Origin: Corynebacterium kroppenstedtii
GTDB taxonomy: Bacteria > Actinomycetota > Actinomycetes > Mycobacteriales > Mycobacteriaceae
Length of the DNA stretch: 64,000 bases
Reading direction: 5' to 3'
NCBI RefSeq assembly: GCF_016894245.1
Contig: NZ_CP069792.1
Coordinates: 248,001-312,000, forward strand
This document shows positions 1 to 64,000 of this stretch, one piece after another (positions within the stretch are counted from its first letter, which is position 1; the number at the start of each line of letters is the position of its first letter). The notes below the pieces were generated by a model. That model made no database searches, was not told the origin of the DNA, and saw only the letters and a list, made by a program, of their open reading frames with translations. Position numbers and translations under genes: made by a program.

Positions 1-1080
1 AACCACAATCAAGTGGTCATTCTTCACTGCCTTCATATTCTTCGTGACCGGATTATTTTTAAGGAATTTGATCTTTTCCTTCGCAGTCTCAGCAGTTTGC
101 TGTTTACGAGTGAGGTCTCCCACAACGAGATAATCGGGGTCTTTCGCGGCTATGGCTTCCCATCCAATTTGTGGCCATTCTTCCGAATTATCCTCAAACA
201 CGTTTTTGAGCCCAAGCTGGTCAGCAATAATCTGGGGCGCTCCTTTACCCCCTGCCATGTAAGGGCTTTCTGAATTGGCAAACCAAAAGGCTACAGACGT
301 CCCGGAAGGAATGTCTTTACTTGAAGAGCTGAGGTTGGCAATGCGGTCCTCTAATTTCTTTTGGAGCTCATCACCTGCGGCTTTGTCACCCATGATCTCG
401 GCGAGATCGTGAATATCTGTATAGATATCAGACATCCGGAGTTTTTCTTTCCGACCACCGTCGCCATTATCACCCGGCTTATCCGACTTCGTGCATTCCG
501 TGTGATCGAGATATGCCGGTACACCGACCTTCTTATAGCTCTCGTAACTTCCGGAACCACTATCAGCCAACGTTTGCGCAAATGTCGCGGCTACAAAATC
601 CGGGTTTTGATCGAGAACTGTCTCCATCGAGGCGTTGTTATCGGATAAACGTTTGATCTTGTCATTGGCAGCCTTGAGATTATCCAAAATAGGATCGGTC
701 CAGGTCGCTGTACCAACAACTCGATCACCGAAGCCCATTGACAATAATTCCTCGGTCACACCTTGGTTTAAAGCAACGACGCGTTCAGGTTTTTGCTTAA
801 TCTCCAAATCCCGGCCGCAATTCTTCAGGGTAACCGGATAGTCTCCCGATTGATCACCCTTCGACGAAGCGCTATCCGATGCTGACTTTTCTGCATCATT
901 TGAGGATTCATTTCCCGACTGACAACCGGCCACTCCCAGCATGGTTACCGACGCGAGAATAGCCACGCTCAATCCGCGTTTCCGCGTTATTCGGCGATTG
1001 CTTACTGATTGGCTTGTTAGTGTCGGAATCTTCGACGAATGGTCGAGATCTGTGTGGGAAAAGAGTGGGAAACCGCGCAT
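1..1080 (-). CDS. Siderophore/heme-type ABC transporter substrate-binding lipoprotein (partial, C-terminus off the window)
   Basis: Reads leftward from ATG at 1080 and leaves the window still open, so about 360 residues are seen. A purine-rich RBS (AGAGGAT) lies 8 nt upstream of this ATG. Near residue 50 is a lipobox (LGVAGC), preceded by a basic and hydrophobic stretch; the mature protein starts with a Ser/Asp/Lys-rich linker. The rest has the order of a FepB/BtuF-type periplasmic-binding fold: an ERVVALNQG strand, a long backbone helix region, then a C-terminal lobe with PDYLVVGD. The family binds ferric siderophores, heme or corrinoids outside the membrane and feeds an ABC permease. The substrate cannot be told from sequence. 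The permease and ATPase genes should lie to the left of the window. Confidence 0.85.
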   Translation of the reverse strand, partial: MRGFPLFSHTDLDHSSKIPTLTSQSVSNRRITRKRGLSVAILASVTMLGVAGCQSGNESSNDAEKSASDSASSKGDQSGDYPVTLKNCGRDLEIKQKPERVVALNQGVTEELLSMGFGDRVVGTATWTDPILDNLKAANDKIKRLSDNNASMETVLDQNPDFVAATFAQTLADSGSGSYESYKKVGVPAYLDHTECTKSDKPGDNGDGGRKEKLRMSDIYTDIHDLAEIMGDKAAGDELQKKLEDRIANLSSSSKDIPSGTSVAFWFANSESPYMAGGKGAPQIIADQLGLKNVFEDNSEEWPQIGWEAIAAKDPDYLVVGDLTRKQQTAETAKEKIKFLKNNPVTKNMKAVKNDHLIVV

Positions 1081-1121
1081 GGAAAACTATCCTCTCTACC
1101 TAAACGCGAGATATCGAAGCT

Positions 1122-1140
1122 CACGGCTAGCCTTCCAAGG
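1122..1140. promoter_or_regulatory. Weak DtxR-like iron box upstream of the binding lipoprotein
   Basis: The core GGCTAGCCTTCC matches part of the 19-bp DtxR consensus (about 9-10 positions). It lies about 45 bp upstream of the start of the leftward lipoprotein gene. The position suits iron control of a siderophore-binding protein, but the match is poor and this is inference. The rest of 1081-1434 shows no coding signal. Confidence 0.2.
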
Positions 1141-1434
1141 CAAAACGCGGTGTCCGGACTTTACGAAAAAGAGCGTGTCACCGTTGCGCGTCAGTTGCAG
1201 AATTTCACTGCATTCCCCGCGTTTCCCAGTTTGATGGCTATCCGTCTACAGGTAGCTTACGGTAGAGCGTCTCAACTGCACATTTATACAGGAGAAACAT
1301 AACAACACTAGGGGAAAAAGATTCGGCAGCGATCTCACCACAAAATGTGGCTGCACTATGACAGCCCAACGACGACGCTACCGATACCCCTGGAACGCAA
1401 AAAGGCCGGGCACATGGTCCGACCGCAATAGTTG

Positions 1435-1508
1435 CGACCCTGACGGGACTTGAACCCGCGACCTCCGCCGTGACAGGGCGGCGCGCTAACCAACTGCGCC
1501 ACAGGGCC
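1435..1508 (-). tRNA. tRNA-Asp (anticodon GTC)
   Basis: The - strand folds as a 74-nt cloverleaf: acceptor GGCCCTG/CAGGGTC with discriminator G, T-arm around GGGTTCAAGTCCC and anticodon loop CTGTCAC giving GTC. No CCA is encoded. The following stretch 1509-1826, up to the GlpT-like gene, holds no convincing gene. It should contain the promoters for the tRNA and for the rightward transporter gene. Confidence 0.95.
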
Positions 1509-1826
1509 ATCAACACTTATATAAAAAGTGCAGATTCCGTTGAGTGACTCTCTTCGGGAGCCGCTCGAACGTGTTAGAACTCTACACAGAACACAGAATG
1601 TCCACAAATCACCACGTCAAGACCGTTTTCTGTAAGAAAACAGCGCGAAAAAATGCTCTAAACCGTCACGGGGTCACCGGAGGTTCCCGAAACCTACGCA
1701 ACCGTTGCTTAGGGCTGGCCAGGTTATCCCCATTCGGGGGATATATGAGCCTGTCTGACCTCGACCGATGCGACGGTTACCAATTGATAATATTTTTAAG
1801 GTCCCAGCTACCGCATAATATTTGGC

Positions 1827-3302
1827 GTGTTACAAGAGAAAACGGCGCGCCAACTATCCTTCCGCGCGCTCCCACCACAACCCCTGCTCCCCGCAGACGA
1901 AATCGCCCATAAATACCCACGACTCCGCCTGCAAGTATTCATGGGGATATTCATTGGATATGCAGGCTTTTACCTGGTCAGAAATAACATTTCACCGGTT
2001 GCCGCCCTAATCAAGAACGACGGCATCCTCGATACGGTCGCCATCGGAATTATTGCCAACGCCGTCTATATCTCCTATGGCCTTTCCAAATTCATGATGG
2101 CCACGCTGTCTGACCGAGCGAACGCACGACTGTTCATGCCGGTAGGTCTGGCGTTATCAGGCATCACCAATATCCTTCTGGGAACTATCCCCGCGCTCCA
2201 CGCCACAGTAGCTATCTTCACCCTCGTCATGTTCATCAACGGGTGGTTCCAAGGAATGGGATGGCCTCCTTCTGGGCGCGCCCTTGTCCATTGGTTTTCG
2301 ACGACAGAGCGCGGGTGGAAAACGGCGATCTGGAACTGCGCTCACAACGTTGGCGGTGCCGGCGTCGGCATCTCGATCGCATGGGCGTTGTCCATCACCG
2401 GAAACCAATGGCAATCGGCGTTTTGGCTTCCAGGCATTATCTCACTAATTGTTGCTCTCATTGCTTTCCTATTAATTAGGGACACCCCTGAATCCGAAGG
2501 CCTCCCTCCCATTGAGGAGTACCGGAACGACCCAGCCAAAACCGAAGCAATCGACGACAGCGAAATTACGAACCAATCGACCTTCACCATCATTTGGCGC
2601 CACATCTTGACCAACCGCGTCATGGTGCTCTTAGCACTGGCCAACATCTTTATCTACGTTCTCCGCTACGGAATCCTCAGTTGGACGCCCGTGTATCTCC
2701 ACGACATCCATGGCGCGAGCCTCAATGGCTCGATAGCCGGATTCTCAACCTTCGAAATTGCCGGAATTATTGGCACACTCATATGTGGCTGGGTTACGGA
2801 TAAAATCTTCCGCGGATATCGCACAAGCACCGGGATTCTCTTTCTCAGCGCGGTTGCTCTATGCACGCTTGCCTACTGGCTCACCCCTCATAATTCCCCC
2901 TTGTGGATTCCCCTGCTGTTAGTCAGCCTTATCGGCGGACTCATTTACGGACCCGTCATGTTGATTGGACTTCAAGCCATCGACCTCGCTCCACGAAATA
3001 TTGCAGGTACAGCGGCTGGATTCACCGGGCTTATGGGGTACGTAGTTGGTGCAACGCTTGCCTCCACAGGAATCGGATTTATCATCAAACACTGGGGATG
3101 GAATGTCACTTTCATTTTCCTACTTGTCTGTGCCTTCATCGCTATTGCTCTTATTGTCGGCGTCGGCAAAGACGAGAAATTGCTAATGGAGCATCATTCC
3201 AACGCTAGCGCGGCCCCGGCCGACGCGCCCGACACAACTGAGGTAGCCGAAGCAACCGCCAACAGCACCAACGCGCAAAGGAAAGACGAAGGAGCCAAGT
3301 AA
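1827..3302 (+). CDS. glpT: MFS transporter, glycerol-3-phosphate/organophosphate antiporter (GlpT/UhpT family)
   Basis: 491 residues with GTG start. After about 30 polar residues the first helix region reads FMGIFIGYAGFYLVRNN, close to the conserved N-terminal pattern of GlpT. About twelve hydrophobic segments follow with a polar central loop near residues 220-255, as expected for an organophosphate:phosphate antiporter of the cytoplasmic membrane. The Asp/Glu/Ala-rich tail (about residues 455-491) is non-conserved. The stop overlaps the ATG of the next gene, a glycerophosphodiester phosphodiesterase. Together they would release glycerol-3-phosphate outside the cell and import it. The start is the least certain part because no good RBS is seen before the GTG; the first in-frame ATG downstream (1941) would cut into helix 1. 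Confidence 0.85.
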   Translation: MLQEKTARQLSFRALPPQPLLPADEIAHKYPRLRLQVFMGIFIGYAGFYLVRNNISPVAALIKNDGILDTVAIGIIANAVYISYGLSKFMMATLSDRANARLFMPVGLALSGITNILLGTIPALHATVAIFTLVMFINGWFQGMGWPPSGRALVHWFSTTERGWKTAIWNCAHNVGGAGVGISIAWALSITGNQWQSAFWLPGIISLIVALIAFLLIRDTPESEGLPPIEEYRNDPAKTEAIDDSEITNQSTFTIIWRHILTNRVMVLLALANIFIYVLRYGILSWTPVYLHDIHGASLNGSIAGFSTFEIAGIIGTLICGWVTDKIFRGYRTSTGILFLSAVALCTLAYWLTPHNSPLWIPLLLVSLIGGLIYGPVMLIGLQAIDLAPRNIAGTAAGFTGLMGYVVGATLASTGIGFIIKHWGWNVTFIFLLVCAFIAIALIVGVGKDEKLLMEHHSNASAAPADAPDTTEVAEATANSTNAQRKDEGAK

Positions 3303-4384
3303 TGAGAACTCCCCGGGCACGCATCTACACCGCAGCACTTCTTCTCACAGCCGTCGGGTCGCTTGCAGCATGCAGCAACCCTGACAACGATAACGACAAC
3401 TCCAGTACCGCGCCGGCATCAGAGACAATGACACAATCCGCAGAGAAGACCAGCGGAAACCACGTCGATCTCGCAAGTTTTGACCTTCAGGCACACCGCG
3501 GTGGTCGCGGTGAGAACACCGAAGAGTCCAAACAAGCTTTTGAAACGGCGATCGATGAAGGCGCCCGCACTCTCGAAATGGACATTGTCCTTACGAAGGA
3601 CGGCGTGCCGGCGGTGTGGCACGATCCAAAAATCGATGACGAGAAATGCTCTGACACCCAACCTGCCACACCGGATGATCCTCAGTTCCCGTACGTCGGC
3701 AAAAATGTTCATGATCTGAGGTGGGATCAAATCAGCACGCTGAAGTGTGACAAAAAGCTCGCTGATTTCCCTGATCAGAAGGTGGCCCCCGATAACCATA
3801 TCCTGAAACTCAACGACGTCTTCGACCTCGTTAAAGAAAAAGGGGCCGACGTCCGCTACAACATTGAAACGAAGATTGAGGCGGATAAACGGGAAGTCTC
3901 TGCGACCCCGGAAGAATTCGTTTCAACCATCATGGGTGTTGTTGACCAATACGGTGTTCGCGACAAGGTGACCATCCAGAGTTTCGACTGGCGGTCACTC
4001 AAACTGCTGAAAGAACAGCAGCCCGACGTCACCTTGGCCGCGTTGTACGACGAGACCACGTGGAAAAAAGGTTCGCCGTGGCTAGCCGATTACACCTACG
4101 AGAAGTATGACGGTGATGCTCTCAAGGCGGTCCAGGCTCTCGGGGCTCAGATCACGTCGCCTGGCTATGCGCAGCCCTACGACACCAAGGTCGGCGACAA
4201 GGACTTTCATCCCGTCGCAGACCGCGACTATGTGGAAAAAGCGCACGGGATGAATATCAAAGTTCTCCCCTGGACGGTCAACGATAAAGAGACCATCAAA
4301 TACTTTATCGATAACGCGGGCGTCGACGGGCTTATCACCGATTACCCGAAACGAGGAGTGGAGGTCCTTAAAGAGCTCTCGTAG
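3302..4384 (+). CDS. glpQ: Secreted glycerophosphodiester phosphodiesterase lipoprotein
   Basis: 360 residues. The signal sequence ends in a lipobox (SLAACS, cysteine near residue 24), so the enzyme is probably lipid-anchored outside the membrane. The catalytic GDPD domain begins with LQAHRGGRGENTEES (HRG motif and metal-binding Glu), followed by EMDIVLTKDGVPAVWHD, the second signature with a catalytic His. It ends with DGLITDYPKRG, the usual last strand. The enzyme hydrolyses glycerophosphodiesters to glycerol-3-phosphate and an alcohol. Its ATG overlaps the stop of the GlpT-like gene, so the pair is almost certainly one operon, closed by the terminator just downstream. Confidence 0.92.
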   Translation: MRTPRARIYTAALLLTAVGSLAACSNPDNDNDNSSTAPASETMTQSAEKTSGNHVDLASFDLQAHRGGRGENTEESKQAFETAIDEGARTLEMDIVLTKDGVPAVWHDPKIDDEKCSDTQPATPDDPQFPYVGKNVHDLRWDQISTLKCDKKLADFPDQKVAPDNHILKLNDVFDLVKEKGADVRYNIETKIEADKREVSATPEEFVSTIMGVVDQYGVRDKVTIQSFDWRSLKLLKEQQPDVTLAALYDETTWKKGSPWLADYTYEKYDGDALKAVQALGAQITSPGYAQPYDTKVGDKDFHPVADRDYVEKAHGMNIKVLPWTVNDKETIKYFIDNAGVDGLITDYPKRGVEVLKELS

Positions 4385-4402
4385 ATCGAGCCACCACGTA
4401 TC

Positions 4403-4431
4403 CGCCCGGCTACTGTTTGCCGGGCGTTTTT
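4403..4431 (+). terminator. Rho-independent terminator of glpT-glpQ
   Basis: Perfect 8-bp stem CGCCCGGC/GCCGGGCG with an 8-nt loop followed by five T, 18 nt after the glpQ stop. Confidence 0.9.
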
Positions 4432-4617
4432 CTGATTACCGGCAATTCGGGGCGGCAATGGGGGTTCGCGGCAACTCGCGGCTAGCGTGACCGACTTAGA
4501 CACGGCCAACTACCTTCGCCCGGAACATCACTAAAAATAAATTCGATATACTTAGCCAAGTAACACACACTCAGGATAGCAATGACTGCCCGTTACGGAC
4601 GAGATGAGGTGAACTAG

Positions 4618-4788
4618 ATGTCCTCTTCGAAAACGATCTTATATCTAACTGTGGTCGGTGGCGTGGTCGGTATTGTCGCCTGCTTCCTGTATGTCTTTGG
4701 TGTCGTTCCGAAAGAAGTCGGAGGAATTGGCCTACTTCTGGGAGGTATCTGTTCCATTGAGTTCAATAGAATTCGGAAAAGGTCATAA
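4618..4788 (+). CDS. Small two-helix membrane protein, unknown function
   Basis: 56 residues, ATG preceded by GAGGTG at a 6-nt spacing. Two hydrophobic segments (about residues 7-28 and 33-46) and a basic end (RIRKRS) are seen. I do not recognise a family. It is followed 54 bp later by the TM2-like gene, so the two may be co-transcribed. A TATACT box about 70 bp upstream could be the -10 element. Confidence 0.6.
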   Translation: MSSSKTILYLTVVGGVVGIVACFLYVFGVVPKEVGGIGLLLGGICSIEFNRIRKRS

Positions 4789-4842
4789 ACGTAGGTCCGG
4801 CCGGTTAGCGACTAGGTTTTCGATATCAGGAGCGTACGGATT

Positions 4843-5283
4843 GTGTTTGACTACATCCCCGAGAAACATGATCTCGACTCTCGCTACGTTGATTTTAAAG
4901 AAGTAAAAAGAACGAAATCCCGCGCTTACAAATTTGCAGTGTGGAGTTCATGCCTCGGCGGACATAATTTCTTTCTTGGCCAATGGCTAGTGGGAACACT
5001 GCATTTCCTCTTTACCGCAGCTTTGGCTCCCATTTATGTGTTTATGGACTGGCAAACTCTTCTGGCCACAATCATCATCGATGTTATGTGGTGTTATTAC
5101 GGGGTCAAGAAAATCGCCTTATCCGACGAAGATGATCCCATGTATTCGGGTCACACACCAAAATGGTTCTTTCCCCTCATGGTGATTTACATGAACACTA
5201 TTATCTGGGATTTTGACTTCTGGGCACGAAAACGTAAAAAGGCGGAGAAAGAGAACAAAAGCAAGGAAGACGCCCAAGGATAG
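4843..5283 (+). CDS. TM2-domain-like membrane protein
   Basis: 146 residues, GTG start with CAGGAG about 10 nt upstream. The core (residues about 28-85) has the TM2 pattern: a basic approach, a first helix with GG (CLGGHNFFLGQW), a second helix, then DVMWCYYGVKK. A third hydrophobic segment and a highly charged Lys/Glu tail follow. The function of TM2 proteins is unknown. It is the last intact host gene before the prophage attachment site. Its third positions look AT-richer than those of glpTQ, which could mean it was acquired. Confidence 0.6.
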   Translation: MFDYIPEKHDLDSRYVDFKEVKRTKSRAYKFAVWSSCLGGHNFFLGQWLVGTLHFLFTAALAPIYVFMDWQTLLATIIIDVMWCYYGVKKIALSDEDDPMYSGHTPKWFFPLMVIYMNTIIWDFDFWARKRKKAEKENKSKEDAQG

Positions 5284-5344
5284 ACCGTCCTGTACCAGCG
5301 AGTCGCGTTGACCGCGGGCTTTTACGTATCACAAGAGCGCATTA

Positions 5345-5392
5345 CGAAGCTTATACGCCGACCAGGGAGTGGACGGCCTGTTTAAGATGTAG
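5345..5392 (+). pseudogene. Remnant of a second tyrosine integrase C-terminus at the same tRNA site
   Basis: The frame ending at TAG 5390-5392 reads LYADQGVDGLFKM-stop. The resident integrase ends with TYADLFEEDL then AGLFRIEPN-stop. The fragment thus keeps the YAD strand (with the catalytic Tyr position) and the GLF terminus with an internal deletion. It lies 33 bp before the TTGAC that starts the extended att similarity, much as the resident integrase stop lies 25 bp before its TTGAC. The likely reading is a scar of an earlier element integrated in the same tRNA-Glu. The fragment is short, so this is tentative. Confidence 0.4.
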
Positions 5393-5442
5393 CCAAAATG
5401 TAGTCAAGCGGGCGAAGATCCCGACTTGACAAACGAAAAATA

Positions 5443-5471
5443 CCCCCTGACCTGCAGTAACAGGTTGGGGG
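5443..5471. terminator. Bidirectional terminator, left copy (attL side)
   Basis: The stem CCCCCTGACCTG/CAGGTTGGGGG has a T-run on both strands (TTTT on +, TATTTTT on -). It can end the rightward TM2-gene transcript. It is the counterpart of the tRNA-Glu terminator at 50703-50731. Confidence 0.7.
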
Positions 5472-5498
5472 TTTTGGTACTCTCAACGGGGTTCGAAC
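5459..5498. repeat. attL core (40 bp)
   Basis: Identical to 50719-50758. The similarity extends leftward to 5426 (TTGAC) with only four mismatches in 73 bp. It contains the 3' 21 nt or so of the tRNA-Glu sequence. Immediately right of it the sequence diverges from the tRNA, which marks phage DNA. Confidence 0.93.
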
Positions 5499-5582
5499 TT
5501 GAAAACCTGTATTTTCCACCCCCGCTCTGACCAGGGAAAACACCAGCTCAAAGCGTGCACTAACCCCACTAACTACCCCCGT

Positions 5583-5640
5583 AATCTACCAAAATCTACC
5601 AAAATTTAACAAACTCGTAGAGCCAAAATAGAGCCACAAA
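5583..5640 (+). repeat. Arm-type integrase-site candidates, left end
   Basis: Two copies of TAGAGCCAMAA at 5618 and 5629 (11-bp period), preceded by two copies of AATCTACCAAA at 5583 and 5593. The same TAGAGCCAAA pair, same spacing and orientation, occurs at 50647-50668 beside the other att site. Tandem sites on both arms are what tyrosine phage integrases bind. Confidence 0.55.
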
Positions 5641-5725
5641 CACACTACCCCCGCCCCGAACCCCCTCGCACCGTTAGAACACCAATTCGGACATAAAAAG
5701 AAGGGCTCGGCACAGACCAGACCCC

Positions 5726-5950
5726 CTACACAACAACTACTCTTCCGGCTGGTCTTTCTTCTTCCACTCTGTGAACGTCATGAACGGCGGCGGGGGGCAA
5801 CTGCAAACCATGTTCCACCGCCCACACCTCCAAGTTCCGGAACACCTCAGTAATCCACACGATGTACTTGCGCTGCTCACGCTCCGACTTTGATACACGC
5901 TCCAGCTCAGAGCGGAACTCGCTTGTGTCGCTCTGCCGGGCCTTATCCAT
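5726..5950 (-). CDS. Small hypothetical phage protein
   Basis: 74 residues, very charged in the first half (MDKARQSDTSEFRSELERVS) with a helical, possibly coiled-coil character; the end is EERPAGRVVVV. No family is recognised. GAGG directly abuts the ATG and a further AGG lies at -14, so the RBS is poor. It runs leftward, opposite to the late genes. The flanking 5641-5725 has no gene. Confidence 0.4.
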   Translation of the reverse strand: MDKARQSDTSEFRSELERVSKSEREQRKYIVWITEVFRNLEVWAVEHGLQLPPAAVHDVHRVEEERPAGRVVVV

Positions 5951-6343
5951 CCTCGCTATTACCTACCTCAGGTCAGCGATTACCCGCGAGTGAATATCCT
6001 GCGCTTCTTACGCTCACACCGCCACCTAGCCAAAATGCCTAACGTCCCGAACTTCTCCGACAGAATCGCCGGGGTATCAAAGACAAGGAACAGGAAACCC
6101 ACAAGAAACTGGCTGACCGGCTCTCCTTCACCCACCCACCGAGCACCTGCCGCGTCACCGCCATCTCCCTCTCTCCGCATCTGGGCACCATGGGACCTCA
6201 GCGCGAGCGTCACACACACCGACGCCCTCAAACCAGTCAGCGCCACATAAAACAAAGAAAGGGCCCCGGACTGGAAACAATCCGGGGCCACAGTCCCCCC
6301 CCTAGCACAGCTGCACTCTCAGCATAACACACTATAATCGAAC
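5951..6343. other. Ambiguous left-end region upstream of the terminase genes
   Basis: Two overlapping open frames compete here: a - frame 5980-6291 whose C-terminal half looks like a membrane segment (QFLVGFLFLVFDTPAIL) plus a basic tail, and a + frame 5990-6250 with GTG start and C-rich third positions but low-complexity Pro/Ser content. Neither has a good RBS, and they mirror each other, so I call neither. In a cos phage the packaging site would be expected near here, but I cannot locate it. Confidence 0.35.
6262..6289 (-). terminator. Strong hairpin, terminator-like on the - strand
   Basis: 9-bp perfect stem GGCCCCGGA/TCCGGGGCC with a 10-nt loop. On the - strand it is followed by CTTTCTTTGTTTT; on the + strand there is no T-run. 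It would shield the left end from leftward transcription or belong to the packaging-site structure. Confidence 0.4.
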
Positions 6344-6345
6344 AT
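6333..6345 (+). promoter_or_regulatory. Candidate late promoter with the element TAATCGAACAT
   Basis: TATAAT at 6333-6338 about 45 bp upstream of the terminase small subunit start. It overlaps the 11-mer TAATCGAACAT (6335-6345), which recurs exactly at 22448-22458 before the tail chaperone gene. No good -35 is seen, so an activator may be needed. Confidence 0.4.
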
Positions 6346-6382
6346 GCATACGATACTATTAACGCTAGACGGGGGTAACACC

Positions 6383-6847
6383 ATGCCAGGACGAGGACCA
6401 GCACCGAAAAACCCAAACTCACGTGCGAGAAGAAACGAACAAAACATTCCGCAACGGGAAATCGTTGTCTCCTTTGTCCCCCAACCCGCACTCGAAGACA
6501 TCTACGGAGACACCAACCCGGCAACACAACAACCCTGGACAGACCAAACACTCCAATTCTGGGACACCCTCGCCACCTTCCCACCACTCAAGACACAAGG
6601 CCTCCAACAAACACAATGGCTCGACCTTGCCCGCACCATGGTCATCGACGACGCATTCAACCGAGGCGACACCCGGCTAGGCCCAGAACGACGACTACAA
6701 CTCGCCCAGTACGGCATCACACCCGACAGCCTGGCACGCCACCGCATCACCATGGCCACCGCTGACGAAGCAGAAGACAAACGCCGCGCCTCCCGAGCCG
6801 CCGCCGACGTCCGAGGCCGCTACAGAAGCCTGAAAGCAGTTGACTAA
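6383..6847 (+). CDS. terS: Terminase small subunit
   Basis: 154 residues. The ATG at 6383 is chosen because GGGGG lies 8 nt upstream and because MPGRGPAPKNP is the usual start of actinophage small terminases; an upstream in-frame ATG at 6344 would add 13 residues without an RBS. The N-terminus is basic (RARRNEQN), the middle is helical (WLDLARTMVIDDAF) and the end is highly charged. The small subunit recognises phage DNA and hands it to the large subunit, which starts 3 bp after this stop. Confidence 0.85.
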   Translation: MPGRGPAPKNPNSRARRNEQNIPQREIVVSFVPQPALEDIYGDTNPATQQPWTDQTLQFWDTLATFPPLKTQGLQQTQWLDLARTMVIDDAFNRGDTRLGPERRLQLAQYGITPDSLARHRITMATADEAEDKRRASRAAADVRGRYRSLKAVD

Positions 6848-6850
6848 CTC

Positions 6851-8467
6851 ATGCCATTTAAACCCAGCGAGGCCGGAGAATTCCCCTCCCTCGGATGGGA
6901 ATGTCTAGCCTGGATCGAAGAAAACCTCGCACAACCAGACTCCGCCGAATACAGGCCACTCATCCTCACCCCAGACCAAGCCAACTTCCTCATCCACTAC
7001 TACCGGCTTGACCCGGAAACAGGGCAACGGATATACACGCGCGGGATTTTCTCACGCCCCAAAGGCTCCGGAAAGTCCCCACTCATGGGCGCTATCGGAG
7101 CACTCGAAGCGCTCGGCCCTGTTTGTTTCGGCGGGTGGGACGCAGCCGGACAACCGGTCGGTGTCCCCTGGTCTCACCACGTCACACCACGCATCCAATT
7201 CGCAGCTGTTAACGAAGACCAGTCAAAAAACGCCTACGGCCCACTCCTCGAAATGCTCCGTGACGGGCCAGCAGTAAACAACTACGACATCGACCCTATG
7301 GAAAGCTTCATCGCCCTACCTCGCGGTCGTATAGAGTTCATCACCTCCGGCGCTTTATCTAAGGAGGGTGGCAGGCCAGTGTGGGCGGCTCTCGACCAAA
7401 CGGAATCATGGACACGGTCGAATGGTGGTGTGGCGCTCGCCGACACTTTGCGACGCAACCTCGGGAAGGTGGGAGGACACTCCATTGAAACACCGAATGC
7501 ATTCCGCCCCGGATCAGGCTCCGTAGCAGAGAAGACATTCCAGGCTGTCGAACTTGAAAAACAGGGGCGGCTCAAGCGGGAAACCATCCTGGTTGACCAC
7601 AGGGAAGCCCCCGCCGACACTGATCTTTCCGACCACGACTCCCTCTATCAAGGGTTGGTCTATGCCTACGGGGACTCAGCGCGAGATCGGGGAGGCTGGG
7701 TAGATATTGAACGGATTATTACTGAGATTTGGGACCCGTCGACCGACCCGTCCGATGCCCGACAGTTTTATCTTAACCAGATAGTGTCCGCCTCCGACTC
7801 GTATCTGTCTCACCTTGAGGTAGACGCCATCGAGGATCGCAACAAGGCTATCCAGCCAGGCGATAAGGTCGTGCTCGGTTTCGACGGATCACGAGGCCGT
7901 GTCCGAGGCAACGCTGACGCAACCGCCCTGGTGGGGATGCGCGTTTCGGACGGGCACCTTTTTGAAATTGCAGTGTGGCAATCACCAACTCCCCGTGATC
8001 CCACCTGGGAACCAGATGCCAAGCAAGTCGACGCTGTTATTCGAGGGTGCTTTTCCCGCTACCGGGTCGTCGGCATGTATTGCGACCCGTCAGGGTGGAC
8101 TGAGCATGTCTCAAGCTGGGAGGCGGAATTCTCACCCAAACTCAAGGTCAGGGCCACCTCGGATCACCCCATGATGGCGTGGCCACGTGGGAAAACCGCT
8201 TCAGTGTATCAATCACTGACTCAATTCCGACAAGCCGTTGTCCACCGCGAAATCAGCTACGACGGAGGCCCCTATCTAAGAGCTCACTTGCTTAATGCGC
8301 GGCGGCGAGAAGTACGAACCGGATATTTGCTCTACAAATCATCGCCAGAGTCGGCTGATAAAATCGATGCAGCATATGCAGCGGTCATGGCCTATAAATG
8401 CTATCTCGACGCTGTGTCACGGGGGATAACGAAACAGAAAAAGAAGAGGGGGTCATTTGTCCTATGA
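6851..8467 (+). CDS. terL: Terminase large subunit
   Basis: 538 residues. The N-terminal ATPase has FSRPKGSGKSPLMGA (residues about 63-77) as the Walker A-like loop. The C-terminal nuclease shows VVLGFDGSRGRVRGNADATA with the metal-binding Asp, and a later acidic region (DKIDAAYAAVMAYK). It cleaves concatemers and pumps DNA into the prohead with the small subunit. The stop overlaps the portal start (ATGA), indicating translational coupling. Length is typical for siphophages. Confidence 0.93.
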   Translation: MPFKPSEAGEFPSLGWECLAWIEENLAQPDSAEYRPLILTPDQANFLIHYYRLDPETGQRIYTRGIFSRPKGSGKSPLMGAIGALEALGPVCFGGWDAAGQPVGVPWSHHVTPRIQFAAVNEDQSKNAYGPLLEMLRDGPAVNNYDIDPMESFIALPRGRIEFITSGALSKEGGRPVWAALDQTESWTRSNGGVALADTLRRNLGKVGGHSIETPNAFRPGSGSVAEKTFQAVELEKQGRLKRETILVDHREAPADTDLSDHDSLYQGLVYAYGDSARDRGGWVDIERIITEIWDPSTDPSDARQFYLNQIVSASDSYLSHLEVDAIEDRNKAIQPGDKVVLGFDGSRGRVRGNADATALVGMRVSDGHLFEIAVWQSPTPRDPTWEPDAKQVDAVIRGCFSRYRVVGMYCDPSGWTEHVSSWEAEFSPKLKVRATSDHPMMAWPRGKTASVYQSLTQFRQAVVHREISYDGGPYLRAHLLNARRREVRTGYLLYKSSPESADKIDAAYAAVMAYKCYLDAVSRGITKQKKKRGSFVL

Positions 8468-9942
8468 CCGGTGGACTAACGCAAACGGAAGACGACATTC
8501 TAAGCCTACTGAGCAGTCAGGTCGGATCACACCGAGCCAGCAATGATCGGCTGGCTGCCTACTATGACGGCACACACCGAGTCCGGCGAATCGGTGTGGC
8601 CGTGCCACGCACCCTCGGGGACATTGGGGTGGTGTCGGGCTGGCCAGCCACCATTGTCGATACCTATGGCGACTTGCTACGCATGGACGGCTTTATCTCT
8701 CCTGACTACCCCGACCAGATGCGCACCATCACCCGCCGGTTCAACGTTCCGCTGCGCGTCTCAGAAGCCATTTTAGACATGCTGATCTTTGGGCTAGGCC
8801 TACTTGCTGTCGAGCCAGACACGACGGGCCAATTCCGACTGCGCTCGGTCTCCCCCATGTCCGGATCACTGTTGTGGGATGATGCCACCAATAGCCCAGT
8901 GGCTGGCTACCGACGGTCCGGGGTTGATTCACAAGGCTATTATCGCGAAGTCCTCTACCTACGTGGGCAAATCGTCATCGTGCTGCAGGATACGGCCCGG
9001 ATTCAATCAGTCCAGAGATACCCCATCCCCGACAACGGGTTCCCCATGTTCAGGTTGCGCAACAGGCTACGCACCTCCCACTGGTCAGGGCAATCAGAAA
9101 TCACGCCAGCCGTGCAATATCTCACCGACGCCGCCGCCCGCACCCTGGAAAACATGGAATACAATTCCGAGTTCTATGCCTCACCTCAAAGGTGGGCTAC
9201 GGGGGCCTCACCCGAAGACTTTGGTTACGACCCTGACGGCATGTCTGAATTTGACCGCGTTGAGATGGGGTGGCGCACGTCCATCGGCAAGATGCTCGTC
9301 CTCAATGGCGATGAAGATGACCAAAAGCAGCCGAGTGTCGGGCAATTTGCTTCTTCACCCCCGACCCCATTTATTGAGCAGGTTAGGGCCTATTCTCAGC
9401 TCATCTCTTCGGAATCGAAAATCCCGGCTCAGTATTTCGGATTCATGACGCAAAACCCGCCATCGGGTGATTCCATCCGCGTGTGGAAAGAGCAGCTTAT
9501 TCGCGCCTCAGAAATCAAAACCGAGCTGATGAACCCGGATTTGATTGCGCTCGCTCAGGTGCTCGCTTCGCTGACTGAATTTGATGATGAGGTGGATGCG
9601 GATCGGTTAGCCGATGGCCTCGAGGTGGATTGGAGAGACCCGGCGACAGCGTCGAAAGCCGCAGATGCCGACTGGGCGCTCAAACTCCTCTCCGCTGGTG
9701 TCCTCTCCCCTGATTCTCAGGTTTTGCTCGAAAACCTGCATTTCTCTGCTGCTGATCGTCTGCGAATTGAGCAGGAAAACCGGAGTAAGCGCCTGTCTGC
9801 TCTCGCGAAGGTCATGGCTGCATCCAAGACGGACAGCGACCAATCCAGCTCGCCCAACGACACCGAAGACGGGGCGACCGAAGCAGAACAAGTCCCCTCT
9901 CCCGATGAGAACGCCAGCCAAGACGCGAAAGAGGGAAGATAA
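8464..9942 (+). CDS. Portal protein
   Basis: 492 residues from ATG 8464, overlapping the terL stop; an upstream in-frame extension to 8398 is rejected because it lies inside terL. It has the SPP1/gp6-like actinophage portal pattern: N-terminal helices (RASNDRLAAYYDGTHRVR), a beta-rich middle and a helical region with IPAQYFGF and SGDSIRVWKEQLI. The C-terminus is acidic and disordered (Asp/Ser/Glu-rich). It forms the dodecameric ring at the capsid vertex. The next gene starts immediately after the stop. Confidence 0.9.
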   Translation: MTGGLTQTEDDILSLLSSQVGSHRASNDRLAAYYDGTHRVRRIGVAVPRTLGDIGVVSGWPATIVDTYGDLLRMDGFISPDYPDQMRTITRRFNVPLRVSEAILDMLIFGLGLLAVEPDTTGQFRLRSVSPMSGSLLWDDATNSPVAGYRRSGVDSQGYYREVLYLRGQIVIVLQDTARIQSVQRYPIPDNGFPMFRLRNRLRTSHWSGQSEITPAVQYLTDAAARTLENMEYNSEFYASPQRWATGASPEDFGYDPDGMSEFDRVEMGWRTSIGKMLVLNGDEDDQKQPSVGQFASSPPTPFIEQVRAYSQLISSESKIPAQYFGFMTQNPPSGDSIRVWKEQLIRASEIKTELMNPDLIALAQVLASLTEFDDEVDADRLADGLEVDWRDPATASKAADADWALKLLSAGVLSPDSQVLLENLHFSAADRLRIEQENRSKRLSALAKVMAASKTDSDQSSSPNDTEDGATEAEQVPSPDENASQDAKEGR

Positions 9943-10668
9943 ATGGCCACCGTGGATGTTGAACACCCGTGGACATCGATTACCCCAGTGGTTGATCGGA
10001 TTACGACGCTGGCCATTCGTGAGCTCAACATGGAGGCCGCTACCATCCCGGACGTCACCGACAACCCTTATGAGCAAAAAGACCTGTTACGGCAGCTAGC
10101 GCGGGAGACCATCGACGCCTACGGCCTATCAGTCACGGACGCGACAATGGCGTGGCTCGAGGAGCAAGAAGAATATATGGGAATGCGCCCGGTGGCGTGG
10201 GAGCCGAAGAAAGTTGATATTGATCGTGTGGAAGCACGGATGGCCCATGACTTCGGACCGTTGTTCTTCGACGAGGATGGGTATGCCACCACGGTGAAGA
10301 ATGTGGGTTTTCTTGTCTCTGACGAGTTGTACGGTCGGCAGCGCAAGACGACGGAGTCTACGGCATGGAACGGTCATGGGGCGTGGGCTCGGGTGGCACA
10401 TCCGGGTGCTTGTGCGTTTTGTATGTTGATGGCGTCACGCGGTTTTGCCTACAAAACGCGGGAAACCGCAGGCGGTGGTCATGCGGGGGCGCATTATCAC
10501 GATCATTGTCGGTGTCTGGTGATTTGCAAGAAGCGAGGGAAGGTTGAGCTTCCTGACAGCACGATTCGGGCTCAGAAGATTTATGCCGAGGGGCGGGAGC
10601 AGTCCCCTACTGGCAAGCCGGAGGATATTTTGTCATCTATGCGAAAAGTTGGGAATCTCAGTCACTGA
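9943..10668 (+). CDS. MuF-like minor capsid protein
   Basis: 241 residues. The C-terminal half carries ARVAHPGACAFCMLMAS and HYHDHCRC, the paired Cys/His pattern of phage Mu gpF-type minor head proteins found beside actinophage portals. The N-terminal half is helical. Such proteins sit at the portal and are ejected or help head assembly. No capsid protease domain is visible here, and none is seen as a separate gene. ATG directly follows the portal stop. The 92-bp gap downstream contains a TAAAAT box (10679-10684) that could be an internal promoter. Confidence 0.8.
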   Translation: MATVDVEHPWTSITPVVDRITTLAIRELNMEAATIPDVTDNPYEQKDLLRQLARETIDAYGLSVTDATMAWLEEQEEYMGMRPVAWEPKKVDIDRVEARMAHDFGPLFFDEDGYATTVKNVGFLVSDELYGRQRKTTESTAWNGHGAWARVAHPGACAFCMLMASRGFAYKTRETAGGGHAGAHYHDHCRCLVICKKRGKVELPDSTIRAQKIYAEGREQSPTGKPEDILSSMRKVGNLSH

Positions 10669-10760
10669 ACGTATGTGCTAAAATGTGTGATGATTGCGGT
10701 ACTGTCCGGAAGGGATGAATGCCATGACCGTAATTGACACAAGCACATAGAGGAGTAGCT

Positions 10761-11324
10761 GTGACTGCACATGAGGGGGATCACTCCGATCAGGAGGCCG
10801 AAAAGGTCTCTGGAGTTGAGGACTCTGCATCCGAGGCCGAAAAGGCAGAGTCGAATACAAGTTCTAGTGACTATCGACAAAAGTACGAGAAGATGCGCGC
10901 CCATTCCCGCACATGGGAAACACGGGCAGAGAAGTCGCTTGAGGAAGTCAAACACCTTACAGCCCAGCTTGACTCGTTGAAAGATGAGAACGGCAAGCTT
11001 GAGGAAACGGTGGAGGCACTTCGCTCACAATTGTCGGAGACGACGAGCCAACTTGCTGAGGAGACGCGGCATCACGATCTGACAACGCGCATTGCAGATT
11101 TGGGCGGCAACATTGGTCAGCTCTTTGATTCGAAGCGCTTTTGTAAAGCAGTAGACGAGTTGGATCTTGATGCCGATGATGCAGACTCCACGCTGAAAAC
11201 GCTCATCAAGCAGCACAGCACTGCTACCGCCCCTAGCTCGTCACTGACATGGGAGCAGCCCGGCCAGGGCATTTCGAAAGGTGAAGAGCTGTGGAATCGC
11301 CGTAAGGCACGTCGGGGGGCGTAA
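10761..11324 (+). CDS. Scaffolding protein
   Basis: 187 residues from GTG 10761, chosen because AGGAG lies 5 nt upstream. The protein is very acidic at the N-terminus, then has a long predicted coiled coil (about residues 40-110, rich in Glu/Leu/Lys heptads). It ends with a short basic tail after LWNRRKARRGA. This is the standard layout of siphophage scaffolds, which nucleate capsid assembly and leave the head. Its place directly before the decoration and major capsid genes supports the call. Confidence 0.85.
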   Translation: MTAHEGDHSDQEAEKVSGVEDSASEAEKAESNTSSSDYRQKYEKMRAHSRTWETRAEKSLEEVKHLTAQLDSLKDENGKLEETVEALRSQLSETTSQLAEETRHHDLTTRIADLGGNIGQLFDSKRFCKAVDELDLDADDADSTLKTLIKQHSTATAPSSSLTWEQPGQGISKGEELWNRRKARRGA

Positions 11325-11353
11325 CATCATTCATCAACTATTCGGGGGGAATT

Positions 11354-11782
11354 ATGCATATTCGGCCAACATTTGACCGGTATTCTCCTAGTGACCTGTC
11401 TTGGCTTGGTTCACGTCATGCTGTGGACAATGCGGAGACGGGAACATTGGGGGAAAAGACAACCCATATTCGACGGGCAGTTTTACCGTCGGGCACCGCT
11501 TTGCACCGTGACGGCGACTACTGGCTTCCGGTGACATCGAAAACGCAGTCTGTGGACGGTTTTTTGCTCACTGACCAGGACAATGTTCCTGGAGAGGTTG
11601 TGCCCATTGTGTGGCATGGCCGTATCCGCGTTGATCGTCTTCCAGATTCAAACAACCGCGTGAAAATCGCAGAATGCGATCATCCTGAGTTCACGTTCGT
11701 TCACGAGCCGTCCGATTCTCTATGGAATGAGGATGGCTCGACGAATTTTGATCAGGTCGGATCACTGCGAGGTGATATTTAA
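11354..11782 (+). CDS. Probable capsid decoration / head protein
   Basis: 142 residues, ATG with GGGGGGA upstream. Beta-rich with RRAVLPSGTALHRDGDYWLPV and VDGFLLTDQDNV, a pattern seen in small head decoration or capsid-stabilising proteins lying just before the major capsid gene. The stop codon overlaps the start of the major capsid gene. Function is inferred mainly from position and the PSGT/DGFL motifs. Confidence 0.6.
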   Translation: MHIRPTFDRYSPSDLSWLGSRHAVDNAETGTLGEKTTHIRRAVLPSGTALHRDGDYWLPVTSKTQSVDGFLLTDQDNVPGEVVPIVWHGRIRVDRLPDSNNRVKIAECDHPEFTFVHEPSDSLWNEDGSTNFDQVGSLRGDI

Positions 11783-12840
11783 TGGGATCGTCACAGATTT
11801 GGACTGAGGTCCTTTCCCCTCAGGATTTAACGGTGTATGCCAACCACTACCTCACTGACCTTCAAGCCAACGGGTACTCCCTGTCCGCCTATTTCCCCGA
11901 TCAGCTGGTCAATGACATTTTCTTCGCCTGGAAAACCGAGGAAGACACCAACCGGCTGGCGGAGGTACGCTCCGCCGATGCGGAGACCCCTATCGGATCG
12001 ATGGGCGGTGGCCATAAGGCCACCATGCAACTGCCCCTCATTGGGCAGAAAGTCCGCATCAACGAGATGGACCAGCTGCGCAGCTTCCGGCAGGGCAATG
12101 CCGAGTTCCAGGAAGACGACATGACTAAGGCCACTGAAACGGTCGTCCGTGCGGTGGCTAACCGCGTGGAAGTGGCCCGTGGCGATGTTCTCACCACTGG
12201 CCGCGTTCGTTACGCCGAAAACGGCGCGATTGTTGATGCAGGTATTGGCCGCGATAAGGAGTTCGAGGTCACACCGAAGAAGCATTGGGACGATCCCAAC
12301 GCTCCGGCGCTTGAAGACATCATTGATTGGGCGATGGCGTATGAGGATGCTAATGGCACCAAGCCGGGCACGATCATTGCTTCACCCAAGGTTATCCAGA
12401 AGCTGCAGGTTAATGCGCAGTTCCGTGACTCTGCGAATACGACTGGTGAGTTAGCTCGCGTCTCTTCTGGGGCCATTAATGCTGTGCTCCAGGACCAGGG
12501 GCTGCCGGGTATCACCTCGTATTCGAAGTCAGTACGGGATGGGAATGGTTCTCGCCGCATCCTGGACGAGAACACCATGTACTTCCTGCCTCCTGAGACG
12601 CAATCTGGGCTGTTGGGCTATACGGTGTGGGGCCAGACTGTGGAGATGAATTCTCCGGAATATCAGCTCACTGGTCTAGGCCAGATCGCTGTGGGTGCGT
12701 GGCGTGAGAATGATCCGATGGCGTATTGGGTTCGTGCGAACTGTGCTGTCCAGCCGATTTTGACGAATCCGAATATGGCGATGGTCGCTCATGTCGTCAA
12801 GCCGGAGAGCACACGTAAAGCTGCCAAGGTCTCGAAGTAG
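11782..12840 (+). CDS. Major capsid protein (HK97-fold family)
   Basis: 352 residues. It has the expected pattern: an N-terminal arm region, EVRSADAETPIGSMGGGHK, a long spine-helix region (ATETVVRAVANRVEVARGD), ALEDIIDWAMAYEDANG, and a C-terminal domain with WRENDPMAYWVRAN. No N-terminal prohead protease target is obvious, in agreement with a separate scaffold gene. Start overlaps the decoration gene stop by one base step. It is flanked by scaffold and connectors. Confidence 0.92.
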   Translation: MGSSQIWTEVLSPQDLTVYANHYLTDLQANGYSLSAYFPDQLVNDIFFAWKTEEDTNRLAEVRSADAETPIGSMGGGHKATMQLPLIGQKVRINEMDQLRSFRQGNAEFQEDDMTKATETVVRAVANRVEVARGDVLTTGRVRYAENGAIVDAGIGRDKEFEVTPKKHWDDPNAPALEDIIDWAMAYEDANGTKPGTIIASPKVIQKLQVNAQFRDSANTTGELARVSSGAINAVLQDQGLPGITSYSKSVRDGNGSRRILDENTMYFLPPETQSGLLGYTVWGQTVEMNSPEYQLTGLGQIAVGAWRENDPMAYWVRANCAVQPILTNPNMAMVAHVVKPESTRKAAKVSK

Positions 12841-12858
12841 TCAGTGAGGGGCGGCACT

Positions 12859-13242
12859 GTGGATGTGTATTGCACGGTCAGCGATGTGACGGATCGTTTG
12901 ACGATGGAGCCTGATCGAGATGATCGCCGGTTTATTCGGGCGATGATTGATGAGGCCACTGTCGCCATTGATGCCTATATGGGTGGTCATGTGGGTGATG
13001 ATGTTCCGTCTGCTGTTCGTGTGGTGTGTGCTCGGGTTGCCGCTCGTGCGGTCAGTCGTGGCTTATCCACTGCCCCGGTGGGGGCCGAGTCGCAGTCTTT
13101 TACTGCTGGGCCGTTTTCTACCACGCAGAATTTCGGGTCGAATTCGAATGGTGGAGGCGTGTTTTTGACTGCTGAGGACAAGCGGATGCTGCGTTCTGTG
13201 GGAGGTGGCCGTCGTGGCGCGTTCACGGTCTCGTTGTACTAG
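12859..13242 (+). CDS. Head-tail adaptor (connector) protein
   Basis: 127 residues from GTG 12859, favoured because AGGGG lies about 7 nt upstream; GTG 12844 is the alternative. The N-terminus (VSDVTDRLTMEPDRDDRRF) and helix pattern fit gp6/gp15-like adaptors that bind under the portal. The C-terminal half has a flexible Gly/Asn/Phe-rich stretch and ends in a beta strand. First gene after the capsid gene, the canonical place for this function. Confidence 0.75.
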   Translation: MDVYCTVSDVTDRLTMEPDRDDRRFIRAMIDEATVAIDAYMGGHVGDDVPSAVRVVCARVAARAVSRGLSTAPVGAESQSFTAGPFSTTQNFGSNSNGGGVFLTAEDKRMLRSVGGGRRGAFTVSLY

Positions 13243-13588
13243 GTCGGGGTTTCCTCTGCCCTTCGCAGTGCAAGTGCGTCGCCGTAGGGATTCAGGGGTT
13301 GATGCGTTCGGTAACACGACCAGGTCGTGGGGGGCGCCGGAGTCTGTTCGGGTCGCTGGCTGGTGTATTGATAGCTCTGATGAGCATGGTCCTGATGATC
13401 GGGATGTTCGGCGGGTGGATTGGGCTGGTTCTTTGTTGGCTCTTCCTGGCTGTGTTTGTGCTGGGGATCGGGTGGAGCTTGGTGGTGCCTGGTTTCTTGT
13501 GGCTGATGGTGGCCATGACTACACGCATGGCCCGTGGTGGGATCCGGGTGTGGTGGAATACAAGCTTCATGTTTTCGAGGAGGCATAG
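13214..13588 (+). CDS. Head-tail stopper-like protein
   Basis: 124 residues from GTG 13214 (GGGAGG about 9 nt upstream; GTG 13205 is possible). The start lies inside the end of the adaptor gene. Beta-rich, with VRVAGWCIDSSDE and DRVELGGAWFLVADGGHDY, typical of the gp16/stopper family that plugs the connector. The frame is supported by its end meeting the strong RBS of the next gene. Confidence 0.65.
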   Translation: MARSRSRCTRSGFPLPFAVQVRRRRDSGVDAFGNTTRSWGAPESVRVAGWCIDSSDEHGPDDRDVRRVDWAGSLLALPGCVCAGDRVELGGAWFLVADGGHDYTHGPWWDPGVVEYKLHVFEEA

Positions 13589-13590
13589 CC

Positions 13591-13881
13591 GTGAGTGACC
13601 GTGTTGAGTGGAAATTTAACCATCAGTTTTTTAACCGTGTCCTCAAGGAAGATGGCCAGACACGTGCGCTTGTCGATGCCAAGGCCGAGGAGTTTCGAGG
13701 AAAAGCTGGGTCGCATTGCACAGTGCTCCCCGCGATTCAGGGGAAAACGCGGTGGCGGGCTCTTGTGGTGCCCACTCCTCACGATTCGGAGGCCTATGTG
13801 TACGAGTTGAAACATAACTCGATGCAGAAGGCCATTGGTGAGTACCCGGTCGCGACTAACCATCCAAGGAGTACAGAATGA
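13591..13881 (+). CDS. HK97 gp10-like neck/minor tail protein
   Basis: 96 residues, GTG start behind GAGGAGGC. Contains VDAKAEEFRGKAG and RWRALVVPTPHDSEAYVYELK, consistent with the short gp10-type connector proteins between stopper and tail terminator. Stop overlaps the ATG of the next gene. Assignment rests on gene order and general pattern. Confidence 0.6.
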   Translation: MSDRVEWKFNHQFFNRVLKEDGQTRALVDAKAEEFRGKAGSHCTVLPAIQGKTRWRALVVPTPHDSEAYVYELKHNSMQKAIGEYPVATNHPRSTE

Positions 13882-14255
13882 GGCATCCTACAGCCGTCGT
13901 GGTCTCGTGCCTAAAGAAATGGTTCGTCGGCTCGGAATACGAAAAGGTCCATGTTGCCACCAAAGTGCCTGACAACATTCACGGCCCTGTTGTGCGGGTG
14001 GACAGTGCGCCGCCTAATCGGGAAACGCCGATCACAGACCGGACGCGGATCATGCTGCAGGCCTACGGGGATGACGACCAGGACTGTGTCGATCTTCTGG
14101 CTGCCTGCCTGGACGGTCTAGAGATGGCGTATCGAGCTGATTTAGCCGTCATGGCGTGGGAGACCGATACCGAGCCATATAACTTTCCCGATCCAGATCG
14201 ACCGGGGGTAGCCAGGTGGCAAGCGGCCGGTACTTTGTGGACAACGTTAAGCTAA
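13878..14255 (+). CDS. Tail terminator protein
   Basis: 125 residues. Pattern of gpU/gp17-type proteins: N-terminal helix, VHVATKVPDN, VRVDSAPPN, TDRTRIMLQAYGDDDQD, then a helix (LLAACLDGLEMAYRAD) and a C-terminal strand WQAAGTLWTTLS. These proteins cap the tail tube and join it to the head. It precedes the major tail protein, the standard order. Confidence 0.75.
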   Translation: MRHPTAVVVSCLKKWFVGSEYEKVHVATKVPDNIHGPVVRVDSAPPNRETPITDRTRIMLQAYGDDDQDCVDLLAACLDGLEMAYRADLAVMAWETDTEPYNFPDPDRPGVARWQAAGTLWTTLS

Positions 14256-14267
14256 TCAATATTCATG

Positions 14268-14273
14268 TATAAT
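14268..14273 (+). promoter_or_regulatory. TATAAT box before the major tail protein
   Basis: Perfect TATAAT in the 83-bp gap between tail terminator and major tail protein, about 65 bp before the ATG. No clear -35 at 17 bp. A separate strong promoter would suit the high demand for tail-tube subunits. Confidence 0.4.
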
Positions 14274-14338
14274 ACGAGGTGGCTTGTGCTTTAAACGAGG
14301 AAAGCCACTCGGGGATTCATACTTTTGGGGGGATTCGC

Positions 14339-15331
14339 ATGGCACGTATGCGACAAAATATTGTTGTCGGCGCGCCCGAAGTGAAGAGCGGCGGGGCTGC
14401 TTGGATCGGTAAGGCCGGCATTAATCCACTTCAGACTCCGCATTCTGCGTCGATCCGGGTGGCGGCGTTACCTGCTGTCAACCGTTTCAGTCCAGCGGGC
14501 TACATCTCTGAAGATGGTGTCACGAAGACCGTGGACCGGGATACAGATAATGTTGTGGATTGGAATGGCGACACGATGGCGGTGTTGCAGTCGAGTCATT
14601 CTGTCCAGGTCAAGGCTAAGTTTCATGAGATTGTGAATGCTCATGTGGCCACGGCCATGTTGGGCGATGGGAATTTCCGTTCACGCCATGACGGCCGGTC
14701 GGTGCAGATGATTGATAATGCGACCGATACACCGTACCGGTCCTACATTTTCGATATTCACGGTGGTGATGGGGTCAAGGGCCGGCTGTTTATCCCGAAT
14801 GGTCGTGTCTCTGAGCTTGATGATCAGGTCTTTTCCCGCTCTGAGGTTGTCGGGTTTGATGCCACGATCGAGTGTTTCCCAGACGATAACGATAACAAGC
14901 TCTACACCTACATTGACCGCCGTGAGGTCAAGCGTGACGAGGACGATCGTTTCCCCGACGATGGTCTTCCGGTAGTCTCTTTGGCAGAGATCGAGGATAT
15001 TGTTCGCAACGCTTTGGACGGGCTGCCGATTTCTCCGGACTTGGTTGCTGGGGTGTTCTACTCCCTTATCGATGGTAAGGGCGGGCTGAATCTTGATTTC
15101 ATCGAAAAGCTCGTTAACCATCTGCGCCCGCTGGATGGTGTCGATGACATTCTTAAGCTGTTGGCTGATCTATTGGAGGGGGCCGATGGGGCCACGCTCA
15201 TTCACGATGTTGAGGCTTTGCCGTTTACGCCGCTGAATAGGTATCGCCGGTGGACTCAGTCTGTTGTTGATCTGCTCACCGGTGCCGGCGGACGCCAAAC
15301 CATAGATGACCTCACTGGGGGGATTCTCTGA
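14339..15331 (+). CDS. Major tail (tube) protein with helical C-terminal extension
   Basis: 330 residues from ATG 14339 (GGGGGG 8 nt upstream). Residues 1 to about 205 are the beta-rich tube domain, with NIVVGAPEVKSGGAAWIG near the start, SPAGYISEDGV and SYIFDIHG. Residues about 215-330 are an unusual helical, Leu/Asp-rich extension. The tube domain is clearly paralogous to residues 1-205 of the giant protein at 17390, which shares the GAP(E/D)V, GGxAWIG, PAGYxSxDGV and (R)LF(I/V)P blocks. Placed between tail terminator and the three extra genes. Confidence 0.85.
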   Translation: MARMRQNIVVGAPEVKSGGAAWIGKAGINPLQTPHSASIRVAALPAVNRFSPAGYISEDGVTKTVDRDTDNVVDWNGDTMAVLQSSHSVQVKAKFHEIVNAHVATAMLGDGNFRSRHDGRSVQMIDNATDTPYRSYIFDIHGGDGVKGRLFIPNGRVSELDDQVFSRSEVVGFDATIECFPDDNDNKLYTYIDRREVKRDEDDRFPDDGLPVVSLAEIEDIVRNALDGLPISPDLVAGVFYSLIDGKGGLNLDFIEKLVNHLRPLDGVDDILKLLADLLEGADGATLIHDVEALPFTPLNRYRRWTQSVVDLLTGAGGRQTIDDLTGGIL

Positions 15332-15381
15332 CCTACTCGTGTAGGCATTGTTCATAAAAAATTTTTTGGAGGTTTATTCCT

Positions 15382-16011
15382 ATGGCTGACAAAGAAAGCC
15401 TTTTGTCACAGATCACGAAGTCTCTGCGCGATCTTCAGCAGCAGGGTGGAGTGGAAAAAGATACTGCCGATTCTCTGTCGGGGATGTTCACAAATTTCAA
15501 CGGGCTGATCGATAAGTTAACTGAGTCAATCCCCCAGCAGGTCTCGATGTTGGGGCGAACAGTTAAAGATGCCAAGACGCTGGCTGATGATATCAAGCAG
15601 ATTCTCGGCGGCCCCCTAGTCTTTCCTGGGACCGGTGTTCCTGCCGCTATCAAGGGCATCACGGATGCTAAGTCAACTCTGCATGATCAGGTTGCGGCCC
15701 AATTTGGGGATATGGAAGCGCTGCCCCAGCAGGTTGCTGATCATGTTGATGAATTGTCCGTGAATGCCGGCAAGGTCGGTGCTGCCATTGATGAATTCAT
15801 CAATTCGACGTATGGCAAGAAACTATTCGACGGTATCTCTCCGGGTGATGGCTTTCCCGAACTCGTCGGTAAATTCGACCGGCTTGCAGAAGCTGATCGT
15901 AAGAAGATCACTGACTTGGTGACCAGTATTGGCACTGCGGCGAAACCGATGGGCAGCACGATTGTCGATATTTTGCGTGCCGTGCACCATGAGGACGAGG
16001 GGGCTAAGTAA
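15382..16011 (+). CDS. Helical tail-locus protein, unknown function (extra gene 1)
   Basis: 209 residues, ATG with GGAGG 9 nt upstream. Almost wholly helical and polar, with a Gly/Pro-rich break near residue 80 (GGPLVFPGTGVP) and a second near residue 155. No transmembrane segment and no recognised family. It lies directly after the major tail protein and 2 bp before extra gene 2, so it probably works with it. Normal siphophages have no gene here. Confidence 0.75.
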   Translation: MADKESLLSQITKSLRDLQQQGGVEKDTADSLSGMFTNFNGLIDKLTESIPQQVSMLGRTVKDAKTLADDIKQILGGPLVFPGTGVPAAIKGITDAKSTLHDQVAAQFGDMEALPQQVADHVDELSVNAGKVGAAIDEFINSTYGKKLFDGISPGDGFPELVGKFDRLAEADRKKITDLVTSIGTAAKPMGSTIVDILRAVHHEDEGAK

Positions 16012-16013
16012 AT

Positions 16014-17291
16014 ATGGAGTATAAGTACACTGACCGCGATTCGTACGGCGAGTTTTCTCCGTCCACTCTGATTGACCGGCTGGAGTCAGCCGGTGTCCTT
16101 CCCCATGAGCTCGCGAATGTTTTCACCCAGGCATCCAACGCTGTGCTGAACGTGTCGGATGATGCCCGCTCCAACGTCGAGCAGGCGCTAAGCACGTTGG
16201 CGAATGAGGCCGAAAGCGGCCAAAAGGTGAAAGACACGTTGAGGGCAAACCTTGAAACGGCGCTGGAAGAACCCGATCCGCTTAAGAAGGTAGCGGATTT
16301 CAAGACGGCCGCCGACGAACTGGTTGACGGTCTTGAGAAGCAGCTTCAGGATCTGGGCCTCGGTGATGTGTCTTCTGTTGAAGATGTTCGGTCGTCTGTG
16401 AAGGATTTTGCCGAGGCTCTCGATACGCTCAACGGTTCGGCACCGATCGCGAAAATCGTTGAGAAACTCCCTGGCGGTGCTCTGCCCGGACATATTCTTG
16501 AATCCTTGGCTAGCCTGCGTCAAGACGAACTCGACGACATTCGTAAGCATGTCGATACGCTCACTGATCGTGGGGCTCGAGTCGTCGCTGACCTAGCGTC
16601 CATTGGTGCAGATGAGGCCGTCCGCCAGGCCACCCGAGCTAACAAAGCCTTGACTCCCCTGCTGGCTATTGCGCTTGCTATCGGTGCCGTTGTTGGGGAA
16701 GGCGCCGAAGCGGTTAAAGCTATCGTCGATGTGGGCACTGCACTCAAAGCGGCTATCGTTAAAGGCTTCTTAACTGCAGGCAAGGGGCTTCTTGCCGCTC
16801 CGGTCATCGCCCAAGTCAAGTCGGCGAAGGCATTACCATTCGCCGTTGTTGCACTCCAGATGTTCAACCACCACGAAATCCGGATGGCTCTGCTCAATGT
16901 CTTCAATGACTTGATCATTAACACTGTCACCGCATTCAACACCTCGGTGGTGGTCAAAGCTATCCGCGCCGCTGTGGATATGCTGGTCTTGTCCACCCCG
17001 ATCCGTATCGCGGTTCGCGGCAACAACATCATGTTGATCCTGAATGCTCTCAATATTGGCCGCATCCTGTTCAACATTTTCTTGCTGACCCGCATACCGC
17101 AGATCGGTCATCTGCCGATCCGCGGATTGGGCCTGCGTGGCGTGGAAACCCTGTTTGCGGGCGCCTACACCACATGGCGTCTACTCAAAACGATCCTCAC
17201 CCCGCTTGCTTTCAAGCCAGGGGTGCTTCTGGGAGACGCTGTGGCCTTGGCCCTCGTCGCCTACCTTGTTGTCGGCGCTCTCACTGTTTAA
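16014..17291 (+). CDS. Tail-locus protein with hydrophobic C-terminal half (extra gene 2)
   Basis: 425 residues. Residues 1 to about 210 are charged and strongly helical. Residues about 215-425 alternate hydrophobic segments (LLAIALAIGAVVGEGAEAV, IMLILNALNIGRILFNIFLL, AVALALVAYLVVGALTV) with short basic turns, so this half could insert in membranes. No family is recognised. It starts 2 bp after extra gene 1 and is followed by a terminator. The C-terminal style resembles the membrane region of the giant protein, which suggests shared ancestry or partnership. Confidence 0.75.
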   Translation: MEYKYTDRDSYGEFSPSTLIDRLESAGVLPHELANVFTQASNAVLNVSDDARSNVEQALSTLANEAESGQKVKDTLRANLETALEEPDPLKKVADFKTAADELVDGLEKQLQDLGLGDVSSVEDVRSSVKDFAEALDTLNGSAPIAKIVEKLPGGALPGHILESLASLRQDELDDIRKHVDTLTDRGARVVADLASIGADEAVRQATRANKALTPLLAIALAIGAVVGEGAEAVKAIVDVGTALKAAIVKGFLTAGKGLLAAPVIAQVKSAKALPFAVVALQMFNHHEIRMALLNVFNDLIINTVTAFNTSVVVKAIRAAVDMLVLSTPIRIAVRGNNIMLILNALNIGRILFNIFLLTRIPQIGHLPIRGLGLRGVETLFAGAYTTWRLLKTILTPLAFKPGVLLGDAVALALVAYLVVGALTV

Positions 17292-17307
17292 TTGTGAGTC
17301 TGCCCTC

Positions 17308-17343
17308 GGGGGCCAGGGTACATGCCCTCGCCCCCTTCTTTTT
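17308..17343 (+). terminator. Rho-independent terminator before the giant gene
   Basis: Stem GGGGGC-CA-GGG/CCC-TC-GCCCCC with a 6-nt loop followed by TTCTTTTT. It separates the giant gene from the upstream tail genes. Confidence 0.7.
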
Positions 17344-17349
17344 ATGCCT

Positions 17350-17355
17350 TATACT
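17350..17355 (+). promoter_or_regulatory. Candidate promoter of the giant gene
   Basis: TATACT 40 bp before the ATG and directly after the terminator. The -35 region overlaps the terminator stem and is not conserved, so strength is unclear. Terminator plus promoter implies independent expression. Confidence 0.35.
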
Positions 17356-17389
17356 GGGATAGAGTGACGCGGTGCTTTCGGGGGGAAAC

Positions 17390-20300
17390 ATGCGTAATCG
17401 AAAAAATCTTGTTCTTGGCGCGCCGGATGTGCATGCTGGGGGTGGCGCGTGGATTGGGCACGCTGTTTCTAATCCGTTTGCTGTTCCCCTGTCGGCGAGG
17501 GAGCCGATTCGTCGACTACCTGGTGTTGGGCTTACCCCGGCCGGCTATGTGTCAGCCGATGGTGTCAAGGTAGATACGTCGCTGGCCTCAGAGGAGACGA
17601 AATCCTGGTCGGGGCTATCGATGAATACTGTCTCGTCGCCGGATGGCGTTACGTTGTCAGTATCTTTCATGGAGCTGGGCAATTCCGCAGTGATGAGACT
17701 CACGCACGCCGATGGGGCAGTCAAAGAGCTATTCGATTCGTCTCGTGTTCGTGTTGAAGAGCGTCTCGATGAGCCCCTTCCTTATCGTTGTTTAAACTTC
17801 GATCTCCTGTCAGCAGATGGGCAGCGTACTCGACTGTTCGTTCCCCGCGCGGTGGTCACCGATATTGATTCGCAATCGTTTAACCGCTCTGAGTTAGCCG
17901 CCTGCGTGCTCACCCTGTCATGTACGCCGGATAGTAACGGCGTGTGTTTATACAGGTTGGTGGATCGCCAACCTCAGAAGCCAACTCCACGTGACCATGA
18001 TGGACCAGATTTTGCCTTCGTTGGGCACGTGCGCGAGTGGGTCGAATACATCACTGGTGACGGACGACTTGCCAATCTTGGAGCTATCCGGGCGTCACTG
18101 TCCACGGCGCTCAGTATTATTTCCCGCATTTCTGAGCGGTCATTGGTCGATACCATCGATCAGCTGATTAATCGTGTCGAGCACACGGTCGCGGATATGA
18201 CCGACTCTGAGCTTCTCCGGCTTATTGCTGATTGGGCTCCGCGGGATCTGATTACGGGTGCGAACCTGGATAATTTCAGGGCCGCGTTCGATAATGCCAT
18301 GTCGTGGCTGCGGAGACGCACAAAGTCTATTGCCCATGCGGTGAAGAAGATTGCGACTCTCTGGTCGACTGTGGGCATCGGTGGGCTCATCGCAGGTTTG
18401 TCGAACGGTGATGTACAAAGGGCGATCGGTGACTTCATAGCGACTATTGGAGCCAATTGGCAAGAGTGGCTCACGGCTGTGATGGATGGCGATGTTGACC
18501 ACATTATTGATAATGCGATTGCGTCTGTGAACGTCCCTGCTCTCGGTGATGCGCTGGCGAATCTTGCGGAGTCTGTGGGCCTGGGCCAGTGGTCGGGCCC
18601 GATCCGGGCGTGGGCCGGGTGGCTTGGCCAAGCGTCGGCAGGGTGGGGCACGGTGGTCGGAGACTGGCTGCGTAGTTTTCTCAACAATCAGAGTGTCTCT
18701 GATTTAAACCAGTGGTTGGGTGATGCGTTTCATCGGTGGAATGAGATCGCGGGCGATTTTGTTAATCGCATGGCATCAGGTGAATTATTGGTGGATTTGG
18801 CGCGTACCGGCGGTGATTTGTATCGGGCTGCCCAAAAACTGTGGGATAGCGCTGCCAGTATTGTCCGCGAGAATTGGGGGGCGTTTAACCCCGCTAATCT
18901 GGTTAAGGCGTATAACGCGTTCGTCGGCGCTTTTGATGCAGCACAGTACGGTGATATTGCTAACCGTTTTCTTACTGACTGGGCTAATCCTCCGGCGTTA
19001 TCGAATGACTGGGCTTTATTGTCAGCTGCTCTAGCCGGTGACTTTACTCGCGGATCGGTGGCTGCTCTTGATGCGTTAAATCTCGCCCAGGTGTGGCCAC
19101 AGCTGACGGCGGCCTGGGATCAGTTTTTACAGGGGGCCAACGCGGCGCTATCTGAATTGACCGCGCAAGATTGGTTGCTGGCGTCAATCATGTTGCTCGG
19201 CCCGCTTATCACGCTGGCAGCTGGTTTTGCGTTAACGATCGCGTTGTTTGTCTTTGGGCAGCCACTTTTTGCCATACCTGTGGGATTGTCAACGCTGGGC
19301 CTGGTTATCGGCATGTGGCTTGTTGTTACCCAGTTTGTCGGTTTCAGCCTCGGCGGGGCGTTGTTGCCGTGGGCAGCGGATCTGATCGTGATTTCCCTCT
19401 TGACGGGCCATCCGTTGGCGGCGTTGTTCATTTTTTGGTCTGTGCTTAACGGGGCACGGTTTATTATTTTGGATTTTCCGTTGCTGGTGATTGCGGGGGC
19501 AGCACCGGTCACGATTAAGGCTGCTGTCCTGTTTTTAGCGTCTGCCTGGATTATCGCGCATTTAGCGGCGTTGGCAGCGGTGACGTTGCTGGTGGTCGTT
19601 AAAGCCCGTGTGTTCTTGCGGCTGACTCAACCATTTCGAATGACTGGCCTGGAGCGGGCCGTGATTGCGGCGACGGTTGCTGTGATCACGTTTGTGATTG
19701 TGGCGTTGTTTTCGTCCACAGTGTTGGGGCTTATTGTTCTTCTTGCTGCACGGAACTTAACGATCACTGGGCGATCTGCTCTGATTAACATTCTTCGAGC
19801 TGTCGCTATTGGTGGCGTTGTGCTCCCTGTTGTTGCGGCGGGGGTCATGCTGTCGCTAGTGCGTTTGCTGCGTTTTCAGCTGGCGATGATTCCTCCTGTG
19901 TCTATTGCGCTGGTCATTGTTCTTCCTCTTGCCCAGGCTCTGTTTTTCCATCGGCGTATAACGCGACTTCTCACAGCCTCAGAATTGGGAGGATTGGGGA
20001 GTGTCCTAGTGCCCCTGTTGAATTTTATTGTCTCGGTTTTCGGTTTAGCTGCAACCACTGTGCGGGCACTTATCCCCGCTCTTTTCTCTGGTACGACCGC
20101 CCTTATCACAGGCTTGGCGGCTATTCCTGCATCAATTGCATTCTATGCGTCGTCGGTGACGTGGGTGCTCTCCCAAATTGCATCGTTTACTCTATTGAGG
20201 CGGGATATTAGGCCAGTTGTGCTTGTTATTGGCAGCGTGATGGCTCTATCGGCTCTCGCTGCGGCGGCGGGGCTGGTTGCTTCTGCCCCACTGTTGGCCC

Positions 20301-22450
20301 CACCACTGACGGTGATCGTCGTTGGTGGAGCTGTTGCTCTGGGTGTCGTCGGCGCTGTTATTGCTTGTTTTACGGCAGGACAGTTGTCTTTGTTCGTGAC
20401 AGGTCTCCGTGGAGCGGCACAGCTACTACTGCGACTGGTGGTGGCATCCACCGTGGTCTCCGGCCTGTTTTTCATGTCGTCTGGGGTACTAGCAGGAATA
20501 GGACCGTTTATCTCGGCCCTGATTCTACGAGGTGTACGTGTCGCACGCTCGGCGGTATCAGTGGGGCTAATCCCTATCGTCGCTAAGATGTACCGCTTGG
20601 CTGCCCCACTTCGGTGGATTATCGATGCCAGCATTGCAGCCGCCGGGGCGGTGGTGTTTGGACTTGGGGAACTGGGTGCTCCGCTTCTTCATTGGCCCTT
20701 CCGTGGCCCGACCTACCGGTTCTGGGTTCCGCTTATTCTGGGTTTTTGGCTGGTGGTATGGAATTATCTGGCCACCGGCTACTACGCTCTATGGCTGACT
20801 TACCTAATAGCGTTGTTCTTGTCAGCATATGGCGGGTGGGTGGCCTGGCTTATAATGGGTGGAGTCACTACCCCTGCTTCCGCCCCTCAATACGCGTGGG
20901 CCACAAACTTCACGATCGCGTGGGGGTGGACCTTAGTTATTTGTCTTGTTGGGGCGGCACTGCTGATTCCGGGCCGCTGGTACCGGTATATCGTCACTGC
21001 CTTAGCGATCCCCTGGCTATTGCTCGACGCGGTTGGCCTAGACACTGTCACAACTATCGCCTCCGCCCTTGCCGGCCTCATCATGGCGCTACGAACGGCT
21101 ACTGGTTTTCTCTTCACTCCCCTCCGGGCTGTTCTTGCTGGAATTGCCGCCGCTAGCCTCGTTGCCGGGGCTCGCCTGCTGGGGTGGGGAGTTGTCATTC
21201 TCGCCGCCGATCTCTTCACTCCTATAGCTATTGCTTTAGGCGTGAATCACCGGTTCCTCATGGCCGCCATCATCACGTTGGCCTGGATCGGCATCCAGCT
21301 AGCCACACTCCCCAGGTTTATTGTCGCAGCAGCTCTGTCAGCAATAACCGGGATCAGCGGTGCCTTTATCACCGGTCGAGTCTTGCGCATACTCGCTGCC
21401 GACATGGCCGCACTCACTGGAGCGATCCCCTGGCTGCGGTCACAGAAACTCGCCCAAATGGGTGTTGTTTCCCTCGCTGTTATCCCGGTCGTCCTATTTA
21501 TCGGCATCCCGCTTACGATGGTGACTCGGCGACTAACGGCACCTGTGCGTGTACTTATTGCTATTGCTTTCACCGCAACAGTGGCCACCTTCGCTGTGGC
21601 CGCCGCCACGATTGTGCCTGGAGTCGGAGGGGCGCTCACAGCCGCTGTTGCCCTAGCCATTTTCGTCACGGTCCTTGCCCAACACCCAAGAGTTCTTCTC
21701 TCCCCGCTGGCGGGGCTTATCGCATTATCCGCAGGTCTAGCAGTCGTGGCCGCCGTACTAATTTATTTCTCTGGCCAGCCAATTCGAGCGGCCCGCCGTG
21801 TGACGATCGCGCTGCGGGCACTCATCACCCTACTAGGTGCGCCGATTGTGATGTGGGGGCTGCTGATTGTCGCTGCAGCCGGGGTGATCATTGCAGTCAC
21901 GTCTCTTATCAGCACAGGGCGCGTGGTGGATGTGCTGGTGTCTTTAGCGGTGTTGTCTGTTGTCGTGGCCGTAATGGGGCTAGTCGTTGTCACACTGCTT
22001 TTGACGGTTTTTAACCGTGCCAGTGGCCTGACTATTGCGGGAATAGTTACCGTGACAGTGCTGACGGTGGTGGGGCTTATTATCGTGTTCAGCCTAATCC
22101 CACTGTATGTTCGAATAGTGAACACTATATCGTTCCCACTGGTTGGCATCCCAGTGGACATCTTCAATATTCTGACCCGGAATTCCCTGCTGGGAAGAAT
22201 CTCGCGCCTGTGGGTTCTGGTTCATGTGCTGGCTATCGGTACAATATCTCTCGGTCTTGCGGCCTTGGTCGTGGTGTTGGGCATCGCCGGAACGATCACA
22301 GGGTTCGCTTCCACGGCTGGTATCGCCACGGTCATCGTGCTGGTCTACCTCTACGTTTTTATCCCCATCGTCGCTGTCATTATTATCGCGGCGGCATCCG
22401 CCGCGGTTGCGTATGGATGGTGGTGGTGGGTGACCTTTGGTCCTAAGTAA
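17390..22450 (+). CDS. Giant tail-tube-domain/polytopic membrane fusion protein (extra gene 3)
   Basis: 1686 residues from ATG 17390 with GGGGGGAA upstream. Residues 1 to about 205 are a second tail-tube domain, paralogous to the major tail protein (NLVLGAPDVHAGGGAWIGH, TPAGYVSADGV, RTRLFVPRAVV). Residues about 210-590 are soluble and helical, rich in Trp (for example VGDWLRSFLNN). From about residue 594 to the end there are roughly 30 or more hydrophobic segments of 17-25 residues, separated by short turns, many with one or two Arg. The last residues include four consecutive Trp. No enzyme or transporter motif is seen. The frame is intact over 5 kb with phage-like codon use. I know no described family with this architecture; a virion-borne or envelope-inserted role is inference. 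Confidence 0.85.
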   Translation: MRNRKNLVLGAPDVHAGGGAWIGHAVSNPFAVPLSAREPIRRLPGVGLTPAGYVSADGVKVDTSLASEETKSWSGLSMNTVSSPDGVTLSVSFMELGNSAVMRLTHADGAVKELFDSSRVRVEERLDEPLPYRCLNFDLLSADGQRTRLFVPRAVVTDIDSQSFNRSELAACVLTLSCTPDSNGVCLYRLVDRQPQKPTPRDHDGPDFAFVGHVREWVEYITGDGRLANLGAIRASLSTALSIISRISERSLVDTIDQLINRVEHTVADMTDSELLRLIADWAPRDLITGANLDNFRAAFDNAMSWLRRRTKSIAHAVKKIATLWSTVGIGGLIAGLSNGDVQRAIGDFIATIGANWQEWLTAVMDGDVDHIIDNAIASVNVPALGDALANLAESVGLGQWSGPIRAWAGWLGQASAGWGTVVGDWLRSFLNNQSVSDLNQWLGDAFHRWNEIAGDFVNRMASGELLVDLARTGGDLYRAAQKLWDSAASIVRENWGAFNPANLVKAYNAFVGAFDAAQYGDIANRFLTDWANPPALSNDWALLSAALAGDFTRGSVAALDALNLAQVWPQLTAAWDQFLQGANAALSELTAQDWLLASIMLLGPLITLAAGFALTIALFVFGQPLFAIPVGLSTLGLVIGMWLVVTQFVGFSLGGALLPWAADLIVISLLTGHPLAALFIFWSVLNGARFIILDFPLLVIAGAAPVTIKAAVLFLASAWIIAHLAALAAVTLLVVVKARVFLRLTQPFRMTGLERAVIAATVAVITFVIVALFSSTVLGLIVLLAARNLTITGRSALINILRAVAIGGVVLPVVAAGVMLSLVRLLRFQLAMIPPVSIALVIVLPLAQALFFHRRITRLLTASELGGLGSVLVPLLNFIVSVFGLAATTVRALIPALFSGTTALITGLAAIPASIAFYASSVTWVLSQIASFTLLRRDIRPVVLVIGSVMALSALAAAAGLVASAPLLAPPLTVIVVGGAVALGVVGAVIACFTAGQLSLFVTGLRGAAQLLLRLVVASTVVSGLFFMSSGVLAGIGPFISALILRGVRVARSAVSVGLIPIVAKMYRLAAPLRWIIDASIAAAGAVVFGLGELGAPLLHWPFRGPTYRFWVPLILGFWLVVWNYLATGYYALWLTYLIALFLSAYGGWVAWLIMGGVTTPASAPQYAWATNFTIAWGWTLVICLVGAALLIPGRWYRYIVTALAIPWLLLDAVGLDTVTTIASALAGLIMALRTATGFLFTPLRAVLAGIAAASLVAGARLLGWGVVILAADLFTPIAIALGVNHRFLMAAIITLAWIGIQLATLPRFIVAAALSAITGISGAFITGRVLRILAADMAALTGAIPWLRSQKLAQMGVVSLAVIPVVLFIGIPLTMVTRRLTAPVRVLIAIAFTATVATFAVAAATIVPGVGGALTAAVALAIFVTVLAQHPRVLLSPLAGLIALSAGLAVVAAVLIYFSGQPIRAARRVTIALRALITLLGAPIVMWGLLIVAAAGVIIAVTSLISTGRVVDVLVSLAVLSVVVAVMGLVVVTLLLTVFNRASGLTIAGIVTVTVLTVVGLIIVFSLIPLYVRIVNTISFPLVGIPVDIFNILTRNSLLGRISRLWVLVHVLAIGTISLGLAALVVVLGIAGTITGFASTAGIATVIVLVYLYVFIPIVAVIIIAAASAAVAYGWWWWVTFGPK

Positions 22451-22473
22451 TCGAACATAAGTACTGCTATGAT
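22448..22473 (+). promoter_or_regulatory. Candidate late promoter/operator before the chaperone genes
   Basis: The 11-mer TAATCGAACAT (22448-22458) is identical to the one at 6335-6345, and is followed by TATGAT (22468-22473) about 100 bp before the chaperone ATG. The 120-bp gap also holds a small hairpin (TACCT/AGGTA). A shared late-gene regulator would explain the exact repeat. Confidence 0.4.
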
Positions 22474-22570
22474 GTCAGTAGACCTAATGGCGTTTCATCA
22501 GGAAACTACCTGTATCTGCCTGTTAGGTAAAAGATAGAACTCGCATTCGACATAGGGGGGAAGGTCGCAT

Positions 22571-22864
22571 ATGGCCGCCAAGAAGACAACGAAAAAGTCA
22601 GACCAGGCTCACGATGACTGGTTTGATTACACCACCCACAGCGGAGAATCGATCAGCCTGCCACCCATCGGCTCGGTCATTACCGCTGGGGATCGTCGCC
22701 GGGCGAAACGCGATGGTGTGGACGATGAAGAGTTTTCATGGATCATGCTGGAACGGGCAGCTGACAAGGCTGCCGAGGGAACTCTGGACATTATTGACGC
22801 CATGCAGATGGACGAATTCAACACGTTCATGAAAGCGTGGAGCGACGGGGGCGACAAAAGCTAG
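22571..22864 (+). CDS. Tail assembly chaperone (gpG-like, short form)
   Basis: 97 residues. Lys-rich start, then HSGESISLPPIGSVITAGD, an acidic helix region (DDEEFSWIMLERAADKAA) and a C-terminal helix. It is the expected small acidic protein directly before the tape measure. The following frame continues without its own RBS, as in gpG/gpGT pairs made by programmed frameshifting. Confidence 0.8.
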   Translation: MAAKKTTKKSDQAHDDWFDYTTHSGESISLPPIGSVITAGDRRRAKRDGVDDEEFSWIMLERAADKAAEGTLDIIDAMQMDEFNTFMKAWSDGGDKS

Positions 22865-23285
22865 CCTGTCGGAGATTATCTCTCTTATCGACGCTGTCGA
22901 TCGGGATCCGCACTTTTCGATGGCTGTTGAAAGGGAATTGATCGAAGTCGGCGTGCGATGGCGGTGGGTCAACGACGGTAGTGACCGAGTGTCTTGGGAC
23001 GATGTGATCGCTTTGATCGCTACTGCGGGCCCCGATTCGGCTATCGTGCGTGATGCTCGCAAGGATGAGTGGGAGTGGGATTTAACCAACCAGTTACTCG
23101 CGCATATTGCTGATCAACAGGCGATGAGCGCCTGGGATGGTAAGGGTGCACGGCCGAAACCGATTCCTCGACCTGGGGTGGATGGTAAGGAAATGGAGAC
23201 GGCTGGTGTGAAACCGGAGGGCTTGTCGAAAGCTGAGATGGACGAGTGGCTGGGCGATGATTGGTCTGGCGTTAACGGGGGCTAA
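22848..23285 (+). CDS. Tail assembly chaperone, frameshifted extension (gpT-like)
   Basis: The +1 frame is open from 22833 to 23285 and reads LSEIISLIDAVDRDPHFS then WRWVNDGSDRVSWDDVIALI, the usual second half of a tail chaperone. The first ATG (22920) has no RBS. The two frames can join by a +1 slip at GGG-GGC (22847-22852) or AAA-AGC (22856-22861) just before the TAG of the short form. The fusion would be about 238 residues. The exact slip site is inference. Confidence 0.7.
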   Translation, partial: GATKASLSEIISLIDAVDRDPHFSMAVERELIEVGVRWRWVNDGSDRVSWDDVIALIATAGPDSAIVRDARKDEWEWDLTNQLLAHIADQQAMSAWDGKGARPKPIPRPGVDGKEMETAGVKPEGLSKAEMDEWLGDDWSGVNGG

Positions 23286-23287
23286 AA

Positions 23288-26200
23288 ATGGCGGCGAACT
23301 TTGATGTTGGCACCGGATGGGTGAGCATTGTCCCCAAGATGGGCGATTTCTCCCAGGTTCGTAAACAATTGGATAAGGCAATAGTTGCTCCGTCCCAATC
23401 GTGGGGCGAGCAGATGGGTAACAAGATCACCTCTGGCTTGAAGAAGACGGTGAAAGTCGGGGCGATTGCTGTTACCGCTGCCGCCGGTGTGAGTGCTGGT
23501 AAAGCATTCTCTGATGGGTTCAACCGTTTAGCGTCGACTGATCGGGCCGAGAAAGCTCTTGAGGGTTTGGGCTATAAGGGTAATGAGATTACCCAGATCA
23601 TGGGAAACGTTAATAAGTCTATTGAGGGCACGTCGTTTCTCATGGGTGATACTGCTCAGGTTGCGTCGGTGATGTTGGGCTCGGGTATTAAACCGGGCCA
23701 GGAGCTTCAAGACACGCTGAGTCATGTTGCTGATGCTGCCGCGCATTCGAATACGTCGATTAGTGAGATGGGGTCGATCTGGTCGAAGGTTGCTGCTCGT
23801 GGGCATGTCGACGGTGAGGTGATGGCCCAGCTCATGGACCGTGGTATCGGTCTGCAGGATCAGCTCGCCAAGCAGATGGGCGTGTCCAAAGATGCGGTGG
23901 CGGATATGGTCAGCTCTGGGAAGGTGTCGTTTGCTGATTTCTCCCAGGCTATGGATTCCATGTTCCATGGGGCGGCACAGAAGCAGCGCGAAACGTTCCA
24001 GGGGTCTATGGAATATATGAAGGCTATGGCCTCCCACGTCACCGCTGAGATCATTCAACCGTTATATAACGGGATGATCCCGGTGTTTAACGCCATTTCT
24101 GATGGTTTCGCGGGTCTTGAAGGCAAGCTTGGCCCGATTGCGCAGCAGATTAGTAATGCGATAGCCCCGGTCTTTGAGCATTTGGCTAACGATGTTATCC
24201 CCGCAGTGTTTTCCGCAATAGATAGTATCAATGTTGATACTGCCATGGGGGCTTTTGGGCCGCTCAAGGAGGGGCTAGCCCAAATGGGCCCCTTGTTAGA
24301 GCAGCTTGCTCAGGCCGCTATCCGTGTGGTGGCCGCCTTGGCCCCGGCGATTCCACCACTGGCAGCTGCACTCGTGGCCATTGTGAATGGGACACTGCCT
24401 GCGCTAACCGCACTATTGAATGCGCTGGTCCCGATCATTACTTCGGTGATTGTTCCCGCGATTACCGCGTTAAGTAACGAGTTGGCTAAACACCCACAGT
24501 TAGCGGCGGCGGCTGCTAACGGTTTTATGCTCTGGGCTGAAGCATTCGTCCCATTGAATAGGGGTTTTAAGGCTGTTAAGGCGGGGGCCGGCATTATGGA
24601 AGCGTTCGGGCCCCGCATAGGAATAGTTGTGAAGTCCCTGTTCAATATCGGAAATGCGCTCAAGAGCGTTATCGGTGTCGGGCGCATCATTTTTACTGGC
24701 CTGAGGACACTGCCTGCGCTGATGAGCGCGATTTTCAGCACTAACCCTGTTGGTGTCATCATGACCGCCATCGGGCTTCTCATCACCGGCATCACCTTGT
24801 TTTTGACGAAAACTCAAGCTGGTCAAGCGATCTTGGCGTCAGTGGGTAGCGCTTTGCAAGCCTTCTGGGAATGGCTGCAGCCAGTCTTTGAGCCAATCGG
24901 CACGTGGTTGTCGACAGCATGGTCGGCTATTTCCTCGTTCTTCTCTCAGGCTGCGAGCGTGATCGGCACTATCGTGCCGTATGTTGTGTCGGTGCTTCTA
25001 ACGCCGATAATGATTCAGGTGGAAATAGCGAAGGCCGCTATTCTTCTGGCGTTCAACTTGATTAAAGCCGGATGGGATTTGCTGGTCACCGGAATGGTCG
25101 CATTGTGGGAGTCGGTTTTGCACCCCATGTGGGACTTCATGGGCATGGTTGTGAGCACCCTGTGGTCGGCGGTACTCCAACCAATTTTCTCTCTGATCGG
25201 TGCGGCGTGGAACATGCTACTCAGCGGCATGGCGGCTGTCTGGAATGGTGTTTTACAGCCTGCCTGGAACCTTATGGGGACGGTGCTACAGGGCCTGTGG
25301 AATGGTATCTTGCAGCCAATATTCACCGCGATTGGTGCCGTCTGGTCTGCTGTCGTCAATGGGATTAAAGCAGTCATTGATAATGTTTTGATTCCCGCCT
25401 GGCGCGGAATGTCCGATTTTATCTCGATGATTGTGGATAGGTTTGTGAAACCGGCGTTCGACAGGATGAGCGACGGGGTTCGGACTGTTCAGCATTGGTT
25501 CGAGGTTGCGGCTGATGGTATCAAGCATGCGTGGACGTCGGTGTGGGACACTATTCGTGATATTGCAAAGAAGATTGCTGGTGTTGCCTACAATAACGCG
25601 ATTCTGCCTGCCTGGAATGCGATTGCGAATGTTACGGGTGTGCAGAAACTCGATCGTGTGAATTTCGCTACGGGTGGTGTGATGCCCGGCTATACGCCTG
25701 GCCGTGATGTGCATACGTTCTTCTCCCCCACCGCCGGGATACTCAACCTGTCTGGCGGTGAGGCGGTGATGCGGCCGGAGTGGACTCGTGCTGTGGGCGG
25801 GCCTGCTGCTGTGGCGCGGATGAATGCGATGGCGCGGTCTGGTCGTGGTAGTGGCTTATCGGTGGGGTTTGCTGATGGTGGTGTTATTGGTGGTATTAAG
25901 CATGCTGCGGGTAAGGCCTGGGAGGTCACCGATGATGTGTTGGATAAGGCGATGGAGCTTGGTAGTGATTTCGCTAATGCGGCTAAGCGGTTGTTCTTCG
26001 GCAAGATTGATGCGGTGAAGGGCCGTCTGGGTATTGGTCGTGGTACTAGCTTGGCTAAGTCGGTGGCGCCGGCATATCTGACTAAGGGTGCTGATAATGC
26101 GTGGAATTGGCTAAAGGAAAAGGTCTCAGAGGTTGCTAAGAAAGTGAAAGAGAGGTTGAGCGTCGGCGGCAACGTTGAGATGTATCGCGGGCTTGTCGAG

Positions 26201-27058
26201 CGGCTTCTTCGTGAAAAAGGGCAGCCTGTTTCCCTTGTTAATAGTGTTTTGCGCCGTATGCAGCAAGAGTCTGGTGGTAATCCGCACGCGATCAATAATT
26301 GGGATTCGAATGCGGCTAAGGGGACGCCGTCGAAGGGTCTTATGCAGACTATTGATCCAACATTCCAGTCGTATAAAGACCCTGGATATGACGATATTTG
26401 GGATCCGGAATCCAATATTCGCGCATCGATGAACTATGCGCTGGCCACGTATGGTTCGCTGTCGGCGGCATATGATCGTGCCGGCGGCTACAAGCTTGGT
26501 GGTGTTCTTCCAGCGTTTCTGCGTGATTCAGGTGGTGTTCTTCCCAATAATTCTATTGCTGTGAACACATCTGGCGGTAGTGAGTGGGTTTTGTCTTCCC
26601 AGCAGATGCACGATTTTGCTCAAGGTATGACTGAGGCTTGTCAGCATATGGATGAGACTGCTCACGCGTTTGCGGATGGTGTCGAGGCGTGGCTGAACGG
26701 TGAGGAAGACCGCATTGGGGCGCCGATTGAATGGGGCGCGCAATTCCTCGGAGACATTCTCTCCGATGTGACCGACGATCTTGGCTTACCCTGGGGGATT
26801 GACGGTACAAAGGCACCCGACATCCTTGATAACCAAGGACGGGTCAAAGTCGCTGTCGCGGGTCCTGCCGATGATCCTGGCCGAAGCGTGCTCCCGCCCG
26901 TGGAGGTGCACGTCAATATGAACGGGGACAACATGACTGTGTCATCGGATGATGTGCGGCGTGGGGTCAATCAGGCTTTGGCTGATTATCAGCGCAGGAT
27001 TGAGGCTTTAGAGCGGGGCGTGCAGATCAATACGTTTACAACGCCAATGGTGGTGTAA
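23288..27058 (+). CDS. Tape measure protein with lytic transglycosylase domain
   Basis: 1256 residues. The N-terminal part (KMGDFSQVRKQLDKAIV) and residues 60-270 are the helical minor-tail region. The middle has long hydrophobic segments and Trp-rich pseudo-repeats of the type LWNGILQPIFTAIGAVW, repeated about four times at residues 600-700. Near residues 960-1065 is an SLT domain: VLRRMQQESGGNP with the catalytic Glu, then SKGLMQTIDPTFQSY and a YGSLSAAYDRAGGYK end. The C-terminus is GGSEWVLS, then helical. It sets tail length and digests peptidoglycan on entry. It is the longest tail gene apart from the giant protein. Confidence 0.93.
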   Translation: MAANFDVGTGWVSIVPKMGDFSQVRKQLDKAIVAPSQSWGEQMGNKITSGLKKTVKVGAIAVTAAAGVSAGKAFSDGFNRLASTDRAEKALEGLGYKGNEITQIMGNVNKSIEGTSFLMGDTAQVASVMLGSGIKPGQELQDTLSHVADAAAHSNTSISEMGSIWSKVAARGHVDGEVMAQLMDRGIGLQDQLAKQMGVSKDAVADMVSSGKVSFADFSQAMDSMFHGAAQKQRETFQGSMEYMKAMASHVTAEIIQPLYNGMIPVFNAISDGFAGLEGKLGPIAQQISNAIAPVFEHLANDVIPAVFSAIDSINVDTAMGAFGPLKEGLAQMGPLLEQLAQAAIRVVAALAPAIPPLAAALVAIVNGTLPALTALLNALVPIITSVIVPAITALSNELAKHPQLAAAAANGFMLWAEAFVPLNRGFKAVKAGAGIMEAFGPRIGIVVKSLFNIGNALKSVIGVGRIIFTGLRTLPALMSAIFSTNPVGVIMTAIGLLITGITLFLTKTQAGQAILASVGSALQAFWEWLQPVFEPIGTWLSTAWSAISSFFSQAASVIGTIVPYVVSVLLTPIMIQVEIAKAAILLAFNLIKAGWDLLVTGMVALWESVLHPMWDFMGMVVSTLWSAVLQPIFSLIGAAWNMLLSGMAAVWNGVLQPAWNLMGTVLQGLWNGILQPIFTAIGAVWSAVVNGIKAVIDNVLIPAWRGMSDFISMIVDRFVKPAFDRMSDGVRTVQHWFEVAADGIKHAWTSVWDTIRDIAKKIAGVAYNNAILPAWNAIANVTGVQKLDRVNFATGGVMPGYTPGRDVHTFFSPTAGILNLSGGEAVMRPEWTRAVGGPAAVARMNAMARSGRGSGLSVGFADGGVIGGIKHAAGKAWEVTDDVLDKAMELGSDFANAAKRLFFGKIDAVKGRLGIGRGTSLAKSVAPAYLTKGADNAWNWLKEKVSEVAKKVKERLSVGGNVEMYRGLVERLLREKGQPVSLVNSVLRRMQQESGGNPHAINNWDSNAAKGTPSKGLMQTIDPTFQSYKDPGYDDIWDPESNIRASMNYALATYGSLSAAYDRAGGYKLGGVLPAFLRDSGGVLPNNSIAVNTSGGSEWVLSSQQMHDFAQGMTEACQHMDETAHAFADGVEAWLNGEEDRIGAPIEWGAQFLGDILSDVTDDLGLPWGIDGTKAPDILDNQGRVKVAVAGPADDPGRSVLPPVEVHVNMNGDNMTVSSDDVRRGVNQALADYQRRIEALERGVQINTFTTPMVV

Positions 27059-27083
27059 CACCAATTATCCAGGGGGGCTGCTG

Positions 27084-27956
27084 ATGAATATTCAGCTTTT
27101 AGACTATCGGGGGCAAACATGGCACCTCGCCGGGGACGATGAGGGCACCGAGGGGGTAACACTCGGCAAGATCAGTAACACCGTCGGCAACATCAGTGAC
27201 CAAAAGGATAAACACCAATCACGTTTCCAGTCACCAAGCCTAGATATCGGTGAGCTTGACCCTATCGAGCCGACACTCACCGTGCAGATCACCACAACAC
27301 CCGAACTCACCGTCGAGACAGTCACCCGTCGGTTCCTTAACGGCTTAGACTTTTTCAAACCAGCCAAACTCATCGTCACGGAATCTCGCCAACCATCACT
27401 GTGCCTCTTCGTGCATCTTGCAAAACCGGTAGGCCTGCCCGAGGACACCACCGCCATAGACGGCACCACCATGGAGGTTGAACTTACCGCTAAGGACGGC
27501 TGCTGGTTCGGCCCCCAACATAGCGGCACCGGCATTGTAGCCATCGAAAACACCGGGGATATTCCACTATGGCCAACTGTTCGCTGGCGTGGCATGGCAG
27601 CACGATTCACCGAAGACCGCAACGGGCTTATCGTGCTCCCGCCAGCCTTAGGCCGATCAGGACTGACGTATTACACAGACCCGGCCACCGGGGGCCTTGT
27701 CACCGACAACCAGGGCTACCCGAACCATACAGCCTGGGCCACCATGCGCGGCGTGGCCTGGACACGGCCAGTCATGCCAAAAGACGGCACAGCAGTGGAG
27801 TGCCACCATTGCCAAGTGCTGTGGCGAAACCGTTACCTTTCACCATGGGCGCAATCAGGGGGGATAATTTCTAATGCAGGAACATCAAATAACGCAAATG
27901 GCCGCGATTGGTCAGAGGCGACGGGACGACCATACGCCGTTCGTCTATTTGACTGA
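27084..27956 (+). CDS. Distal tail protein
   Basis: 290 residues, ATG with GGGGGG 7 nt upstream. The N-terminal domain (MNIQLLDYRGQTWHLAGDD, LTVETVTRRFLNGLDFFKP) and beta-rich C-terminal domain match Dit-type proteins that join the tube to the tip. It follows the tape measure, the standard place. The last 83 bp overlap the start of the next gene in another frame. Confidence 0.75.
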   Translation: MNIQLLDYRGQTWHLAGDDEGTEGVTLGKISNTVGNISDQKDKHQSRFQSPSLDIGELDPIEPTLTVQITTTPELTVETVTRRFLNGLDFFKPAKLIVTESRQPSLCLFVHLAKPVGLPEDTTAIDGTTMEVELTAKDGCWFGPQHSGTGIVAIENTGDIPLWPTVRWRGMAARFTEDRNGLIVLPPALGRSGLTYYTDPATGGLVTDNQGYPNHTAWATMRGVAWTRPVMPKDGTAVECHHCQVLWRNRYLSPWAQSGGIISNAGTSNNANGRDWSEATGRPYAVRLFD

Positions 27957-29472
27957 CAAATACTTAACCCCACAGGTCATCGTCACCGGCTACGTCTCAC
28001 TCAAAGCCTCAGATAAGGTCAACGATGCTGGCACCTTCGCACTCGAAGTCCCAGCCCACCACCCTATGGTGGATTTACTGATACCACCATTAGCCTTCGA
28101 CGGCGACCCCAACTCGGCTTTACGCAAGCTAACCGACATACAACAATTCCTCATCGTCGAATACGGGCACACCCGCTACACCTACTTCGTCGACAAGATC
28201 GTCGACCATGCCCAGCGAGTCAATCCCACCGTCGAAATCAGCGGAGCCTCCATCTATGAAATGACCGACTATCTTGTCATGGAATCCAACCCGATGTCGA
28301 TCAAATCGCTCCAACCCAAATATATGGACGTGCGGGCCGGGGACTCACTCCGCGTGATAAAAACGTTCATCCTCATGAACCTGCGCAGGCTCTACCAATT
28401 TGACCTTCTACCCGACCCCGACCCGTGGTCACCGATCGCCTGGCGAGACTATGCAGATTGGCCGATCATGGTCAACCCTTTGCACAAGTCAGTTGATACT
28501 CCCTGGACAGTACTTGCCGCACGCTTCGACTCACTAGCCGACCTGACAAAAGAAACCTTAGACGCGGCGGGCCTCAGGCTAACGATCACTCTATGGATGC
28601 CGTGGGATCGGCAACCGTTCCCTACTCACACGCGCCTATGGAAACCCACCTTCATTATCGATGTCGTCCCCGTAACAGCCGATTCGTCCGTCGCCGGCCA
28701 TATCCGTGAGGGCGTGAAAAACATCAAGCGCAAATGGGATCCGGAAGACAACGTATCGACTGTCGGCATGTCCGCCCGCTCCAATCCGGACGGCTACAAA
28801 CCCTGGGTGATGCTCCGACCAGACCACATCGACTACGCCACCTCGGATGTCACCATCACCCGCTCAAAGTACGCTGACGTCACCGTTGGTGGGAAAAGCC
28901 CAGGTGCGATTAACCAACTTTTGAAACGGGCAACAGCCTCATTTGTAGGCGGCGCTATTGCAGGAGCGAAAACGGCGTGGCCTGGGCACGATAAGCAGCT
29001 AGACGATATGCAATCCAAGCTGGAGAAAGCCAGTGAGAAGCTCACGGAGGATAAGCTTCTCGCGTTTACCCACCATCAGGCGACCCGCCGAGCACATTAT
29101 CTAGGCCCGTACCGGCGTCGCGAACTCGTCGCCTCGGGTGAGGGGTTCACTGTAGAAGGTGAACAACAGGCGTTTGAGGCGCTTGCTAAGGGCAAGGGTG
29201 GGCTCTCGGCAGCGTTTAAGATCGCCGACGGATGCCCATACTCTCTCGGCTATGAGGTGAATGTGGGTGACCAAATTGGTGTCGAATGGCGAGAAATGGT
29301 GCTATCCACATGGATTGATGAAGCCACAATCACCTGTGAAGATGGCCACCCGCCGGAGATAGAACTAGCCGTTGGTGAAGCAAAAGCTCGCCGATCTGCT
29401 CTACAACAACTCAACGATAACCAAAAGCACATATCGTCGGTCACAAAGCGACTAAAGACCCTCATCGGCTAG
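27874..29472 (+). CDS. Tail-associated (tip) protein, gp37-like
   Basis: 532 residues. ATG 27874 is preceded by AGGGGGG at 10 nt, so the long overlap with the upstream gene seems real. The pattern LKASDKVNDAGTFALEVPA, then a mid domain with HTRYTYFVDKIVDHA, and near the end GYEVNVGDQIGVEW with a C-terminal coiled coil is that of Gp37-like actinophage proteins at the tail tip, related to Tal/baseplate hubs. It is the last large tail gene; no separate tail fibre follows. Confidence 0.8.
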   Translation: MQEHQITQMAAIGQRRRDDHTPFVYLTDKYLTPQVIVTGYVSLKASDKVNDAGTFALEVPAHHPMVDLLIPPLAFDGDPNSALRKLTDIQQFLIVEYGHTRYTYFVDKIVDHAQRVNPTVEISGASIYEMTDYLVMESNPMSIKSLQPKYMDVRAGDSLRVIKTFILMNLRRLYQFDLLPDPDPWSPIAWRDYADWPIMVNPLHKSVDTPWTVLAARFDSLADLTKETLDAAGLRLTITLWMPWDRQPFPTHTRLWKPTFIIDVVPVTADSSVAGHIREGVKNIKRKWDPEDNVSTVGMSARSNPDGYKPWVMLRPDHIDYATSDVTITRSKYADVTVGGKSPGAINQLLKRATASFVGGAIAGAKTAWPGHDKQLDDMQSKLEKASEKLTEDKLLAFTHHQATRRAHYLGPYRRRELVASGEGFTVEGEQQAFEALAKGKGGLSAAFKIADGCPYSLGYEVNVGDQIGVEWREMVLSTWIDEATITCEDGHPPEIELAVGEAKARRSALQQLNDNQKHISSVTKRLKTLIG

Positions 29473-29527
29473 AATATAAGTTCGAACGAGTAGACTTCAT
29501 GTTGTATAAAACAAGGGGGTGGAGCAC

Positions 29528-29719
29528 ATGGGGGTGTGCCTAAGCGAAGATACGCCCGCGGGGGCATGGGTTGTAGGAAGACCCATGCTAAATGCGGTTA
29601 ATGAGGCGCACGCATTGTTTTTCGGCCAAGACGACTACACCACAGGACGATCAGCGATGGAAGCGCTGATCCCCACACTACACACGTGGCTACCGAACCT
29701 AAGTTCGATCAACAAGTAG
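29528..29719 (+). CDS. Small hypothetical protein between tail and lysis genes
   Basis: 63 residues from ATG 29528, with AAGGGGG and GGAG upstream. Soluble, no motif recognised (contains HALFFGQDDYTTGRSAMEAL). Preceded by a gap with TGTATAAAA, a possible -10 region. It ends 13 bp before the endolysin, so it is likely in the lysis operon. Confidence 0.55.
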   Translation: MGVCLSEDTPAGAWVVGRPMLNAVNEAHALFFGQDDYTTGRSAMEALIPTLHTWLPNLSSINK

Positions 29720-29732
29720 AAAAGAGGTAACT

Positions 29733-30398
29733 ATGCCACTGTACGGACTCGATGTCTCTGAACATCAAAACGGAATGTACCTACACCGCGCACAAGCCGA
29801 AGGATACGACTTCGTCATCATCCGACTATGCGACGGCACCTACCGAGATAAAGTCTTCGGCTCCCATCTTCAAGACGCGGAAAGCGCAGGACTGATCACG
29901 TCAGCATACTGGTATCTTCGCGCCCCCTCAGAGGGAAGCACCATCGCCCAACAAGTCGACGTCATCGACCAACAAATGGGAGGCCGGCGCGACCTCGGCG
30001 TATGGATCGACGTTGAGTCCGTCAGCAGAAATCACCAACTCCTCCTCACTGGCGACGATGTGTGGGCCGCGAAACGTGAACTCGAATCACGCGGCTACCA
30101 CGTGCCCGGCATCTACTCGGGTGCCTGGTACTGGGAAAACATGCCCGGCGGTGAACCATCCATGGATGGGCTCGGGGCACTCTGGGTATCCAACTACGGA
30201 TCCAACGGCTACGGCACTGCCGCCCAACTCTACCCCGGCGACACCGACCGCCGATGGAACTACCCACTCGGCAACCACGCCCCCGACATCCTCCAATACG
30301 GCTCCAACTGCTATGCCGCCGGCTACCCCGGTGTTGTCGACGTCAACGCCTACCGCGGAAGCCACGACGAACTCCGGCACCTGTTCACCGGCAACTAA
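29733..30398 (+). CDS. Endolysin, GH25 muramidase
   Basis: 221 residues. GH25 hallmarks: YGLDVSEHQNG at the N-terminus, VIIRLCDGTYRD, the catalytic DxE strand GVWIDVESVS, and the closing DVNAYRGSHDEL. It is a single catalytic domain with no visible cell-wall-binding repeat and no signal peptide, so it needs a holin. It cuts the N-acetylmuramic acid linkage in peptidoglycan. Good RBS (AAAGAGG). Confidence 0.93.
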   Translation: MPLYGLDVSEHQNGMYLHRAQAEGYDFVIIRLCDGTYRDKVFGSHLQDAESAGLITSAYWYLRAPSEGSTIAQQVDVIDQQMGGRRDLGVWIDVESVSRNHQLLLTGDDVWAAKRELESRGYHVPGIYSGAWYWENMPGGEPSMDGLGALWVSNYGSNGYGTAAQLYPGDTDRRWNYPLGNHAPDILQYGSNCYAAGYPGVVDVNAYRGSHDELRHLFTGN

Positions 30399-30461
30399 CC
30401 AACCCCACCCCCTAGCGCAGCCATCACAATCCTGACCGCACACCACGTAGAGGATCACACC

Positions 30462-30914
30462 ATGGCTAAGCACGACATCCCACACATCAACAACATTCAT
30501 CCTGGCGAGTTTCACCTCGACCGAGGCATCACCCACTCCCCCTGGTACCTCCGGCAAGTCGTCTACACCACTGCAGGGATCATCGGGCTAGCCGTCACCG
30601 CCCTCGGTATTGCCACACCAGGACAAGTCGACGACTGGTTCCAAACCGCCGCCGGCATCGCCGCAGCTGTCAGCGGCGCACTCGCAGCCGTCTCCACTGG
30701 AGAGTACTCCGACTACCGGCCGACAGGACGCCCGAAAGACGCAGAAACCCAACCCGGCGACAACAACACACTCCACGCCCCACAAACACCCCCATCACCG
30801 CCTGTCACCTACACCCCCACCACGCCCACCAACGACGCCTACCAGCCACCATGCCCCACTATCACACCCCAAGGCGGAACACCCGGCCATCCCACACCAG
30901 CCCCCGAACACTAA
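30462..30914 (+). CDS. Probable holin
   Basis: 150 residues. Polar N-terminus, then two hydrophobic segments (about residues 33-50 and 60-80, VVYTTAGIIGLAVTALGIA and AAGIAAAVSGALAAVSTG), then a long Pro/Thr-rich tail. The two-helix layout beside the endolysin is that of actinophage holins. The proline-rich tail is longer than usual. The stop is followed by the second small membrane protein. Confidence 0.7.
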   Translation: MAKHDIPHINNIHPGEFHLDRGITHSPWYLRQVVYTTAGIIGLAVTALGIATPGQVDDWFQTAAGIAAAVSGALAAVSTGEYSDYRPTGRPKDAETQPGDNNTLHAPQTPPSPPVTYTPTTPTNDAYQPPCPTITPQGGTPGHPTPAPEH

Positions 30915-30963
30915 CCCCGGCCACACATCCGAAAAAACACCAACTAACCGCACAGGGGGCACT

Positions 30964-31326
30964 ATGCACGGGCCACTCACCACCCTCCTCATCACAGGAG
31001 TCTCCAGCGCCATCGCAGGGCTTGCCTCATGGTTCGCCGCCATCACCAACGCCCATGGCAAAGAAAAAGTCGCCAAAGAACAAACGCGCTACCCCGAATG
31101 GAAAGCGTTCGTCGACGCAATCCAAAAGGAAACCGAACGCACCAAAAATGAACTCACCGGAAGGATCAACAACCTACAAACCCAAGTCGACACCCTCCGT
31201 GAACGAGTCAACACTCTTAGCAACAAATACGATGCTGCCCTCGGTCACATAGCCGAATGGCGTCACGCTCACCCCGACGAAGTTCCCGACAGGCCAGCCC
31301 CCGCCGCCATCAAACACGACCTATGA
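30964..31326 (+). CDS. Membrane-anchored coiled-coil protein (second lysis-cassette protein)
   Basis: 120 residues from ATG 30964 (AGGGGGC 4 nt upstream). One N-terminal transmembrane segment (LLITGVSSAIAGLASWFAAI), then a long coiled coil (RINNLQTQVDTLRERVNTLS) and a polar end. Similar proteins next to actinophage holins are thought to be accessory lysis or spanin-like factors; that role is inference. Its stop overlaps the ATG of the HNH gene. Confidence 0.7.
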   Translation: MHGPLTTLLITGVSSAIAGLASWFAAITNAHGKEKVAKEQTRYPEWKAFVDAIQKETERTKNELTGRINNLQTQVDTLRERVNTLSNKYDAALGHIAEWRHAHPDEVPDRPAPAAIKHDL

Positions 31327-31601
31327 ACACACACAACCCGAACAAACCTGAAACTCCCCGGCATCTCCGCACACGCATACGGCAGCGAGACCACTACACC
31401 TGCCAACTCTGCGGAGCGCCAGGACGGGAAGTTGACCACATCATTCCCACCAGCCAAGGCGGCACCCACCACCCGACTAACCTGCGAGTTCTCTGCCGCA
31501 CCTGCCACACCCGCAAAACAACCCGGGAAACACGCATAGGAAAGACGCAGAAAACACAACGCCTCCACCTCCCACCTGAACCTCATCCCGGCATCACCTA
31601 A
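31323..31601 (+). CDS. HNH endonuclease
   Basis: 92 residues. CQLCGAPGREVDHIIP (zinc Cys pair and catalytic His), GGTHHPTNLRVLCRTCH (Asn and second Cys pair) make a complete HNH domain. In many phages a small HNH protein aids the terminase at cos and lies near it; here it closes the lysis cassette. ATG overlaps the upstream stop. Confidence 0.9.
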   Translation: MNTHNPNKPETPRHLRTRIRQRDHYTCQLCGAPGREVDHIIPTSQGGTHHPTNLRVLCRTCHTRKTTRETRIGKTQKTQRLHLPPEPHPGIT

Positions 31602-31702
31602 TTCCGACCCACCCCGAGAGTCCACCCCCAGAGGTTTACTTTTTGCTCAGAATCACTAACGCTTGGTAGGTCGATTAAGTACTTAAGGATAAAGTAGGCA
31701 CA

Positions 31703-32587
31703 ATGAAAACAATAAAAATGATCACCGCCACCTCCATCCTCGCCCTCACACCAGCGTCACTACTTCCCCTCCCCACACACCCAGCACACGCCGACACCAT
31801 CAACGCCGGCGACAAATACGTCGCCCTCGGAGACTCCTACGCCTCCACCGGCACCCTCGCCCAACAAGTCCCCGGCACCCACCCCGCCTGCGTCCAAGAC
31901 CAAGACAACTACCCCCACCAACTCGCCCAAAAACTCAACCTCAACCTCGACGACGCCTCCTGCGCCTGGGCACTCACCTACCAATACGACCAACCACAAA
32001 ACCACGCCCTACCAGGCACCGCACCCACCCCACAAAAAGAACACCTCACCAACGACACCAAACTCATCACCATCAGCCTCGGCGGCAACGATGCCGGACT
32101 AGCCGACGTATTCGCACAATGCGCCCCCCACATCCACATACCCGGACTACCCGACTGCAAAGACACAGCAGAACCGACAGCCACCGCACAAATCAACAAC
32201 CCCGACCCAGAAGGCCGAACCCTCCACCAACGCCTCGTCGACATCGCCAACAACGCTCAACAACGCTCACCACACGCAAAAATCGTATTCACCGGCTACT
32301 ACACCGCCGCAATGAAAGACTACCAATGCATAGATGATGGCTTCCTTTCCGAAAACGACCGCGCATTCCTCGAACAATACGTCACGAACATCAACAACGT
32401 CGTCAAATCCGCCGCCCAAGACACCAACGCCACCTACGTCACCCCACCTAACCAACCCGACGGATGGTGCAGCCCAACTAACGAACGCAACTCAAGCTAC
32501 TTCGGAATCCCCGAAGGCAGCCTCATCGCCCACCCCACACACACCGGACAACAACGCATGGCACAAACCATCGCCAACCAACTCTAA
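31703..32587 (+). CDS. Secreted SGNH/GDSL hydrolase
   Basis: 294 residues with a Sec signal (basic start, hydrophobic core, cut near HAHADT-type site around residue 30). Block I is VALGDSYASTGTL with the nucleophile Ser, block III ISLGGNDAG, and block V has the catalytic His in IAHPTHTGQQRMA. So all catalytic blocks are present. Several Cys suggest disulfides. Family members are lipases or esterases. It is downstream of the lysis genes; a role against mycolic-acid esters or lipids at lysis, or as a lysogenic conversion factor, is inference. Confidence 0.88.
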   Translation: MKTIKMITATSILALTPASLLPLPTHPAHADTINAGDKYVALGDSYASTGTLAQQVPGTHPACVQDQDNYPHQLAQKLNLNLDDASCAWALTYQYDQPQNHALPGTAPTPQKEHLTNDTKLITISLGGNDAGLADVFAQCAPHIHIPGLPDCKDTAEPTATAQINNPDPEGRTLHQRLVDIANNAQQRSPHAKIVFTGYYTAAMKDYQCIDDGFLSENDRAFLEQYVTNINNVVKSAAQDTNATYVTPPNQPDGWCSPTNERNSSYFGIPEGSLIAHPTHTGQQRMAQTIANQL

Positions 32588-32611
32588 AACCACCAGAAGG
32601 AAATAAGCACC

Positions 32612-33535
32612 ATGAAAAAGTCCCTCCTTGCATCCACCATCACCCTCTGCACACTAGCAGTAAGCACGGCCTTCACCGCCCAAGCTGAACCTACCGACCC
32701 CCAACCACAAACCAACCAACAACAACCCTCACCCGAACAAATCCAAAACCAACTCCCCACACCACCACCCGCCCCAACAGCCGGCAAAGACCTCGTCACC
32801 ATCGGCGACTCATACACCGCCAACGGCCCCACACCAAACCCAACCGTCCACAGCTACACCACCCCACCACGCGAACCAGCCATCGGCCCCAACGGCTGCA
32901 ACCAAGACCAAGAAAACTGGCCACGAATAGCCGCACAACAAAAACAATGGTCCCTCGCCGACTACTCATGCAACGGAGCACAAGCAAAACAAGTAACCAC
33001 CTACCTCAAACAAGCAACCGACAACAAAGACCTAGGCCCTAACACCAAAAAACTCATCATCTCCTTCGGCGGACTTCAAAAAACCGAGCAACTCAAAACA
33101 GCAATCGGAACACTCAACCTCCCCACCCCCAACCCCGACCTATACACCGCATACCTCACCGCCATTAAAACCTGGCTGCCCACCATCGCACCAAACGCCG
33201 AACTCCTCACCACCACCTACCAACCACTCTCCGCACCCGGCGACTACATCTGCCCCGCCACCCCCGAAGCCAACAAACCCATCCCCCTACACGTCCCACT
33301 CAGCAACAAAGCCGAAGAAACACTCAACAACAACATAAAAACATCAAGCCAAAAAGCCGGAATCCGGACAATAGACATCCACAACGCAGCCAAAGGCCAC
33401 GACACCTGCAACCCCGACGACAACGAACGATGGACCGCCGGATGGTGGGCACCAACCACAACACAAAACATGATCTACCACCCCACCATCACCGGAACCA
33501 ACGCCATCGGCAAAATCATCGCCAACCAGCTCTAA
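32612..33535 (+). CDS. Secreted SGNH-like protein with altered block III
   Basis: 307 residues, signal peptide followed by a Gln/Pro-rich linker. Block I is VTIGDSYTANGP and the C-terminal His is in YHPTITGTNAIGKIIANQL, but the expected GxND is IISFGGLQKTEQ, lacking the oxyanion Asn-Asp. It is a divergent paralog of the gene 24 bp upstream (same C-terminal IANQL). It may be catalytically weak or inactive, possibly a binding subunit. The terminator follows. Confidence 0.8.
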   Translation: MKKSLLASTITLCTLAVSTAFTAQAEPTDPQPQTNQQQPSPEQIQNQLPTPPPAPTAGKDLVTIGDSYTANGPTPNPTVHSYTTPPREPAIGPNGCNQDQENWPRIAAQQKQWSLADYSCNGAQAKQVTTYLKQATDNKDLGPNTKKLIISFGGLQKTEQLKTAIGTLNLPTPNPDLYTAYLTAIKTWLPTIAPNAELLTTTYQPLSAPGDYICPATPEANKPIPLHVPLSNKAEETLNNNIKTSSQKAGIRTIDIHNAAKGHDTCNPDDNERWTAGWWAPTTTQNMIYHPTITGTNAIGKIIANQL

Positions 33536-33556
33536 CACAACCCCAGGGGGCCACCC

Positions 33557-33626
33557 CCTACCCCCACCACCACACCACCCCCGGGCGACTAAGGCGTTAG
33601 TGGTGTGTACGGGTCTTGGGGGTAGG
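33557..33626 (+). terminator. Large nested hairpin ending the late operon
   Basis: Outer stem CCTACCCCCA/TGGGGGTAGG and inner stem CACACCAC/GTGGTGTG; the sequence then goes on to TATAGTGGTGTTTTCCC. It lies after the last + strand late gene. Confidence 0.6.
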
Positions 33627-33657
33627 TATAGTGGTGTTTTCCCTTCTTTGGGGCATG

Positions 33658-33691
33658 AGAAAAGCCCCCGAGCGTGAACACTCAAGGAGCC
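33658..33691 (-). terminator. Terminator of the leftward accessory operon
   Basis: On the - strand, GGCTCC..GAGTG/CGCTC.GGGGGC hairpin followed by TTTTCTC. It lies 36 bp after the stop of the 66-residue gene. Confidence 0.65.
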
Positions 33692-33726
33692 TGAATAGTC
33701 GGTGGTGGGGCTAGTCGTTTCGCCGA

Positions 33727-33927
33727 CTAGGCAGAAACAAAGTAACGGGAGTGCGATTTTTCCAGCTGCTCGCGGCTCTGGCTGGCCACTGTCACAATTT
33801 CGAGGTCTTCGTCGAAGTTTTGTTGATCTCGTCGCAGTCGTTCTTCTACCGCCTCGATCAGGGAAGCGAATCTTTCAACCTTTACGTTGCCACGTTTGCG
33901 GTGGTATTCGATGAGAAAACCTGGCAT
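33727..33927 (-). CDS. Small protein downstream of the RelA/SpoT-domain gene (candidate antitoxin)
   Basis: 66 residues, charged and helical after a FLIEYHRKRGNVKVERF strand region. RBS AGAAAGG, and only 3 bp separate it from the RelA/SpoT-domain stop, so the two are co-transcribed. A truncated paralog occurs at 35244-35342. No family recognised; a partner or antitoxin role is inferred from position only. Confidence 0.6.
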   Translation of the reverse strand: MPGFLIEYHRKRGNVKVERFASLIEAVEERLRRDQQNFDEDLEIVTVASQSREQLEKSHSRYFVSA

Positions 33928-33930
33928 TAG

Positions 33931-34794
33931 CTAACCTTTCTGCTCATCTAGTGAGGGTAGCGACGTTTCGAGATTGTTTCGAATATCTTTGAGAGCCTCA
34001 AGTATATCACCGATGATGGCATACACTTTCTCTATCTTTAAGTTGTTTTCTGTCACTGGTGGGGCTATAGCACCCGGTTTGTTATCTTTTCGGTGGCGAC
34101 TACGAACCTCTTGTTGAGACAACTCGATATGGCGAATCTTGTCTGACACGTCATGTAGGGCATAAACGATTTCCTGCTCTCTTTTGCCAAGACACTCGCA
34201 TCCCCCTCGGTACCGGATTTGTCTGCCGAAGATGTCGGCTGCGGTTTCGTAGGCGTTTGCCCATATAGCCTGGAGTGGTGTGCGAATCTGGATTTCTGCT
34301 TTTCCTGCGGGAAAATCTACGTGGATGTGGACTGCTCGGTAGCCATTGTGAGGCTCGGAGCGCATATCGAGGATCCTGGTCTTTTTCGCTCCGGATGCTT
34401 TCATAGCCCTTTCGAGCTGTCGAGCTACTGCGTCTTGCATTTCAAGGGTCCCGTCGAAGTCTATGCGTAGCCCAGCTATGTCCTGAATCCGGTTAATGGG
34501 AGTGGTATCCATCCTCCTTAGTTTTTCGATTAGCGTCCGAGAAGTTTTCAACCTGCTCGAGTATCGGTAGCGGTTGGAGTTGGGTTCGACTTCTTCATTA
34601 CCCCTCGCTTCAACGAGAATGGATGACGATAGTTCATCTTTAATGATGGGCTCTATCGCTTTAATCAATCTTGTTTGTTGGAGCATGAATTGGGCGAATA
34701 GCTTTTTGTCGTAGTTCCTTCCTTCTCGGAGCGCTTTCCTCATCTTGTGTATTTCATTGTTTGACCAGGATGGCTTGTCTTTTAGGAAGCTCAA
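33931..34794 (-). CDS. RelA/SpoT-domain nucleotidyltransferase (toxSAS-like candidate)
   Basis: 287 residues. N-terminal helices, then the synthetase domain: YSSRLKTSRTLIEKL, NRIQDIAGLRIDF (RxxD type), NGYRAVHIHVDF and AEIQIRTPLQAIWANAYE. No HD hydrolase, TGS or ACT domain, so it is a single-domain alarmone synthetase-type protein. Prophage-borne relatives (PhRel-type toxSAS) block translation or growth and give defence against other phages. Whether this one makes (p)ppGpp, ppApp or modifies tRNA cannot be seen. Followed by a small co-transcribed gene. Confidence 0.82.
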   Translation of the reverse strand: MSFLKDKPSWSNNEIHKMRKALREGRNYDKKLFAQFMLQQTRLIKAIEPIIKDELSSSILVEARGNEEVEPNSNRYRYSSRLKTSRTLIEKLRRMDTTPINRIQDIAGLRIDFDGTLEMQDAVARQLERAMKASGAKKTRILDMRSEPHNGYRAVHIHVDFPAGKAEIQIRTPLQAIWANAYETAADIFGRQIRYRGGCECLGKREQEIVYALHDVSDKIRHIELSQQEVRSRHRKDNKPGAIAPPVTENNLKIEKVYAIIGDILEALKDIRNNLETSLPSLDEQKG

Positions 34795-34840
34795 GGTTTT
34801 ATATCTCTCGGTTGTGACTTCACTTGTTTTATTGTGGATT

Positions 34841-35155
34841 TTATTTTCTTAGAGATAGTCGTGGTTTTCCACCCGCGTGGGGTTTCGTGGGCTGACCTCC
34901 TGTTATTCGTAACTCCCGTACTGTATCAAGCACTTGATCGAGACGATGAGCACACTCTGTACTGACGTGGCATGATTGTGTAATTTCACGCGCTCGGGGT
35001 GCTGTTGCGGGGCTGAGCAATTCAATCCCTACTGCGACGTTGTACTCATCTAAGTCAACCAGGACAGTCTCGCTCAGTTCCTTCGTTCGGGCTACAGGGG
35101 CGTCATTGAGTTCAATATAGGCAGCGCCGGCTAAGGCGTCGATGGTTACCTTCAT
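34841..35155 (-). CDS. DUF2283 family protein
   Basis: 104 residues from ATG 35155 with AGGAGAAG 7 nt upstream. N-terminal half has the DUF2283 pattern (MKVTIDALAGAAYIELND, VLVDLDEYNVAVGIELLS). The C-terminal half is specific. Function of the family is unknown; small DUF2283 genes often occur near toxin-antitoxin-type genes. It lies 46 bp upstream of the RelA/SpoT-domain gene on the same strand. Confidence 0.75.
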   Translation of the reverse strand: MKVTIDALAGAAYIELNDAPVARTKELSETVLVDLDEYNVAVGIELLSPATAPRAREITQSCHVSTECAHRLDQVLDTVRELRITGGQPTKPHAGGKPRLSLRK

Positions 35156-35205
35156 TATCGATCTTCTCCTACTACCGCTGTGGTGATAACTAAGACGTCT
35201 TGCTC

Positions 35206-35260
35206 TCTTTTGGCATCCTCCCTGCCTTAAAGGGCGGGGATTCCTACTGCCCCGGTTTCC
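35206..35260 (-). ncRNA. IS200/IS605-type right end / omega-RNA-like scaffold without tnpB
   Basis: The - strand has CCGGGAAACCGG, then GCAGTAGGAATCCCCGCCC, a hairpin, and GGAGGATGCCAA. From memory this series is typical of the 3' end of IS605-family tnpB elements, where it forms the scaffold of the guide RNA. No tnpA or tnpB lies in the window, so it is an orphan end or scar. The call rests on pattern memory and needs a covariance-model check. Confidence 0.4.
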
Positions 35261-35342
35261 CGGTGGCTTCGGTAGAGCTTGGGTAGTGGGTGCAGGTGAC
35301 TTTTCCGGTTGGCCGGTGGTAGTCAATCAGGTAAGAGTTCAT
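35244..35342 (-). pseudogene. Truncated paralog of the 66-residue small protein
   Basis: 32 codons, ATG with AGAAGG upstream. The start MNSYLIDYHRPTGKV parallels MPGFLIEYHRKRGNV of the 33727-33927 gene, then the frame runs into the IS605-like end and stops. Probably cut by that element. It could still be translated as a short peptide. Confidence 0.45.
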
Positions 35343-35533
35343 GTCTAACCTTCTGTGTTTTTCCATTCGTGTCGGTTGCTATGGATATATAAGAGGCCCC
35401 TTGCGGTGGGCGGGCTAGATTAATTGTTTTAAAAAGACTTTTGGTCTTGCCGCAACCAGTGATATGATGACGGTACGACGAGCCGGTTACCGGAGCGTTG
35501 TCGCCTGGAGCCGCGATAGGCTCCAGAGCTTTC

Positions 35534-36283
35534 TTAAAAGAACTGGTAGTTCGAGAATGATGGCTTCTGTCGGCGCATCGTTTCAAGAATCGTGGGGGTT
35601 GTTCCAAAGCCGTCCTTGAGCCAGCGGGCCAACGCAGTTGCCGTCACATGCTGCACTCCTCCCTGCCGTAGAGCACCGACTGCGGAGAGCATATGTCCGC
35701 CCGATGCCCACGTGTCATCAATGAGAAGTATTCGTTGGCCAGTCAGCTGATGGCAGCAATTAAAGTTTTCTGGTCGGATACTCCTTTTCCATTGTTCTTC
35801 CATGCCGTTTAGGTCGGAGGGCTGTAGGGCATCAGTCAGTGGTGGTGCGTCTTGGATTTTTTCCAATGCTCTCTTCAGCACTATTTGTAGTGGGTGGGGG
35901 CCTGTCCGACTACTCAGTGAGGGAACATAAGTGACGGCATCGAATTGGTCACGTTCGAGAGCGCGGATTATGCCTAGGTAAGCAAGACACGTGACAATCT
36001 GCTTGGCCATATCGAACGATCCCGGCATGGTTGCTGTCGCGGACTTTTTGTAGTCTCTCATCACGCGGCCTGATTGCTTCATGTTCACTGCGTAGATGCC
36101 GAAGCCGAGCCGGTCGGGGCGACTGGCTTTCATGTTCCGCTGGTCGCAGGTGAAACAGGTGGGAAAAGAGGCGTTTGTTTTGCTACCGCGACAGTAGACG
36201 CATGCGTCTTTAGTCGCTGTGGCTGGGTAGATATAGGCTTCCCCGTCAAGAAACCGGGTAACTTGCTGGTAGAACGCGGTCAT
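35534..36283 (-). CDS. ComF-like phosphoribosyltransferase with zinc-ribbon
   Basis: 249 residues. Two CxxC pairs near residues 28-46 (ACVYCRG, PTCFTCDQ) form a zinc-ribbon. The type I PRTase signature is RILLIDDTWASGGHMLSAV (PRPP loop with DD and TGG-like step) near residue 190. The family is related to competence protein ComF and uses PRPP. Its ATG overlaps the stop of the DprA-like gene, so they form an operon. In a prophage this pair is not expected for competence, so a conflict or signalling role is likely (inference). Confidence 0.82.
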   Translation of the reverse strand: MTAFYQQVTRFLDGEAYIYPATATKDACVYCRGSKTNASFPTCFTCDQRNMKASRPDRLGFGIYAVNMKQSGRVMRDYKKSATATMPGSFDMAKQIVTCLAYLGIIRALERDQFDAVTYVPSLSSRTGPHPLQIVLKRALEKIQDAPPLTDALQPSDLNGMEEQWKRSIRPENFNCCHQLTGQRILLIDDTWASGGHMLSAVGALRQGGVQHVTATALARWLKDGFGTTPTILETMRRQKPSFSNYQFF

Positions 36284-37170
36284 GCGAATAGGCTGAGGCT
36301 GTCGCGACGACGCTGGATGCAGGCCAGGGCAATGTGTACAGCCTCGTGTGCGCTTGTGGCGACTTCAGCTTCTCCCCTGTCCACCATTTCCTTTGCCCAG
36401 GATATGGTCTTGGCGATACCGGCGGGGAAGATGACGGGGTGACCGTGGCCTACTGCGGCCTTGGCCTGGTGTCTGGTTCCGGATTTTTCGGTGGCTGCCA
36501 TCACTAGTGTTGCCACGCTAAATCCTGACATGACGGCGTTGCGCATGGGGAATCGGAATGGGGCTCCGGGGGTGTCGGGTTCGAATTGGGTGATAATTTG
36601 GCCCCCATGAGTTTCGATAGTTTTCCGCAGTTCTTGGTGGGCTTTAGGGTAGGTGTGTGCGAGTCCGGTGCCCATAACAGCCACTGTGCGGCCACCAACT
36701 TCGAGTGCACCACTGTGGGCGGCGGCGTCGATTCCTTGTGCTAGGCCGGATACGACTGTGATGCCGTGTTCGGATAGCTGGCGTGCGACGTCGTAGGCTG
36801 CGCGTGCCTGAGCGTCGGTAGGGTGTCTTGAACCGACGATGCTAATGCCGATGTCGTTTGGTTTGTTGTCTCCCGTCCAGTAGATCAGGGCTGGGGATTC
36901 GTGGACTTCTCGCAGTAGGTGGGGGTAGTCCGGTTCGAGGATGCTGGCTATGTTGAAGCCGCGTCTGTCCCAGTCAGCTATATCTGCTCGGCATTGTTCA
37001 AAGCTATTCGTTTCGCTGGGGAATGGGAGATAATCCCCGTGGTCGGCTATTACCTGTGTGGCGTCCCCTGTGGTGATGAGTTCGGCGACTCGTTCTGGCT
37101 GGGTCAAGTTGAGTTTTGTTCTGGTGAGTTCGAGGACGTGTGCAAGGTGGTCGAGCCGCGACCTCTCCAT
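36280..37170 (-). CDS. DprA/Smf-like protein (SLOG domain)
   Basis: 296 residues. Rossmann-type core: GISIVGSRHPTDAQARAAY, VVSGLAQGIDAAAHSGALE, VAVMGTGLAHTYPKAH, and FRFPMRNAVMSGFSVATLV, all DprA signature blocks. It lacks the C-terminal winged helix and is shorter than a housekeeping DprA. DprA binds ssDNA and loads RecA; SLOG relatives bind nucleotides or bases. AGGTGG lies about 9 nt before the ATG and a TATACT box further upstream. First gene of the two-gene operon with the PRTase. Confidence 0.88.
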   Translation of the reverse strand: MERSRLDHLAHVLELTRTKLNLTQPERVAELITTGDATQVIADHGDYLPFPSETNSFEQCRADIADWDRRGFNIASILEPDYPHLLREVHESPALIYWTGDNKPNDIGISIVGSRHPTDAQARAAYDVARQLSEHGITVVSGLAQGIDAAAHSGALEVGGRTVAVMGTGLAHTYPKAHQELRKTIETHGGQIITQFEPDTPGAPFRFPMRNAVMSGFSVATLVMAATEKSGTRHQAKAAVGHGHPVIFPAGIAKTISWAKEMVDRGEAEVATSAHEAVHIALACIQRRRDSLSLFA

Positions 37171-37221
37171 CCGTCTTCACCACCTAACGAGTTAGAACGC
37201 TCATATTTACTGTCTGGATTA

Positions 37222-37227
37222 AGTATA
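37222..37227 (-). promoter_or_regulatory. Candidate promoter of the DprA-PRTase operon
   Basis: TATACT on the - strand about 50 bp before the dprA-like ATG, in the 77-bp gap after the upstream fragment. No clear -35. Confidence 0.35.
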
Positions 37228-37247
37228 ACGATCTGTAGGGACACTCC

Positions 37248-37430
37248 CTAGCGTTTCTCTGCGCATGTCCATCCTCGTGGGGTTTCGTGTGCTTGTCCGG
37301 CTAGTTCGAGGTCGCGGAGGGCTTCGACGACCTGGTTTTCGTTGTGTCCGGGGCAGCATGCGGTGATCGCCCGAATGCTGAGTGGGTGGGTGAGAGTGTG
37401 GAGGCCAGCATCTCGTGGGGTTCAGCGTGG
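37248..37430 (-). pseudogene. C-terminal fragment of a small winged-helix-like phage protein
   Basis: A - frame with no start codon, open between TGA at about 37431 and TAG at 37248, reads ITACCPGHNENQVVEAL then ELAGQAHETPRGWTC, like the end of a small winged-helix DNA-binding protein. It follows directly on the nuclease stop. Probably a decayed gene or one needing a frameshift. Confidence 0.45.
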
Positions 37431-37811
37431 TTATAGGTCGTTGTCTGGTCGGTCGCCGCGAATCAAAGCGACCAGATCATTCACGGTCATGAGGACGTAT
37501 TGGGCGCCGGGGTTGGTGGTGCCCTTGCGCTTGGCAACAACCACTCCGGCAACTGCTGAATCGTTGCCCATTTCGATGTGAGCTTCTTTGACCCATGTGC
37601 CTGGCTCGAGTTGGCCTCCGTAGTTTTTGCATTCGATGCATAGTCTTTGGCCGCGGCTGTCGCGTACTCCGGTGATGTCTCCTCGGTCGTTGGCGCCGCT
37701 GAGTCTGCGTCGCTCGATGAAGTCGCTGTCGAGCTCTTCGGCTAGGTAGGTGGCGACGGCGGTTTCAAACGCCGTCCCAGCCTTTTTTGCTGATCTTCTA
37801 TTCCTTGACAT
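37431..37811 (-). CDS. PD-(D/E)XK-type nuclease, Holliday-junction-resolvase-like
   Basis: 126 residues from ATG 37811 (AAAGG 7 nt upstream); a longer frame upstream has no RBS. Basic N-terminus, then AGTAFETAVATYLAEEL, an acidic site in GANDRGDITGV and RLCIECKNYGGQ (Asp...ExK), the usual order for PD-(D/E)XK enzymes such as phage Holliday-junction resolvase-like or restriction-like nucleases. Found in the replication and recombination region. Confidence 0.65.
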   Translation of the reverse strand: MSRNRRSAKKAGTAFETAVATYLAEELDSDFIERRRLSGANDRGDITGVRDSRGQRLCIECKNYGGQLEPGTWVKEAHIEMGNDSAVAGVVVAKRKGTTNPGAQYVLMTVNDLVALIRGDRPDNDL

Positions 37812-37901
37812 GCGTTGACCTTTCAAAGTTAGTGTTTTGGAATATCGAAATGTCCCACCGCGCGGGTAGAGTTGATGCTTAAGAGTGAGGAAGGAGGGGT
37901 T

Positions 37902-38069
37902 ATGAGGGCAGAAAACATCGCCGCCTATATCCAAGAAGCCACTACTGGGCGTGGCCCGGCGGCTCCATCATTAGCCTATGAACCGGTCGATGATGCTGAG
38001 GTAGATGAGTCAATTCGTCAGGTTTCTCAACAGTGGGCTGAAGCGTTAGCCCGCCTTGAACACCTATGA
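37902..38069 (+). CDS. Small antitoxin-like protein (Phd-type candidate)
   Basis: 55 residues from ATG 37902 with AAGGAGGGG upstream. Acidic, helical C-terminal half (DESIRQVSQQWAEALARLE). Its stop overlaps the ATG of a broken Doc toxin gene, the classic phd-doc order. The antitoxin is intact although the toxin is not. It runs opposite to the neighbouring genes, as an independent module. Confidence 0.6.
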   Translation: MRAENIAAYIQEATTGRGPAAPSLAYEPVDDAEVDESIRQVSQQWAEALARLEHL

Positions 38070-38457
38070 CGGGGTCTTCTCCTCAGTGTTTGCCTGTGGA
38101 CACGGTTATTGCCATTAACAAGCAACAGGCTAGGGGGCGGGTCTGCCTCTTTGATTATGGGGGGGTTTGGATGCTGCGCTATGTGCCCCTTTTTAGGAGT
38201 TTTTTGGGCACAGACGGTGTCGCTCGATTTACGAGGAGGCTGCGGTTGTTCTCTTCGAGCTTGCTACGCGGCATCCGTTTTCTGATGGGAATAAACGAAC
38301 AACTTGGGTAGTTGCGGCAGTCCACTTGAATCGCCGTGGGGTTACTGTGGTCGCTGAGCAGAGTGAAGTTGTAGAGCTAGTTGTAGATGTTGTCTGCCAT
38401 AGAATCAGTAGTTCCGATCTTACTTTGTGGTTTGTGAATCACAGTTCGCGATTGTGA
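38066..38457 (+). pseudogene. doc: Doc/Fic toxin gene, inactivated
   Basis: The frame from ATG 38066 reads CLPVDTVIAINKQQ as in Doc proteins, then must shift frame in a run of seven G (38159-38165), consistent with loss of one base. The shifted frame gives GGLDAALCAPF, an amber TAG at 38194, then RSIYEEAAVVLFELATRHPF and SDGNKRTTW (the Fic core HPFxDGNKR intact) to a stop at 38457. Doc proteins modify EF-Tu and stop growth. Two lesions make loss of function likely. Confidence 0.75.
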
Positions 38458-38544
38458 TCGCCTTTTCGGCTGTATATGAGCGTTCTTCGCAGACTGTCGG
38501 TTACGTGGCATGGGCGCGCTCCTTGCATTGTTCGCCGGATAGCG

Positions 38545-38892
38545 TCATTGGTTGTGCCGTTCGCAGGTTCTGCAGTAGAGGTAGCCGCCTCGCATGGCTG
38601 TGGTGGCGAGGGTGAGGGTGTGGCCTTTCCGGCAGGTGACGTTTCCGGTGTCTCCCCACTCGCGTCCGGCGACAACCCCGGCAATGGGGAGTTTGGCTTT
38701 CTCGTAGGTTTGCAGGTAGGCCTCGCACTGGGCTAGTGCCGGGCACTGGTGGCAAGCTTGTTTGAGTTTGGTGCGTGCACTGTCGGTGAGTTTGGTGGCT
38801 GACCACTCGGGCCGGCCTGCGCAGAGTGTGCGTCGTGTAATAATCGGCGGGTCAATGGCTGGTAGTGATGGTAGTGTGCGTTGGTTGGTCAT
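38545..38892 (-). CDS. WhiB-like Fe-S transcription factor 1
   Basis: 115 residues. Cys in LCAGRPEW, then ACHQCPALAQC gives the four-Cys cluster site. GVVAGREW replaces the usual G[IV]WGG turn. A C-terminal extension has further CxxxH and CRTC groups, perhaps a second zinc site. Wbl proteins bind a 4Fe-4S cluster and sigma factor. Start overlaps the stop of the upstream paralog. Phage WhiB proteins can act dominant-negatively against host WhiB and block superinfection. Confidence 0.82.
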   Translation of the reverse strand: MTNQRTLPSLPAIDPPIITRRTLCAGRPEWSATKLTDSARTKLKQACHQCPALAQCEAYLQTYEKAKLPIAGVVAGREWGDTGNVTCRKGHTLTLATTAMRGGYLYCRTCERHNQ

Positions 38893-39149
38893 AATGCTCC
38901 TTTGTAGTAGGTTCGCCCGGCTACCACCCCAAAGATGGGGGCTCCTACTTGTTCATGGGCTTGTAGGTAGTCTTCGCACTGGTTGAGTGCTGGGCACTGT
39001 TGGCAGATGGCGATGAAGTCGGGGGCCATGTCCTCTTTGTCGCTGTCGGTGGTCCACTCTGGGTGATCTTGGCATAGTTTGCGTTTGGTGATGGGGGGCG
39101 GAGTGAATCTTGATGGGGTGTGGATGTGGGGAATGCGGTTTGTTGTCAT
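38889..39149 (-). CDS. WhiB-like Fe-S transcription factor 2
   Basis: 86 residues: LCQDHPEW, then ICQQCPALNQC and GVVAGRTYYKG. Paralog of the downstream gene, with the same four Cys spacing but without its C-terminal extension. Start overlaps the upstream gene stop and stop overlaps the downstream ATG, so it sits in a tightly coupled operon. Confidence 0.8.
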   Translation of the reverse strand: MTTNRIPHIHTPSRFTPPPITKRKLCQDHPEWTTDSDKEDMAPDFIAICQQCPALNQCEDYLQAHEQVGAPIFGVVAGRTYYKGAL

Positions 39150-39499
39150 TGTTTGCTCGCTTTGCGTGGGGGTGTGATGTCGAGCCAGACGGGGTGTGGT
39201 GTGTGGCCTGGTTTGTGCAGTTCAGGGTTTGTGACGGCTGCTGTGGGGTAGATCGTGTCTGTTACTTGCCTAAGTAGTGTGTTGGTGAGGAGGAGTCGGA
39301 GTGTGTCATCTGGCTGCTGTTTTTTGGGTTGGTAGTGCAGTGTGATTGTTCCTGGTGTGTGGGTGTGGTGGGTGCTGCACCATTGGCGGATGTGGGCTTC
39401 AAACATGCGGCCCATGAGGGTGGCGAATTTTTTGTTTTGTGGTGTGGGTCTGGGGTCGTGGATGGGTGGGCGTGTGTAGGGGATTTTGATGGTGCTCAT
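39146..39499 (-). CDS. Hypothetical phage protein
   Basis: 117 residues from ATG 39499 with AAGGAG upstream; the longer frame to 39910 lies inside ssb and is rejected. Thr/His-rich middle (CSTHHTHTPGTITLHYQPK), basic end. No family recognised. Lies between ssb and the WhiB-like pair in the replication operon. Confidence 0.6.
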   Translation of the reverse strand: MSTIKIPYTRPPIHDPRPTPQNKKFATLMGRMFEAHIRQWCSTHHTHTPGTITLHYQPKKQQPDDTLRLLLTNTLLRQVTDTIYPTAAVTNPELHKPGHTPHPVWLDITPPRKASKQ

Positions 39500-39527
39500 T
39501 GCGGTGTCTCCTTGTTGGGAATGTCTA

Positions 39528-40010
39528 TCAGAAGGGAGGTTCGTCGTCGGTGTTGAATCCGCCCGCGTTCCAGCCGTCACTAGCGGGGGTGGTGTTATTC
39601 CATCTATTTCCGTTTGACGGGTTGTTGTTTTGGTTTCGGGGCTGCTTAATGTTACCCCCGTTCTTGTCGCCCGCGAATAGAACACTTGTTCCAACATCAT
39701 CGGCCGACAGCTCCATCTTCGACCGCTTCTGACCATCCTGTGACTCCCACCTGCGCTGCCTGAGCACACCAGTGGCGACAACCCGCTGCCCCTTGCGCAA
39801 CGTGGCCACCCCCTCAGCCAGTTTCGACCAGGCCGTGCACCCCAGGAAGGTTGCTTCACCGTCTTCCCACTGGCCGGTCTGCTTGTTGTAAACCCGCTGT
39901 GAGCTGGCAATAGTGAAGCTCGCGACAGGTTTACCGTCGCTGGTGTAACGAAGCTCTGGGTCGGCTACGAGGCGGCCGACAATCGTGGTGTGGATAGTGT
40001 TTTGTGCCAT
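39528..40010 (-). CDS. ssb: Single-stranded DNA-binding protein
   Basis: 160 residues from ATG 40010 (AAAGGA about 9 nt upstream; two earlier in-frame ATGs exist). OB fold: TTIVGRLVADPELRYTSDG, VASFTIASSQRVYNKQTGQW, FLGCTAWSKLAEGVATLRKG and VVATGVLRQRRWES. Then an Asn/Gly-rich linker and the acidic tip DDEPPF that recruits partners. It protects ssDNA during phage replication. Confidence 0.95.
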   Translation of the reverse strand: MAQNTIHTTIVGRLVADPELRYTSDGKPVASFTIASSQRVYNKQTGQWEDGEATFLGCTAWSKLAEGVATLRKGQRVVATGVLRQRRWESQDGQKRSKMELSADDVGTSVLFAGDKNGGNIKQPRNQNNNPSNGNRWNNTTPASDGWNAGGFNTDDEPPF

Positions 40011-40121
40011 GTTGAGCATTCCTTTCATGAAAGTAGGGTTTTAAGACGTTTGAACCCCCGCGGGTAGGCAGCTACACCAGCGGGGGCATGTTCGTGGCCC
40101 TGAGGGGCCAATGAGCGCGTT

Positions 40122-40613
40122 TTAGAGCTTCTTAGGGCTCCACCAATGGCCCGGCTCAGCCCGATAGGGCGGGGAATTCGTCCGACGCTCGACCATCTCA
40201 GCGATCATCCGAGCTACTCGCGGGTGGACTCTCTGCTGATACTCACGCGGCGTTTCCTCGCGTTGACCAGGGGTTTTGCTGTAGTAGGCTTCGATCTCAG
40301 CCTGTGTAGTGGGTTGCCCTCCCCGAGCTTTCGCTATCGCAGCCCTCCCCTCAGGTGACTGCTCCCAGCGTGTTTTAGCCGCTCTAGCTGCCTCGAGAAT
40401 GTCCAGCGGGGTCACCATCCGCTGAGTGATCTTCTCCGTGCAAAAGATCGTCACTGCCTCGAGCCACAGCCAGTCTGGCAGGTGGTAGCGGGCCACGACC
40501 TCCGCCCAGGCCTGCACCGTCTGAGCGTCAGGGACGGGAAACCGGTCTTTCGCCAGGTAGCGGCCCTTTTCAAGGATGTCGAGGGCCAGGTCTTCAGCCT
40601 GATCTTGGTTCAT
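40122..40613 (-). CDS. Replication-associated protein, helicase-loader-like candidate
   Basis: 163 residues. Helical N-terminus (AEVVARYHLPDWLWLEAVTIF) and a C-terminal region ending WWSPKKL. Its start overlaps the stop of the replication initiator by 4 bp. Position after the initiator and size fit phage helicase loader or inhibitor proteins, but no ATPase motif is seen. The 111-bp gap downstream has two hairpins and no gene. Confidence 0.5.
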   Translation of the reverse strand: MNQDQAEDLALDILEKGRYLAKDRFPVPDAQTVQAWAEVVARYHLPDWLWLEAVTIFCTEKITQRMVTPLDILEAARAAKTRWEQSPEGRAAIAKARGGQPTTQAEIEAYYSKTPGQREETPREYQQRVHPRVARMIAEMVERRTNSPPYRAEPGHWWSPKKL

Positions 40614-41551
40614 GGCTCGATCTCCTGCTGGTCCAGGACTTCGCCGTCAACGATGGTTGCCTGGTTGCGCATTTCTCGCTGTTGTTGCAGCTCACGGCGT
40701 ACGTCGTCCCACTGCTCAGCTTCGGTTTTTCGTTGCGGCACCTGCCTAGGCAATGACCGGGCTGGAAGCGGCTCATCGTCCCAACCGCCACGCTCCAGCC
40801 AGGTGGTCGGGTGAGGGATGAACCGCTTATCCGGGAGGTTCGGATCAACCGCTAACCGCTGTGCCCCGTCAATGACGCGTTGAGCATCCCCGGCAGCCTT
40901 AACGGCCGCCGCGAATTTGGCACGAGCTTTCTTCTTCCCGACCTTCCGTGGGTAGGCGTCCCAGAATTCATCGAACCGATCAGACCGAGACTCACGCTCG
41001 CTCAAGTTGTGGGTTTGCGAACCTTTGGTTCGTGAACCAACGTTTTGAGCATGAGTGTTATCTAGTTCAACTGGTTCTAGTTCAACTGGTTCTAGTTCGT
41101 GTGTCCTATAGGCACCCCGGGGGGGTTCCATTTCGCACTGGGGTGGGGTGCCATATGGCACCGCCCCCCTATCTTTTTTATACCCCCGGTGGGTATCTAT
41201 CGTGTCGTAGATCACGTACCCATTTGAGGTCTGAATATTGAAACGATCCGACTTCTCATACGAAACAATCCCGTCAGCATCCCGGTACCGAGGGAACGTT
41301 CGAACTAGCCCCACAGCCCTCAATTTGTCGAACGCTTGACGCAACGGCCGATACGACGTGTAGCCTAACGCCTCAGCGAGCCTTCTCATCGACGGGTGAG
41401 ATTTGCCGTCACCGTCCGCGTACTTCTTCAAAATCGCGTACAGGGCGATAGCGTTCCCATCCTGAACCGACTCGATCACATCGTGCGGAACCATCGCGAA
41501 CTTCCGTGAGTGGTCATACACATCAACCCGATTACGACTGTTAGTCATCAT
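40610..41551 (-). CDS. Replication initiator / replisome organiser with HTH domain
   Basis: 313 residues, ATG with AGGAGG upstream. N-terminal winged-helix part (AIALYAILKKYADGDGKS, MRRLAEALGYTSYRPLRQAF), a central low-complexity linker with LEPVELEPVEL and a C-terminal part with FDEFWDAYPRKVGKK and FIPHPTTWLERGGWDDE. This is the domain order of phage replication organisers that bind the origin and recruit the helicase. The linker coincides with a tandem DNA repeat that may be the origin. Confidence 0.75.
   Translation of the reverse strand: MMTNSRNRVDVYDHSRKFAMVPHDVIESVQDGNAIALYAILKKYADGDGKSHPSMRRLAEALGYTSYRPLRQAFDKLRAVGLVRTFPRYRDADGIVSYEKSDRFNIQTSNGYVIYDTIDTHRGYKKDRGAVPYGTPPQCEMEPPRGAYRTHELEPVELEPVELDNTHAQNVGSRTKGSQTHNLSERESRSDRFDEFWDAYPRKVGKKKARAKFAAAVKAAGDAQRVIDGAQRLAVDPNLPDKRFIPHPTTWLERGGWDDEPLPARSLPRQVPQRKTEAEQWDDVRRELQQQREMRNQATIVDGEVLDQQEIEP
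41061..41098. repeat. Tandem 15-bp repeat in the replication initiator gene (origin candidate)
   Basis: TCTAGTTCAACTGGT at 41061 and 41076 plus 8 bp of a third copy. An inverted repeat (GGTTCGTGAACC) lies just left of it and a palindrome GTGCCATATGGCAC to the right. Many lambdoid-type phages have origin iterons inside the initiator gene. Confidence 0.5.
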
Positions 41552-41652
41552 TTTTCACCTCCTACGGGTTTCGCTAACTGCATCCGGGCGAGCCAATGGG
41601 CGCGGAAATCCTCACCACTCAACCCCGCCACAAACTCAATCCAAGACTTCAT
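41548..41652 (-). CDS. Small ORF upstream of the replication initiator
   Basis: 34 residues (MKSWIEFVAGLSGEDF start), RBS GGAG 6 nt before ATG. Its stop overlaps the ATG of the initiator gene, so translational coupling is likely. No family recognised. 41653-41765 holds nothing I can call. Confidence 0.55.
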   Translation of the reverse strand: MKSWIEFVAGLSGEDFRAHWLARMQLAKPVGGEK

Positions 41653-41765
41653 AGCAATCTCCAAAATCAGCACAATTGTTCGATAAAAAAGGGTGAGGTA
41701 GTCACGGCAACAAAACGCACGCAACTACCCCACCCGAAAAGAAAGTTCACACAACAGGGGTGGTA

Positions 41766-42107
41766 TTACTCCTCCATGATCGAATACGTCACCCCGCCCG
41801 CATCATCCAACACAGCCGGGCGACCCCGATACGCCACCGGAACCTCCCCAGGCTCCTGCCAGGTATGAACACTCAAACCAATCTCGGCCGACTCTCGCGG
41901 GTGGGCATGCACCCAGTCATGACAAGCCTTACAGATAAACACGAGGTTCGTTACCGTGTGTTCGCCGCCACGCGACCGGTATTGCCTATGGTGAAGCTGC
42001 TCAGCGCCCCCGGTGCACACCGGAAACACCATTGCCTCACACCGGCCAGCAGCACGATCACCAACAACACGGGCCACCTCAACAGGCATTTTCTTCCGCC
42101 TACCCAT
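41766..42107 (-). CDS. HNH endonuclease
   Basis: 113 residues from ATG 42107 (start overlaps the upstream stop). Has AGRCEAMVFPVCTGGAEQLHH, QYRSRGGEHTVTNLVFICKAC and HDWVHAHP, the Cys-HH-N-CxxCHxW order of phage HNH proteins of replication modules. Zinc-stabilised nuclease, possibly for recombination or for DNA breakdown. Confidence 0.85.
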   Translation of the reverse strand: MGRRKKMPVEVARVVGDRAAGRCEAMVFPVCTGGAEQLHHRQYRSRGGEHTVTNLVFICKACHDWVHAHPRESAEIGLSVHTWQEPGEVPVAYRGRPAVLDDAGGVTYSIMEE

Positions 42108-42459
42108 CGTGCCCCGCCGCCTGATACGCCGCATTCACCGACTTCTGCACCGACTGCAACGCCGACAACTTATCCCTATACGAGCGCTGATAATCCACAA
42201 TCCGCTTATACTTCGCCTCCGCAACACGAACCGCCGTCGCAGCGTCATACGAGTTCAACACCGCCTTTTGTTTACGGTCCTCGACAGACCCCGACTCAGA
42301 GACAAAATACTCAGCGAACACCTTCTTAAACTCCAGCTCCGCTAGCTGCCATTGGCTATACGCCTCACTCGCTGGCTCGATACATTGAGCAATCTTCGTT
42401 GTCGCTTTACGTATCTCAGACTCAATCTGAACCGGATTCAACGGCGCATACTCACTCAT
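42100..42459 (-). CDS. Coiled-coil protein of the recombination operon
   Basis: 119 residues from ATG 42459, which overlaps the stop of the annealing protein gene by 8 bp. Nearly all helical (EAYSQWQLAELEFKKVFAEY), no enzyme motif. Its place beside annealing protein and exonuclease suggests an accessory role in recombination. Confidence 0.6.
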   Translation of the reverse strand: MSEYAPLNPVQIESEIRKATTKIAQCIEPASEAYSQWQLAELEFKKVFAEYFVSESGSVEDRKQKAVLNSYDAATAVRVAEAKYKRIVDYQRSYRDKLSALQSVQKSVNAAYQAAGHDG

Positions 42460-42958
42460 CCGGCCCGCCACCTTCCAGCTCATCCGTGCGCTTCTTAAAC
42501 GCCTGCCACAACGACTGATCAGTCACCTGAGCAGCCTTCGCGTCCTCCCACAACGCGCGCAAAGCCCCCACATCAGGCACCGACCTCAACCGGTCAACAA
42601 TCAACCGGCGGTCCTCATCCCGCTTCACCTTCCGCATCTCCTCACGGGTGACACGCCTATTGCCCCCATACCCAAGATTCGCCAACGCCCGACCAATGGC
42701 CGACGTCTCGCACGTCTCCAACGCTGCCGTTCGCTGCGCCATGCCCGCCCCGTCAATCTCAAAGGCATAGCCGGTCGCATCCGGCATCCCCGTATTCTCA
42801 GCATCACGCCACACACGGGCTTTAATAATCCAGCGTGTGTGCCCCGGATCACCCTCATAGGTCAGCTCAGTCAAACAACGGAAATTCGGATAATCCCTCC
42901 TAAAACGCAGTATGCGCTCCTCAACAGACTCATAATTTTCAAGATCAATCTTGGCCAT
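42452..42958 (-). CDS. Single-strand annealing-type recombination protein (candidate)
   Basis: 168 residues from ATG 42958 (TAATG junction with the exonuclease). The motif QRTAALETCETSAIGRALAN and following LGYGG is typical of an Erf/Rad52-like phage protein group found beside exonucleases. N-terminal beta-rich part RWIIKARVWRD. Together with the YqaJ-type nuclease it would form a two-component recombinase. Family name remains uncertain. Confidence 0.7.
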   Translation of the reverse strand: MAKIDLENYESVEERILRFRRDYPNFRCLTELTYEGDPGHTRWIIKARVWRDAENTGMPDATGYAFEIDGAGMAQRTAALETCETSAIGRALANLGYGGNRRVTREEMRKVKRDEDRRLIVDRLRSVPDVGALRALWEDAKAAQVTDQSLWQAFKKRTDELEGGGPDE

Positions 42959-43842
42959 TACGCGGCCCCCTTCCACTTCAATGTGACCCGCTGAGAAGGG
43001 GCCTTCCCCGGCTTCACAAACCGCTCATACAACTCCGGCTCCGCCCTCTTGAACCCGGCGGTATCAAACCGGGACGACCGCTTCGGCGTAGACAGCGTTA
43101 CCTGCACCCGATCATCCGAATAGCTGAAATCCTCGCCACCGGTAAACTCTTTAATCTCCGCTTTAAGCTCATCCTCCAGCTCGCGGGCCTGAGCCTTCAA
43201 CTTCGACAACTCACAAACGCGATCCGCAAAGAAATCGGGCAACCGGGCCTCCACATGATCGGCCTCAAAATCCTTCTGACGAGCCAACAAAGCCAGGAGC
43301 CTTTCCTGCGTGTCCTTATCCGGGCGAATGAGGAAATAATCCACGCCCTGAGGCACAAAATCCTCGTGATACTCAAACACCAGCACACACGCCTCAGCCC
43401 CCGTCACCAACAACTGCCACTGGATCTGCCACAAGTAGCGGTCCGGAACATCCTCACGCTTCCACCACATGTTCTTGGTGGTCTTCGCCTCAGCCAACAC
43501 CGCAACAGTGCCATCCTCACGGCAACCCACAGCGTCCGGGGTACACGCAGCACCCTCTATTTGCGTGGACACATACAACCCAGTGTTGTGCTCCAGTCTG
43601 GAGTCCACATGCTCCCGCGCGTAATTCACCAACACCGTCTCCCGCTCATGCCCCCACTGTGTATACGAATTACCCACAAACGGCTTGCTCAACCCATGCC
43701 GATCCCGATACACACGCTCACGGGAACCGGAACCACCAGTCGCCAGATCCGCCATCATCGTAGCGGTGAAATACCGCTTCCGGGCCTCCAACCACTCCTG
43801 CTCAGAATCAAACTCCAAAAGCCTGCATTGCTTTTCCGACAT
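42958..43842 (-). CDS. YqaJ-type phage exonuclease
   Basis: 294 residues from ATG 43842 with GTGAG upstream. Motifs: KRYFTATMMADLATGG, SYTQWGHERE, CTPDAVGCREDG and AVLAEAKTTKNMWW (the D...ExK site), VPDRYLWQIQWQLLVTGAE with the Gln pair. C-terminal helical and a small beta part. It resects dsDNA ends for the annealing protein encoded directly downstream. Confidence 0.88.
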   Translation of the reverse strand: MSEKQCRLLEFDSEQEWLEARKRYFTATMMADLATGGSGSRERVYRDRHGLSKPFVGNSYTQWGHERETVLVNYAREHVDSRLEHNTGLYVSTQIEGAACTPDAVGCREDGTVAVLAEAKTTKNMWWKREDVPDRYLWQIQWQLLVTGAEACVLVFEYHEDFVPQGVDYFLIRPDKDTQERLLALLARQKDFEADHVEARLPDFFADRVCELSKLKAQARELEDELKAEIKEFTGGEDFSYSDDRVQVTLSTPKRSSRFDTAGFKRAEPELYERFVKPGKAPSQRVTLKWKGAA

Positions 43843-43844
43843 AA

Positions 43845-44075
43845 TTAACTCACCGTCCCCAACCAAATCAGATCAATAAACAACATTGCGATAGCGGCAA
43901 CACCAACGACAGCGTGCCAAACAAGCCCCCACGACCAGCGAAAACGGCCCCTACTCTCCTCATAGGCCTGATTCGCCAAATCAATAAACGTCATATCCAA
44001 CTCATCATCAATGCGAACGTGGCGACCGGCCGGGTGATCCACCATCGACTTCAAAATTTCTTCATCGCGCGTCAC
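43845..44075 (-). CDS. Small membrane-anchored phage protein
   Basis: 76 residues, polar N-terminal 45 then one transmembrane helix (WHAVVGVAAIAMLFIDLIWL). Start overlaps the excisionase-like stop, and the stop is 2 bp before the exonuclease ATG. No function recognised. Confidence 0.65.
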   Translation of the reverse strand: MTRDEEILKSMVDHPAGRHVRIDDELDMTFIDLANQAYEESRGRFRWSWGLVWHAVVGVAAIAMLFIDLIWLGTVS

Positions 44076-44278
44076 CTCAACCCCTCCCCCACAAACTCAT
44101 CAACAGCCCAAGCCGGAATACGCCAATCAGAAAACGGCGACCGCTTCGGCAAAGTCCGCAACTGGCCACTACGAACCAGCGCATACACCGAATTCGCACT
44201 CAACCCCAACATGTCCGCCACTTCACCAACTCGATACACACGGCGTACACTAAAAACTTGCCTTCTTTTCTTAGGCAT
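44072..44278 (-). CDS. Excisionase-like MerR/HTH_17 DNA-binding protein
   Basis: 68 residues from ATG 44278 with AAGGAG at 9 nt. VYRVGEVADMLGLSANSVYALV plus LRTLPKRSPFSDWRIP is a complete winged-HTH of the excisionase/HTH_17 type, binding DNA as a small accessory factor. First gene of the leftward recombination operon, so an early product; Xis or operon regulator are both possible. Confidence 0.8.
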   Translation of the reverse strand: MPKKRRQVFSVRRVYRVGEVADMLGLSANSVYALVRSGQLRTLPKRSPFSDWRIPAWAVDEFVGEGLR

Positions 44279-44305
44279 TTTCACCACTCCTTCTTTGGTG
44301 ACAAT

Positions 44306-44373
44306 GAGGGGCCAAGGCTGTTGCGAGTAGACGCCAATCCAGACGCAACAACCTAAGGCCCCTCCCCTTTTTT
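44306..44373 (+). terminator. Long hairpin with T-run on the + strand
   Basis: Stem GAGGGGCC ... TGTTGCG / CGCAACA ... GGCCCCTC followed by CCC and six T. It would stop a rightward transcript that no annotated gene explains, or act as a leader structure for the leftward operon. Confidence 0.5.
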
Positions 44374-44380
44374 CACATAC

Positions 44381-44401
44381 GGGAAACAACCGTTGTTTCC
44401 C
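44381..44401. promoter_or_regulatory. 21-bp perfect palindrome (operator candidate)
   Basis: GGGAAACAAC-C-GTTGTTTCCC: ten-bp arms around one base, about 100 bp upstream of the excisionase-like gene. A dimeric regulator site is the simplest reading. Confidence 0.45.
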
Positions 44402-44404
44402 TTG

Positions 44405-44492
44405 TGGGCGGGCGGGGAATCGAACCCCACAGGTAGCCATAGTGCATTGACCACCCCGCGATGCCTTGTTGCACGGGCACCAGCGCCACCCA
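44405..44492 (-). other. tRNA-like cloverleaf, degenerate
   Basis: The - strand closes TGGGTGG with CCGCCCA (7 bp), with three internal stems. One is a T-arm-like GGGG-TTCGATT-CCCC. The middle arm does not give a 7-nt anticodon loop, so I do not call a functional tRNA. It may be a decayed phage tRNA. Confidence 0.3.
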
Positions 44493-44704
44493 AAAAGTTT
44501 TGTTAACACCCCGTGTCGTTACCTCCACCACAGCCGTCGCCAATGGCAGGTGTAGGGAGGTCCTCGCGCGTCTAAGCACCAGCGCTCACTCCCCGTATCC
44601 CACAGGGCTATTCACTATGCGATTAATCAAATAACACCGGGCTGTTAAACCCTTGTGCCCTACCCAGATCACGAATCCAGGGGGAGTCTTACTCGTAGGG
44701 CTAA

Positions 44705-44785
44705 TGTGACGAAACAATGTGACGAAACAACGCTTGTATGTTTATAGGGTGCGCTGTGACGAATGTGTCGAAACAAAACGACACA
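44705..44785. repeat. Operator/iteron cluster upstream of the early leftward genes
   Basis: Two perfect tandem copies of TGTGACGAAACAA (44705-44730), a partial copy at 44755 and a one-mismatch copy at 44764. The last is also half of an inverted repeat (TGTGTCG 44764 / CGACACA 44779). A TATAAA -10 for leftward transcription lies between them. Reads as repressor binding sites around an early promoter, or replication iterons. The rest of 44493-44815 shows no gene. Confidence 0.5.
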
Positions 44786-44815
44786 CGTCTAGCCACACAA
44801 CATCGAATGAGGCAA

Positions 44816-45316
44816 TCACCTGAGACCAAACTCAGAAGGATCTAAGAGCTTCTCACCCTTAATCGCATTACATTCCACATGAACAGGACGAAGATTCTCT
44901 GGAATAGTCATGCCGCCACGAATCGTTGGGATAACATGGTCAACGCAAACCCCTAGAGGGTCTGACCAATCGAGAGGCTTCCCACATAAATAGCAAGTGT
45001 GAAATTGCTTCAAGTGCTCAAATAATCCAATATTGCCGCTTACTCGACACTCATATGCGCGCTGCCTACACGATCTAGAGCAATACTTCGGTTTCCGACC
45101 ACGCCCGTTGTACTCAAGAGGGTTTCCACACCAAAGACAACAACCAAGCTCAGCGTCTAAAGGAATTTTCAGCCTTAATCCCCTCAACTCAATCAACCTC
45201 CTTTCCTTTTCCTTGTTCGCGCGGCTTCCCCACAACACGAACCACACACCGCACGAACTACAAATTCGACTCCTCAACACCGAACAACTTGTCAATATGA
45301 GCCTTTCGGCATCCAA
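44816..45316 (-). CDS. HNH endonuclease with zinc ribbon
   Basis: Up to 166 residues from TTG 45316; TTG codons near 45190 behind AAAGGAGG are alternative starts. CCLWCGNPLEY with KPKYCSRSCRQRAYECR is a zinc-ribbon; CYLCGKPLDWSDPLGVCVDH, IPTIRGG and NLRPVHVECNAIKG form the HNH site. Last gene of the immunity-side leftward operon before the operator cluster. Confidence 0.75.
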   Translation of the reverse strand: MDAERLILTSCSVLRSRICSSCGVWFVLWGSRANKEKERRLIELRGLRLKIPLDAELGCCLWCGNPLEYNGRGRKPKYCSRSCRQRAYECRVSGNIGLFEHLKQFHTCYLCGKPLDWSDPLGVCVDHVIPTIRGGMTIPENLRPVHVECNAIKGEKLLDPSEFGLR

Positions 45317-45364
45317 AGACCACGGTTACTGAAACTCGGTCTAAGAAGTCGAAGTAGTTAATGC

Positions 45365-45532
45365 CTACGAGTCCTGGGCTGCTTGTTGCCAGTCCAGGAT
45401 CTCGGCCAGCGCTGCTTTAGCAACTTTCGGCAGAATCTCGTACTCAATGAGAATCCCCTCCGAGGCACCATCAATATTGAGAGTGATCCCCAACGAATCC
45501 GCTTCAATGCTGAGCTTCGCAACCTTCCGCAT
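45365..45532 (-). CDS. Small hypothetical phage protein
   Basis: 55 residues, RBS AAAGGAG before ATG 45532. Begins MRKVAKLSIEADSLGITLN, then a helical end. Compact with no motif. Part of the short-gene row between antirepressor and HNH. Confidence 0.6.
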   Translation of the reverse strand: MRKVAKLSIEADSLGITLNIDGASEGILIEYEILPKVAKAALAEILDWQQAAQDS

Positions 45533-45544
45533 CACTCACTCCTT

Positions 45545-45751
45545 TCACATAGTGTTCGGGCTATCTACGTTCATTCCGGATACGTACCCGTGGTCGGCTA
45601 AGAAGTCGGCAGCACGAAGAACCCTTACTAGGGCTTCAACATCCTCACCGCTTAGCCTTATGGACTTATCTCCAAGGGAGAGCACAACAACACCGTCACC
45701 GGTCGCTACACGGACCTCTGGCGACCGAAACTCCAAAGCTGGTTTCATCAC
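45545..45751 (-). CDS. Small hypothetical phage protein
   Basis: 68 residues, ATG pair at 45751/45748 with AGGGGTGAAG upstream. Two-part protein: beta strands (VRVATGDGVVVLSLGDKS) then a helix (EDVEALVRVLRAADFL). No known family. Start overlaps the stop of a tiny upstream ORF. Confidence 0.6.
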   Translation of the reverse strand: MMKPALEFRSPEVRVATGDGVVVLSLGDKSIRLSGEDVEALVRVLRAADFLADHGYVSGMNVDSPNTM

Positions 45752-45798
45752 TCTTCACCCCTATCCGTGTAGTCGTATTCAATGTTTTGTTTTTCCAT
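45748..45798 (-). CDS. Tiny ORF (16 codons), possibly a leader peptide
   Basis: ATG 45798 behind AAGGATC; sequence MEKQNIEYDYTDRGEE. Its stop overlaps the next ATG, so it may only couple translation. Confidence 0.35.
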   Translation of the reverse strand: MEKQNIEYDYTDRGEE

Positions 45799-45819
45799 GA
45801 TCCTTATCCTCTTTTCCTT

Positions 45820-46593
45820 TTAGGCGGTGACGGCGAAGTATTCGTCCCAAACCTGCTGCATCAAAGACCGGTCCGCCTCCGTGTAGCCATAAGCCTCAAT
45901 CACCCGACCGTTCGGCAACTCGACCGGAACCTTCTGCGGAACCACGCCATGAACATCCGTCCACGCAGCCTTCAAACGCTTTCCAAACATGGGGGCTTTA
46001 GCCGACAACTGTTTCTTCGACAAGCCCTTGCTCTTGAGGAAATCCTGCACATACAGCGGTTTCCGGGCCGGGTCCAACTGTGGGGTCTCCCCCATCCCGC
46101 GGGCTAGGATGATGCGGGCCTTGGCTTCCAGAAAATCGTCGTGGATAAGGCCTTTCGCCGCTTGGGCGAGTTCCATCTGTGAGCGCAGCTCAAACATCAA
46201 CGCCTTTTGTTGGTGCTCGGTCGCGCGTGGGTTGATCGCACCGCCTTCGTTGAAGTAGCGGTCGAGGGCGTCTGCTGCTTCGTTCTGGAAGGCTTCGAGT
46301 GTGGGTCGGACTTCCGGGGCGACGCGGTTAGTGTCGATCGTGGCGAGCCACATGGTCAGTGTCCGACGATCAACCATGAACATAGTGCGCTGCTTGCCGT
46401 CCTCAGCAACCGTGGTGATCATCGCAACGGTTGCCCATGACTTGTTCTTTAGCTTGACACTCTGACTACCCCAGTCGATACCAAGCACATCGCAAATGTG
46501 CCGAGCTGCCGCCCACTGTGTACCATCCTCAGTCTGAACGGCTTTCAGTTCCTCTTGAGCGCCTGGAACTGGTATAGTTACTAACTGCTTCAT
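45820..46593 (-). CDS. Phage antirepressor
   Basis: 257 residues from ATG 46593 with AAAGGAGG upstream. N-terminal antirepressor domain (GTQWAAARHICDVLGIDW, VKLKNKSWATVAMITTVAED, MFMVDRRTLTMWLATID) and a C-terminal helical DNA-binding-like part (YVQDFLKSKGLSKKQLSAK). Antirepressors bind a phage repressor and trigger lytic growth. The RBS and first codons are overlapped by a predicted + strand antisense RNA. Confidence 0.85.
   Translation of the reverse strand: MKQLVTIPVPGAQEELKAVQTEDGTQWAAARHICDVLGIDWGSQSVKLKNKSWATVAMITTVAEDGKQRTMFMVDRRTLTMWLATIDTNRVAPEVRPTLEAFQNEAADALDRYFNEGGAINPRATEHQQKALMFELRSQMELAQAAKGLIHDDFLEAKARIILARGMGETPQLDPARKPLYVQDFLKSKGLSKKQLSAKAPMFGKRLKAAWTDVHGVVPQKVPVELPNGRVIEAYGYTEADRSLMQQVWDEYFAVTA
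46570..46578 (+). promoter_or_regulatory. Extended -10 promoter reading out of the antirepressor 5' end
   Basis: TGGTATAGT on the + strand, inside the first codons of the leftward antirepressor gene. It matches an extended -10 (TGnTATAAT-like). Predicted start near 46585. Confidence 0.45.
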
Positions 46594-46644
46594 TTTTGTT
46601 CCTCCTTTGGAACTCCTCGCCCCGGTTACCGCCGGGGCATTTTC
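46585..46644 (+). ncRNA. Candidate antisense RNA to the antirepressor mRNA (sar-like)
   Basis: About 60 nt from the extended -10 start to the terminator. It includes a TTCC-TCCTTT-GGAA hairpin whose 6-nt loop is complementary to the antirepressor Shine-Dalgarno AAAGGA. The sense mRNA folds the mirror hairpin, allowing loop-loop pairing. Layout and length recall P22 sar RNA. Existence is inference from sequence. Confidence 0.5.
46619..46644 (+). terminator. Terminator of the antisense RNA / leader of the small + gene
   Basis: Seven-bp stem GCCCCGG/CCGGGGC, 6-nt loop, then ATTTTC. No + gene precedes it, so it needs a transcript such as the antisense RNA. Confidence 0.65.
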
Positions 46645-46702
46645 TATTGATTTGAGTAGCCTCTTCCCTGTGGGACACATCCCCAGGGAGGAGGTGATCA
46701 CT

Positions 46703-46864
46703 GTGGATCAGAAAGTTGTCGATCTGCTTCAATCAATTGCGGATAACACGAGTCAAAATATGATGCTCAGCTCTATCGAAGACCGTCTCGGACACATCGA
46801 AGACGAACTACGAACTCAGACTGAGTTGCTCGAAACTATCCGCAACGTGCTAGAAGGGCGCTAG
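46703..46864 (+). CDS. Small coiled-coil phage protein
   Basis: 53 residues from GTG 46703 with GGAGGAGG upstream. Helical, charged (IEDRLGHIEDELRTQTELL), probably oligomeric. A 9-bp hairpin with one bulge ends at the start of the RBS and may control it. It would be reached by read-through of the upstream terminator. Its stop overlaps the stop of the opposite gene. Confidence 0.6.
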   Translation: MDQKVVDLLQSIADNTSQNMMLSSIEDRLGHIEDELRTQTELLETIRNVLEGR

Positions 46865-47016
46865 CCAACCAACTGCTTTAGCGTCTGCATAGCATTGGTC
46901 ACGGCAACGACATCGCCATGGTCAACCGTGACCCTCTCACCTCCGGCGGTGGCAATCTCTACCTGCTCACCGTCGGAGCTGATAACAAAGTTCTTGTATT
47001 CAATTCGGGAACTCAT
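46861..47016 (-). CDS. Small hypothetical phage protein
   Basis: 51 residues, ATG 47016 with GGAGAGG upstream. Two-part beta/helix pattern (FVISSDGEQVEIATAGG, VVAVTNAMQTLKQLV). No family. Second gene of the Cro-side leftward operon. Confidence 0.6.
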   Translation of the reverse strand: MSSRIEYKNFVISSDGEQVEIATAGGERVTVDHGDVVAVTNAMQTLKQLVG

Positions 47017-47027
47017 CTCTTCCTCTC

Positions 47028-47249
47028 CTACGCAGCGATTGAGTTGTCTTCAATAATCATTTGGTCGAGCGAACGATGAGTGATCCTCTTAAGGATCATC
47101 AAAGTAGGAACCCTCGGAACGCTCTTGCCCGTCATGTAGTTACGGACAGTCGTTCCCGTCTTGTTAAGAAACTTCCAGCCGAACTCGTCTACCGATCGGG
47201 AACCTGTGCGTTCCATCGCGTCTGTGATGACTTCGGGATCAAGTCGCAT
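47028..47249 (-). CDS. Cro-like HTH protein
   Basis: 73 residues, ATG with GGAGG upstream. Helices around SVDEFGWKFLNKTGTTVRNY and a recognition-like helix then VPTLMILKRITHRSL. Lies head-to-head with the repressor, first in the leftward early transcript, the place of cro. Confidence 0.65.
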   Translation of the reverse strand: MRLDPEVITDAMERTGSRSVDEFGWKFLNKTGTTVRNYMTGKSVPRVPTLMILKRITHRSLDQMIIEDNSIAA

Positions 47250-47324
47250 AATGTCACCTCCTTAGTGAGTTCTGCCGACAACTTGCCGTTCCGGCTTGCT
47301 GATTGCCATTCTGACAGACTATCG

Positions 47325-47337
47325 GACATTATGTCAA
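47325..47337 (-). promoter_or_regulatory. Operator and -35 of the leftward early promoter
   Basis: GACATTATGTC is an 11-bp palindrome (47325-47335) overlapping TTGACA read leftward (47332-47337), with CAGAAT at 18 bp as -10. Binding here would block the Cro-side transcript. Confidence 0.55.
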
Positions 47338-47375
47338 GTTTTTTCTAGAAAATTTTATTTTCCCAGTCCAGACCC

Positions 47376-47405
47376 TTGCCATAATGGCAATAGTGGTGTT
47401 ACGAT
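47376..47405 (+). promoter_or_regulatory. Operator and promoter of the repressor
   Basis: TTGCCATAATGGCAA is a perfect 15-bp palindrome (47376-47390). Its first six bases are the -35 and TACGAT (47400-47405) the -10 at 18 bp. A half-site ATTGCCATT lies at 47312. Autoregulation of the repressor is likely. Confidence 0.6.
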
Positions 47406-47411
47406 GAACTC

Positions 47412-47879
47412 ATGAACCATTCAGATTGGGTAGAACAAATCTCAGATGGCGACGCGATCAATGCGATCGCTACCAAAGCTGGAATCGTCCACCGGACCTT
47501 CGCGAGGCAAGTAGAACGAAGCCGTATTAGTGCTGAGAATGTGATCGCCATAGCCATCGCCTACGGGCATCACCCAATCGGAGCGCTCGTCGACACTGGC
47601 TACCTCGACGAAAAATGGGCCACACAAGTAGACCCCGCCCGGGCACTACGTGCTGTCACCGAAGATGAACTCGCAGACGAAGTGTTACGCCGCATGAAAA
47701 TTGGCGTGAAACGTAATGGCCCCCTCGACACACCCGTCGATGAGCTCGCGCAGCGTCGTCATGTCACACCCCCCGCCTATAGTGACACCCCACACGATGA
47801 TGAGGACCGCCCCTACGTCGCCGATAGCTCCCCCATCGAGCCAGAACCAGGAGATGATGACTATTCAGACGGCCCCTAA
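47412..47879 (+). CDS. Immunity repressor
   Basis: 155 residues. N-terminal HTH-like half (INAIATKAGIVHRTFARQV, SAENVIAIAIAYGHHPIGAL) and an acidic, disordered C-terminal half (PIEPEPGDDDYSDGP). No peptidase domain, so induction probably depends on the ImmA-like protease that follows and overlaps, or on the antirepressor. Divergent from the Cro-like gene. Confidence 0.75.
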   Translation: MNHSDWVEQISDGDAINAIATKAGIVHRTFARQVERSRISAENVIAIAIAYGHHPIGALVDTGYLDEKWATQVDPARALRAVTEDELADEVLRRMKIGVKRNGPLDTPVDELAQRRHVTPPAYSDTPHDDEDRPYVADSSPIEPEPGDDDYSDGP

Positions 47880-48258
47880 CCTCGAAATGCTCGCCGCAAC
47901 CCACGGCATCACCATCACCACTCACACCGGAGGCGAGAAAGGCCGATGGTGGAGCACTACCCGAACAATCTCAATCCGCCGTGACCTCGGATGGATCAAC
48001 GCCCGCTGCACACTCGCCCACGAACTCGGCCACGCCCTCAACAACCACGACAGCACCGCCACCGGATGGCTACACACCCGACAAGAGGGGGAAGCAGACG
48101 CATGGGCAGCTAACGTTTTGATCAACCCCACCGAATACAAAAACGCAGAGCTCATCTACGGCCCCCACCCAGGGGCCATCGCCCAAGAACTCGGCGTCAC
48201 CAACCACCTAGTCGCCGTATGGCGCAATACCCACCGGCCGGCCACACCCGTGAACTAG
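47854..48258 (+). CDS. ImmA/IrrE-type metallopeptidase
   Basis: 134 residues (start 47854 or 47857, just after CAGGAG). CTLAHELGHALNNHD is the zinc-binding HExxH site, followed by EGEADAWAANVLINP with the third ligand Glu. ImmA-type proteases cleave partner repressors; here the partner is encoded immediately upstream with 26 bp overlap. Confidence 0.9.
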   Translation: MMTIQTAPNLEMLAATHGITITTHTGGEKGRWWSTTRTISIRRDLGWINARCTLAHELGHALNNHDSTATGWLHTRQEGEADAWAANVLINPTEYKNAELIYGPHPGAIAQELGVTNHLVAVWRNTHRPATPVN

Positions 48259-48476
48259 ATCCAGACAAATGTAAACAACTTTTACAACACCCAGGTCAAG
48301 ACCGATCAACGAACCACTACAACCTCGACATGATCCTCGCCGCTCTGGGATGCAAACCAGGTCAAAACCTGGCACGCCAACCGAATATACGTGACATGTT
48401 TACATAAAGCCGGATTGATACGGGCACCCTACTTATGTACTATATTGTCCCGAAAACTGATAGCCGGTTTTCCCAC

Positions 48477-48510
48477 ATGCCCCTCGTCCCTGCGGGGGGC
48501 ATTCTTCATT
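48477..48510 (+). terminator. Terminator after the repressor-ImmA operon
   Basis: ATGCCCC/GGGGCAT stem followed by TCTTCATT. Confidence 0.5.
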
Positions 48511-48604
48511 ATCAACAGCATCACCAGCCGACGGCGGACCACTACAAGACACCTCTGAACGGCAAACACCTCATAGTGACACAACCCACAGACACCCCAC
48601 TACC

Positions 48605-48685
48605 TCACTTCAACCCACTTTTGCTACGATTAAACCCGTCGTCGTCCGTTAGTTCCCCATCGTGCGAACAAGCGAACTCATTCAT
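48605..48685 (-). CDS. Possible 26-residue peptide
   Basis: ATG 48685 has GGAGGAACAG upstream, the only strong RBS in the stretch. MNEFACSHDGELTDDDGF start, basic end. No homology recognised; size makes it uncertain. Confidence 0.25.
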   Translation of the reverse strand: MNEFACSHDGELTDDDGFNRSKSGLK

Positions 48686-48706
48686 CTGTTCCTCCTCAGA
48701 ACAGTC

Positions 48707-48728
48707 TCCCCTCGCCCCCGCGAGGGGA
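48707..48728 (+). terminator. Hairpin, weak terminator
   Basis: TCCCCTCG/CGAGGGGA, loop of six, followed by a T/C-rich tract. It could also act as a leader structure on the - strand. Confidence 0.35.
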
Positions 48729-48811
48729 ATCATCCTTCTTACGGGCACTCCACCCCACACAGTGTTACCCCGGGACCGTATAACCCGGCAATCATCAGCT
48801 GAGGGTTCACA

Positions 48812-48856
48812 CATAGAAAACGCCCCGTCTACCCATGAACCAAAAGCAGACGGGGC
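48812..48856 (-). terminator. Hairpin with T-run on the - strand
   Basis: GCCCCGTCT/AGACGGGGC (9 bp, 17-nt loop), followed leftward by GTTTTCTATG. It would end a leftward transcript from the 49 kb side. Confidence 0.5.
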
Positions 48857-49075
48857 AACATTATCCACTACCAGAGACCTTCAAAAGAAGGCACCAACCA
48901 CTATACCCACACACAATATAAAACCGCTACCACCGCCACACGCCGATCTAAACGGTAGACCAGCCCCCGGTGTGTGCAGTCGGCTACAAAACCTGAAATT
49001 TTTAAGCACACATACTAGCCTGTTAGACGCGTGACAACACGCATTCGGAAAACAGAATCAAAAAGGAGAAACCCC

Positions 49076-49408
49076 TTGCTTCGCAAAGCATCCATCGGCC
49101 TGACCTCCCTCGTCATCGCCGCCACCGCCTCAGTAGCACCAGCAATGGCAGAAACCACCCCGGCCGAGCCCACCGCCGCAGTCCAAGCAACCACCGCTGC
49201 GGAAACCACCCCCACCGCCGACAACACCACCTCCACCCAAGACACCACCAAGCACCAGAAGAAAGAAAAGACCGCTGAAGAAAAGGAAAAGCAAGCAGAG
49301 ATCTCTGCCAAGCGCCTCGACAACGCCAAGAAAGGAATTGAGGTCGCTAAAGACATCGTCGAAATCGGCCTCAAAATCGGTGGCTTCCTCTGGCCGGTAG
49401 TCGCCTAA
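49076..49408 (+). CDS. Secreted small protein, lysogenic-conversion candidate
   Basis: 110 residues from TTG 49076, chosen because AAAAGGAG lies 8-9 nt upstream. Sec signal (RKASIGLTSLVIAATASVAP, cut after AMA), a Thr/Pro/Glu-rich spacer, a Lys/Glu helix, then a short amphipathic C-terminus ending IGGFLWPVVA. No family recognised. Position between immunity and integrase genes with its own terminator is typical for genes expressed in the lysogen. Confidence 0.65.
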   Translation: MLRKASIGLTSLVIAATASVAPAMAETTPAEPTAAVQATTAAETTPTADNTTSTQDTTKHQKKEKTAEEKEKQAEISAKRLDNAKKGIEVAKDIVEIGLKIGGFLWPVVA

Positions 49409-49425
49409 CACGCACCACGGCAAGG

Positions 49426-49466
49426 CCCCCGCAATCCACACCACACCGGTTGCGGGGGTCTTCACT
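49426..49466 (+). terminator. Terminator of the secreted-protein gene
   Basis: Stem CCCCCGCAA/TTGCGGGGG then TCTTCACTT. Confidence 0.75.
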
Positions 49467-49574
49467 TACCGCAAACGCCCCCAGAATTAGCCACCCCACA
49501 CCACACCTAACTAGCCGCTAATAGCAAAGCGCGTACCACCCCTGACGTACCCCAACTCAACGAAGAAACAACAC

Positions 49575-50660
49575 GTGTCCTCTATCAAACCCTACACAAC
49601 CTCCAAAGGAAAAGCCTGGCGCGTCCAATACTACGACCCCGACCAAGGCAAACGGCAGAAACGCGGATTCGCAACAAAGTGGCAAGCTGAAAACTGGGCC
49701 GCAGAAAACACTGTAGACCTCACCACCGGCCAATGGCGCGACCCCGCCGGAGCAAACATCACCGTCGAAACACTCTCTAAAACATGGCGGAAAGGCCGAC
49801 AACACCTCAAACCCTCCACCCTCGACCGTGAAGCCTCACGCCTACGCAGCACCGTGCTGCCCATGTGGGGTAAACGGAAAATCGGAACCCTACGCAAAAG
49901 TGAGATTCAAGCCTGGGTATCGGCGTCCACCTTGTCCGGCTCCAGCATCAGACACGCCCACAACCTGCTAGCCCAAATCCTCGACGTCGCCGTAGACGAT
50001 AACTATCTGAAATCTAATCCGGCGCGCGGGGTGAAACTCCCGCCCAAAGGGAAGCCCGTCAAGGTATATCTCACGCCTACGCAGCTTGAGCGCTTGGCTC
50101 ACCATGCGGGGGATAAAGCCGTAGTGGTATGGGTGCTCGGCACCGTCGGACTCAGATGGGGTGAACTGGTCGGCCTCAAAGTCGAGGACGTGGACGAAAT
50201 GCACTCCCGGCTACGCATAAACCGGTCCGTGATCTACATCAACGGCAAGCCTGAAGAGACGCTGCCTAAGACGCATGAGAGGCGCACCGTGTCCGTAAGC
50301 CTTCCTGTTATGCGCATGATCCACGAGCAGGTGGCGGGGAGGTTGCCTAGTGCATGGCTCTTCCCCCACACCGGTGGAGGGCCACTGAAACGGGCCGACG
50401 GCACTAAAGGCTGGTTCGCGGCAGCTGTGAAGAAAGCTCAAACCGAGGACCCATCGTTTCCGCGAATCACCCCTCACGGCCTACGCCACGTGGCCGCTGG
50501 CCTGTTGGTGTCAGCCGGGGCGAACGTGAAAGTCGTGCAGCGGCAACTCGGCCACGCTTCAGCTGTCTTAACGCTGGATACATACGCAGATCTGTTCGAA
50601 GAGGACCTCGATACTGTGGGACAGGCTATGGCTGGCCTATTTCGCATAGAGCCAAATTAG
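49575..50660 (+). CDS. int: Tyrosine integrase
   Basis: 361 residues from GTG 49575. N-terminal arm-binding domain (KAWRVQYYDPDQGKRQKRGF), core-binding domain, and catalytic domain with Arg in GLRWGELVGLKVEDV, HGLRHVAAGLLVSAGANV (HxxR), LGHAS (His) and TYADLF (nucleophile Tyr). It recombines the tRNA-Glu attB with phage attP. Its stop codon lies inside the right arm-type repeats, 58 bp from the att core. Confidence 0.95.
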   Translation: MSSIKPYTTSKGKAWRVQYYDPDQGKRQKRGFATKWQAENWAAENTVDLTTGQWRDPAGANITVETLSKTWRKGRQHLKPSTLDREASRLRSTVLPMWGKRKIGTLRKSEIQAWVSASTLSGSSIRHAHNLLAQILDVAVDDNYLKSNPARGVKLPPKGKPVKVYLTPTQLERLAHHAGDKAVVVWVLGTVGLRWGELVGLKVEDVDEMHSRLRINRSVIYINGKPEETLPKTHERRTVSVSLPVMRMIHEQVAGRLPSAWLFPHTGGGPLKRADGTKGWFAAAVKKAQTEDPSFPRITPHGLRHVAAGLLVSAGANVKVVQRQLGHASAVLTLDTYADLFEEDLDTVGQAMAGLFRIEPN

Positions 50661-50668
50661 AGCCAAAG
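50647..50668 (+). repeat. Arm-type integrase-site candidates, right end
   Basis: TAGAGCCAAAT at 50647 and TAGAGCCAAAG at 50658, 11-bp period, matching the left pair at 5618/5629. The second copy includes the integrase stop codon. Confidence 0.55.
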
Positions 50669-50702
50669 ACGCTAAAAATCCTGATTTGACAAATAAAAAA
50701 TA

Positions 50703-50731
50703 CCCCCTGACCTGCACAAACAGGTTGGGGG
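50703..50731. terminator. Terminator of tRNA-Glu, right copy
   Basis: CCCCCTGACCTG/CAGGTTGGGGG; on the - strand followed by TATTTTTT. It also lies after the integrase and can stop rightward transcription. Confidence 0.75.
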
Positions 50732-50758
50732 TTTTGGTACTCTCAACGGGGTTCGAAC
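50719..50758. repeat. attR core (40 bp)
   Basis: Identical to attL at 5459-5498. It lies inside the 3' end of the tRNA-Glu gene and its downstream hairpin, so the tRNA is rebuilt intact on this side. Confidence 0.93.
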
Positions 50759-50810
50759 CCGTGTTGCCGCCGTGAAAGGGCGGAGTCCTAGGCCACTAGA
50801 CGATGAGAGC
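50738..50810 (-). tRNA. tRNA-Glu (anticodon TTC), phage attachment site
   Basis: 73-nt cloverleaf on the - strand: acceptor GCTCTCA/TGAGAGT, discriminator A, anticodon loop CTTTCAC giving TTC, T-arm GGGTTCGAACCCC. CCA follows in the DNA (50735-50737). Its 3' end is the att core. Confidence 0.95.
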
Positions 50811-51015
50811 ACGCGCTACAGAGTTCTCTGCAGCAGCTGCTACAGACTACGTTAACCACCTAAAATTCACAAAATCGCCTGGTAGAAAAGCTCTTTTGAC
50901 GGCCACTACCTCCACAACGTCTCCACCCCAGAAGCCCCACCCTCTCACGCTGCTCCCCAGCACCCGGACGTCGAATTCTGATAGCCTCGAGACTATTGCT
51001 GAGGAGGCCTAATAA

Positions 51016-51828
51016 TTGATTACCTTCGATCACGTATCCAAGACCTACCCAGATGGCTCAACTGCCGTCCACGATTTCTCACTGGTCATACCGTCGCATC
51101 ACATCGTGTCACTCGTCGGCACATCCGGATCGGGGAAAACGACGTTAATACGCATGGTTAACCGCATGACCGAGCCCACGAGCGGCCAAGTCTGCATCGA
51201 CGATCACAACGTCATGGACGAGTCCGCTGTCGACCTCCGGCGTCGAATCGGGTACGTCATACAATCTGGTGGGCTCATGCCCCACAAGACAGTCGAAGCG
51301 AATATTGCGGTTGTACCAACACTCCAAGGCACACCCCGCCGCGAAGCCCGAGAGAACGCACGAAAGATTATGGAGCGCGTGGGGCTAGACCCAGCCTTAG
51401 CGAAGCGATACCCTCACCAACTCTCTGGTGGCCAGCAGCAGCGAGTAGGCGTCGCACGCGCTCTTGCATCAAATCCAAACATCCTGCTCATGGATGAGCC
51501 ATTCGGAGCTGTTGACCCGATCGTTCGTCGAGAGTTGCAGGACGAACTCCTCCGTCTCCAACACGAATTAGGGAAAACAATCCTCTTCGTTACTCACGAT
51601 ATCGACGAAGCATTTCGGCTGAGCGACTCGGTCGTCATCCTCGAAAAAGGCGGTGTAATTTCGCAACATGGATCGCCAGCCGAGATAATGACCAACCCAA
51701 AGAATGACTTTGTCGCATCGTTCACTGGGGCGAGCAACACGAATAGAAAATTGACAACGCGAACGGTCAATGGTCAAACAGTTGCTCTTGATTCCTATGG
51801 AAGAAGCGTGGGGGTTCTTACCTCATGA
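51016..51828 (+). CDS. Osmoprotectant ABC transporter ATP-binding protein
   Basis: 270 residues from TTG 51016 (GAGGAGG upstream). Walker A GTSGSGKTTL, signature [15 protein letters not shown], Walker B NILLMDEPFGAVDP, H-loop VTHDIDEAF. Match is to OpuCA/ProV-type ATPases of glycine betaine, choline or carnitine uptake. It lacks the C-terminal CBS domains of OpuCA, so it is the short form. Four-gene operon with two permeases and a binding lipoprotein. Confidence 0.88.
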   Translation: MITFDHVSKTYPDGSTAVHDFSLVIPSHHIVSLVGTSGSGKTTLIRMVNRMTEPTSGQVCIDDHNVMDESAVDLRRRIGYVIQSGGLMPHKTVEANIAVVPTLQGTPRREARENARKIMERVGLDPALAKRYPHQLSGGQQQRVGVARALASNPNILLMDEPFGAVDPIVRRELQDELLRLQHELGKTILFVTHDIDEAFRLSDSVVILEKGGVISQHGSPAEIMTNPKNDFVASFTGASNTNRKLTTRTVNGQTVALDSYGRSVGVLTS

Positions 51829-52475
51829 ACTGGATTATCACCAATTGGGAAGATATCGCGGAGTTAACACGCCAACACCTCCAATTAGCACTACCCCCGA
51901 TTTTCTTCTCACTTCTTATTGCAATTCCCATAGGGCGCTATGCGTTTTCCCACCCCCTGTTCGGCAGGCCTTTATTAAACGCCGCGTCCCTTATGTATGC
52001 GATACCTTCCTTACCATTAATCATCACAGTTCCGATCATCATTGGCACACCGTTGCGATCGCACCTTACTATGATCACCGCACTCACGGTCTACGGAGTC
52101 GCGTTACTTGTTCGCACCGCAGCAGATGCTTTCGACTCCGTCGATGCGCACACGCGGGACGCAGCACTCGCTCTCGGACACTCCCCCCACACAATCCTGT
52201 GGAAAGTGGATCTACCGCTGGCCATTCCCGTCATTGCTTCAGGACTCCGCGTAGTCGCGTCCTCAACGATCGGCCTGGTCACCATCGGCGCACTCGTTGG
52301 TATCCCTAGTTTGGGCTCACTGCTCACGGACGGTTTTCAACGCGGTATCACAGCGGAAGTCACCGCTGGCATCGTCGCCACGATCATTGTTGCCCTCATC
52401 GTGGATGCCATCATTCAAGGCTTAACGTGGCTACTTACCCCGTGGAGCCACGCATCAGGTGGATCATCATCATGA
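51825..52475 (+). CDS. Osmoprotectant ABC transporter permease 1
   Basis: 216 residues, about six transmembrane helices, with the EAA-type loop TRDAALALGHSPHTILWKV. Overlaps the ATPase stop and the next permease start by ATGA. OpuCB-like membrane subunit. Confidence 0.87.
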   Translation: MNWIITNWEDIAELTRQHLQLALPPIFFSLLIAIPIGRYAFSHPLFGRPLLNAASLMYAIPSLPLIITVPIIIGTPLRSHLTMITALTVYGVALLVRTAADAFDSVDAHTRDAALALGHSPHTILWKVDLPLAIPVIASGLRVVASSTIGLVTIGALVGIPSLGSLLTDGFQRGITAEVTAGIVATIIVALIVDAIIQGLTWLLTPWSHASGGSSS

Positions 52476-53134
52476 ACTATTTTATCGACGCCTTAAACTG
52501 GGCTTTTTCGGCAGACCACTGGTCAGGAAACAATTCCATTACACAACGATTAGTTGAACACCTATGGTTCACGCTAATGATTGTGGCTATATCTTCTGTC
52601 GTGGCGATTCCAACAGGAATAGTAATCGGCCATTTACGACGAGGGGCTGGCCTTATTGGAGCGTTGACCGGCGCAGCACGCGCCATCCCCACCTTAGGAC
52701 TGCTGACGTTATTCGGCTTGTGGCTGGGCATTGGATTAAAAGCACCCACCCTTGCACTCATTGTGTTAGCCATTCCATCTTTACTGGCCGGGGCCTATTC
52801 CGGCGTGGGATCGATCTCACCCGATATCCCGTCCGCAGCTCAAGCTATCGGGATGACACCCTGGCAAGTCATAACTTCCGTCGAACTGCCTCTGGCCTTA
52901 CCCGTCATCATGGGTGGAATCCGGGCAGCAACATTACAGGTCATAGCTACAGCAACGCTGGCGGCATACACCGCTGATATAGGGCTTGGGCGATTTCTTT
53001 TCGCAGGACTGAAATCGCGCGACTATTCCGAGATGTTGGGATCCTCACTTATTGTCATTGCGCTCGCAGTTGTCCTTGATACAGCGCTTGGGCGTGCTCA
53101 GAAATGGGCTGGGGCTCGGTTCGGCGCTCATTAA
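52472..53134 (+). CDS. Osmoprotectant ABC transporter permease 2
   Basis: 220 residues from ATG 52472. Membrane protein with IPSAAQAIGMTPWQVITSVEL as coupling loop. OpuCD-like partner of the upstream permease. Followed by a 105-bp gap before the lipoprotein gene. Confidence 0.87.
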   Translation: MNYFIDALNWAFSADHWSGNNSITQRLVEHLWFTLMIVAISSVVAIPTGIVIGHLRRGAGLIGALTGAARAIPTLGLLTLFGLWLGIGLKAPTLALIVLAIPSLLAGAYSGVGSISPDIPSAAQAIGMTPWQVITSVELPLALPVIMGGIRAATLQVIATATLAAYTADIGLGRFLFAGLKSRDYSEMLGSSLIVIALAVVLDTALGRAQKWAGARFGAH

Positions 53135-53239
53135 ACATTGCGGCTGGATCTAACGGTAGCTATGTAACGGTAACTGTGTAACGGACAAAACTCCCGCCCC
53201 CGTACACGATCTACAAACACCAAAGCTGGGACACTTATC

Positions 53240-54295
53240 ATGACGATCAACCGGTTGAATGACGTACACACCGCATCGCGCCGACCCCCATTGTCCGTCC
53301 GCGACGCGTTTCTTCCAGGAATGACTCCGCGGTCCCGATCAGGATTTCTAAGGATTATTACAACCCTTATTTCCTTAAGCTTCCTTATTATCACATCATC
53401 GTCGTGCGCGCGCTCTAATCCTCTATCCAACGGGAGTACTGATTCAGATACCATCGTTATCGGTTCACAGGACTACTATTCGAATGAAATAATCGCCGAA
53501 ATCTATGCTCAAGCGCTCGAAAAGAACGGCATCGACGTCGATAGGCAGTTTCGAATTGGTCAACGTGAGGTCTATATCCCAGAAATAGAGCAACAATCCA
53601 TTGACCTTATCCCCGAGTATTCGGGAAACTTACTCCAGTACTTCGAGAAAGAATCATCACAGGGCGATGATGAGAGCGCAGCAACTGCGAAGGATCCTGA
53701 CGCCGTGTATCGGGACCTCGTACACGCTGCGCCACAGGGGCTGCATCTTCTGAACTACTCCCGTGCGTCGGACCAGGACACGTACACCGTTACCCACGAC
53801 TTCGCTCAGCGCTACCACCTTCACAGCGTCGGTGACCTTGCACGTGTACCGGGGTCGGTGAAATACGGAGGGCCGTCAGAGGCTGAATCCCGCCCCTACG
53901 GGCCAAAGGGCCTTAAAGCCGTTTATGGTGTCGACGTCAATTTCACACCTATCGAAGATTCTGGCGGGCCATTAACGGTCAAGGCGCTGACGGACGGAAA
54001 AATTCAGGTGGCGAATATCTTTAGCGCAGATCCAGCCATCAAGAAAAATAACCTCACTGTCCTCGACGACCCACAGCACCTGCTCCTGCCGTCAAATGTC
54101 GTTCCTCTTGCTAGTAAAAAAATGAATAACTTTAAAGACGGAAAAGCAGAGAACATCATCAATTCAATAAGTAAAAAGATGACGACAGAGAATCTTGCGG
54201 AGCTCAACGACGAGAGTGTCACTGAGCAAAAACGGGCCACACGCATTGCAAAAGAGTGGCTAGCTCACAACGACGTCGATGCAGCCGGCGATTAA
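53240..54295 (+). CDS. Osmoprotectant-binding lipoprotein
   Basis: 351 residues. Signal anchor with lipobox-like SSSC near residue 56 after a long basic N-terminus. Mature part IVIGSQDYYSNEIIAEIYAQ, DLIPEYSGNLLQYF and YGGPSEAESRPYGPKGL matches OpuCC/choline-binding proteins. It binds a quaternary amine outside the cell and delivers it to the two permeases. Confidence 0.85.
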   Translation: MTINRLNDVHTASRRPPLSVRDAFLPGMTPRSRSGFLRIITTLISLSFLIITSSSCARSNPLSNGSTDSDTIVIGSQDYYSNEIIAEIYAQALEKNGIDVDRQFRIGQREVYIPEIEQQSIDLIPEYSGNLLQYFEKESSQGDDESAATAKDPDAVYRDLVHAAPQGLHLLNYSRASDQDTYTVTHDFAQRYHLHSVGDLARVPGSVKYGGPSEAESRPYGPKGLKAVYGVDVNFTPIEDSGGPLTVKALTDGKIQVANIFSADPAIKKNNLTVLDDPQHLLLPSNVVPLASKKMNNFKDGKAENIINSISKKMTTENLAELNDESVTEQKRATRIAKEWLAHNDVDAAGD

Positions 54296-54329
54296 TGCCA
54301 GGAATTAGCAACGACGCCAGCGTAGCTAT

Positions 54330-54365
54330 TAAAAATACCCCTCACCAGGCAATTCCGGTGAGGGG
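54330..54365 (-). terminator. Terminator of tRNA-Lys
   Basis: CCCCTCACC/GGTGAGGGG stem; on the - strand followed by TATTTTTAA. Confidence 0.75.
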
Positions 54366-54374
54366 CTGCTACTG

Positions 54375-54447
54375 TGGGCCCTGAGGGGCTCGAACCCTCG
54401 ACCTGCGGATTAAAAGTCCGTAGCTCTACCAGCTGAGCTAAAGGCCC
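54375..54447 (-). tRNA. tRNA-Lys (anticodon TTT)
   Basis: 73-nt cloverleaf, acceptor GGGCCTT/AGGGCCC, anticodon loop around CTTTTAA, T-arm GAGGGTTCGAGCCCCTC. No CCA encoded. 54448-54606 carries its promoter region and no gene. Confidence 0.95.
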
Positions 54448-54606
54448 ACACACATTCTCATTAAGCGCCCACTGCTGCGACCACCACGAAAGTGAACGAC
54501 AGCACTAAGCACATGCTTGAATGTGCGCTAGTCAGTATAGATCATGACTACGGACGCCTGGCAAACGGCCTGGAGAACAGGCCAAGGCCATCGCCATCGT
54601 CGACTA

Positions 54607-56118
54607 TTATTCAGGCATCATCGTGCCGGTTTCCAAGAAACGAGTGTGGAAGTTAAACGCCTCATGGAGGTCATGAGGGGTATGCAATCCGGACGCGTTC
54701 TTTTCTGCCCGCTCCACGTACTCCAACAGGGGCTCGCGATACTCCGGGTAGGCGCAGTTCTCGATGATCTTCCGGGAGCGCTGCCGCGGAGCAAGTCCGC
54801 GCAGATCCGCCAAACCCTGCTCAGTAATGATCACGTCGACGTCGTGCTCATTGTGGTCAACGTGAGAGACCATGGGGACAATGGCGGAGATTGCACCGCC
54901 CTTCGCCCGTGATGGTGATACGAAGCACGAGACAAAGGCATTCCGGGTGAAGTCACCAGATCCGCCAATACCGTTCATCATCTTGGAACCCGTGACGTGG
55001 GTGGAGTTGACGTTGCCGTAAATGTCGGCCTCAATCATGCCGTTACATGCAATCACGCCGAGGCGTCGGATAACTTCCGGGTTGTTGGAAATCTCCTGCG
55101 GGCGCAGAACGATCTTCTTGGCGTACTCTGCAGCATTTTCATTAACCCGGTGTGCGTACTCGGGTGATAGAGAGAATGCGGTTGCCGACGCCACCGTCAT
55201 GGTGCCCTGATCCATCAGGTCAACCATGCCGTCCTGGATAACCTCCGTGTAAGACGTGATGTGGTGATATGGCCCTTCCAGAAGCCCCGCGAGAACAGCG
55301 TTCGGAATATTCCCAACACCGGACTGCATTGGAAGCAGTTCCTTAGTCAGACGCCCAGCCTTGATCTCTCCGTCGAGGAAATCAAGCAGGTAGTTGGCGA
55401 TCTTCTTGGAATCATCGTCGATCGGCTTAAATGGAGAGTTGCGGTCCGCGGCGTCGGTTTCGATGACTGCTATGACCTTGTCGACGTCGATATCAATGTA
55501 GGGAGTTCCGATCCTGTCACCGGGGTCGGCAATCGGAATGGGCTGACGGTTAGGCAGCTGACCATAGCTCCAGATGTCATGCATACCTTCGAGGTCTTCG
55601 GACTGCCAGGAGTTGACTTCAATGATGATTTTCTGCGCATTACGCAGGTAGTTTGTCGAGTTACCGACGGACGACGACGGGATGATTGCCCCATCTTCCT
55701 TGATGCGTACCGCTTCGACGACGGCTACGTCTGTCGGCCCAAAGAACCCCTGATCCAACAACATTCCGGAATGGGAAAGGTGAATATCGCTGTAATACGT
55801 GTCACCAGCGTTGATCCGCTTACGAAGAGTCGGATCAGATTGGTACGGCATGCGCCAATTGATGCCATTGACTTCTGCTAACGCACCATCAAGCTCGGGG
55901 GCAGTGGATGCACCAGTCATCACATTGACTTTGAATTCTTCACCGCGGTCATGGGCCTCTTTGATACGGCGGGCCAGGGCTTGAGGGAATTCTTTGGGAT
56001 ATCCGGCGCCGGTAAATCCACTGAAGCCAATCTGATCGCCAGGGTTAATCTTGGCGGCGGCTTCGTCGGCACTCATGATAAGGCCTTGCAACTTCGGGTT
56101 GGCTATCCGTCCTGACAT
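54607..56118 (-). CDS. actA: Acetyl-CoA hydrolase / succinyl-CoA:acetate CoA-transferase
   Basis: 503 residues. GFTGAGYPKEFPQALARRI and GASTAPELDGAL at the N-terminal CoA-transferase domain; IEADIYGNVNSTHVTG holds the conserved Glu region of the second; GIGGSGDFTRNAF and DVDVIITEQGLADLRG are conserved. Length and order fit class I CoA-transferases such as C. glutamicum ActA and Acetobacter AarC, which exchange CoA between acetate and succinate. A palindrome lies upstream. Confidence 0.88.
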   Translation of the reverse strand: MSGRIANPKLQGLIMSADEAAAKINPGDQIGFSGFTGAGYPKEFPQALARRIKEAHDRGEEFKVNVMTGASTAPELDGALAEVNGINWRMPYQSDPTLRKRINAGDTYYSDIHLSHSGMLLDQGFFGPTDVAVVEAVRIKEDGAIIPSSSVGNSTNYLRNAQKIIIEVNSWQSEDLEGMHDIWSYGQLPNRQPIPIADPGDRIGTPYIDIDVDKVIAVIETDAADRNSPFKPIDDDSKKIANYLLDFLDGEIKAGRLTKELLPMQSGVGNIPNAVLAGLLEGPYHHITSYTEVIQDGMVDLMDQGTMTVASATAFSLSPEYAHRVNENAAEYAKKIVLRPQEISNNPEVIRRLGVIACNGMIEADIYGNVNSTHVTGSKMMNGIGGSGDFTRNAFVSCFVSPSRAKGGAISAIVPMVSHVDHNEHDVDVIITEQGLADLRGLAPRQRSRKIIENCAYPEYREPLLEYVERAEKNASGLHTPHDLHEAFNFHTRFLETGTMMPE

Positions 56119-56225
56119 ATCTTCCTCCTGTGCTCCCGCCGAATTTCCTGGTCTAACGGGGGTTCTCTTTACATTCCACGTCGGTCATTTGGCACGTCGT
56201 CGAGGGGGCACCACTCGGTGAGTCG

Positions 56226-56241
56226 CACCACGATCGTGGTG
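56226..56241. promoter_or_regulatory. 16-bp perfect palindrome in the actA-dus intergenic region
   Basis: CACCACGATCGTGGTG, about 110 bp upstream of actA and 129 bp upstream of dus. Operator for a dimeric regulator is likely; identity unknown. Confidence 0.4.
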
Positions 56242-56369
56242 TGTTGTTACGTGTACCACTTTAGGTCAAGAGAAAGACAGAAACGGCAGTCTTAGCCCAC
56301 ACTATTCCCCTAAATGGGTTCCCCCTTCCCTCACTTGGTGTCAGATTCACACGCGTTTACACTGGCACA

Positions 56370-57545
56370 GTGATTTCTGGATCCCGCGCACCCCTCCGAA
56401 TCGGCCCATTTGAGCTATCGTCCCCCGTCGTTCTTGCACCTATGGCGGGGGTAACAAATGTGGCTTTTCGACTGTTGTGCCGTGAACTTGAGAAACAAAA
56501 AACTGGGACGACGTCGGGGCTATACGTCTGCGAGATGGTGACCGCGCGAGCACTGGTCGAGCGGAATGAAAAAACTCTGCATATGACGGAGTTTGCTCCC
56601 GAAGAGACGCCACGCAGCATGCAGTTATACACCACGGACCCGAAATGGACGTATGAAGCTGCCCGCATGATTGCCGACGACAACCTGGCCGACCACATCG
56701 ATATGAATTTTGGGTGTCCGGTGCCGAAGGTGACTCGACGAGGCGGAGGAGCTGCCCTACCCTATAAGCGGCGTCTGTTTGGCGAGATCGTTGCAGCAGC
56801 GGTTCGTGGCGTCGAGGGAACGACGATACCGGTTACGGTCAAGATGCGGACGGGCATTGACGACGCCCATCTCACGTTTTTAGATGCGGGTGCTATTGCC
56901 GCCGAGGAAGGCGCCCAGGCTGTGGCGTTGCACGCCAGAACAGCAGCGCAACGCTATTCGGGTACAGCGGACTGGAACCGAATCGGTGAACTTAAGGAGC
57001 ATTTGGCGGGAACAGGCGTGCCGGTGCTCGGCAATGGCGATATTTTCAAGGCGACGGATGCCGCGGACATGATGGATCAGACGGGCTGCGACGGTGTGGT
57101 TGTGGGGCGCGGCTGTTTGGGGCGCCCGTGGTTGTTTGCGGAGTTATCGGCAGCCCTGCGCGGCGAGCCACGCCCTGCTCAGCCCACCTTCGCGGAGGTA
57201 TGCGATGTGATTCTGCGTCACACTCGGTTGTTGGCGGCTCACTCCGGAGAGTCCACCGCGTGCCGTGACATGCGAAAACACATGGGGTGGTATTTGCGCG
57301 GCTACCCTGCGGGGTCGCAATTGCGTCAAAAGGTCACGCGTATCACAAGCATTGATGAACTCGAAGAAATCCTGAACACAGTAGTGAAAGACCCTGCGTT
57401 GGCGTCGGCTCTTCCCGACGATGCCGACGGACCTCGTGGCCGCCAGGGGTCTGCGAAGGCGGTGACGCTGCCAGAGGGGTGGCTGGACGATCCTGATGAC
57501 CGTACTGTCCCCGCTGGTGCGGACATCATGCACTCAGGCGGGTAG
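56370..57545 (+). CDS. dus: tRNA-dihydrouridine synthase
   Basis: 391 residues, GTG start. VVLAPMAGVTNVAFRLLCRE at the TIM-barrel FMN site, DHIDMNFGCPVPKVTRRGGG with the catalytic Cys, VTVKMRTGID, LHARTAAQRYSG and GNGDIF follow in DusB order. The enzyme reduces uridine in tRNA D-loops. The C-terminal 50 residues are specific. The neighbouring actA and phoU fit the order I remember in corynebacteria. Confidence 0.92.
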   Translation: MISGSRAPLRIGPFELSSPVVLAPMAGVTNVAFRLLCRELEKQKTGTTSGLYVCEMVTARALVERNEKTLHMTEFAPEETPRSMQLYTTDPKWTYEAARMIADDNLADHIDMNFGCPVPKVTRRGGGAALPYKRRLFGEIVAAAVRGVEGTTIPVTVKMRTGIDDAHLTFLDAGAIAAEEGAQAVALHARTAAQRYSGTADWNRIGELKEHLAGTGVPVLGNGDIFKATDAADMMDQTGCDGVVVGRGCLGRPWLFAELSAALRGEPRPAQPTFAEVCDVILRHTRLLAAHSGESTACRDMRKHMGWYLRGYPAGSQLRQKVTRITSIDELEEILNTVVKDPALASALPDDADGPRGRQGSAKAVTLPEGWLDDPDDRTVPAGADIMHSGG

Positions 57546-57620
57546 CACGGAAACAACGCGAAAAACGTGGTCTTGGGTTAGCCAAGCATTGTTCGCCAAT
57601 TTGTCCTAAACTAGGCCACC

Positions 57621-58355
57621 ATGAGAGACGATTATCGGGAACACTTGGCGGAATTTGCCCATAATCTCATCGTCATGTGCGATTCAATTAAAGAAATGGC
57701 GTCGCATGCTTCCCGAGCGTTATTAAGCGCTGATCTCACGGCTGCGGAAGATGTTTTGACCAGCGTGGAGGACGTCGAAGAGCTTCGCGGTAAGTGCGAA
57801 CAACAAGCTTTTCAGCTTCTTGCGTTAGAGAGCCCAGTCGCCCGTGATCTTCGTCGTGTCATTTCTGGCACATACATTGTGGAGGATCTCTCGCGAATGT
57901 CGGCACTGATGGTGCACATTGCGAAGGTAGCCCGGCGCCGCCACCCGGATTGTGCGGTTCCGGAATCCATGGTGCCGTATTTCTCCGAGATGGCGAAGCA
58001 GTGTTTGGACATCACGGCTACCCTGCACGACGTGTTGGTGTCCCACGACCCGGAGCTGGCACTACAGTTGGCCCGCGACGACGATGCCATTGATGATCTC
58101 CACCACCACATTTTTGTGTTGACGACGCAGCGTGAGTGGCCATACACGACGACGAACGCCGTCGACGTCACCTTGCTATCGCGCTACTACGAGCGTTACT
58201 CCGATCACGCGGTTCAAATTGGTGCTCGCGTTATTTACTTGGCGACGGGTATGCGTCCGGAAGAGTATGTCGGCGGGAAAGATGAACGTGACCGCGAAGC
58301 CACGTTCACCCGCCACTTTGACGAGATCCAGCAACGCTATGGAGGAACGTTTTAG
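57621..58355 (+). CDS. phoU: Phosphate signalling protein PhoU
   Basis: 244 residues, two three-helix bundles: LIVMCDSIKEMASHASRAL and the matching second half, with DVEELRGKCEQQAFQLLALE and CLDITATLHDVLVSHDPELA. PhoU links the Pst transporter to a two-component sensor. Here it is separated from pstB by two leftward genes. Confidence 0.92.
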   Translation: MRDDYREHLAEFAHNLIVMCDSIKEMASHASRALLSADLTAAEDVLTSVEDVEELRGKCEQQAFQLLALESPVARDLRRVISGTYIVEDLSRMSALMVHIAKVARRRHPDCAVPESMVPYFSEMAKQCLDITATLHDVLVSHDPELALQLARDDDAIDDLHHHIFVLTTQREWPYTTTNAVDVTLLSRYYERYSDHAVQIGARVIYLATGMRPEEYVGGKDERDREATFTRHFDEIQQRYGGTF

Positions 58356-58410
58356 GATCTCCCGCTGGTGAGTCCCATCGGGGTGGGTACCGTCGGGTCG
58401 ATGCCTACGC

Positions 58411-59871
58411 CTAAGCCTCGACAGCTGCCGGATCAGCCACGTTATCCCCATCGAGTGTCTCGCCACGTCGTTTTTCTCTCATGGTGAGATAGCGATCGGA
58501 CGCTACATAAACGACGAAGGCCACGGCGGTAATCCCTGCGAGGATCCACAACACGGTGGCATACGCGTGAGCAGTGTGTCCGGTACCCTGCGTCAGCCCG
58601 CTGAGGAATGTCGGTTCGATGTCGATCAGCTTGGCTGTGTATGCAATGCCGACGGGGATCGCGATATTAATGGTCAGGTTGTAAAAACCGATGGCAACGC
58701 CCGTTTTCTCGGCCGGAATCTTCTTGATTGCTGAGGCCATCAAAGGTGCGTACATGAGCGCGAATCCGCTCCCGAAGAACATCATGGAAAGAATCAATAA
58801 CCACAAGGATGTGTCGGGAATAATTGCGGGAATGACAAGGGCCCCACAAATCGAGGATAACGCCATGATGATGGCCGGCCGTGTTTTCAGCACCTTTGCA
58901 ATAGCTCCCGACGCAGCTCCGACGGCAGTTGCGCAAGCGTAGCCGGGAGCGATCAACATGGATGCTGTATCTGTTCCCAACCCGTGCAGGGTGGATACGA
59001 TAAAGGGGAAGAAAAAAATGTACCCCAGCTGCACGGAGTACAAAATGAGAACAACAACTAAGGCCCACACGTAGCGGCCGTTGAGGAAGAATTCCGGCCG
59101 AACGAGGGCCTTGTTATTGACCTTGATGTACACCGCGAAGAGTACAACGCCGATGACTGATATGACAGCGTAGATGGGCTGAAATTCTTGCATAAAAATG
59201 ACAGCGAACGTGGCGAAAACTCCGATGAGGAAAAGTCCGATAACGTCCAAATTGGCGCTGACTCTTTCATCATCGGGAACAGTTTTCGCAATGAACGGCA
59301 CCGCGAGGATGAGAGCCGCAGAGACCAAAAACATTGCTGTCCACGAGATGTACGTGGATATGAATCCGCTAGTGAGGACGCCGATGAGCATGGCCAATTG
59401 AAAGGCAGCTGTGGAGAATCCCAGGTATGTCTTCTGGTCTTTCGCTGATATGTGCTTGGTGACGTAGATAACGTATAGGGTCTCCGCCCCGGCCAGTCCG
59501 GTGGTTTGGATAATTCGCCCGGCCAGCACCATTGGCCACGAGTGTTGGAACACAAACCCGATGATGGAACCAATAACGGTCAGTCCGATCCCCACGTACA
59601 ACAACTTTTTTATGCTGAACGTATCGGCGAGCGCGGCATAAACCACAGCGCCGATACCGATGACAATTCCTGCCAATGTGGCTTGCAGGCTGACCGTTGT
59701 TGCAGAGAGGTGGAGGTCGTCGGCAATGGGCTTGGACATGAACTTAAAGCCGTTGTCAATGACCAAGCTGAATACGAAGGTAAATAAAATAACGGGAACG
59801 GCGGCTTTGGGGTTTAACACTTTCTTGCCAGTCGTCTCCGAGGCGAGTGTTGCTGATTCAGTACGTGCCAT
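58411..59871 (-). CDS. MFS transporter (DHA2-like, 14-helix type)
   Basis: 486 residues, about 14 hydrophobic segments; LAGRIIQTTGLAGAETLYVI corresponds to the conserved loop after helix 4. The DHA2 type includes drug exporters. Its partner gene is a purine nucleoside phosphorylase 10 bp upstream, which suggests a nucleoside-related substrate; that is inference. Confidence 0.82.
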   Translation of the reverse strand: MARTESATLASETTGKKVLNPKAAVPVILFTFVFSLVIDNGFKFMSKPIADDLHLSATTVSLQATLAGIVIGIGAVVYAALADTFSIKKLLYVGIGLTVIGSIIGFVFQHSWPMVLAGRIIQTTGLAGAETLYVIYVTKHISAKDQKTYLGFSTAAFQLAMLIGVLTSGFISTYISWTAMFLVSAALILAVPFIAKTVPDDERVSANLDVIGLFLIGVFATFAVIFMQEFQPIYAVISVIGVVLFAVYIKVNNKALVRPEFFLNGRYVWALVVVLILYSVQLGYIFFFPFIVSTLHGLGTDTASMLIAPGYACATAVGAASGAIAKVLKTRPAIIMALSSICGALVIPAIIPDTSLWLLILSMMFFGSGFALMYAPLMASAIKKIPAEKTGVAIGFYNLTINIAIPVGIAYTAKLIDIEPTFLSGLTQGTGHTAHAYATVLWILAGITAVAFVVYVASDRYLTMREKRRGETLDGDNVADPAAVEA

Positions 59872-59881
59872 CGTTGCCTGC

Positions 59882-60598
59882 TTAGATCGCTGCGAGTGGA
59901 AGGGCGAGCTCCATCATTGTGGTGAATGCCTTCTCTCGTTCACTTGCGGTAGTGGACTCCCCCGTCACGATGTTGTCGCTGACGGTGAAAATCCCGAGTG
60001 CTTCGACGCCTGCTTCTGCGGTAGTGGCGTACAACCCTGCGGATTCCATTTCCACAGCTAGAACGCCCATCGCGGCCCACCGTTGGTTGACGTCATCCTG
60101 GTAGTTGTAGAACACATCAGAACTCAGGACGTTACCCACGTGCGTGGTAATTCCGGCCTTCTTCGCCCGAGTTCGAACGTCCTCGATCAATCGGTACGAT
60201 GCGATCGGTGCATATACGCCGGGCAGGTTGTACTGGGACATGAAATTCGAGTCTGTACAGGCAGCTTGCCCAATGACGACGTCATAAAGGTCAAGATCTT
60301 CTTGCAATGAGCCACATGACCCGACGCGGACGAGTTTCTTCACTCCAAAGTCATGGATGAGCTCCCAGGCGTACAGGGAGATAGAGGGGATGCCCATCCC
60401 CGACCCCATCACTGAGACTTCTTTGCCCTGGTAGGAGCCCGTGTATCCAAGGGCGTTACGGACGGAATTGAACTGAACAGCGTCGTCCAGGTAAGTCTCT
60501 GCGATAAATTTTGCTCGGAGTGGGTCGCCGGGCAGGAGGATTGTCTCGGCGATGGGTACGCCGTGGGGGTTGATGTGCGGAGTTGATTGTCGGCCCAT
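59882..60598 (-). CDS. deoD: Purine nucleoside phosphorylase, DeoD type
   Basis: 238 residues from ATG 60598 (GGAGAAAAC just upstream). TPHINPHGVPIAETILLPGD, AKFIAETYLDDAVQFNSVRN, GYTGSYQGKEVSVMGSGMG and VEMESAGLYATTAEAGV, the latter with the nucleoside-binding Glu, are DeoD signatures. It splits purine nucleosides with phosphate. First gene of a leftward pair with the MFS transporter. Confidence 0.93.
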   Translation of the reverse strand: MGRQSTPHINPHGVPIAETILLPGDPLRAKFIAETYLDDAVQFNSVRNALGYTGSYQGKEVSVMGSGMGIPSISLYAWELIHDFGVKKLVRVGSCGSLQEDLDLYDVVIGQAACTDSNFMSQYNLPGVYAPIASYRLIEDVRTRAKKAGITTHVGNVLSSDVFYNYQDDVNQRWAAMGVLAVEMESAGLYATTAEAGVEALGIFTVSDNIVTGESTTASEREKAFTTMMELALPLAAI

Positions 60599-60947
60599 GT
60601 TTTCTCCTGTTCGGGACACGTCATGACGCCACCGTGCGGTTACGCTGACAAGTTTTGCAGGACTCCCCTAGGCCCGAATGACCCCCAGTTCGCCCTCTGA
60701 TCTGGATGCCCGCGTGAGCCACCTCTTGTTTCGGGCACTGTGCTCGCGAACACCGGTCCGCAACCACACCCAACATTTCCAGCCAACGTGGCCGTGGTTA
60801 CACACCCCTATGACTATCTCATGTCTTCGTTCGCGACGCAGTATGGGCCCTGTCACTTTTTGACGACGCTATGTTTCGACAACCTGACCCGTACTATCTA
60901 CATGGGTCGTCGGGCTACCCGCCCGCACGATCTACGAGTAGGAGTTG
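60599..60947. other. Intergenic stretch between deoD and pstB
   Basis: Both flanking genes run leftward. No gene with RBS and sensible composition is seen. It should contain the deoD promoter and the end of the pst transcript; a short CGGGTAGCCCG palindrome follows pstB but no T-run. Confidence 0.5.
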
Positions 60948-61724
<777 letters not shown>

Positions 61725-61771
61725 CGTGACCGTTCTCCTTAAAGCCGTGTGCAAAAAATTGTCCGAGCCGC

Positions 61772-61816
61772 AGGGTCCGGGCCCTCGCGCCCGGCCCCTT
61801 GTGCCCGGGGGACCCT
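61772..61816 (-). promoter_or_regulatory. Strong hairpin between pstA and pstB
   Basis: AGGGTCC-GGGC / GCCC-GG-GGACCCT stem with GC-rich loop and a T6 run about 13 nt further on in the reading direction. Likely an mRNA-stability or attenuation element that lowers pstB relative to pstA. Confidence 0.45.
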
Positions 61817-61818
61817 TG

Positions 61819-62760
61819 TTATGTCTTGACCGAGAATCGGCGAGAAATAAGCCGAGCCGCAATAGTCAATACAGCAATAATGATGACGAGTGTGAAGGCC
61901 GCACCCCACATCTTGTCGACGGCTGCACCCGTGGTTCCAGCTTTATACATGGCCAACATCATGAGTGGGAGTGACGTTTGTGGACCTTCGACCGGATTGA
62001 AATTCGTACCGACGTTATATCCGACCAAGATGAGGACGGGCGCTGATTCACCCATGATTCTTGCAACCGACAACATGATTCCCGTGATAATGCCGGACAT
62101 TGCAGTAGGGAGGACAATGCGGGCAATAGTTTTCCATTTCGGGACTCCTAATGCGTACGCTGCTTCCCGCAGGTCTTGAGGAACAACCCGCAGCATCTCT
62201 TCGGTGTTCCGGATAATCACCGGAACCATAAGCAGAACTAAAGCAAGAGAAACTGCCATACCCGAGCGTTCAAATCCGAAGAGCACTACCCATAGCGAAT
62301 AGATAAACAACGCCGCAACGATTGAGGGCACGCCCGTCAAGATATCCACCATAAAGGTGGTCACTTTGCCCAGACGGGATTCCCCCGCGTATTCAACTAA
62401 ATATATTCCCGTCAGCACACCAATGGGGATCGATAGCGCTGACGTTATGAGCGCTTGAATGAGTGTTCCCATGATCGCGTGATAGGCACCGCCACCTGCT
62501 TGGGATTCGATGATGCCCATCTGGGATTTCATCCACCAGCTGGAGCTCAAGGTGACAGCAGCACCGCGTGAGATCAGCTCCCACAGCACCCATAGCAACG
62601 GAATGAATGCGACGATCACCGTTGCAAAGACAAGAACCCGCGCCATTTCATTCGTCACTTTTCGACGGGTCGAGATAGCAGTAAAGGTTGTTGATGTTTC
62701 GATTTTTTGATGAGGAGAAATACGTGGTTGTAATGCTGGCGATGAGACCGCGTGTGACAT
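61819..62760 (-). CDS. pstA: Phosphate ABC transporter permease PstA
   Basis: 313 residues. Basic N-terminus, six helices, coupling loop [37 protein letters not shown] is the helix with conserved Pro/Ser. Second permease, co-transcribed with pstC upstream. Confidence 0.93.
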
Positions 62761-62811
62761 CGTGGCGCTCCCTACTTTGCGTAATTGATAGCTGGTGTGT
62801 CGGGTCGAGGT

Positions 62812-63894
62812 TTATCTCTTCGCCACAATGGCCCGGGCGATAGCGTTGACGACAAACGTCAAAAGGAAGAGAACGAGGCCAGCTGAAATGTAGGCGCCAG
62901 CCTGAATGTTGTTATTAAACTCTTGAGCAGCGTTCGCAATGGCCGTGGCGAACGTTGTGCCACCATCGAAGAGGGAACCACGAAATTCTGAGCTCGGTGA
63001 GATCACTAAGTACAGCGCCATTGTTTCGCCCAGGGCTCGTCCTAACCCCAGCATGGCTCCGGAAATATAACCCGAGAAACCGAAAGGCAAAACGGTCAAA
63101 GTGACAACTTCCCATCGTGTTGCCCCTAATGCTAGGGCAGATTCAATGTGGCCTTGAGGAGTTTGAACAAAAACTTCTCGCGCTGTAGCCGCGATCACGG
63201 GGAGAATCATGATGGCCAAGACGATTCCACCGGTCAACAGGTTTCTGCTTGTTGCGAAAGCGGGAGAATTAGCAAAGGTTTTAAAAAGAATGAACTGACC
63301 TGCCCAGGAATGAATCCATTCATAGAAGCCTCCGAGTTTTGGCCCCAGAACTTGGGCACCCCACAAACCAAAAACAATAGAGGGGACGGCCGCTAGAAGG
63401 TCAACAACAAATGCGATCGGTTTTACGAATCGCTGAGGACAATATTGCGCTAAAAAGATTGCTATCCCCAGCGCTACCGGCATCGCCAAAACAAGGGCTA
63501 CCAAGGACACCGTCACGGTGACGAAGAACAGGTTCGGAATACCGAAATGCATTGCCGACGTTGTTGCAGTATTCCAATCACCGCTGTAGGTGAAGAAGTT
63601 TTCGGTGTTGTTCCGCAGCGCAGGGATGGCACGCCAAAGCAAAAATGCTCCAATAGCAGCGATGATAATGGTGATCATCATTGCTGATCCCGTCGCCAGG
63701 CCGTGGAAGATTCGGTCGCCTGCGCGGACTTTTCCTGGTGCGTTATGGCCGCTTTGGGCCTTCGGCGGGATAGTTCCGTTACCAGGTGATGATAGCCCTG
63801 CCTGGTCAGCGGCGGATGGGAGATGGGATCCGGCAGGCTGGTATGTCGCAGCTCCGGTGCTAGATGGAGTGGTCATTGGTGTCTCTGCACTCAT
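62812..63894 (-). CDS. pstC: Phosphate ABC transporter permease PstC
   Basis: 360 residues. Long polar Pro/Ser/Ala-rich N-terminus (about 60 residues), then six helices; LAAVPSIVFGLWGAQVLGP and IESALALGATRWEVVTLTV are the PstC motifs. The long N-terminus is larger than in E. coli PstC. Confidence 0.93.
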   Translation of the reverse strand: MSAETPMTTPSSTGAATYQPAGSHLPSAADQAGLSSPGNGTIPPKAQSGHNAPGKVRAGDRIFHGLATGSAMMITIIIAAIGAFLLWRAIPALRNNTENFFTYSGDWNTATTSAMHFGIPNLFFVTVTVSLVALVLAMPVALGIAIFLAQYCPQRFVKPIAFVVDLLAAVPSIVFGLWGAQVLGPKLGGFYEWIHSWAGQFILFKTFANSPAFATSRNLLTGGIVLAIMILPVIAATAREVFVQTPQGHIESALALGATRWEVVTLTVLPFGFSGYISGAMLGLGRALGETMALYLVISPSSEFRGSLFDGGTTFATAIANAAQEFNNNIQAGAYISAGLVLFLLTFVVNAIARAIVAKR

Positions 63895-63978
63895 TCGGGT
63901 CTATAGGAACGTTTGTGCTTGGCTGCATCTTGGGAGCGCGTAGTCCACAGTAACTGAAACTACGCGCATTCCCTCGAA

Positions 63979-64000
63979 TTACTTGATTTCTTTAATCGCG
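63979..64000 (-). CDS. pstS: Phosphate-binding protein PstS (last codons only)
   Basis: The last - strand frame gives AIKEIK-stop just upstream of pstC, where the pst operon order demands pstS. Only six codons are visible. Confidence 0.5.

Follow-up and report, generated by a model that had tools for sequence, protein, structure and literature searches.

A second tail-tube domain fused to a large hydrophobic region in a Corynebacterium prophage

Besides its ordinary major tail (tube) protein, a prophage of Corynebacterium kroppenstedtii encodes a protein of 1686 residues (hereafter the fusion), whose N-terminus proves, on sequence comparison, to be a diverged paralogue of that tail protein, and whose remainder consists of a Trp-rich, predicted helical part followed by about 30 consecutive hydrophobic segments. 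Our tentative reading, held at somewhat less than even confidence, is that the fusion serves as a second, specialised tail-tube subunit of low copy number, which couples the tail to a bacterial membrane.

The analysed DNA (the window) is a stretch of 64,000 nucleotides from a genome of 2.48 Mb in a single contig, and all coordinates are given relative to this stretch (Table 1). The prophage that it contains looks complete, with matches for terminase, portal, capsid, tail genes, endolysin and integrase (phrog_1, 49575-50660). An extra 21-bp match at 5436/50696 lies beside its 40-bp direct repeat, the right copy of which overlaps a tRNA-Glu gene (50735-50810). The fusion gene belongs to a tail operon in which tail terminator, major tail protein, chaperones, tape measure protein and two minor tail proteins were matched in PHROGs. 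Its ORF is open from 17372 to 22450, with an ATG at 17390 behind a good ribosome-binding stretch and 1686 residues up to the stop codon. The ORF of the major tail protein opens at 14279 and its likely ATG is at 14339; queries with this protein were started six codons upstream, at 14321. Two further loci of the prophage were noted in passing: a gene directly upstream of the large terminase (6344-6847) occupies the slot where a small terminase would be expected and matches a minor-tail-protein PHROG (phrog_226), and two adjoining genes downstream of the endolysin region (31703-32587 and 32612-33535) encode secreted-looking proteins with a GDSY-type motif at their starts, which we take to be SGNH hydrolase-like. 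Both could possibly act as esterases on the envelope, in a lineage that lacks Pks13.

Table 1. Features of the prophage, the tail-gene region and the fusion gene, in window coordinates.
Feature	Coordinates	Strand	Basis or remark
Prophage	5436..50758	.	40-bp direct repeat 5459-5498 / 50719-50758; integrase, terminase, portal, capsid matches
Tail terminator	13878..14255	+	phrog_123, E 1.3e-14
Ordinary major tail (tube) protein	14339..15331	+	phrog_117, E 2.1e-29; PF25681, 28 bits (cut-off 27)
p209, first cassette gene, no hydrophobic segment	15382..16011	+	found in the same 7 fusion-bearing genomes, 20 tested
p425, second cassette gene, three hydrophobic segments in C-terminal half	16014..17291	+	7 fusion genomes among 242, plus one chance match
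GC-rich hairpin followed by TTCTTTTT, terminator-like	17308..17343	+	read in both phage lineages
TTATACTGGG box, putative -10 promoter element	17349..17358	+	TTATACT identical in aligned rows
Ribosome-binding stretch GGGGGGAA	17380..17387	+	read 5' of ATG 17390
Fusion residues 1-205, second tail-tube domain	17390..18004	+	profile, alignment, fold
Fusion residues 206-590, Trp-rich, predicted helical	18005..19159	+	composition; low-confidence prediction
Fusion residues 591-1686, about 30 consecutive hydrophobic segments	19160..22450	+	hydropathy counts; low-confidence model
Two tail assembly chaperone genes	22571-22864, 22920-23285	+	phrog_1326
Tape measure protein with SLT transglycosylase domain	23288..27058	+	PHROGs and Pfam

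A preliminary description of this DNA, made from the letters alone, had assigned the N-terminus to the tail-tube fold because of sequence blocks shared with the major tail protein, and profile match, profile-profile alignment and structure-based comparison all bear this assignment out. The blocks are present in both proteins and in the same order (GAPDV/GAPEV, GGGAWIG/GGAAWIG, PAGYVSADGV/PAGYISEDGV and RLFVP/RLFIP). The two proteins align at 37% identity over residues 2-208 (E 5.3e-35) and profile to profile over residues 2-193 (99.7%, E 2.3e-26), a similarity that chance does not explain. The fusion matches phrog_117 ‘major tail protein’ (E 9.6e-15, residues 2-192), its PHROGs matches at E up to 0.1 being limited to two major tail protein families, and the tube domain displays the beta fold of tail tubes and Hcp. 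It is not listed for the Pfam tail-tube model PF25681 at E up to 0.5. Siphovirus tail tube proteins are compact, with roughly 200-350 aa, as are the tube proteins found here, and the 1686 aa of the fusion lie outside this range. Among 51 tube-domain columns that are conserved in other Corynebacterium tail tubes, the fusion keeps 24 and the prophage's own tail protein 33, which implies that the capacity for self-polymerisation may have been lost from the fusion. As a separate observation, the major tail protein of fusion-bearing phages carries a C-terminal extension of ~130 aa (14960-15331 in the window), while the other Corynebacterium tail tubes compared are shorter or have different C-terminal ends.

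The long remainder of the fusion matched no family over the cut-off in the databases searched. The 385 residues of the middle part, 19 of them Trp, are predicted to be helical at low confidence, and the 1096 residues of the hydrophobic part (GRAVY 1.47) include 55 Lys/Arg and 14 Asp/Glu. About 30 or more hydrophobic segments had been claimed for the latter, and 30 non-overlapping stretches of 19 residues indeed exceed 1.6 on the Kyte-Doolittle scale, with 27-32 in seven relatives. A looser segmentation raises the number to 38 in the fusion (34-40 in four relatives), and a topology computed by dynamic programming has 36 (28 and 35 in two relatives); since the three counts differ, the exact number of segments is uncertain. 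The run of four Trp that had been pointed out at the C-terminus is not conserved, position 1678 alone being often Trp (4 of 7 divergent rows). A structure model of residues 560-1686 is all helical and, with a mean pLDDT of 40.5, too poor for a fold search, and profile-profile comparison revealed no convincing similarity between the two halves of the hydrophobic part. Outside the tube domain no transporter or enzyme was matched over the cut-off in PHROGs, Pfam, NCBIfam and PDB sequences, in agreement with the earlier impression that such motifs are missing; residues 206-1686 gave no PDB sequence match at E up to 0.1 and none over the cut-off in Pfam and NCBIfam. Toxin and effector families were not matched by the C-terminal part in PHROGs, Pfam and NCBIfam either. 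Homology of the helical part to the C-terminus of the tail protein, to the tape measure protein or to the neighbouring gene products p209 and p425 was considered and rejected, none of the comparisons being convincing.

A long helical region in a tail protein calls to mind tape measure proteins with hydrophobic segments, and the prophage's own tape measure protein has five such segments by the same count. The fusion could accordingly be imagined as a second internal tail protein, whose helical and hydrophobic parts lie in the tail lumen in a tape-measure-like manner. This would be consistent with the abundance of Trp in the helical region (11 of the 19 are kept in all 7 divergent rows) and with a weak match of p425 to a tape-measure profile (phrog_58, E 1.2e-5). 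However, the fusion starts with a tube domain, has about 30 segments instead of five, and matches neither a tape-measure profile nor, convincingly, the tape measure protein itself in profile-profile comparison. Moreover, a normal tape measure gene exists at 23288; it follows the tail assembly chaperones, whereas the fusion gene precedes them, and the spacing of Trp in the helical region is irregular, in contrast to the recurring 8, 11 and 15 of the tape measure protein. We consider a location in the lumen very improbable.

A protein search returned 18 relatives among 7991 scored candidates, 16 of which cover 95-100% of the fusion at 56-98% identity, and a profile-based search returned 17 among 7986. 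All three relatives that carry a name are from Corynebacterium; C. pseudokroppenstedtii MC-17X and C. parakroppenstedtii MC-26, which belong to the closest named relatives of the window, encode the fusion at 97-98% identity. Eleven sequences were taken into the alignment. The suspicion that no described phage family has this architecture held up: tblastn against 50,697 phage records at E up to 1e-5 gave no match to more than 12% of the fusion, and all 28 matches, in lactococcal and streptococcal phages, fell on the tube domain. None of the literature titles and abstract openings listed describes such an architecture. In IMG/VR, searches by single query and by profile gave the same two loci. 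Aside from this, IMG/VR contig 2634166511 has its tape measure gene (15899-19664) split into two overlapping frames, the window's being intact.

Any match was obtained in 22 of 242 Corynebacterium genomes, of which seven encode the fusion and 15 the tail-tube domain alone, in frames of 201-313 aa. The fusion is full or nearly so in five genomes (G000, G126, G137, G145 and G176). In G239 it is cut by the end of a 3.9 kb contig, on which p425 is split into two frames (L038 561-1834), and in G088 the frame is broken near residue 500 (L039/L040, G088:C1 ~1882050-1889310). In the latter genome ~0.9 kb separate p425 from the fusion, compared to ~0.1 kb in the window, and p425 is 72% identical to the window's, with head and other tail genes at 89-100%; long gap, diverged p425 and broken frame together suggest recombination and decay. 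Wider scans gave tube matches in 61 of 401 genomes of the family, 17 of 394 of the class and 19 of 396 of the phylum, the sets from genus to phylum being overlapping samples. The longest frame with a tube match other than the fusion was 562 aa in these scans (G389); it was rejected as a second long tube fusion, since its extra length is an unrelated frame upstream.

Conservation and dN/dS rule out that the ORF arose by chance or as an annotation artefact. For each part of the fusion, dN/dS is <0.3 in every pair compared, namely 0.04-0.20 when close relatives are compared and 0.06-0.25 across lineages, at a dS that approaches saturation. Between the window and G176, identity is 82% in the tube part, 74% in the helical part and 48% in the hydrophobic part, the fastest-evolving portion of the fusion; for comparison, the major tail protein is 85% and the tape measure protein 68% identical. 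The tube part thus evolves like the tail protein of the virion, and, judged from these sequences, the hydrophobic part appears to behave like a loosely constrained membrane domain. A recent duplication of the major tail protein is not supported, as the tube domains of the fusions group in a single clade on a long stem (2.06 changes per column). In the tree this clade stands beside the tail protein of the same phages, with modest support (93/80) and a warning for long branches.

The fusion gene does not travel alone. Together with p209 and p425 it occupies one site, between the tail tube gene and the chaperone genes. In two relatives that lack the fusion, G011 and G233, neither cassette gene was found at this site, and the chaperone match follows ~0.4 kb and ~1 kb past the tube domain, respectively. 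The cassette thus resembles a single-site insertion of 7 kb. For p209, no family was matched over the cut-off in PHROGs, Pfam and NCBIfam. It aligns over nearly its full length with the N-terminal half of p425 (16014-16620), and the two may be old duplicates; the alignment is marginal, 12 of 500 shuffles reaching its score. A candidate relative of p425 in G205 was dismissed as a chance match, being a single weak match on a 10.3 kb contig that matches none of the genes of this prophage at E below 0.1.

Just upstream of the fusion gene, a GC-rich hairpin with a T run is followed by a TTATACT box in each copy read. The hairpin folds much better than shuffled sequences in three diverged copies (z -4.3, -6.5 and -5.1), and hairpin and T run are also present in the diverged G088 copy. 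TTATACT is identical in six of six aligned rows from two phage lineages and was also read in L005 and G088. The TTATACTGGG box has no second exact copy in the window, and its five one-mismatch copies are no exceptional number (8 of 100 shuffles). A generic scan of 13500-30000 listed neither hairpin nor box; with nine promoter-like sites against 11.7 expected and 21 terminator-like sites against 16.0, its output is near chance overall. Given this result and near-copies of the box that are not rarer than chance, both terminator and promoter are putative. Rfam gave no match in the same interval.

A conserved terminator-like hairpin and a promoter-like box directly 5' of a gene are reminiscent of a moron. 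The fusion might hence be an accessory membrane protein, expressed from its own promoter and perhaps in the lysogen, whose cytoplasmic tube-like domain interferes with incoming phages or serves as a decoy for tail-sensing defences, and the rapid evolution of the hydrophobic part would be in line with such a function. Several observations speak against it: PADLOC assigned the fusion to no defence family, the 120 bases 3' of the gene show no T-run terminator, and the tube part changes at about the slow pace of the virion's tail protein. Furthermore, the constant companions p209 and p425 have no comparable promoter-like gap, as they are separated by 2 bases and the generic scan found a 5-pair hairpin alone (15332-15345) upstream of p209. 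An accessory role of this kind therefore seems improbable to us.

The simplest reading of a constrained tube part, a loosely constrained hydrophobic part and an upstream hairpin is a special tube subunit that joins one end of the tail to a membrane. The hairpin would insulate the fusion gene from the highly expressed tail-tube gene, so that its copy number is low. In the phage-producing cell, the hydrophobic domain would insert co-translationally into the cytoplasmic membrane and leave tube domain and linker in the cytoplasm, and the tube domain would stack on or cap one end of the major-tail-protein tube, probably as one ring of six. This ring could dock the tail, during its growth or once complete, to the membrane, with p209 and p425 as putative partners in the complex, and might leave with the virion after lysis and act again at the membrane of the next host. 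We favour insertion in the producing cell, since hydrophobic segments of this length should generally enter the membrane during their synthesis. Linkage to p209 and p425, conservation of the fusion, its low dN/dS, the tail-protein-like evolution of its tube part, its tail-tube identity and the hairpin with TTATACT box were counted for docking; the loss of conserved columns, the missing PF25681 listing, the failure of the generic scan to report the hairpin and the damaged carriers (the fusion in G088, p425 in G239) were counted against it. The distribution of charges was also counted against this reading, the test being weak: compared to shuffled order, charge does not alternate between loops as expected from the positive-inside rule (z -1.3, -0.9 and -0.5 in three sequences), and in the same test two controls passed (z 3.4 and 1.7), one failed (-0.5) and four of eight other hydrophobic ORFs reached z >1.5.

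Delivery in virions ranks next, although we judge it rather unlikely. In this scenario, the tail carries six copies, whose solubility is maintained by chaperones, p209 or p425, and whose hydrophobic helices enter the cytoplasmic membrane of the next host, where they make or gate a channel for DNA. The position of the gene in the tail operon, with the tail assembly chaperone genes directly downstream, and a tube domain conserved like the tail protein are consistent with it, and helices without clear topological charge bias would, as a weak point, suit insertion after assembly. On the other hand, some 6500 residues of hydrophobic domain per six-copy ring must remain soluble outside the tube, and long hydrophobic segments should generally engage host membrane insertion during synthesis. 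Passage through the mycolic-acid envelope, which had been proposed as the purpose of such an assembly, is at odds with the hosts. The mycolate synthase tested, Pks13, was searched in 14 genomes; it is over the cut-off in three of the seven fusion hosts (G145, G176 and G239) and below it in the other four (G000, G088, G126 and G137), which have weak matches of 35-46 bits at a cut-off of 2100. The fusion gene thus does not track the presence of mycolates, and a specificity for mycolate-bearing hosts is rejected, which was counted against virion delivery. According to PMC8733736, and to a title cited in PMC3658426, mycolic acids are absent from C. kroppenstedtii.

Returning to the docking of tails by a second tube subunit, a bolder version is that the ring is itself an integral membrane assembly, in which six copies place some 180 hydrophobic segments in the cytoplasmic membrane around or beside the tube pore and thereby form a phage-encoded conduit for tail docking or genome entry. 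We regard this as doubtful, and no tail tube is known to us whose own subunit embeds it in a membrane.

Comparison with known systems indicates in what respect the fusion is unusual. The tail tubes of mycobacteriophages Douge (gp13) and Bxb1 (phrog_117/PF25681) have solved chains of 265-300 aa that form the tube, whereas the fusion is encoded by a second, separate gene with 1480 extra residues, most of them hydrophobic. It also differs from ordinary polytopic transporters or channels in matching no known membrane-protein family over the cut-off in Pfam and NCBIfam. Hcp-toxin fusions of type VI secretion share with it the combination of a tube-type subunit and a C-terminal functional domain; they belong to a contractile system and carry toxin domains, in contrast to the siphovirus-type tail genes and the lack of a toxin-family match here. 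More than 350 Hcp fusions in 17 Enterobacteriaceae species are mentioned in PMC10433429, and the Douge tail tube carries an Ig-like extension. Both cases show that a tube subunit can bear an additional domain at its C-terminus. Apart from the fusion and its relatives, our searches of phage records, genomes and literature, the latter as far as titles and abstracts reach, turned up no second tube subunit with a large hydrophobic domain.

The way in which siphophage DNA passes the cytoplasmic membrane of Gram-positive bacteria, and the identity of the channel-forming tail protein, have yet to be settled. A tube domain covalently joined to a membrane-type domain makes this question of DNA entry directly testable in one gene, which comes with two linked genes of no assigned family, p209 and p425. 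The fusion would also represent, for the tail tube of a non-contractile phage, what Hcp fusions represent for type VI secretion.
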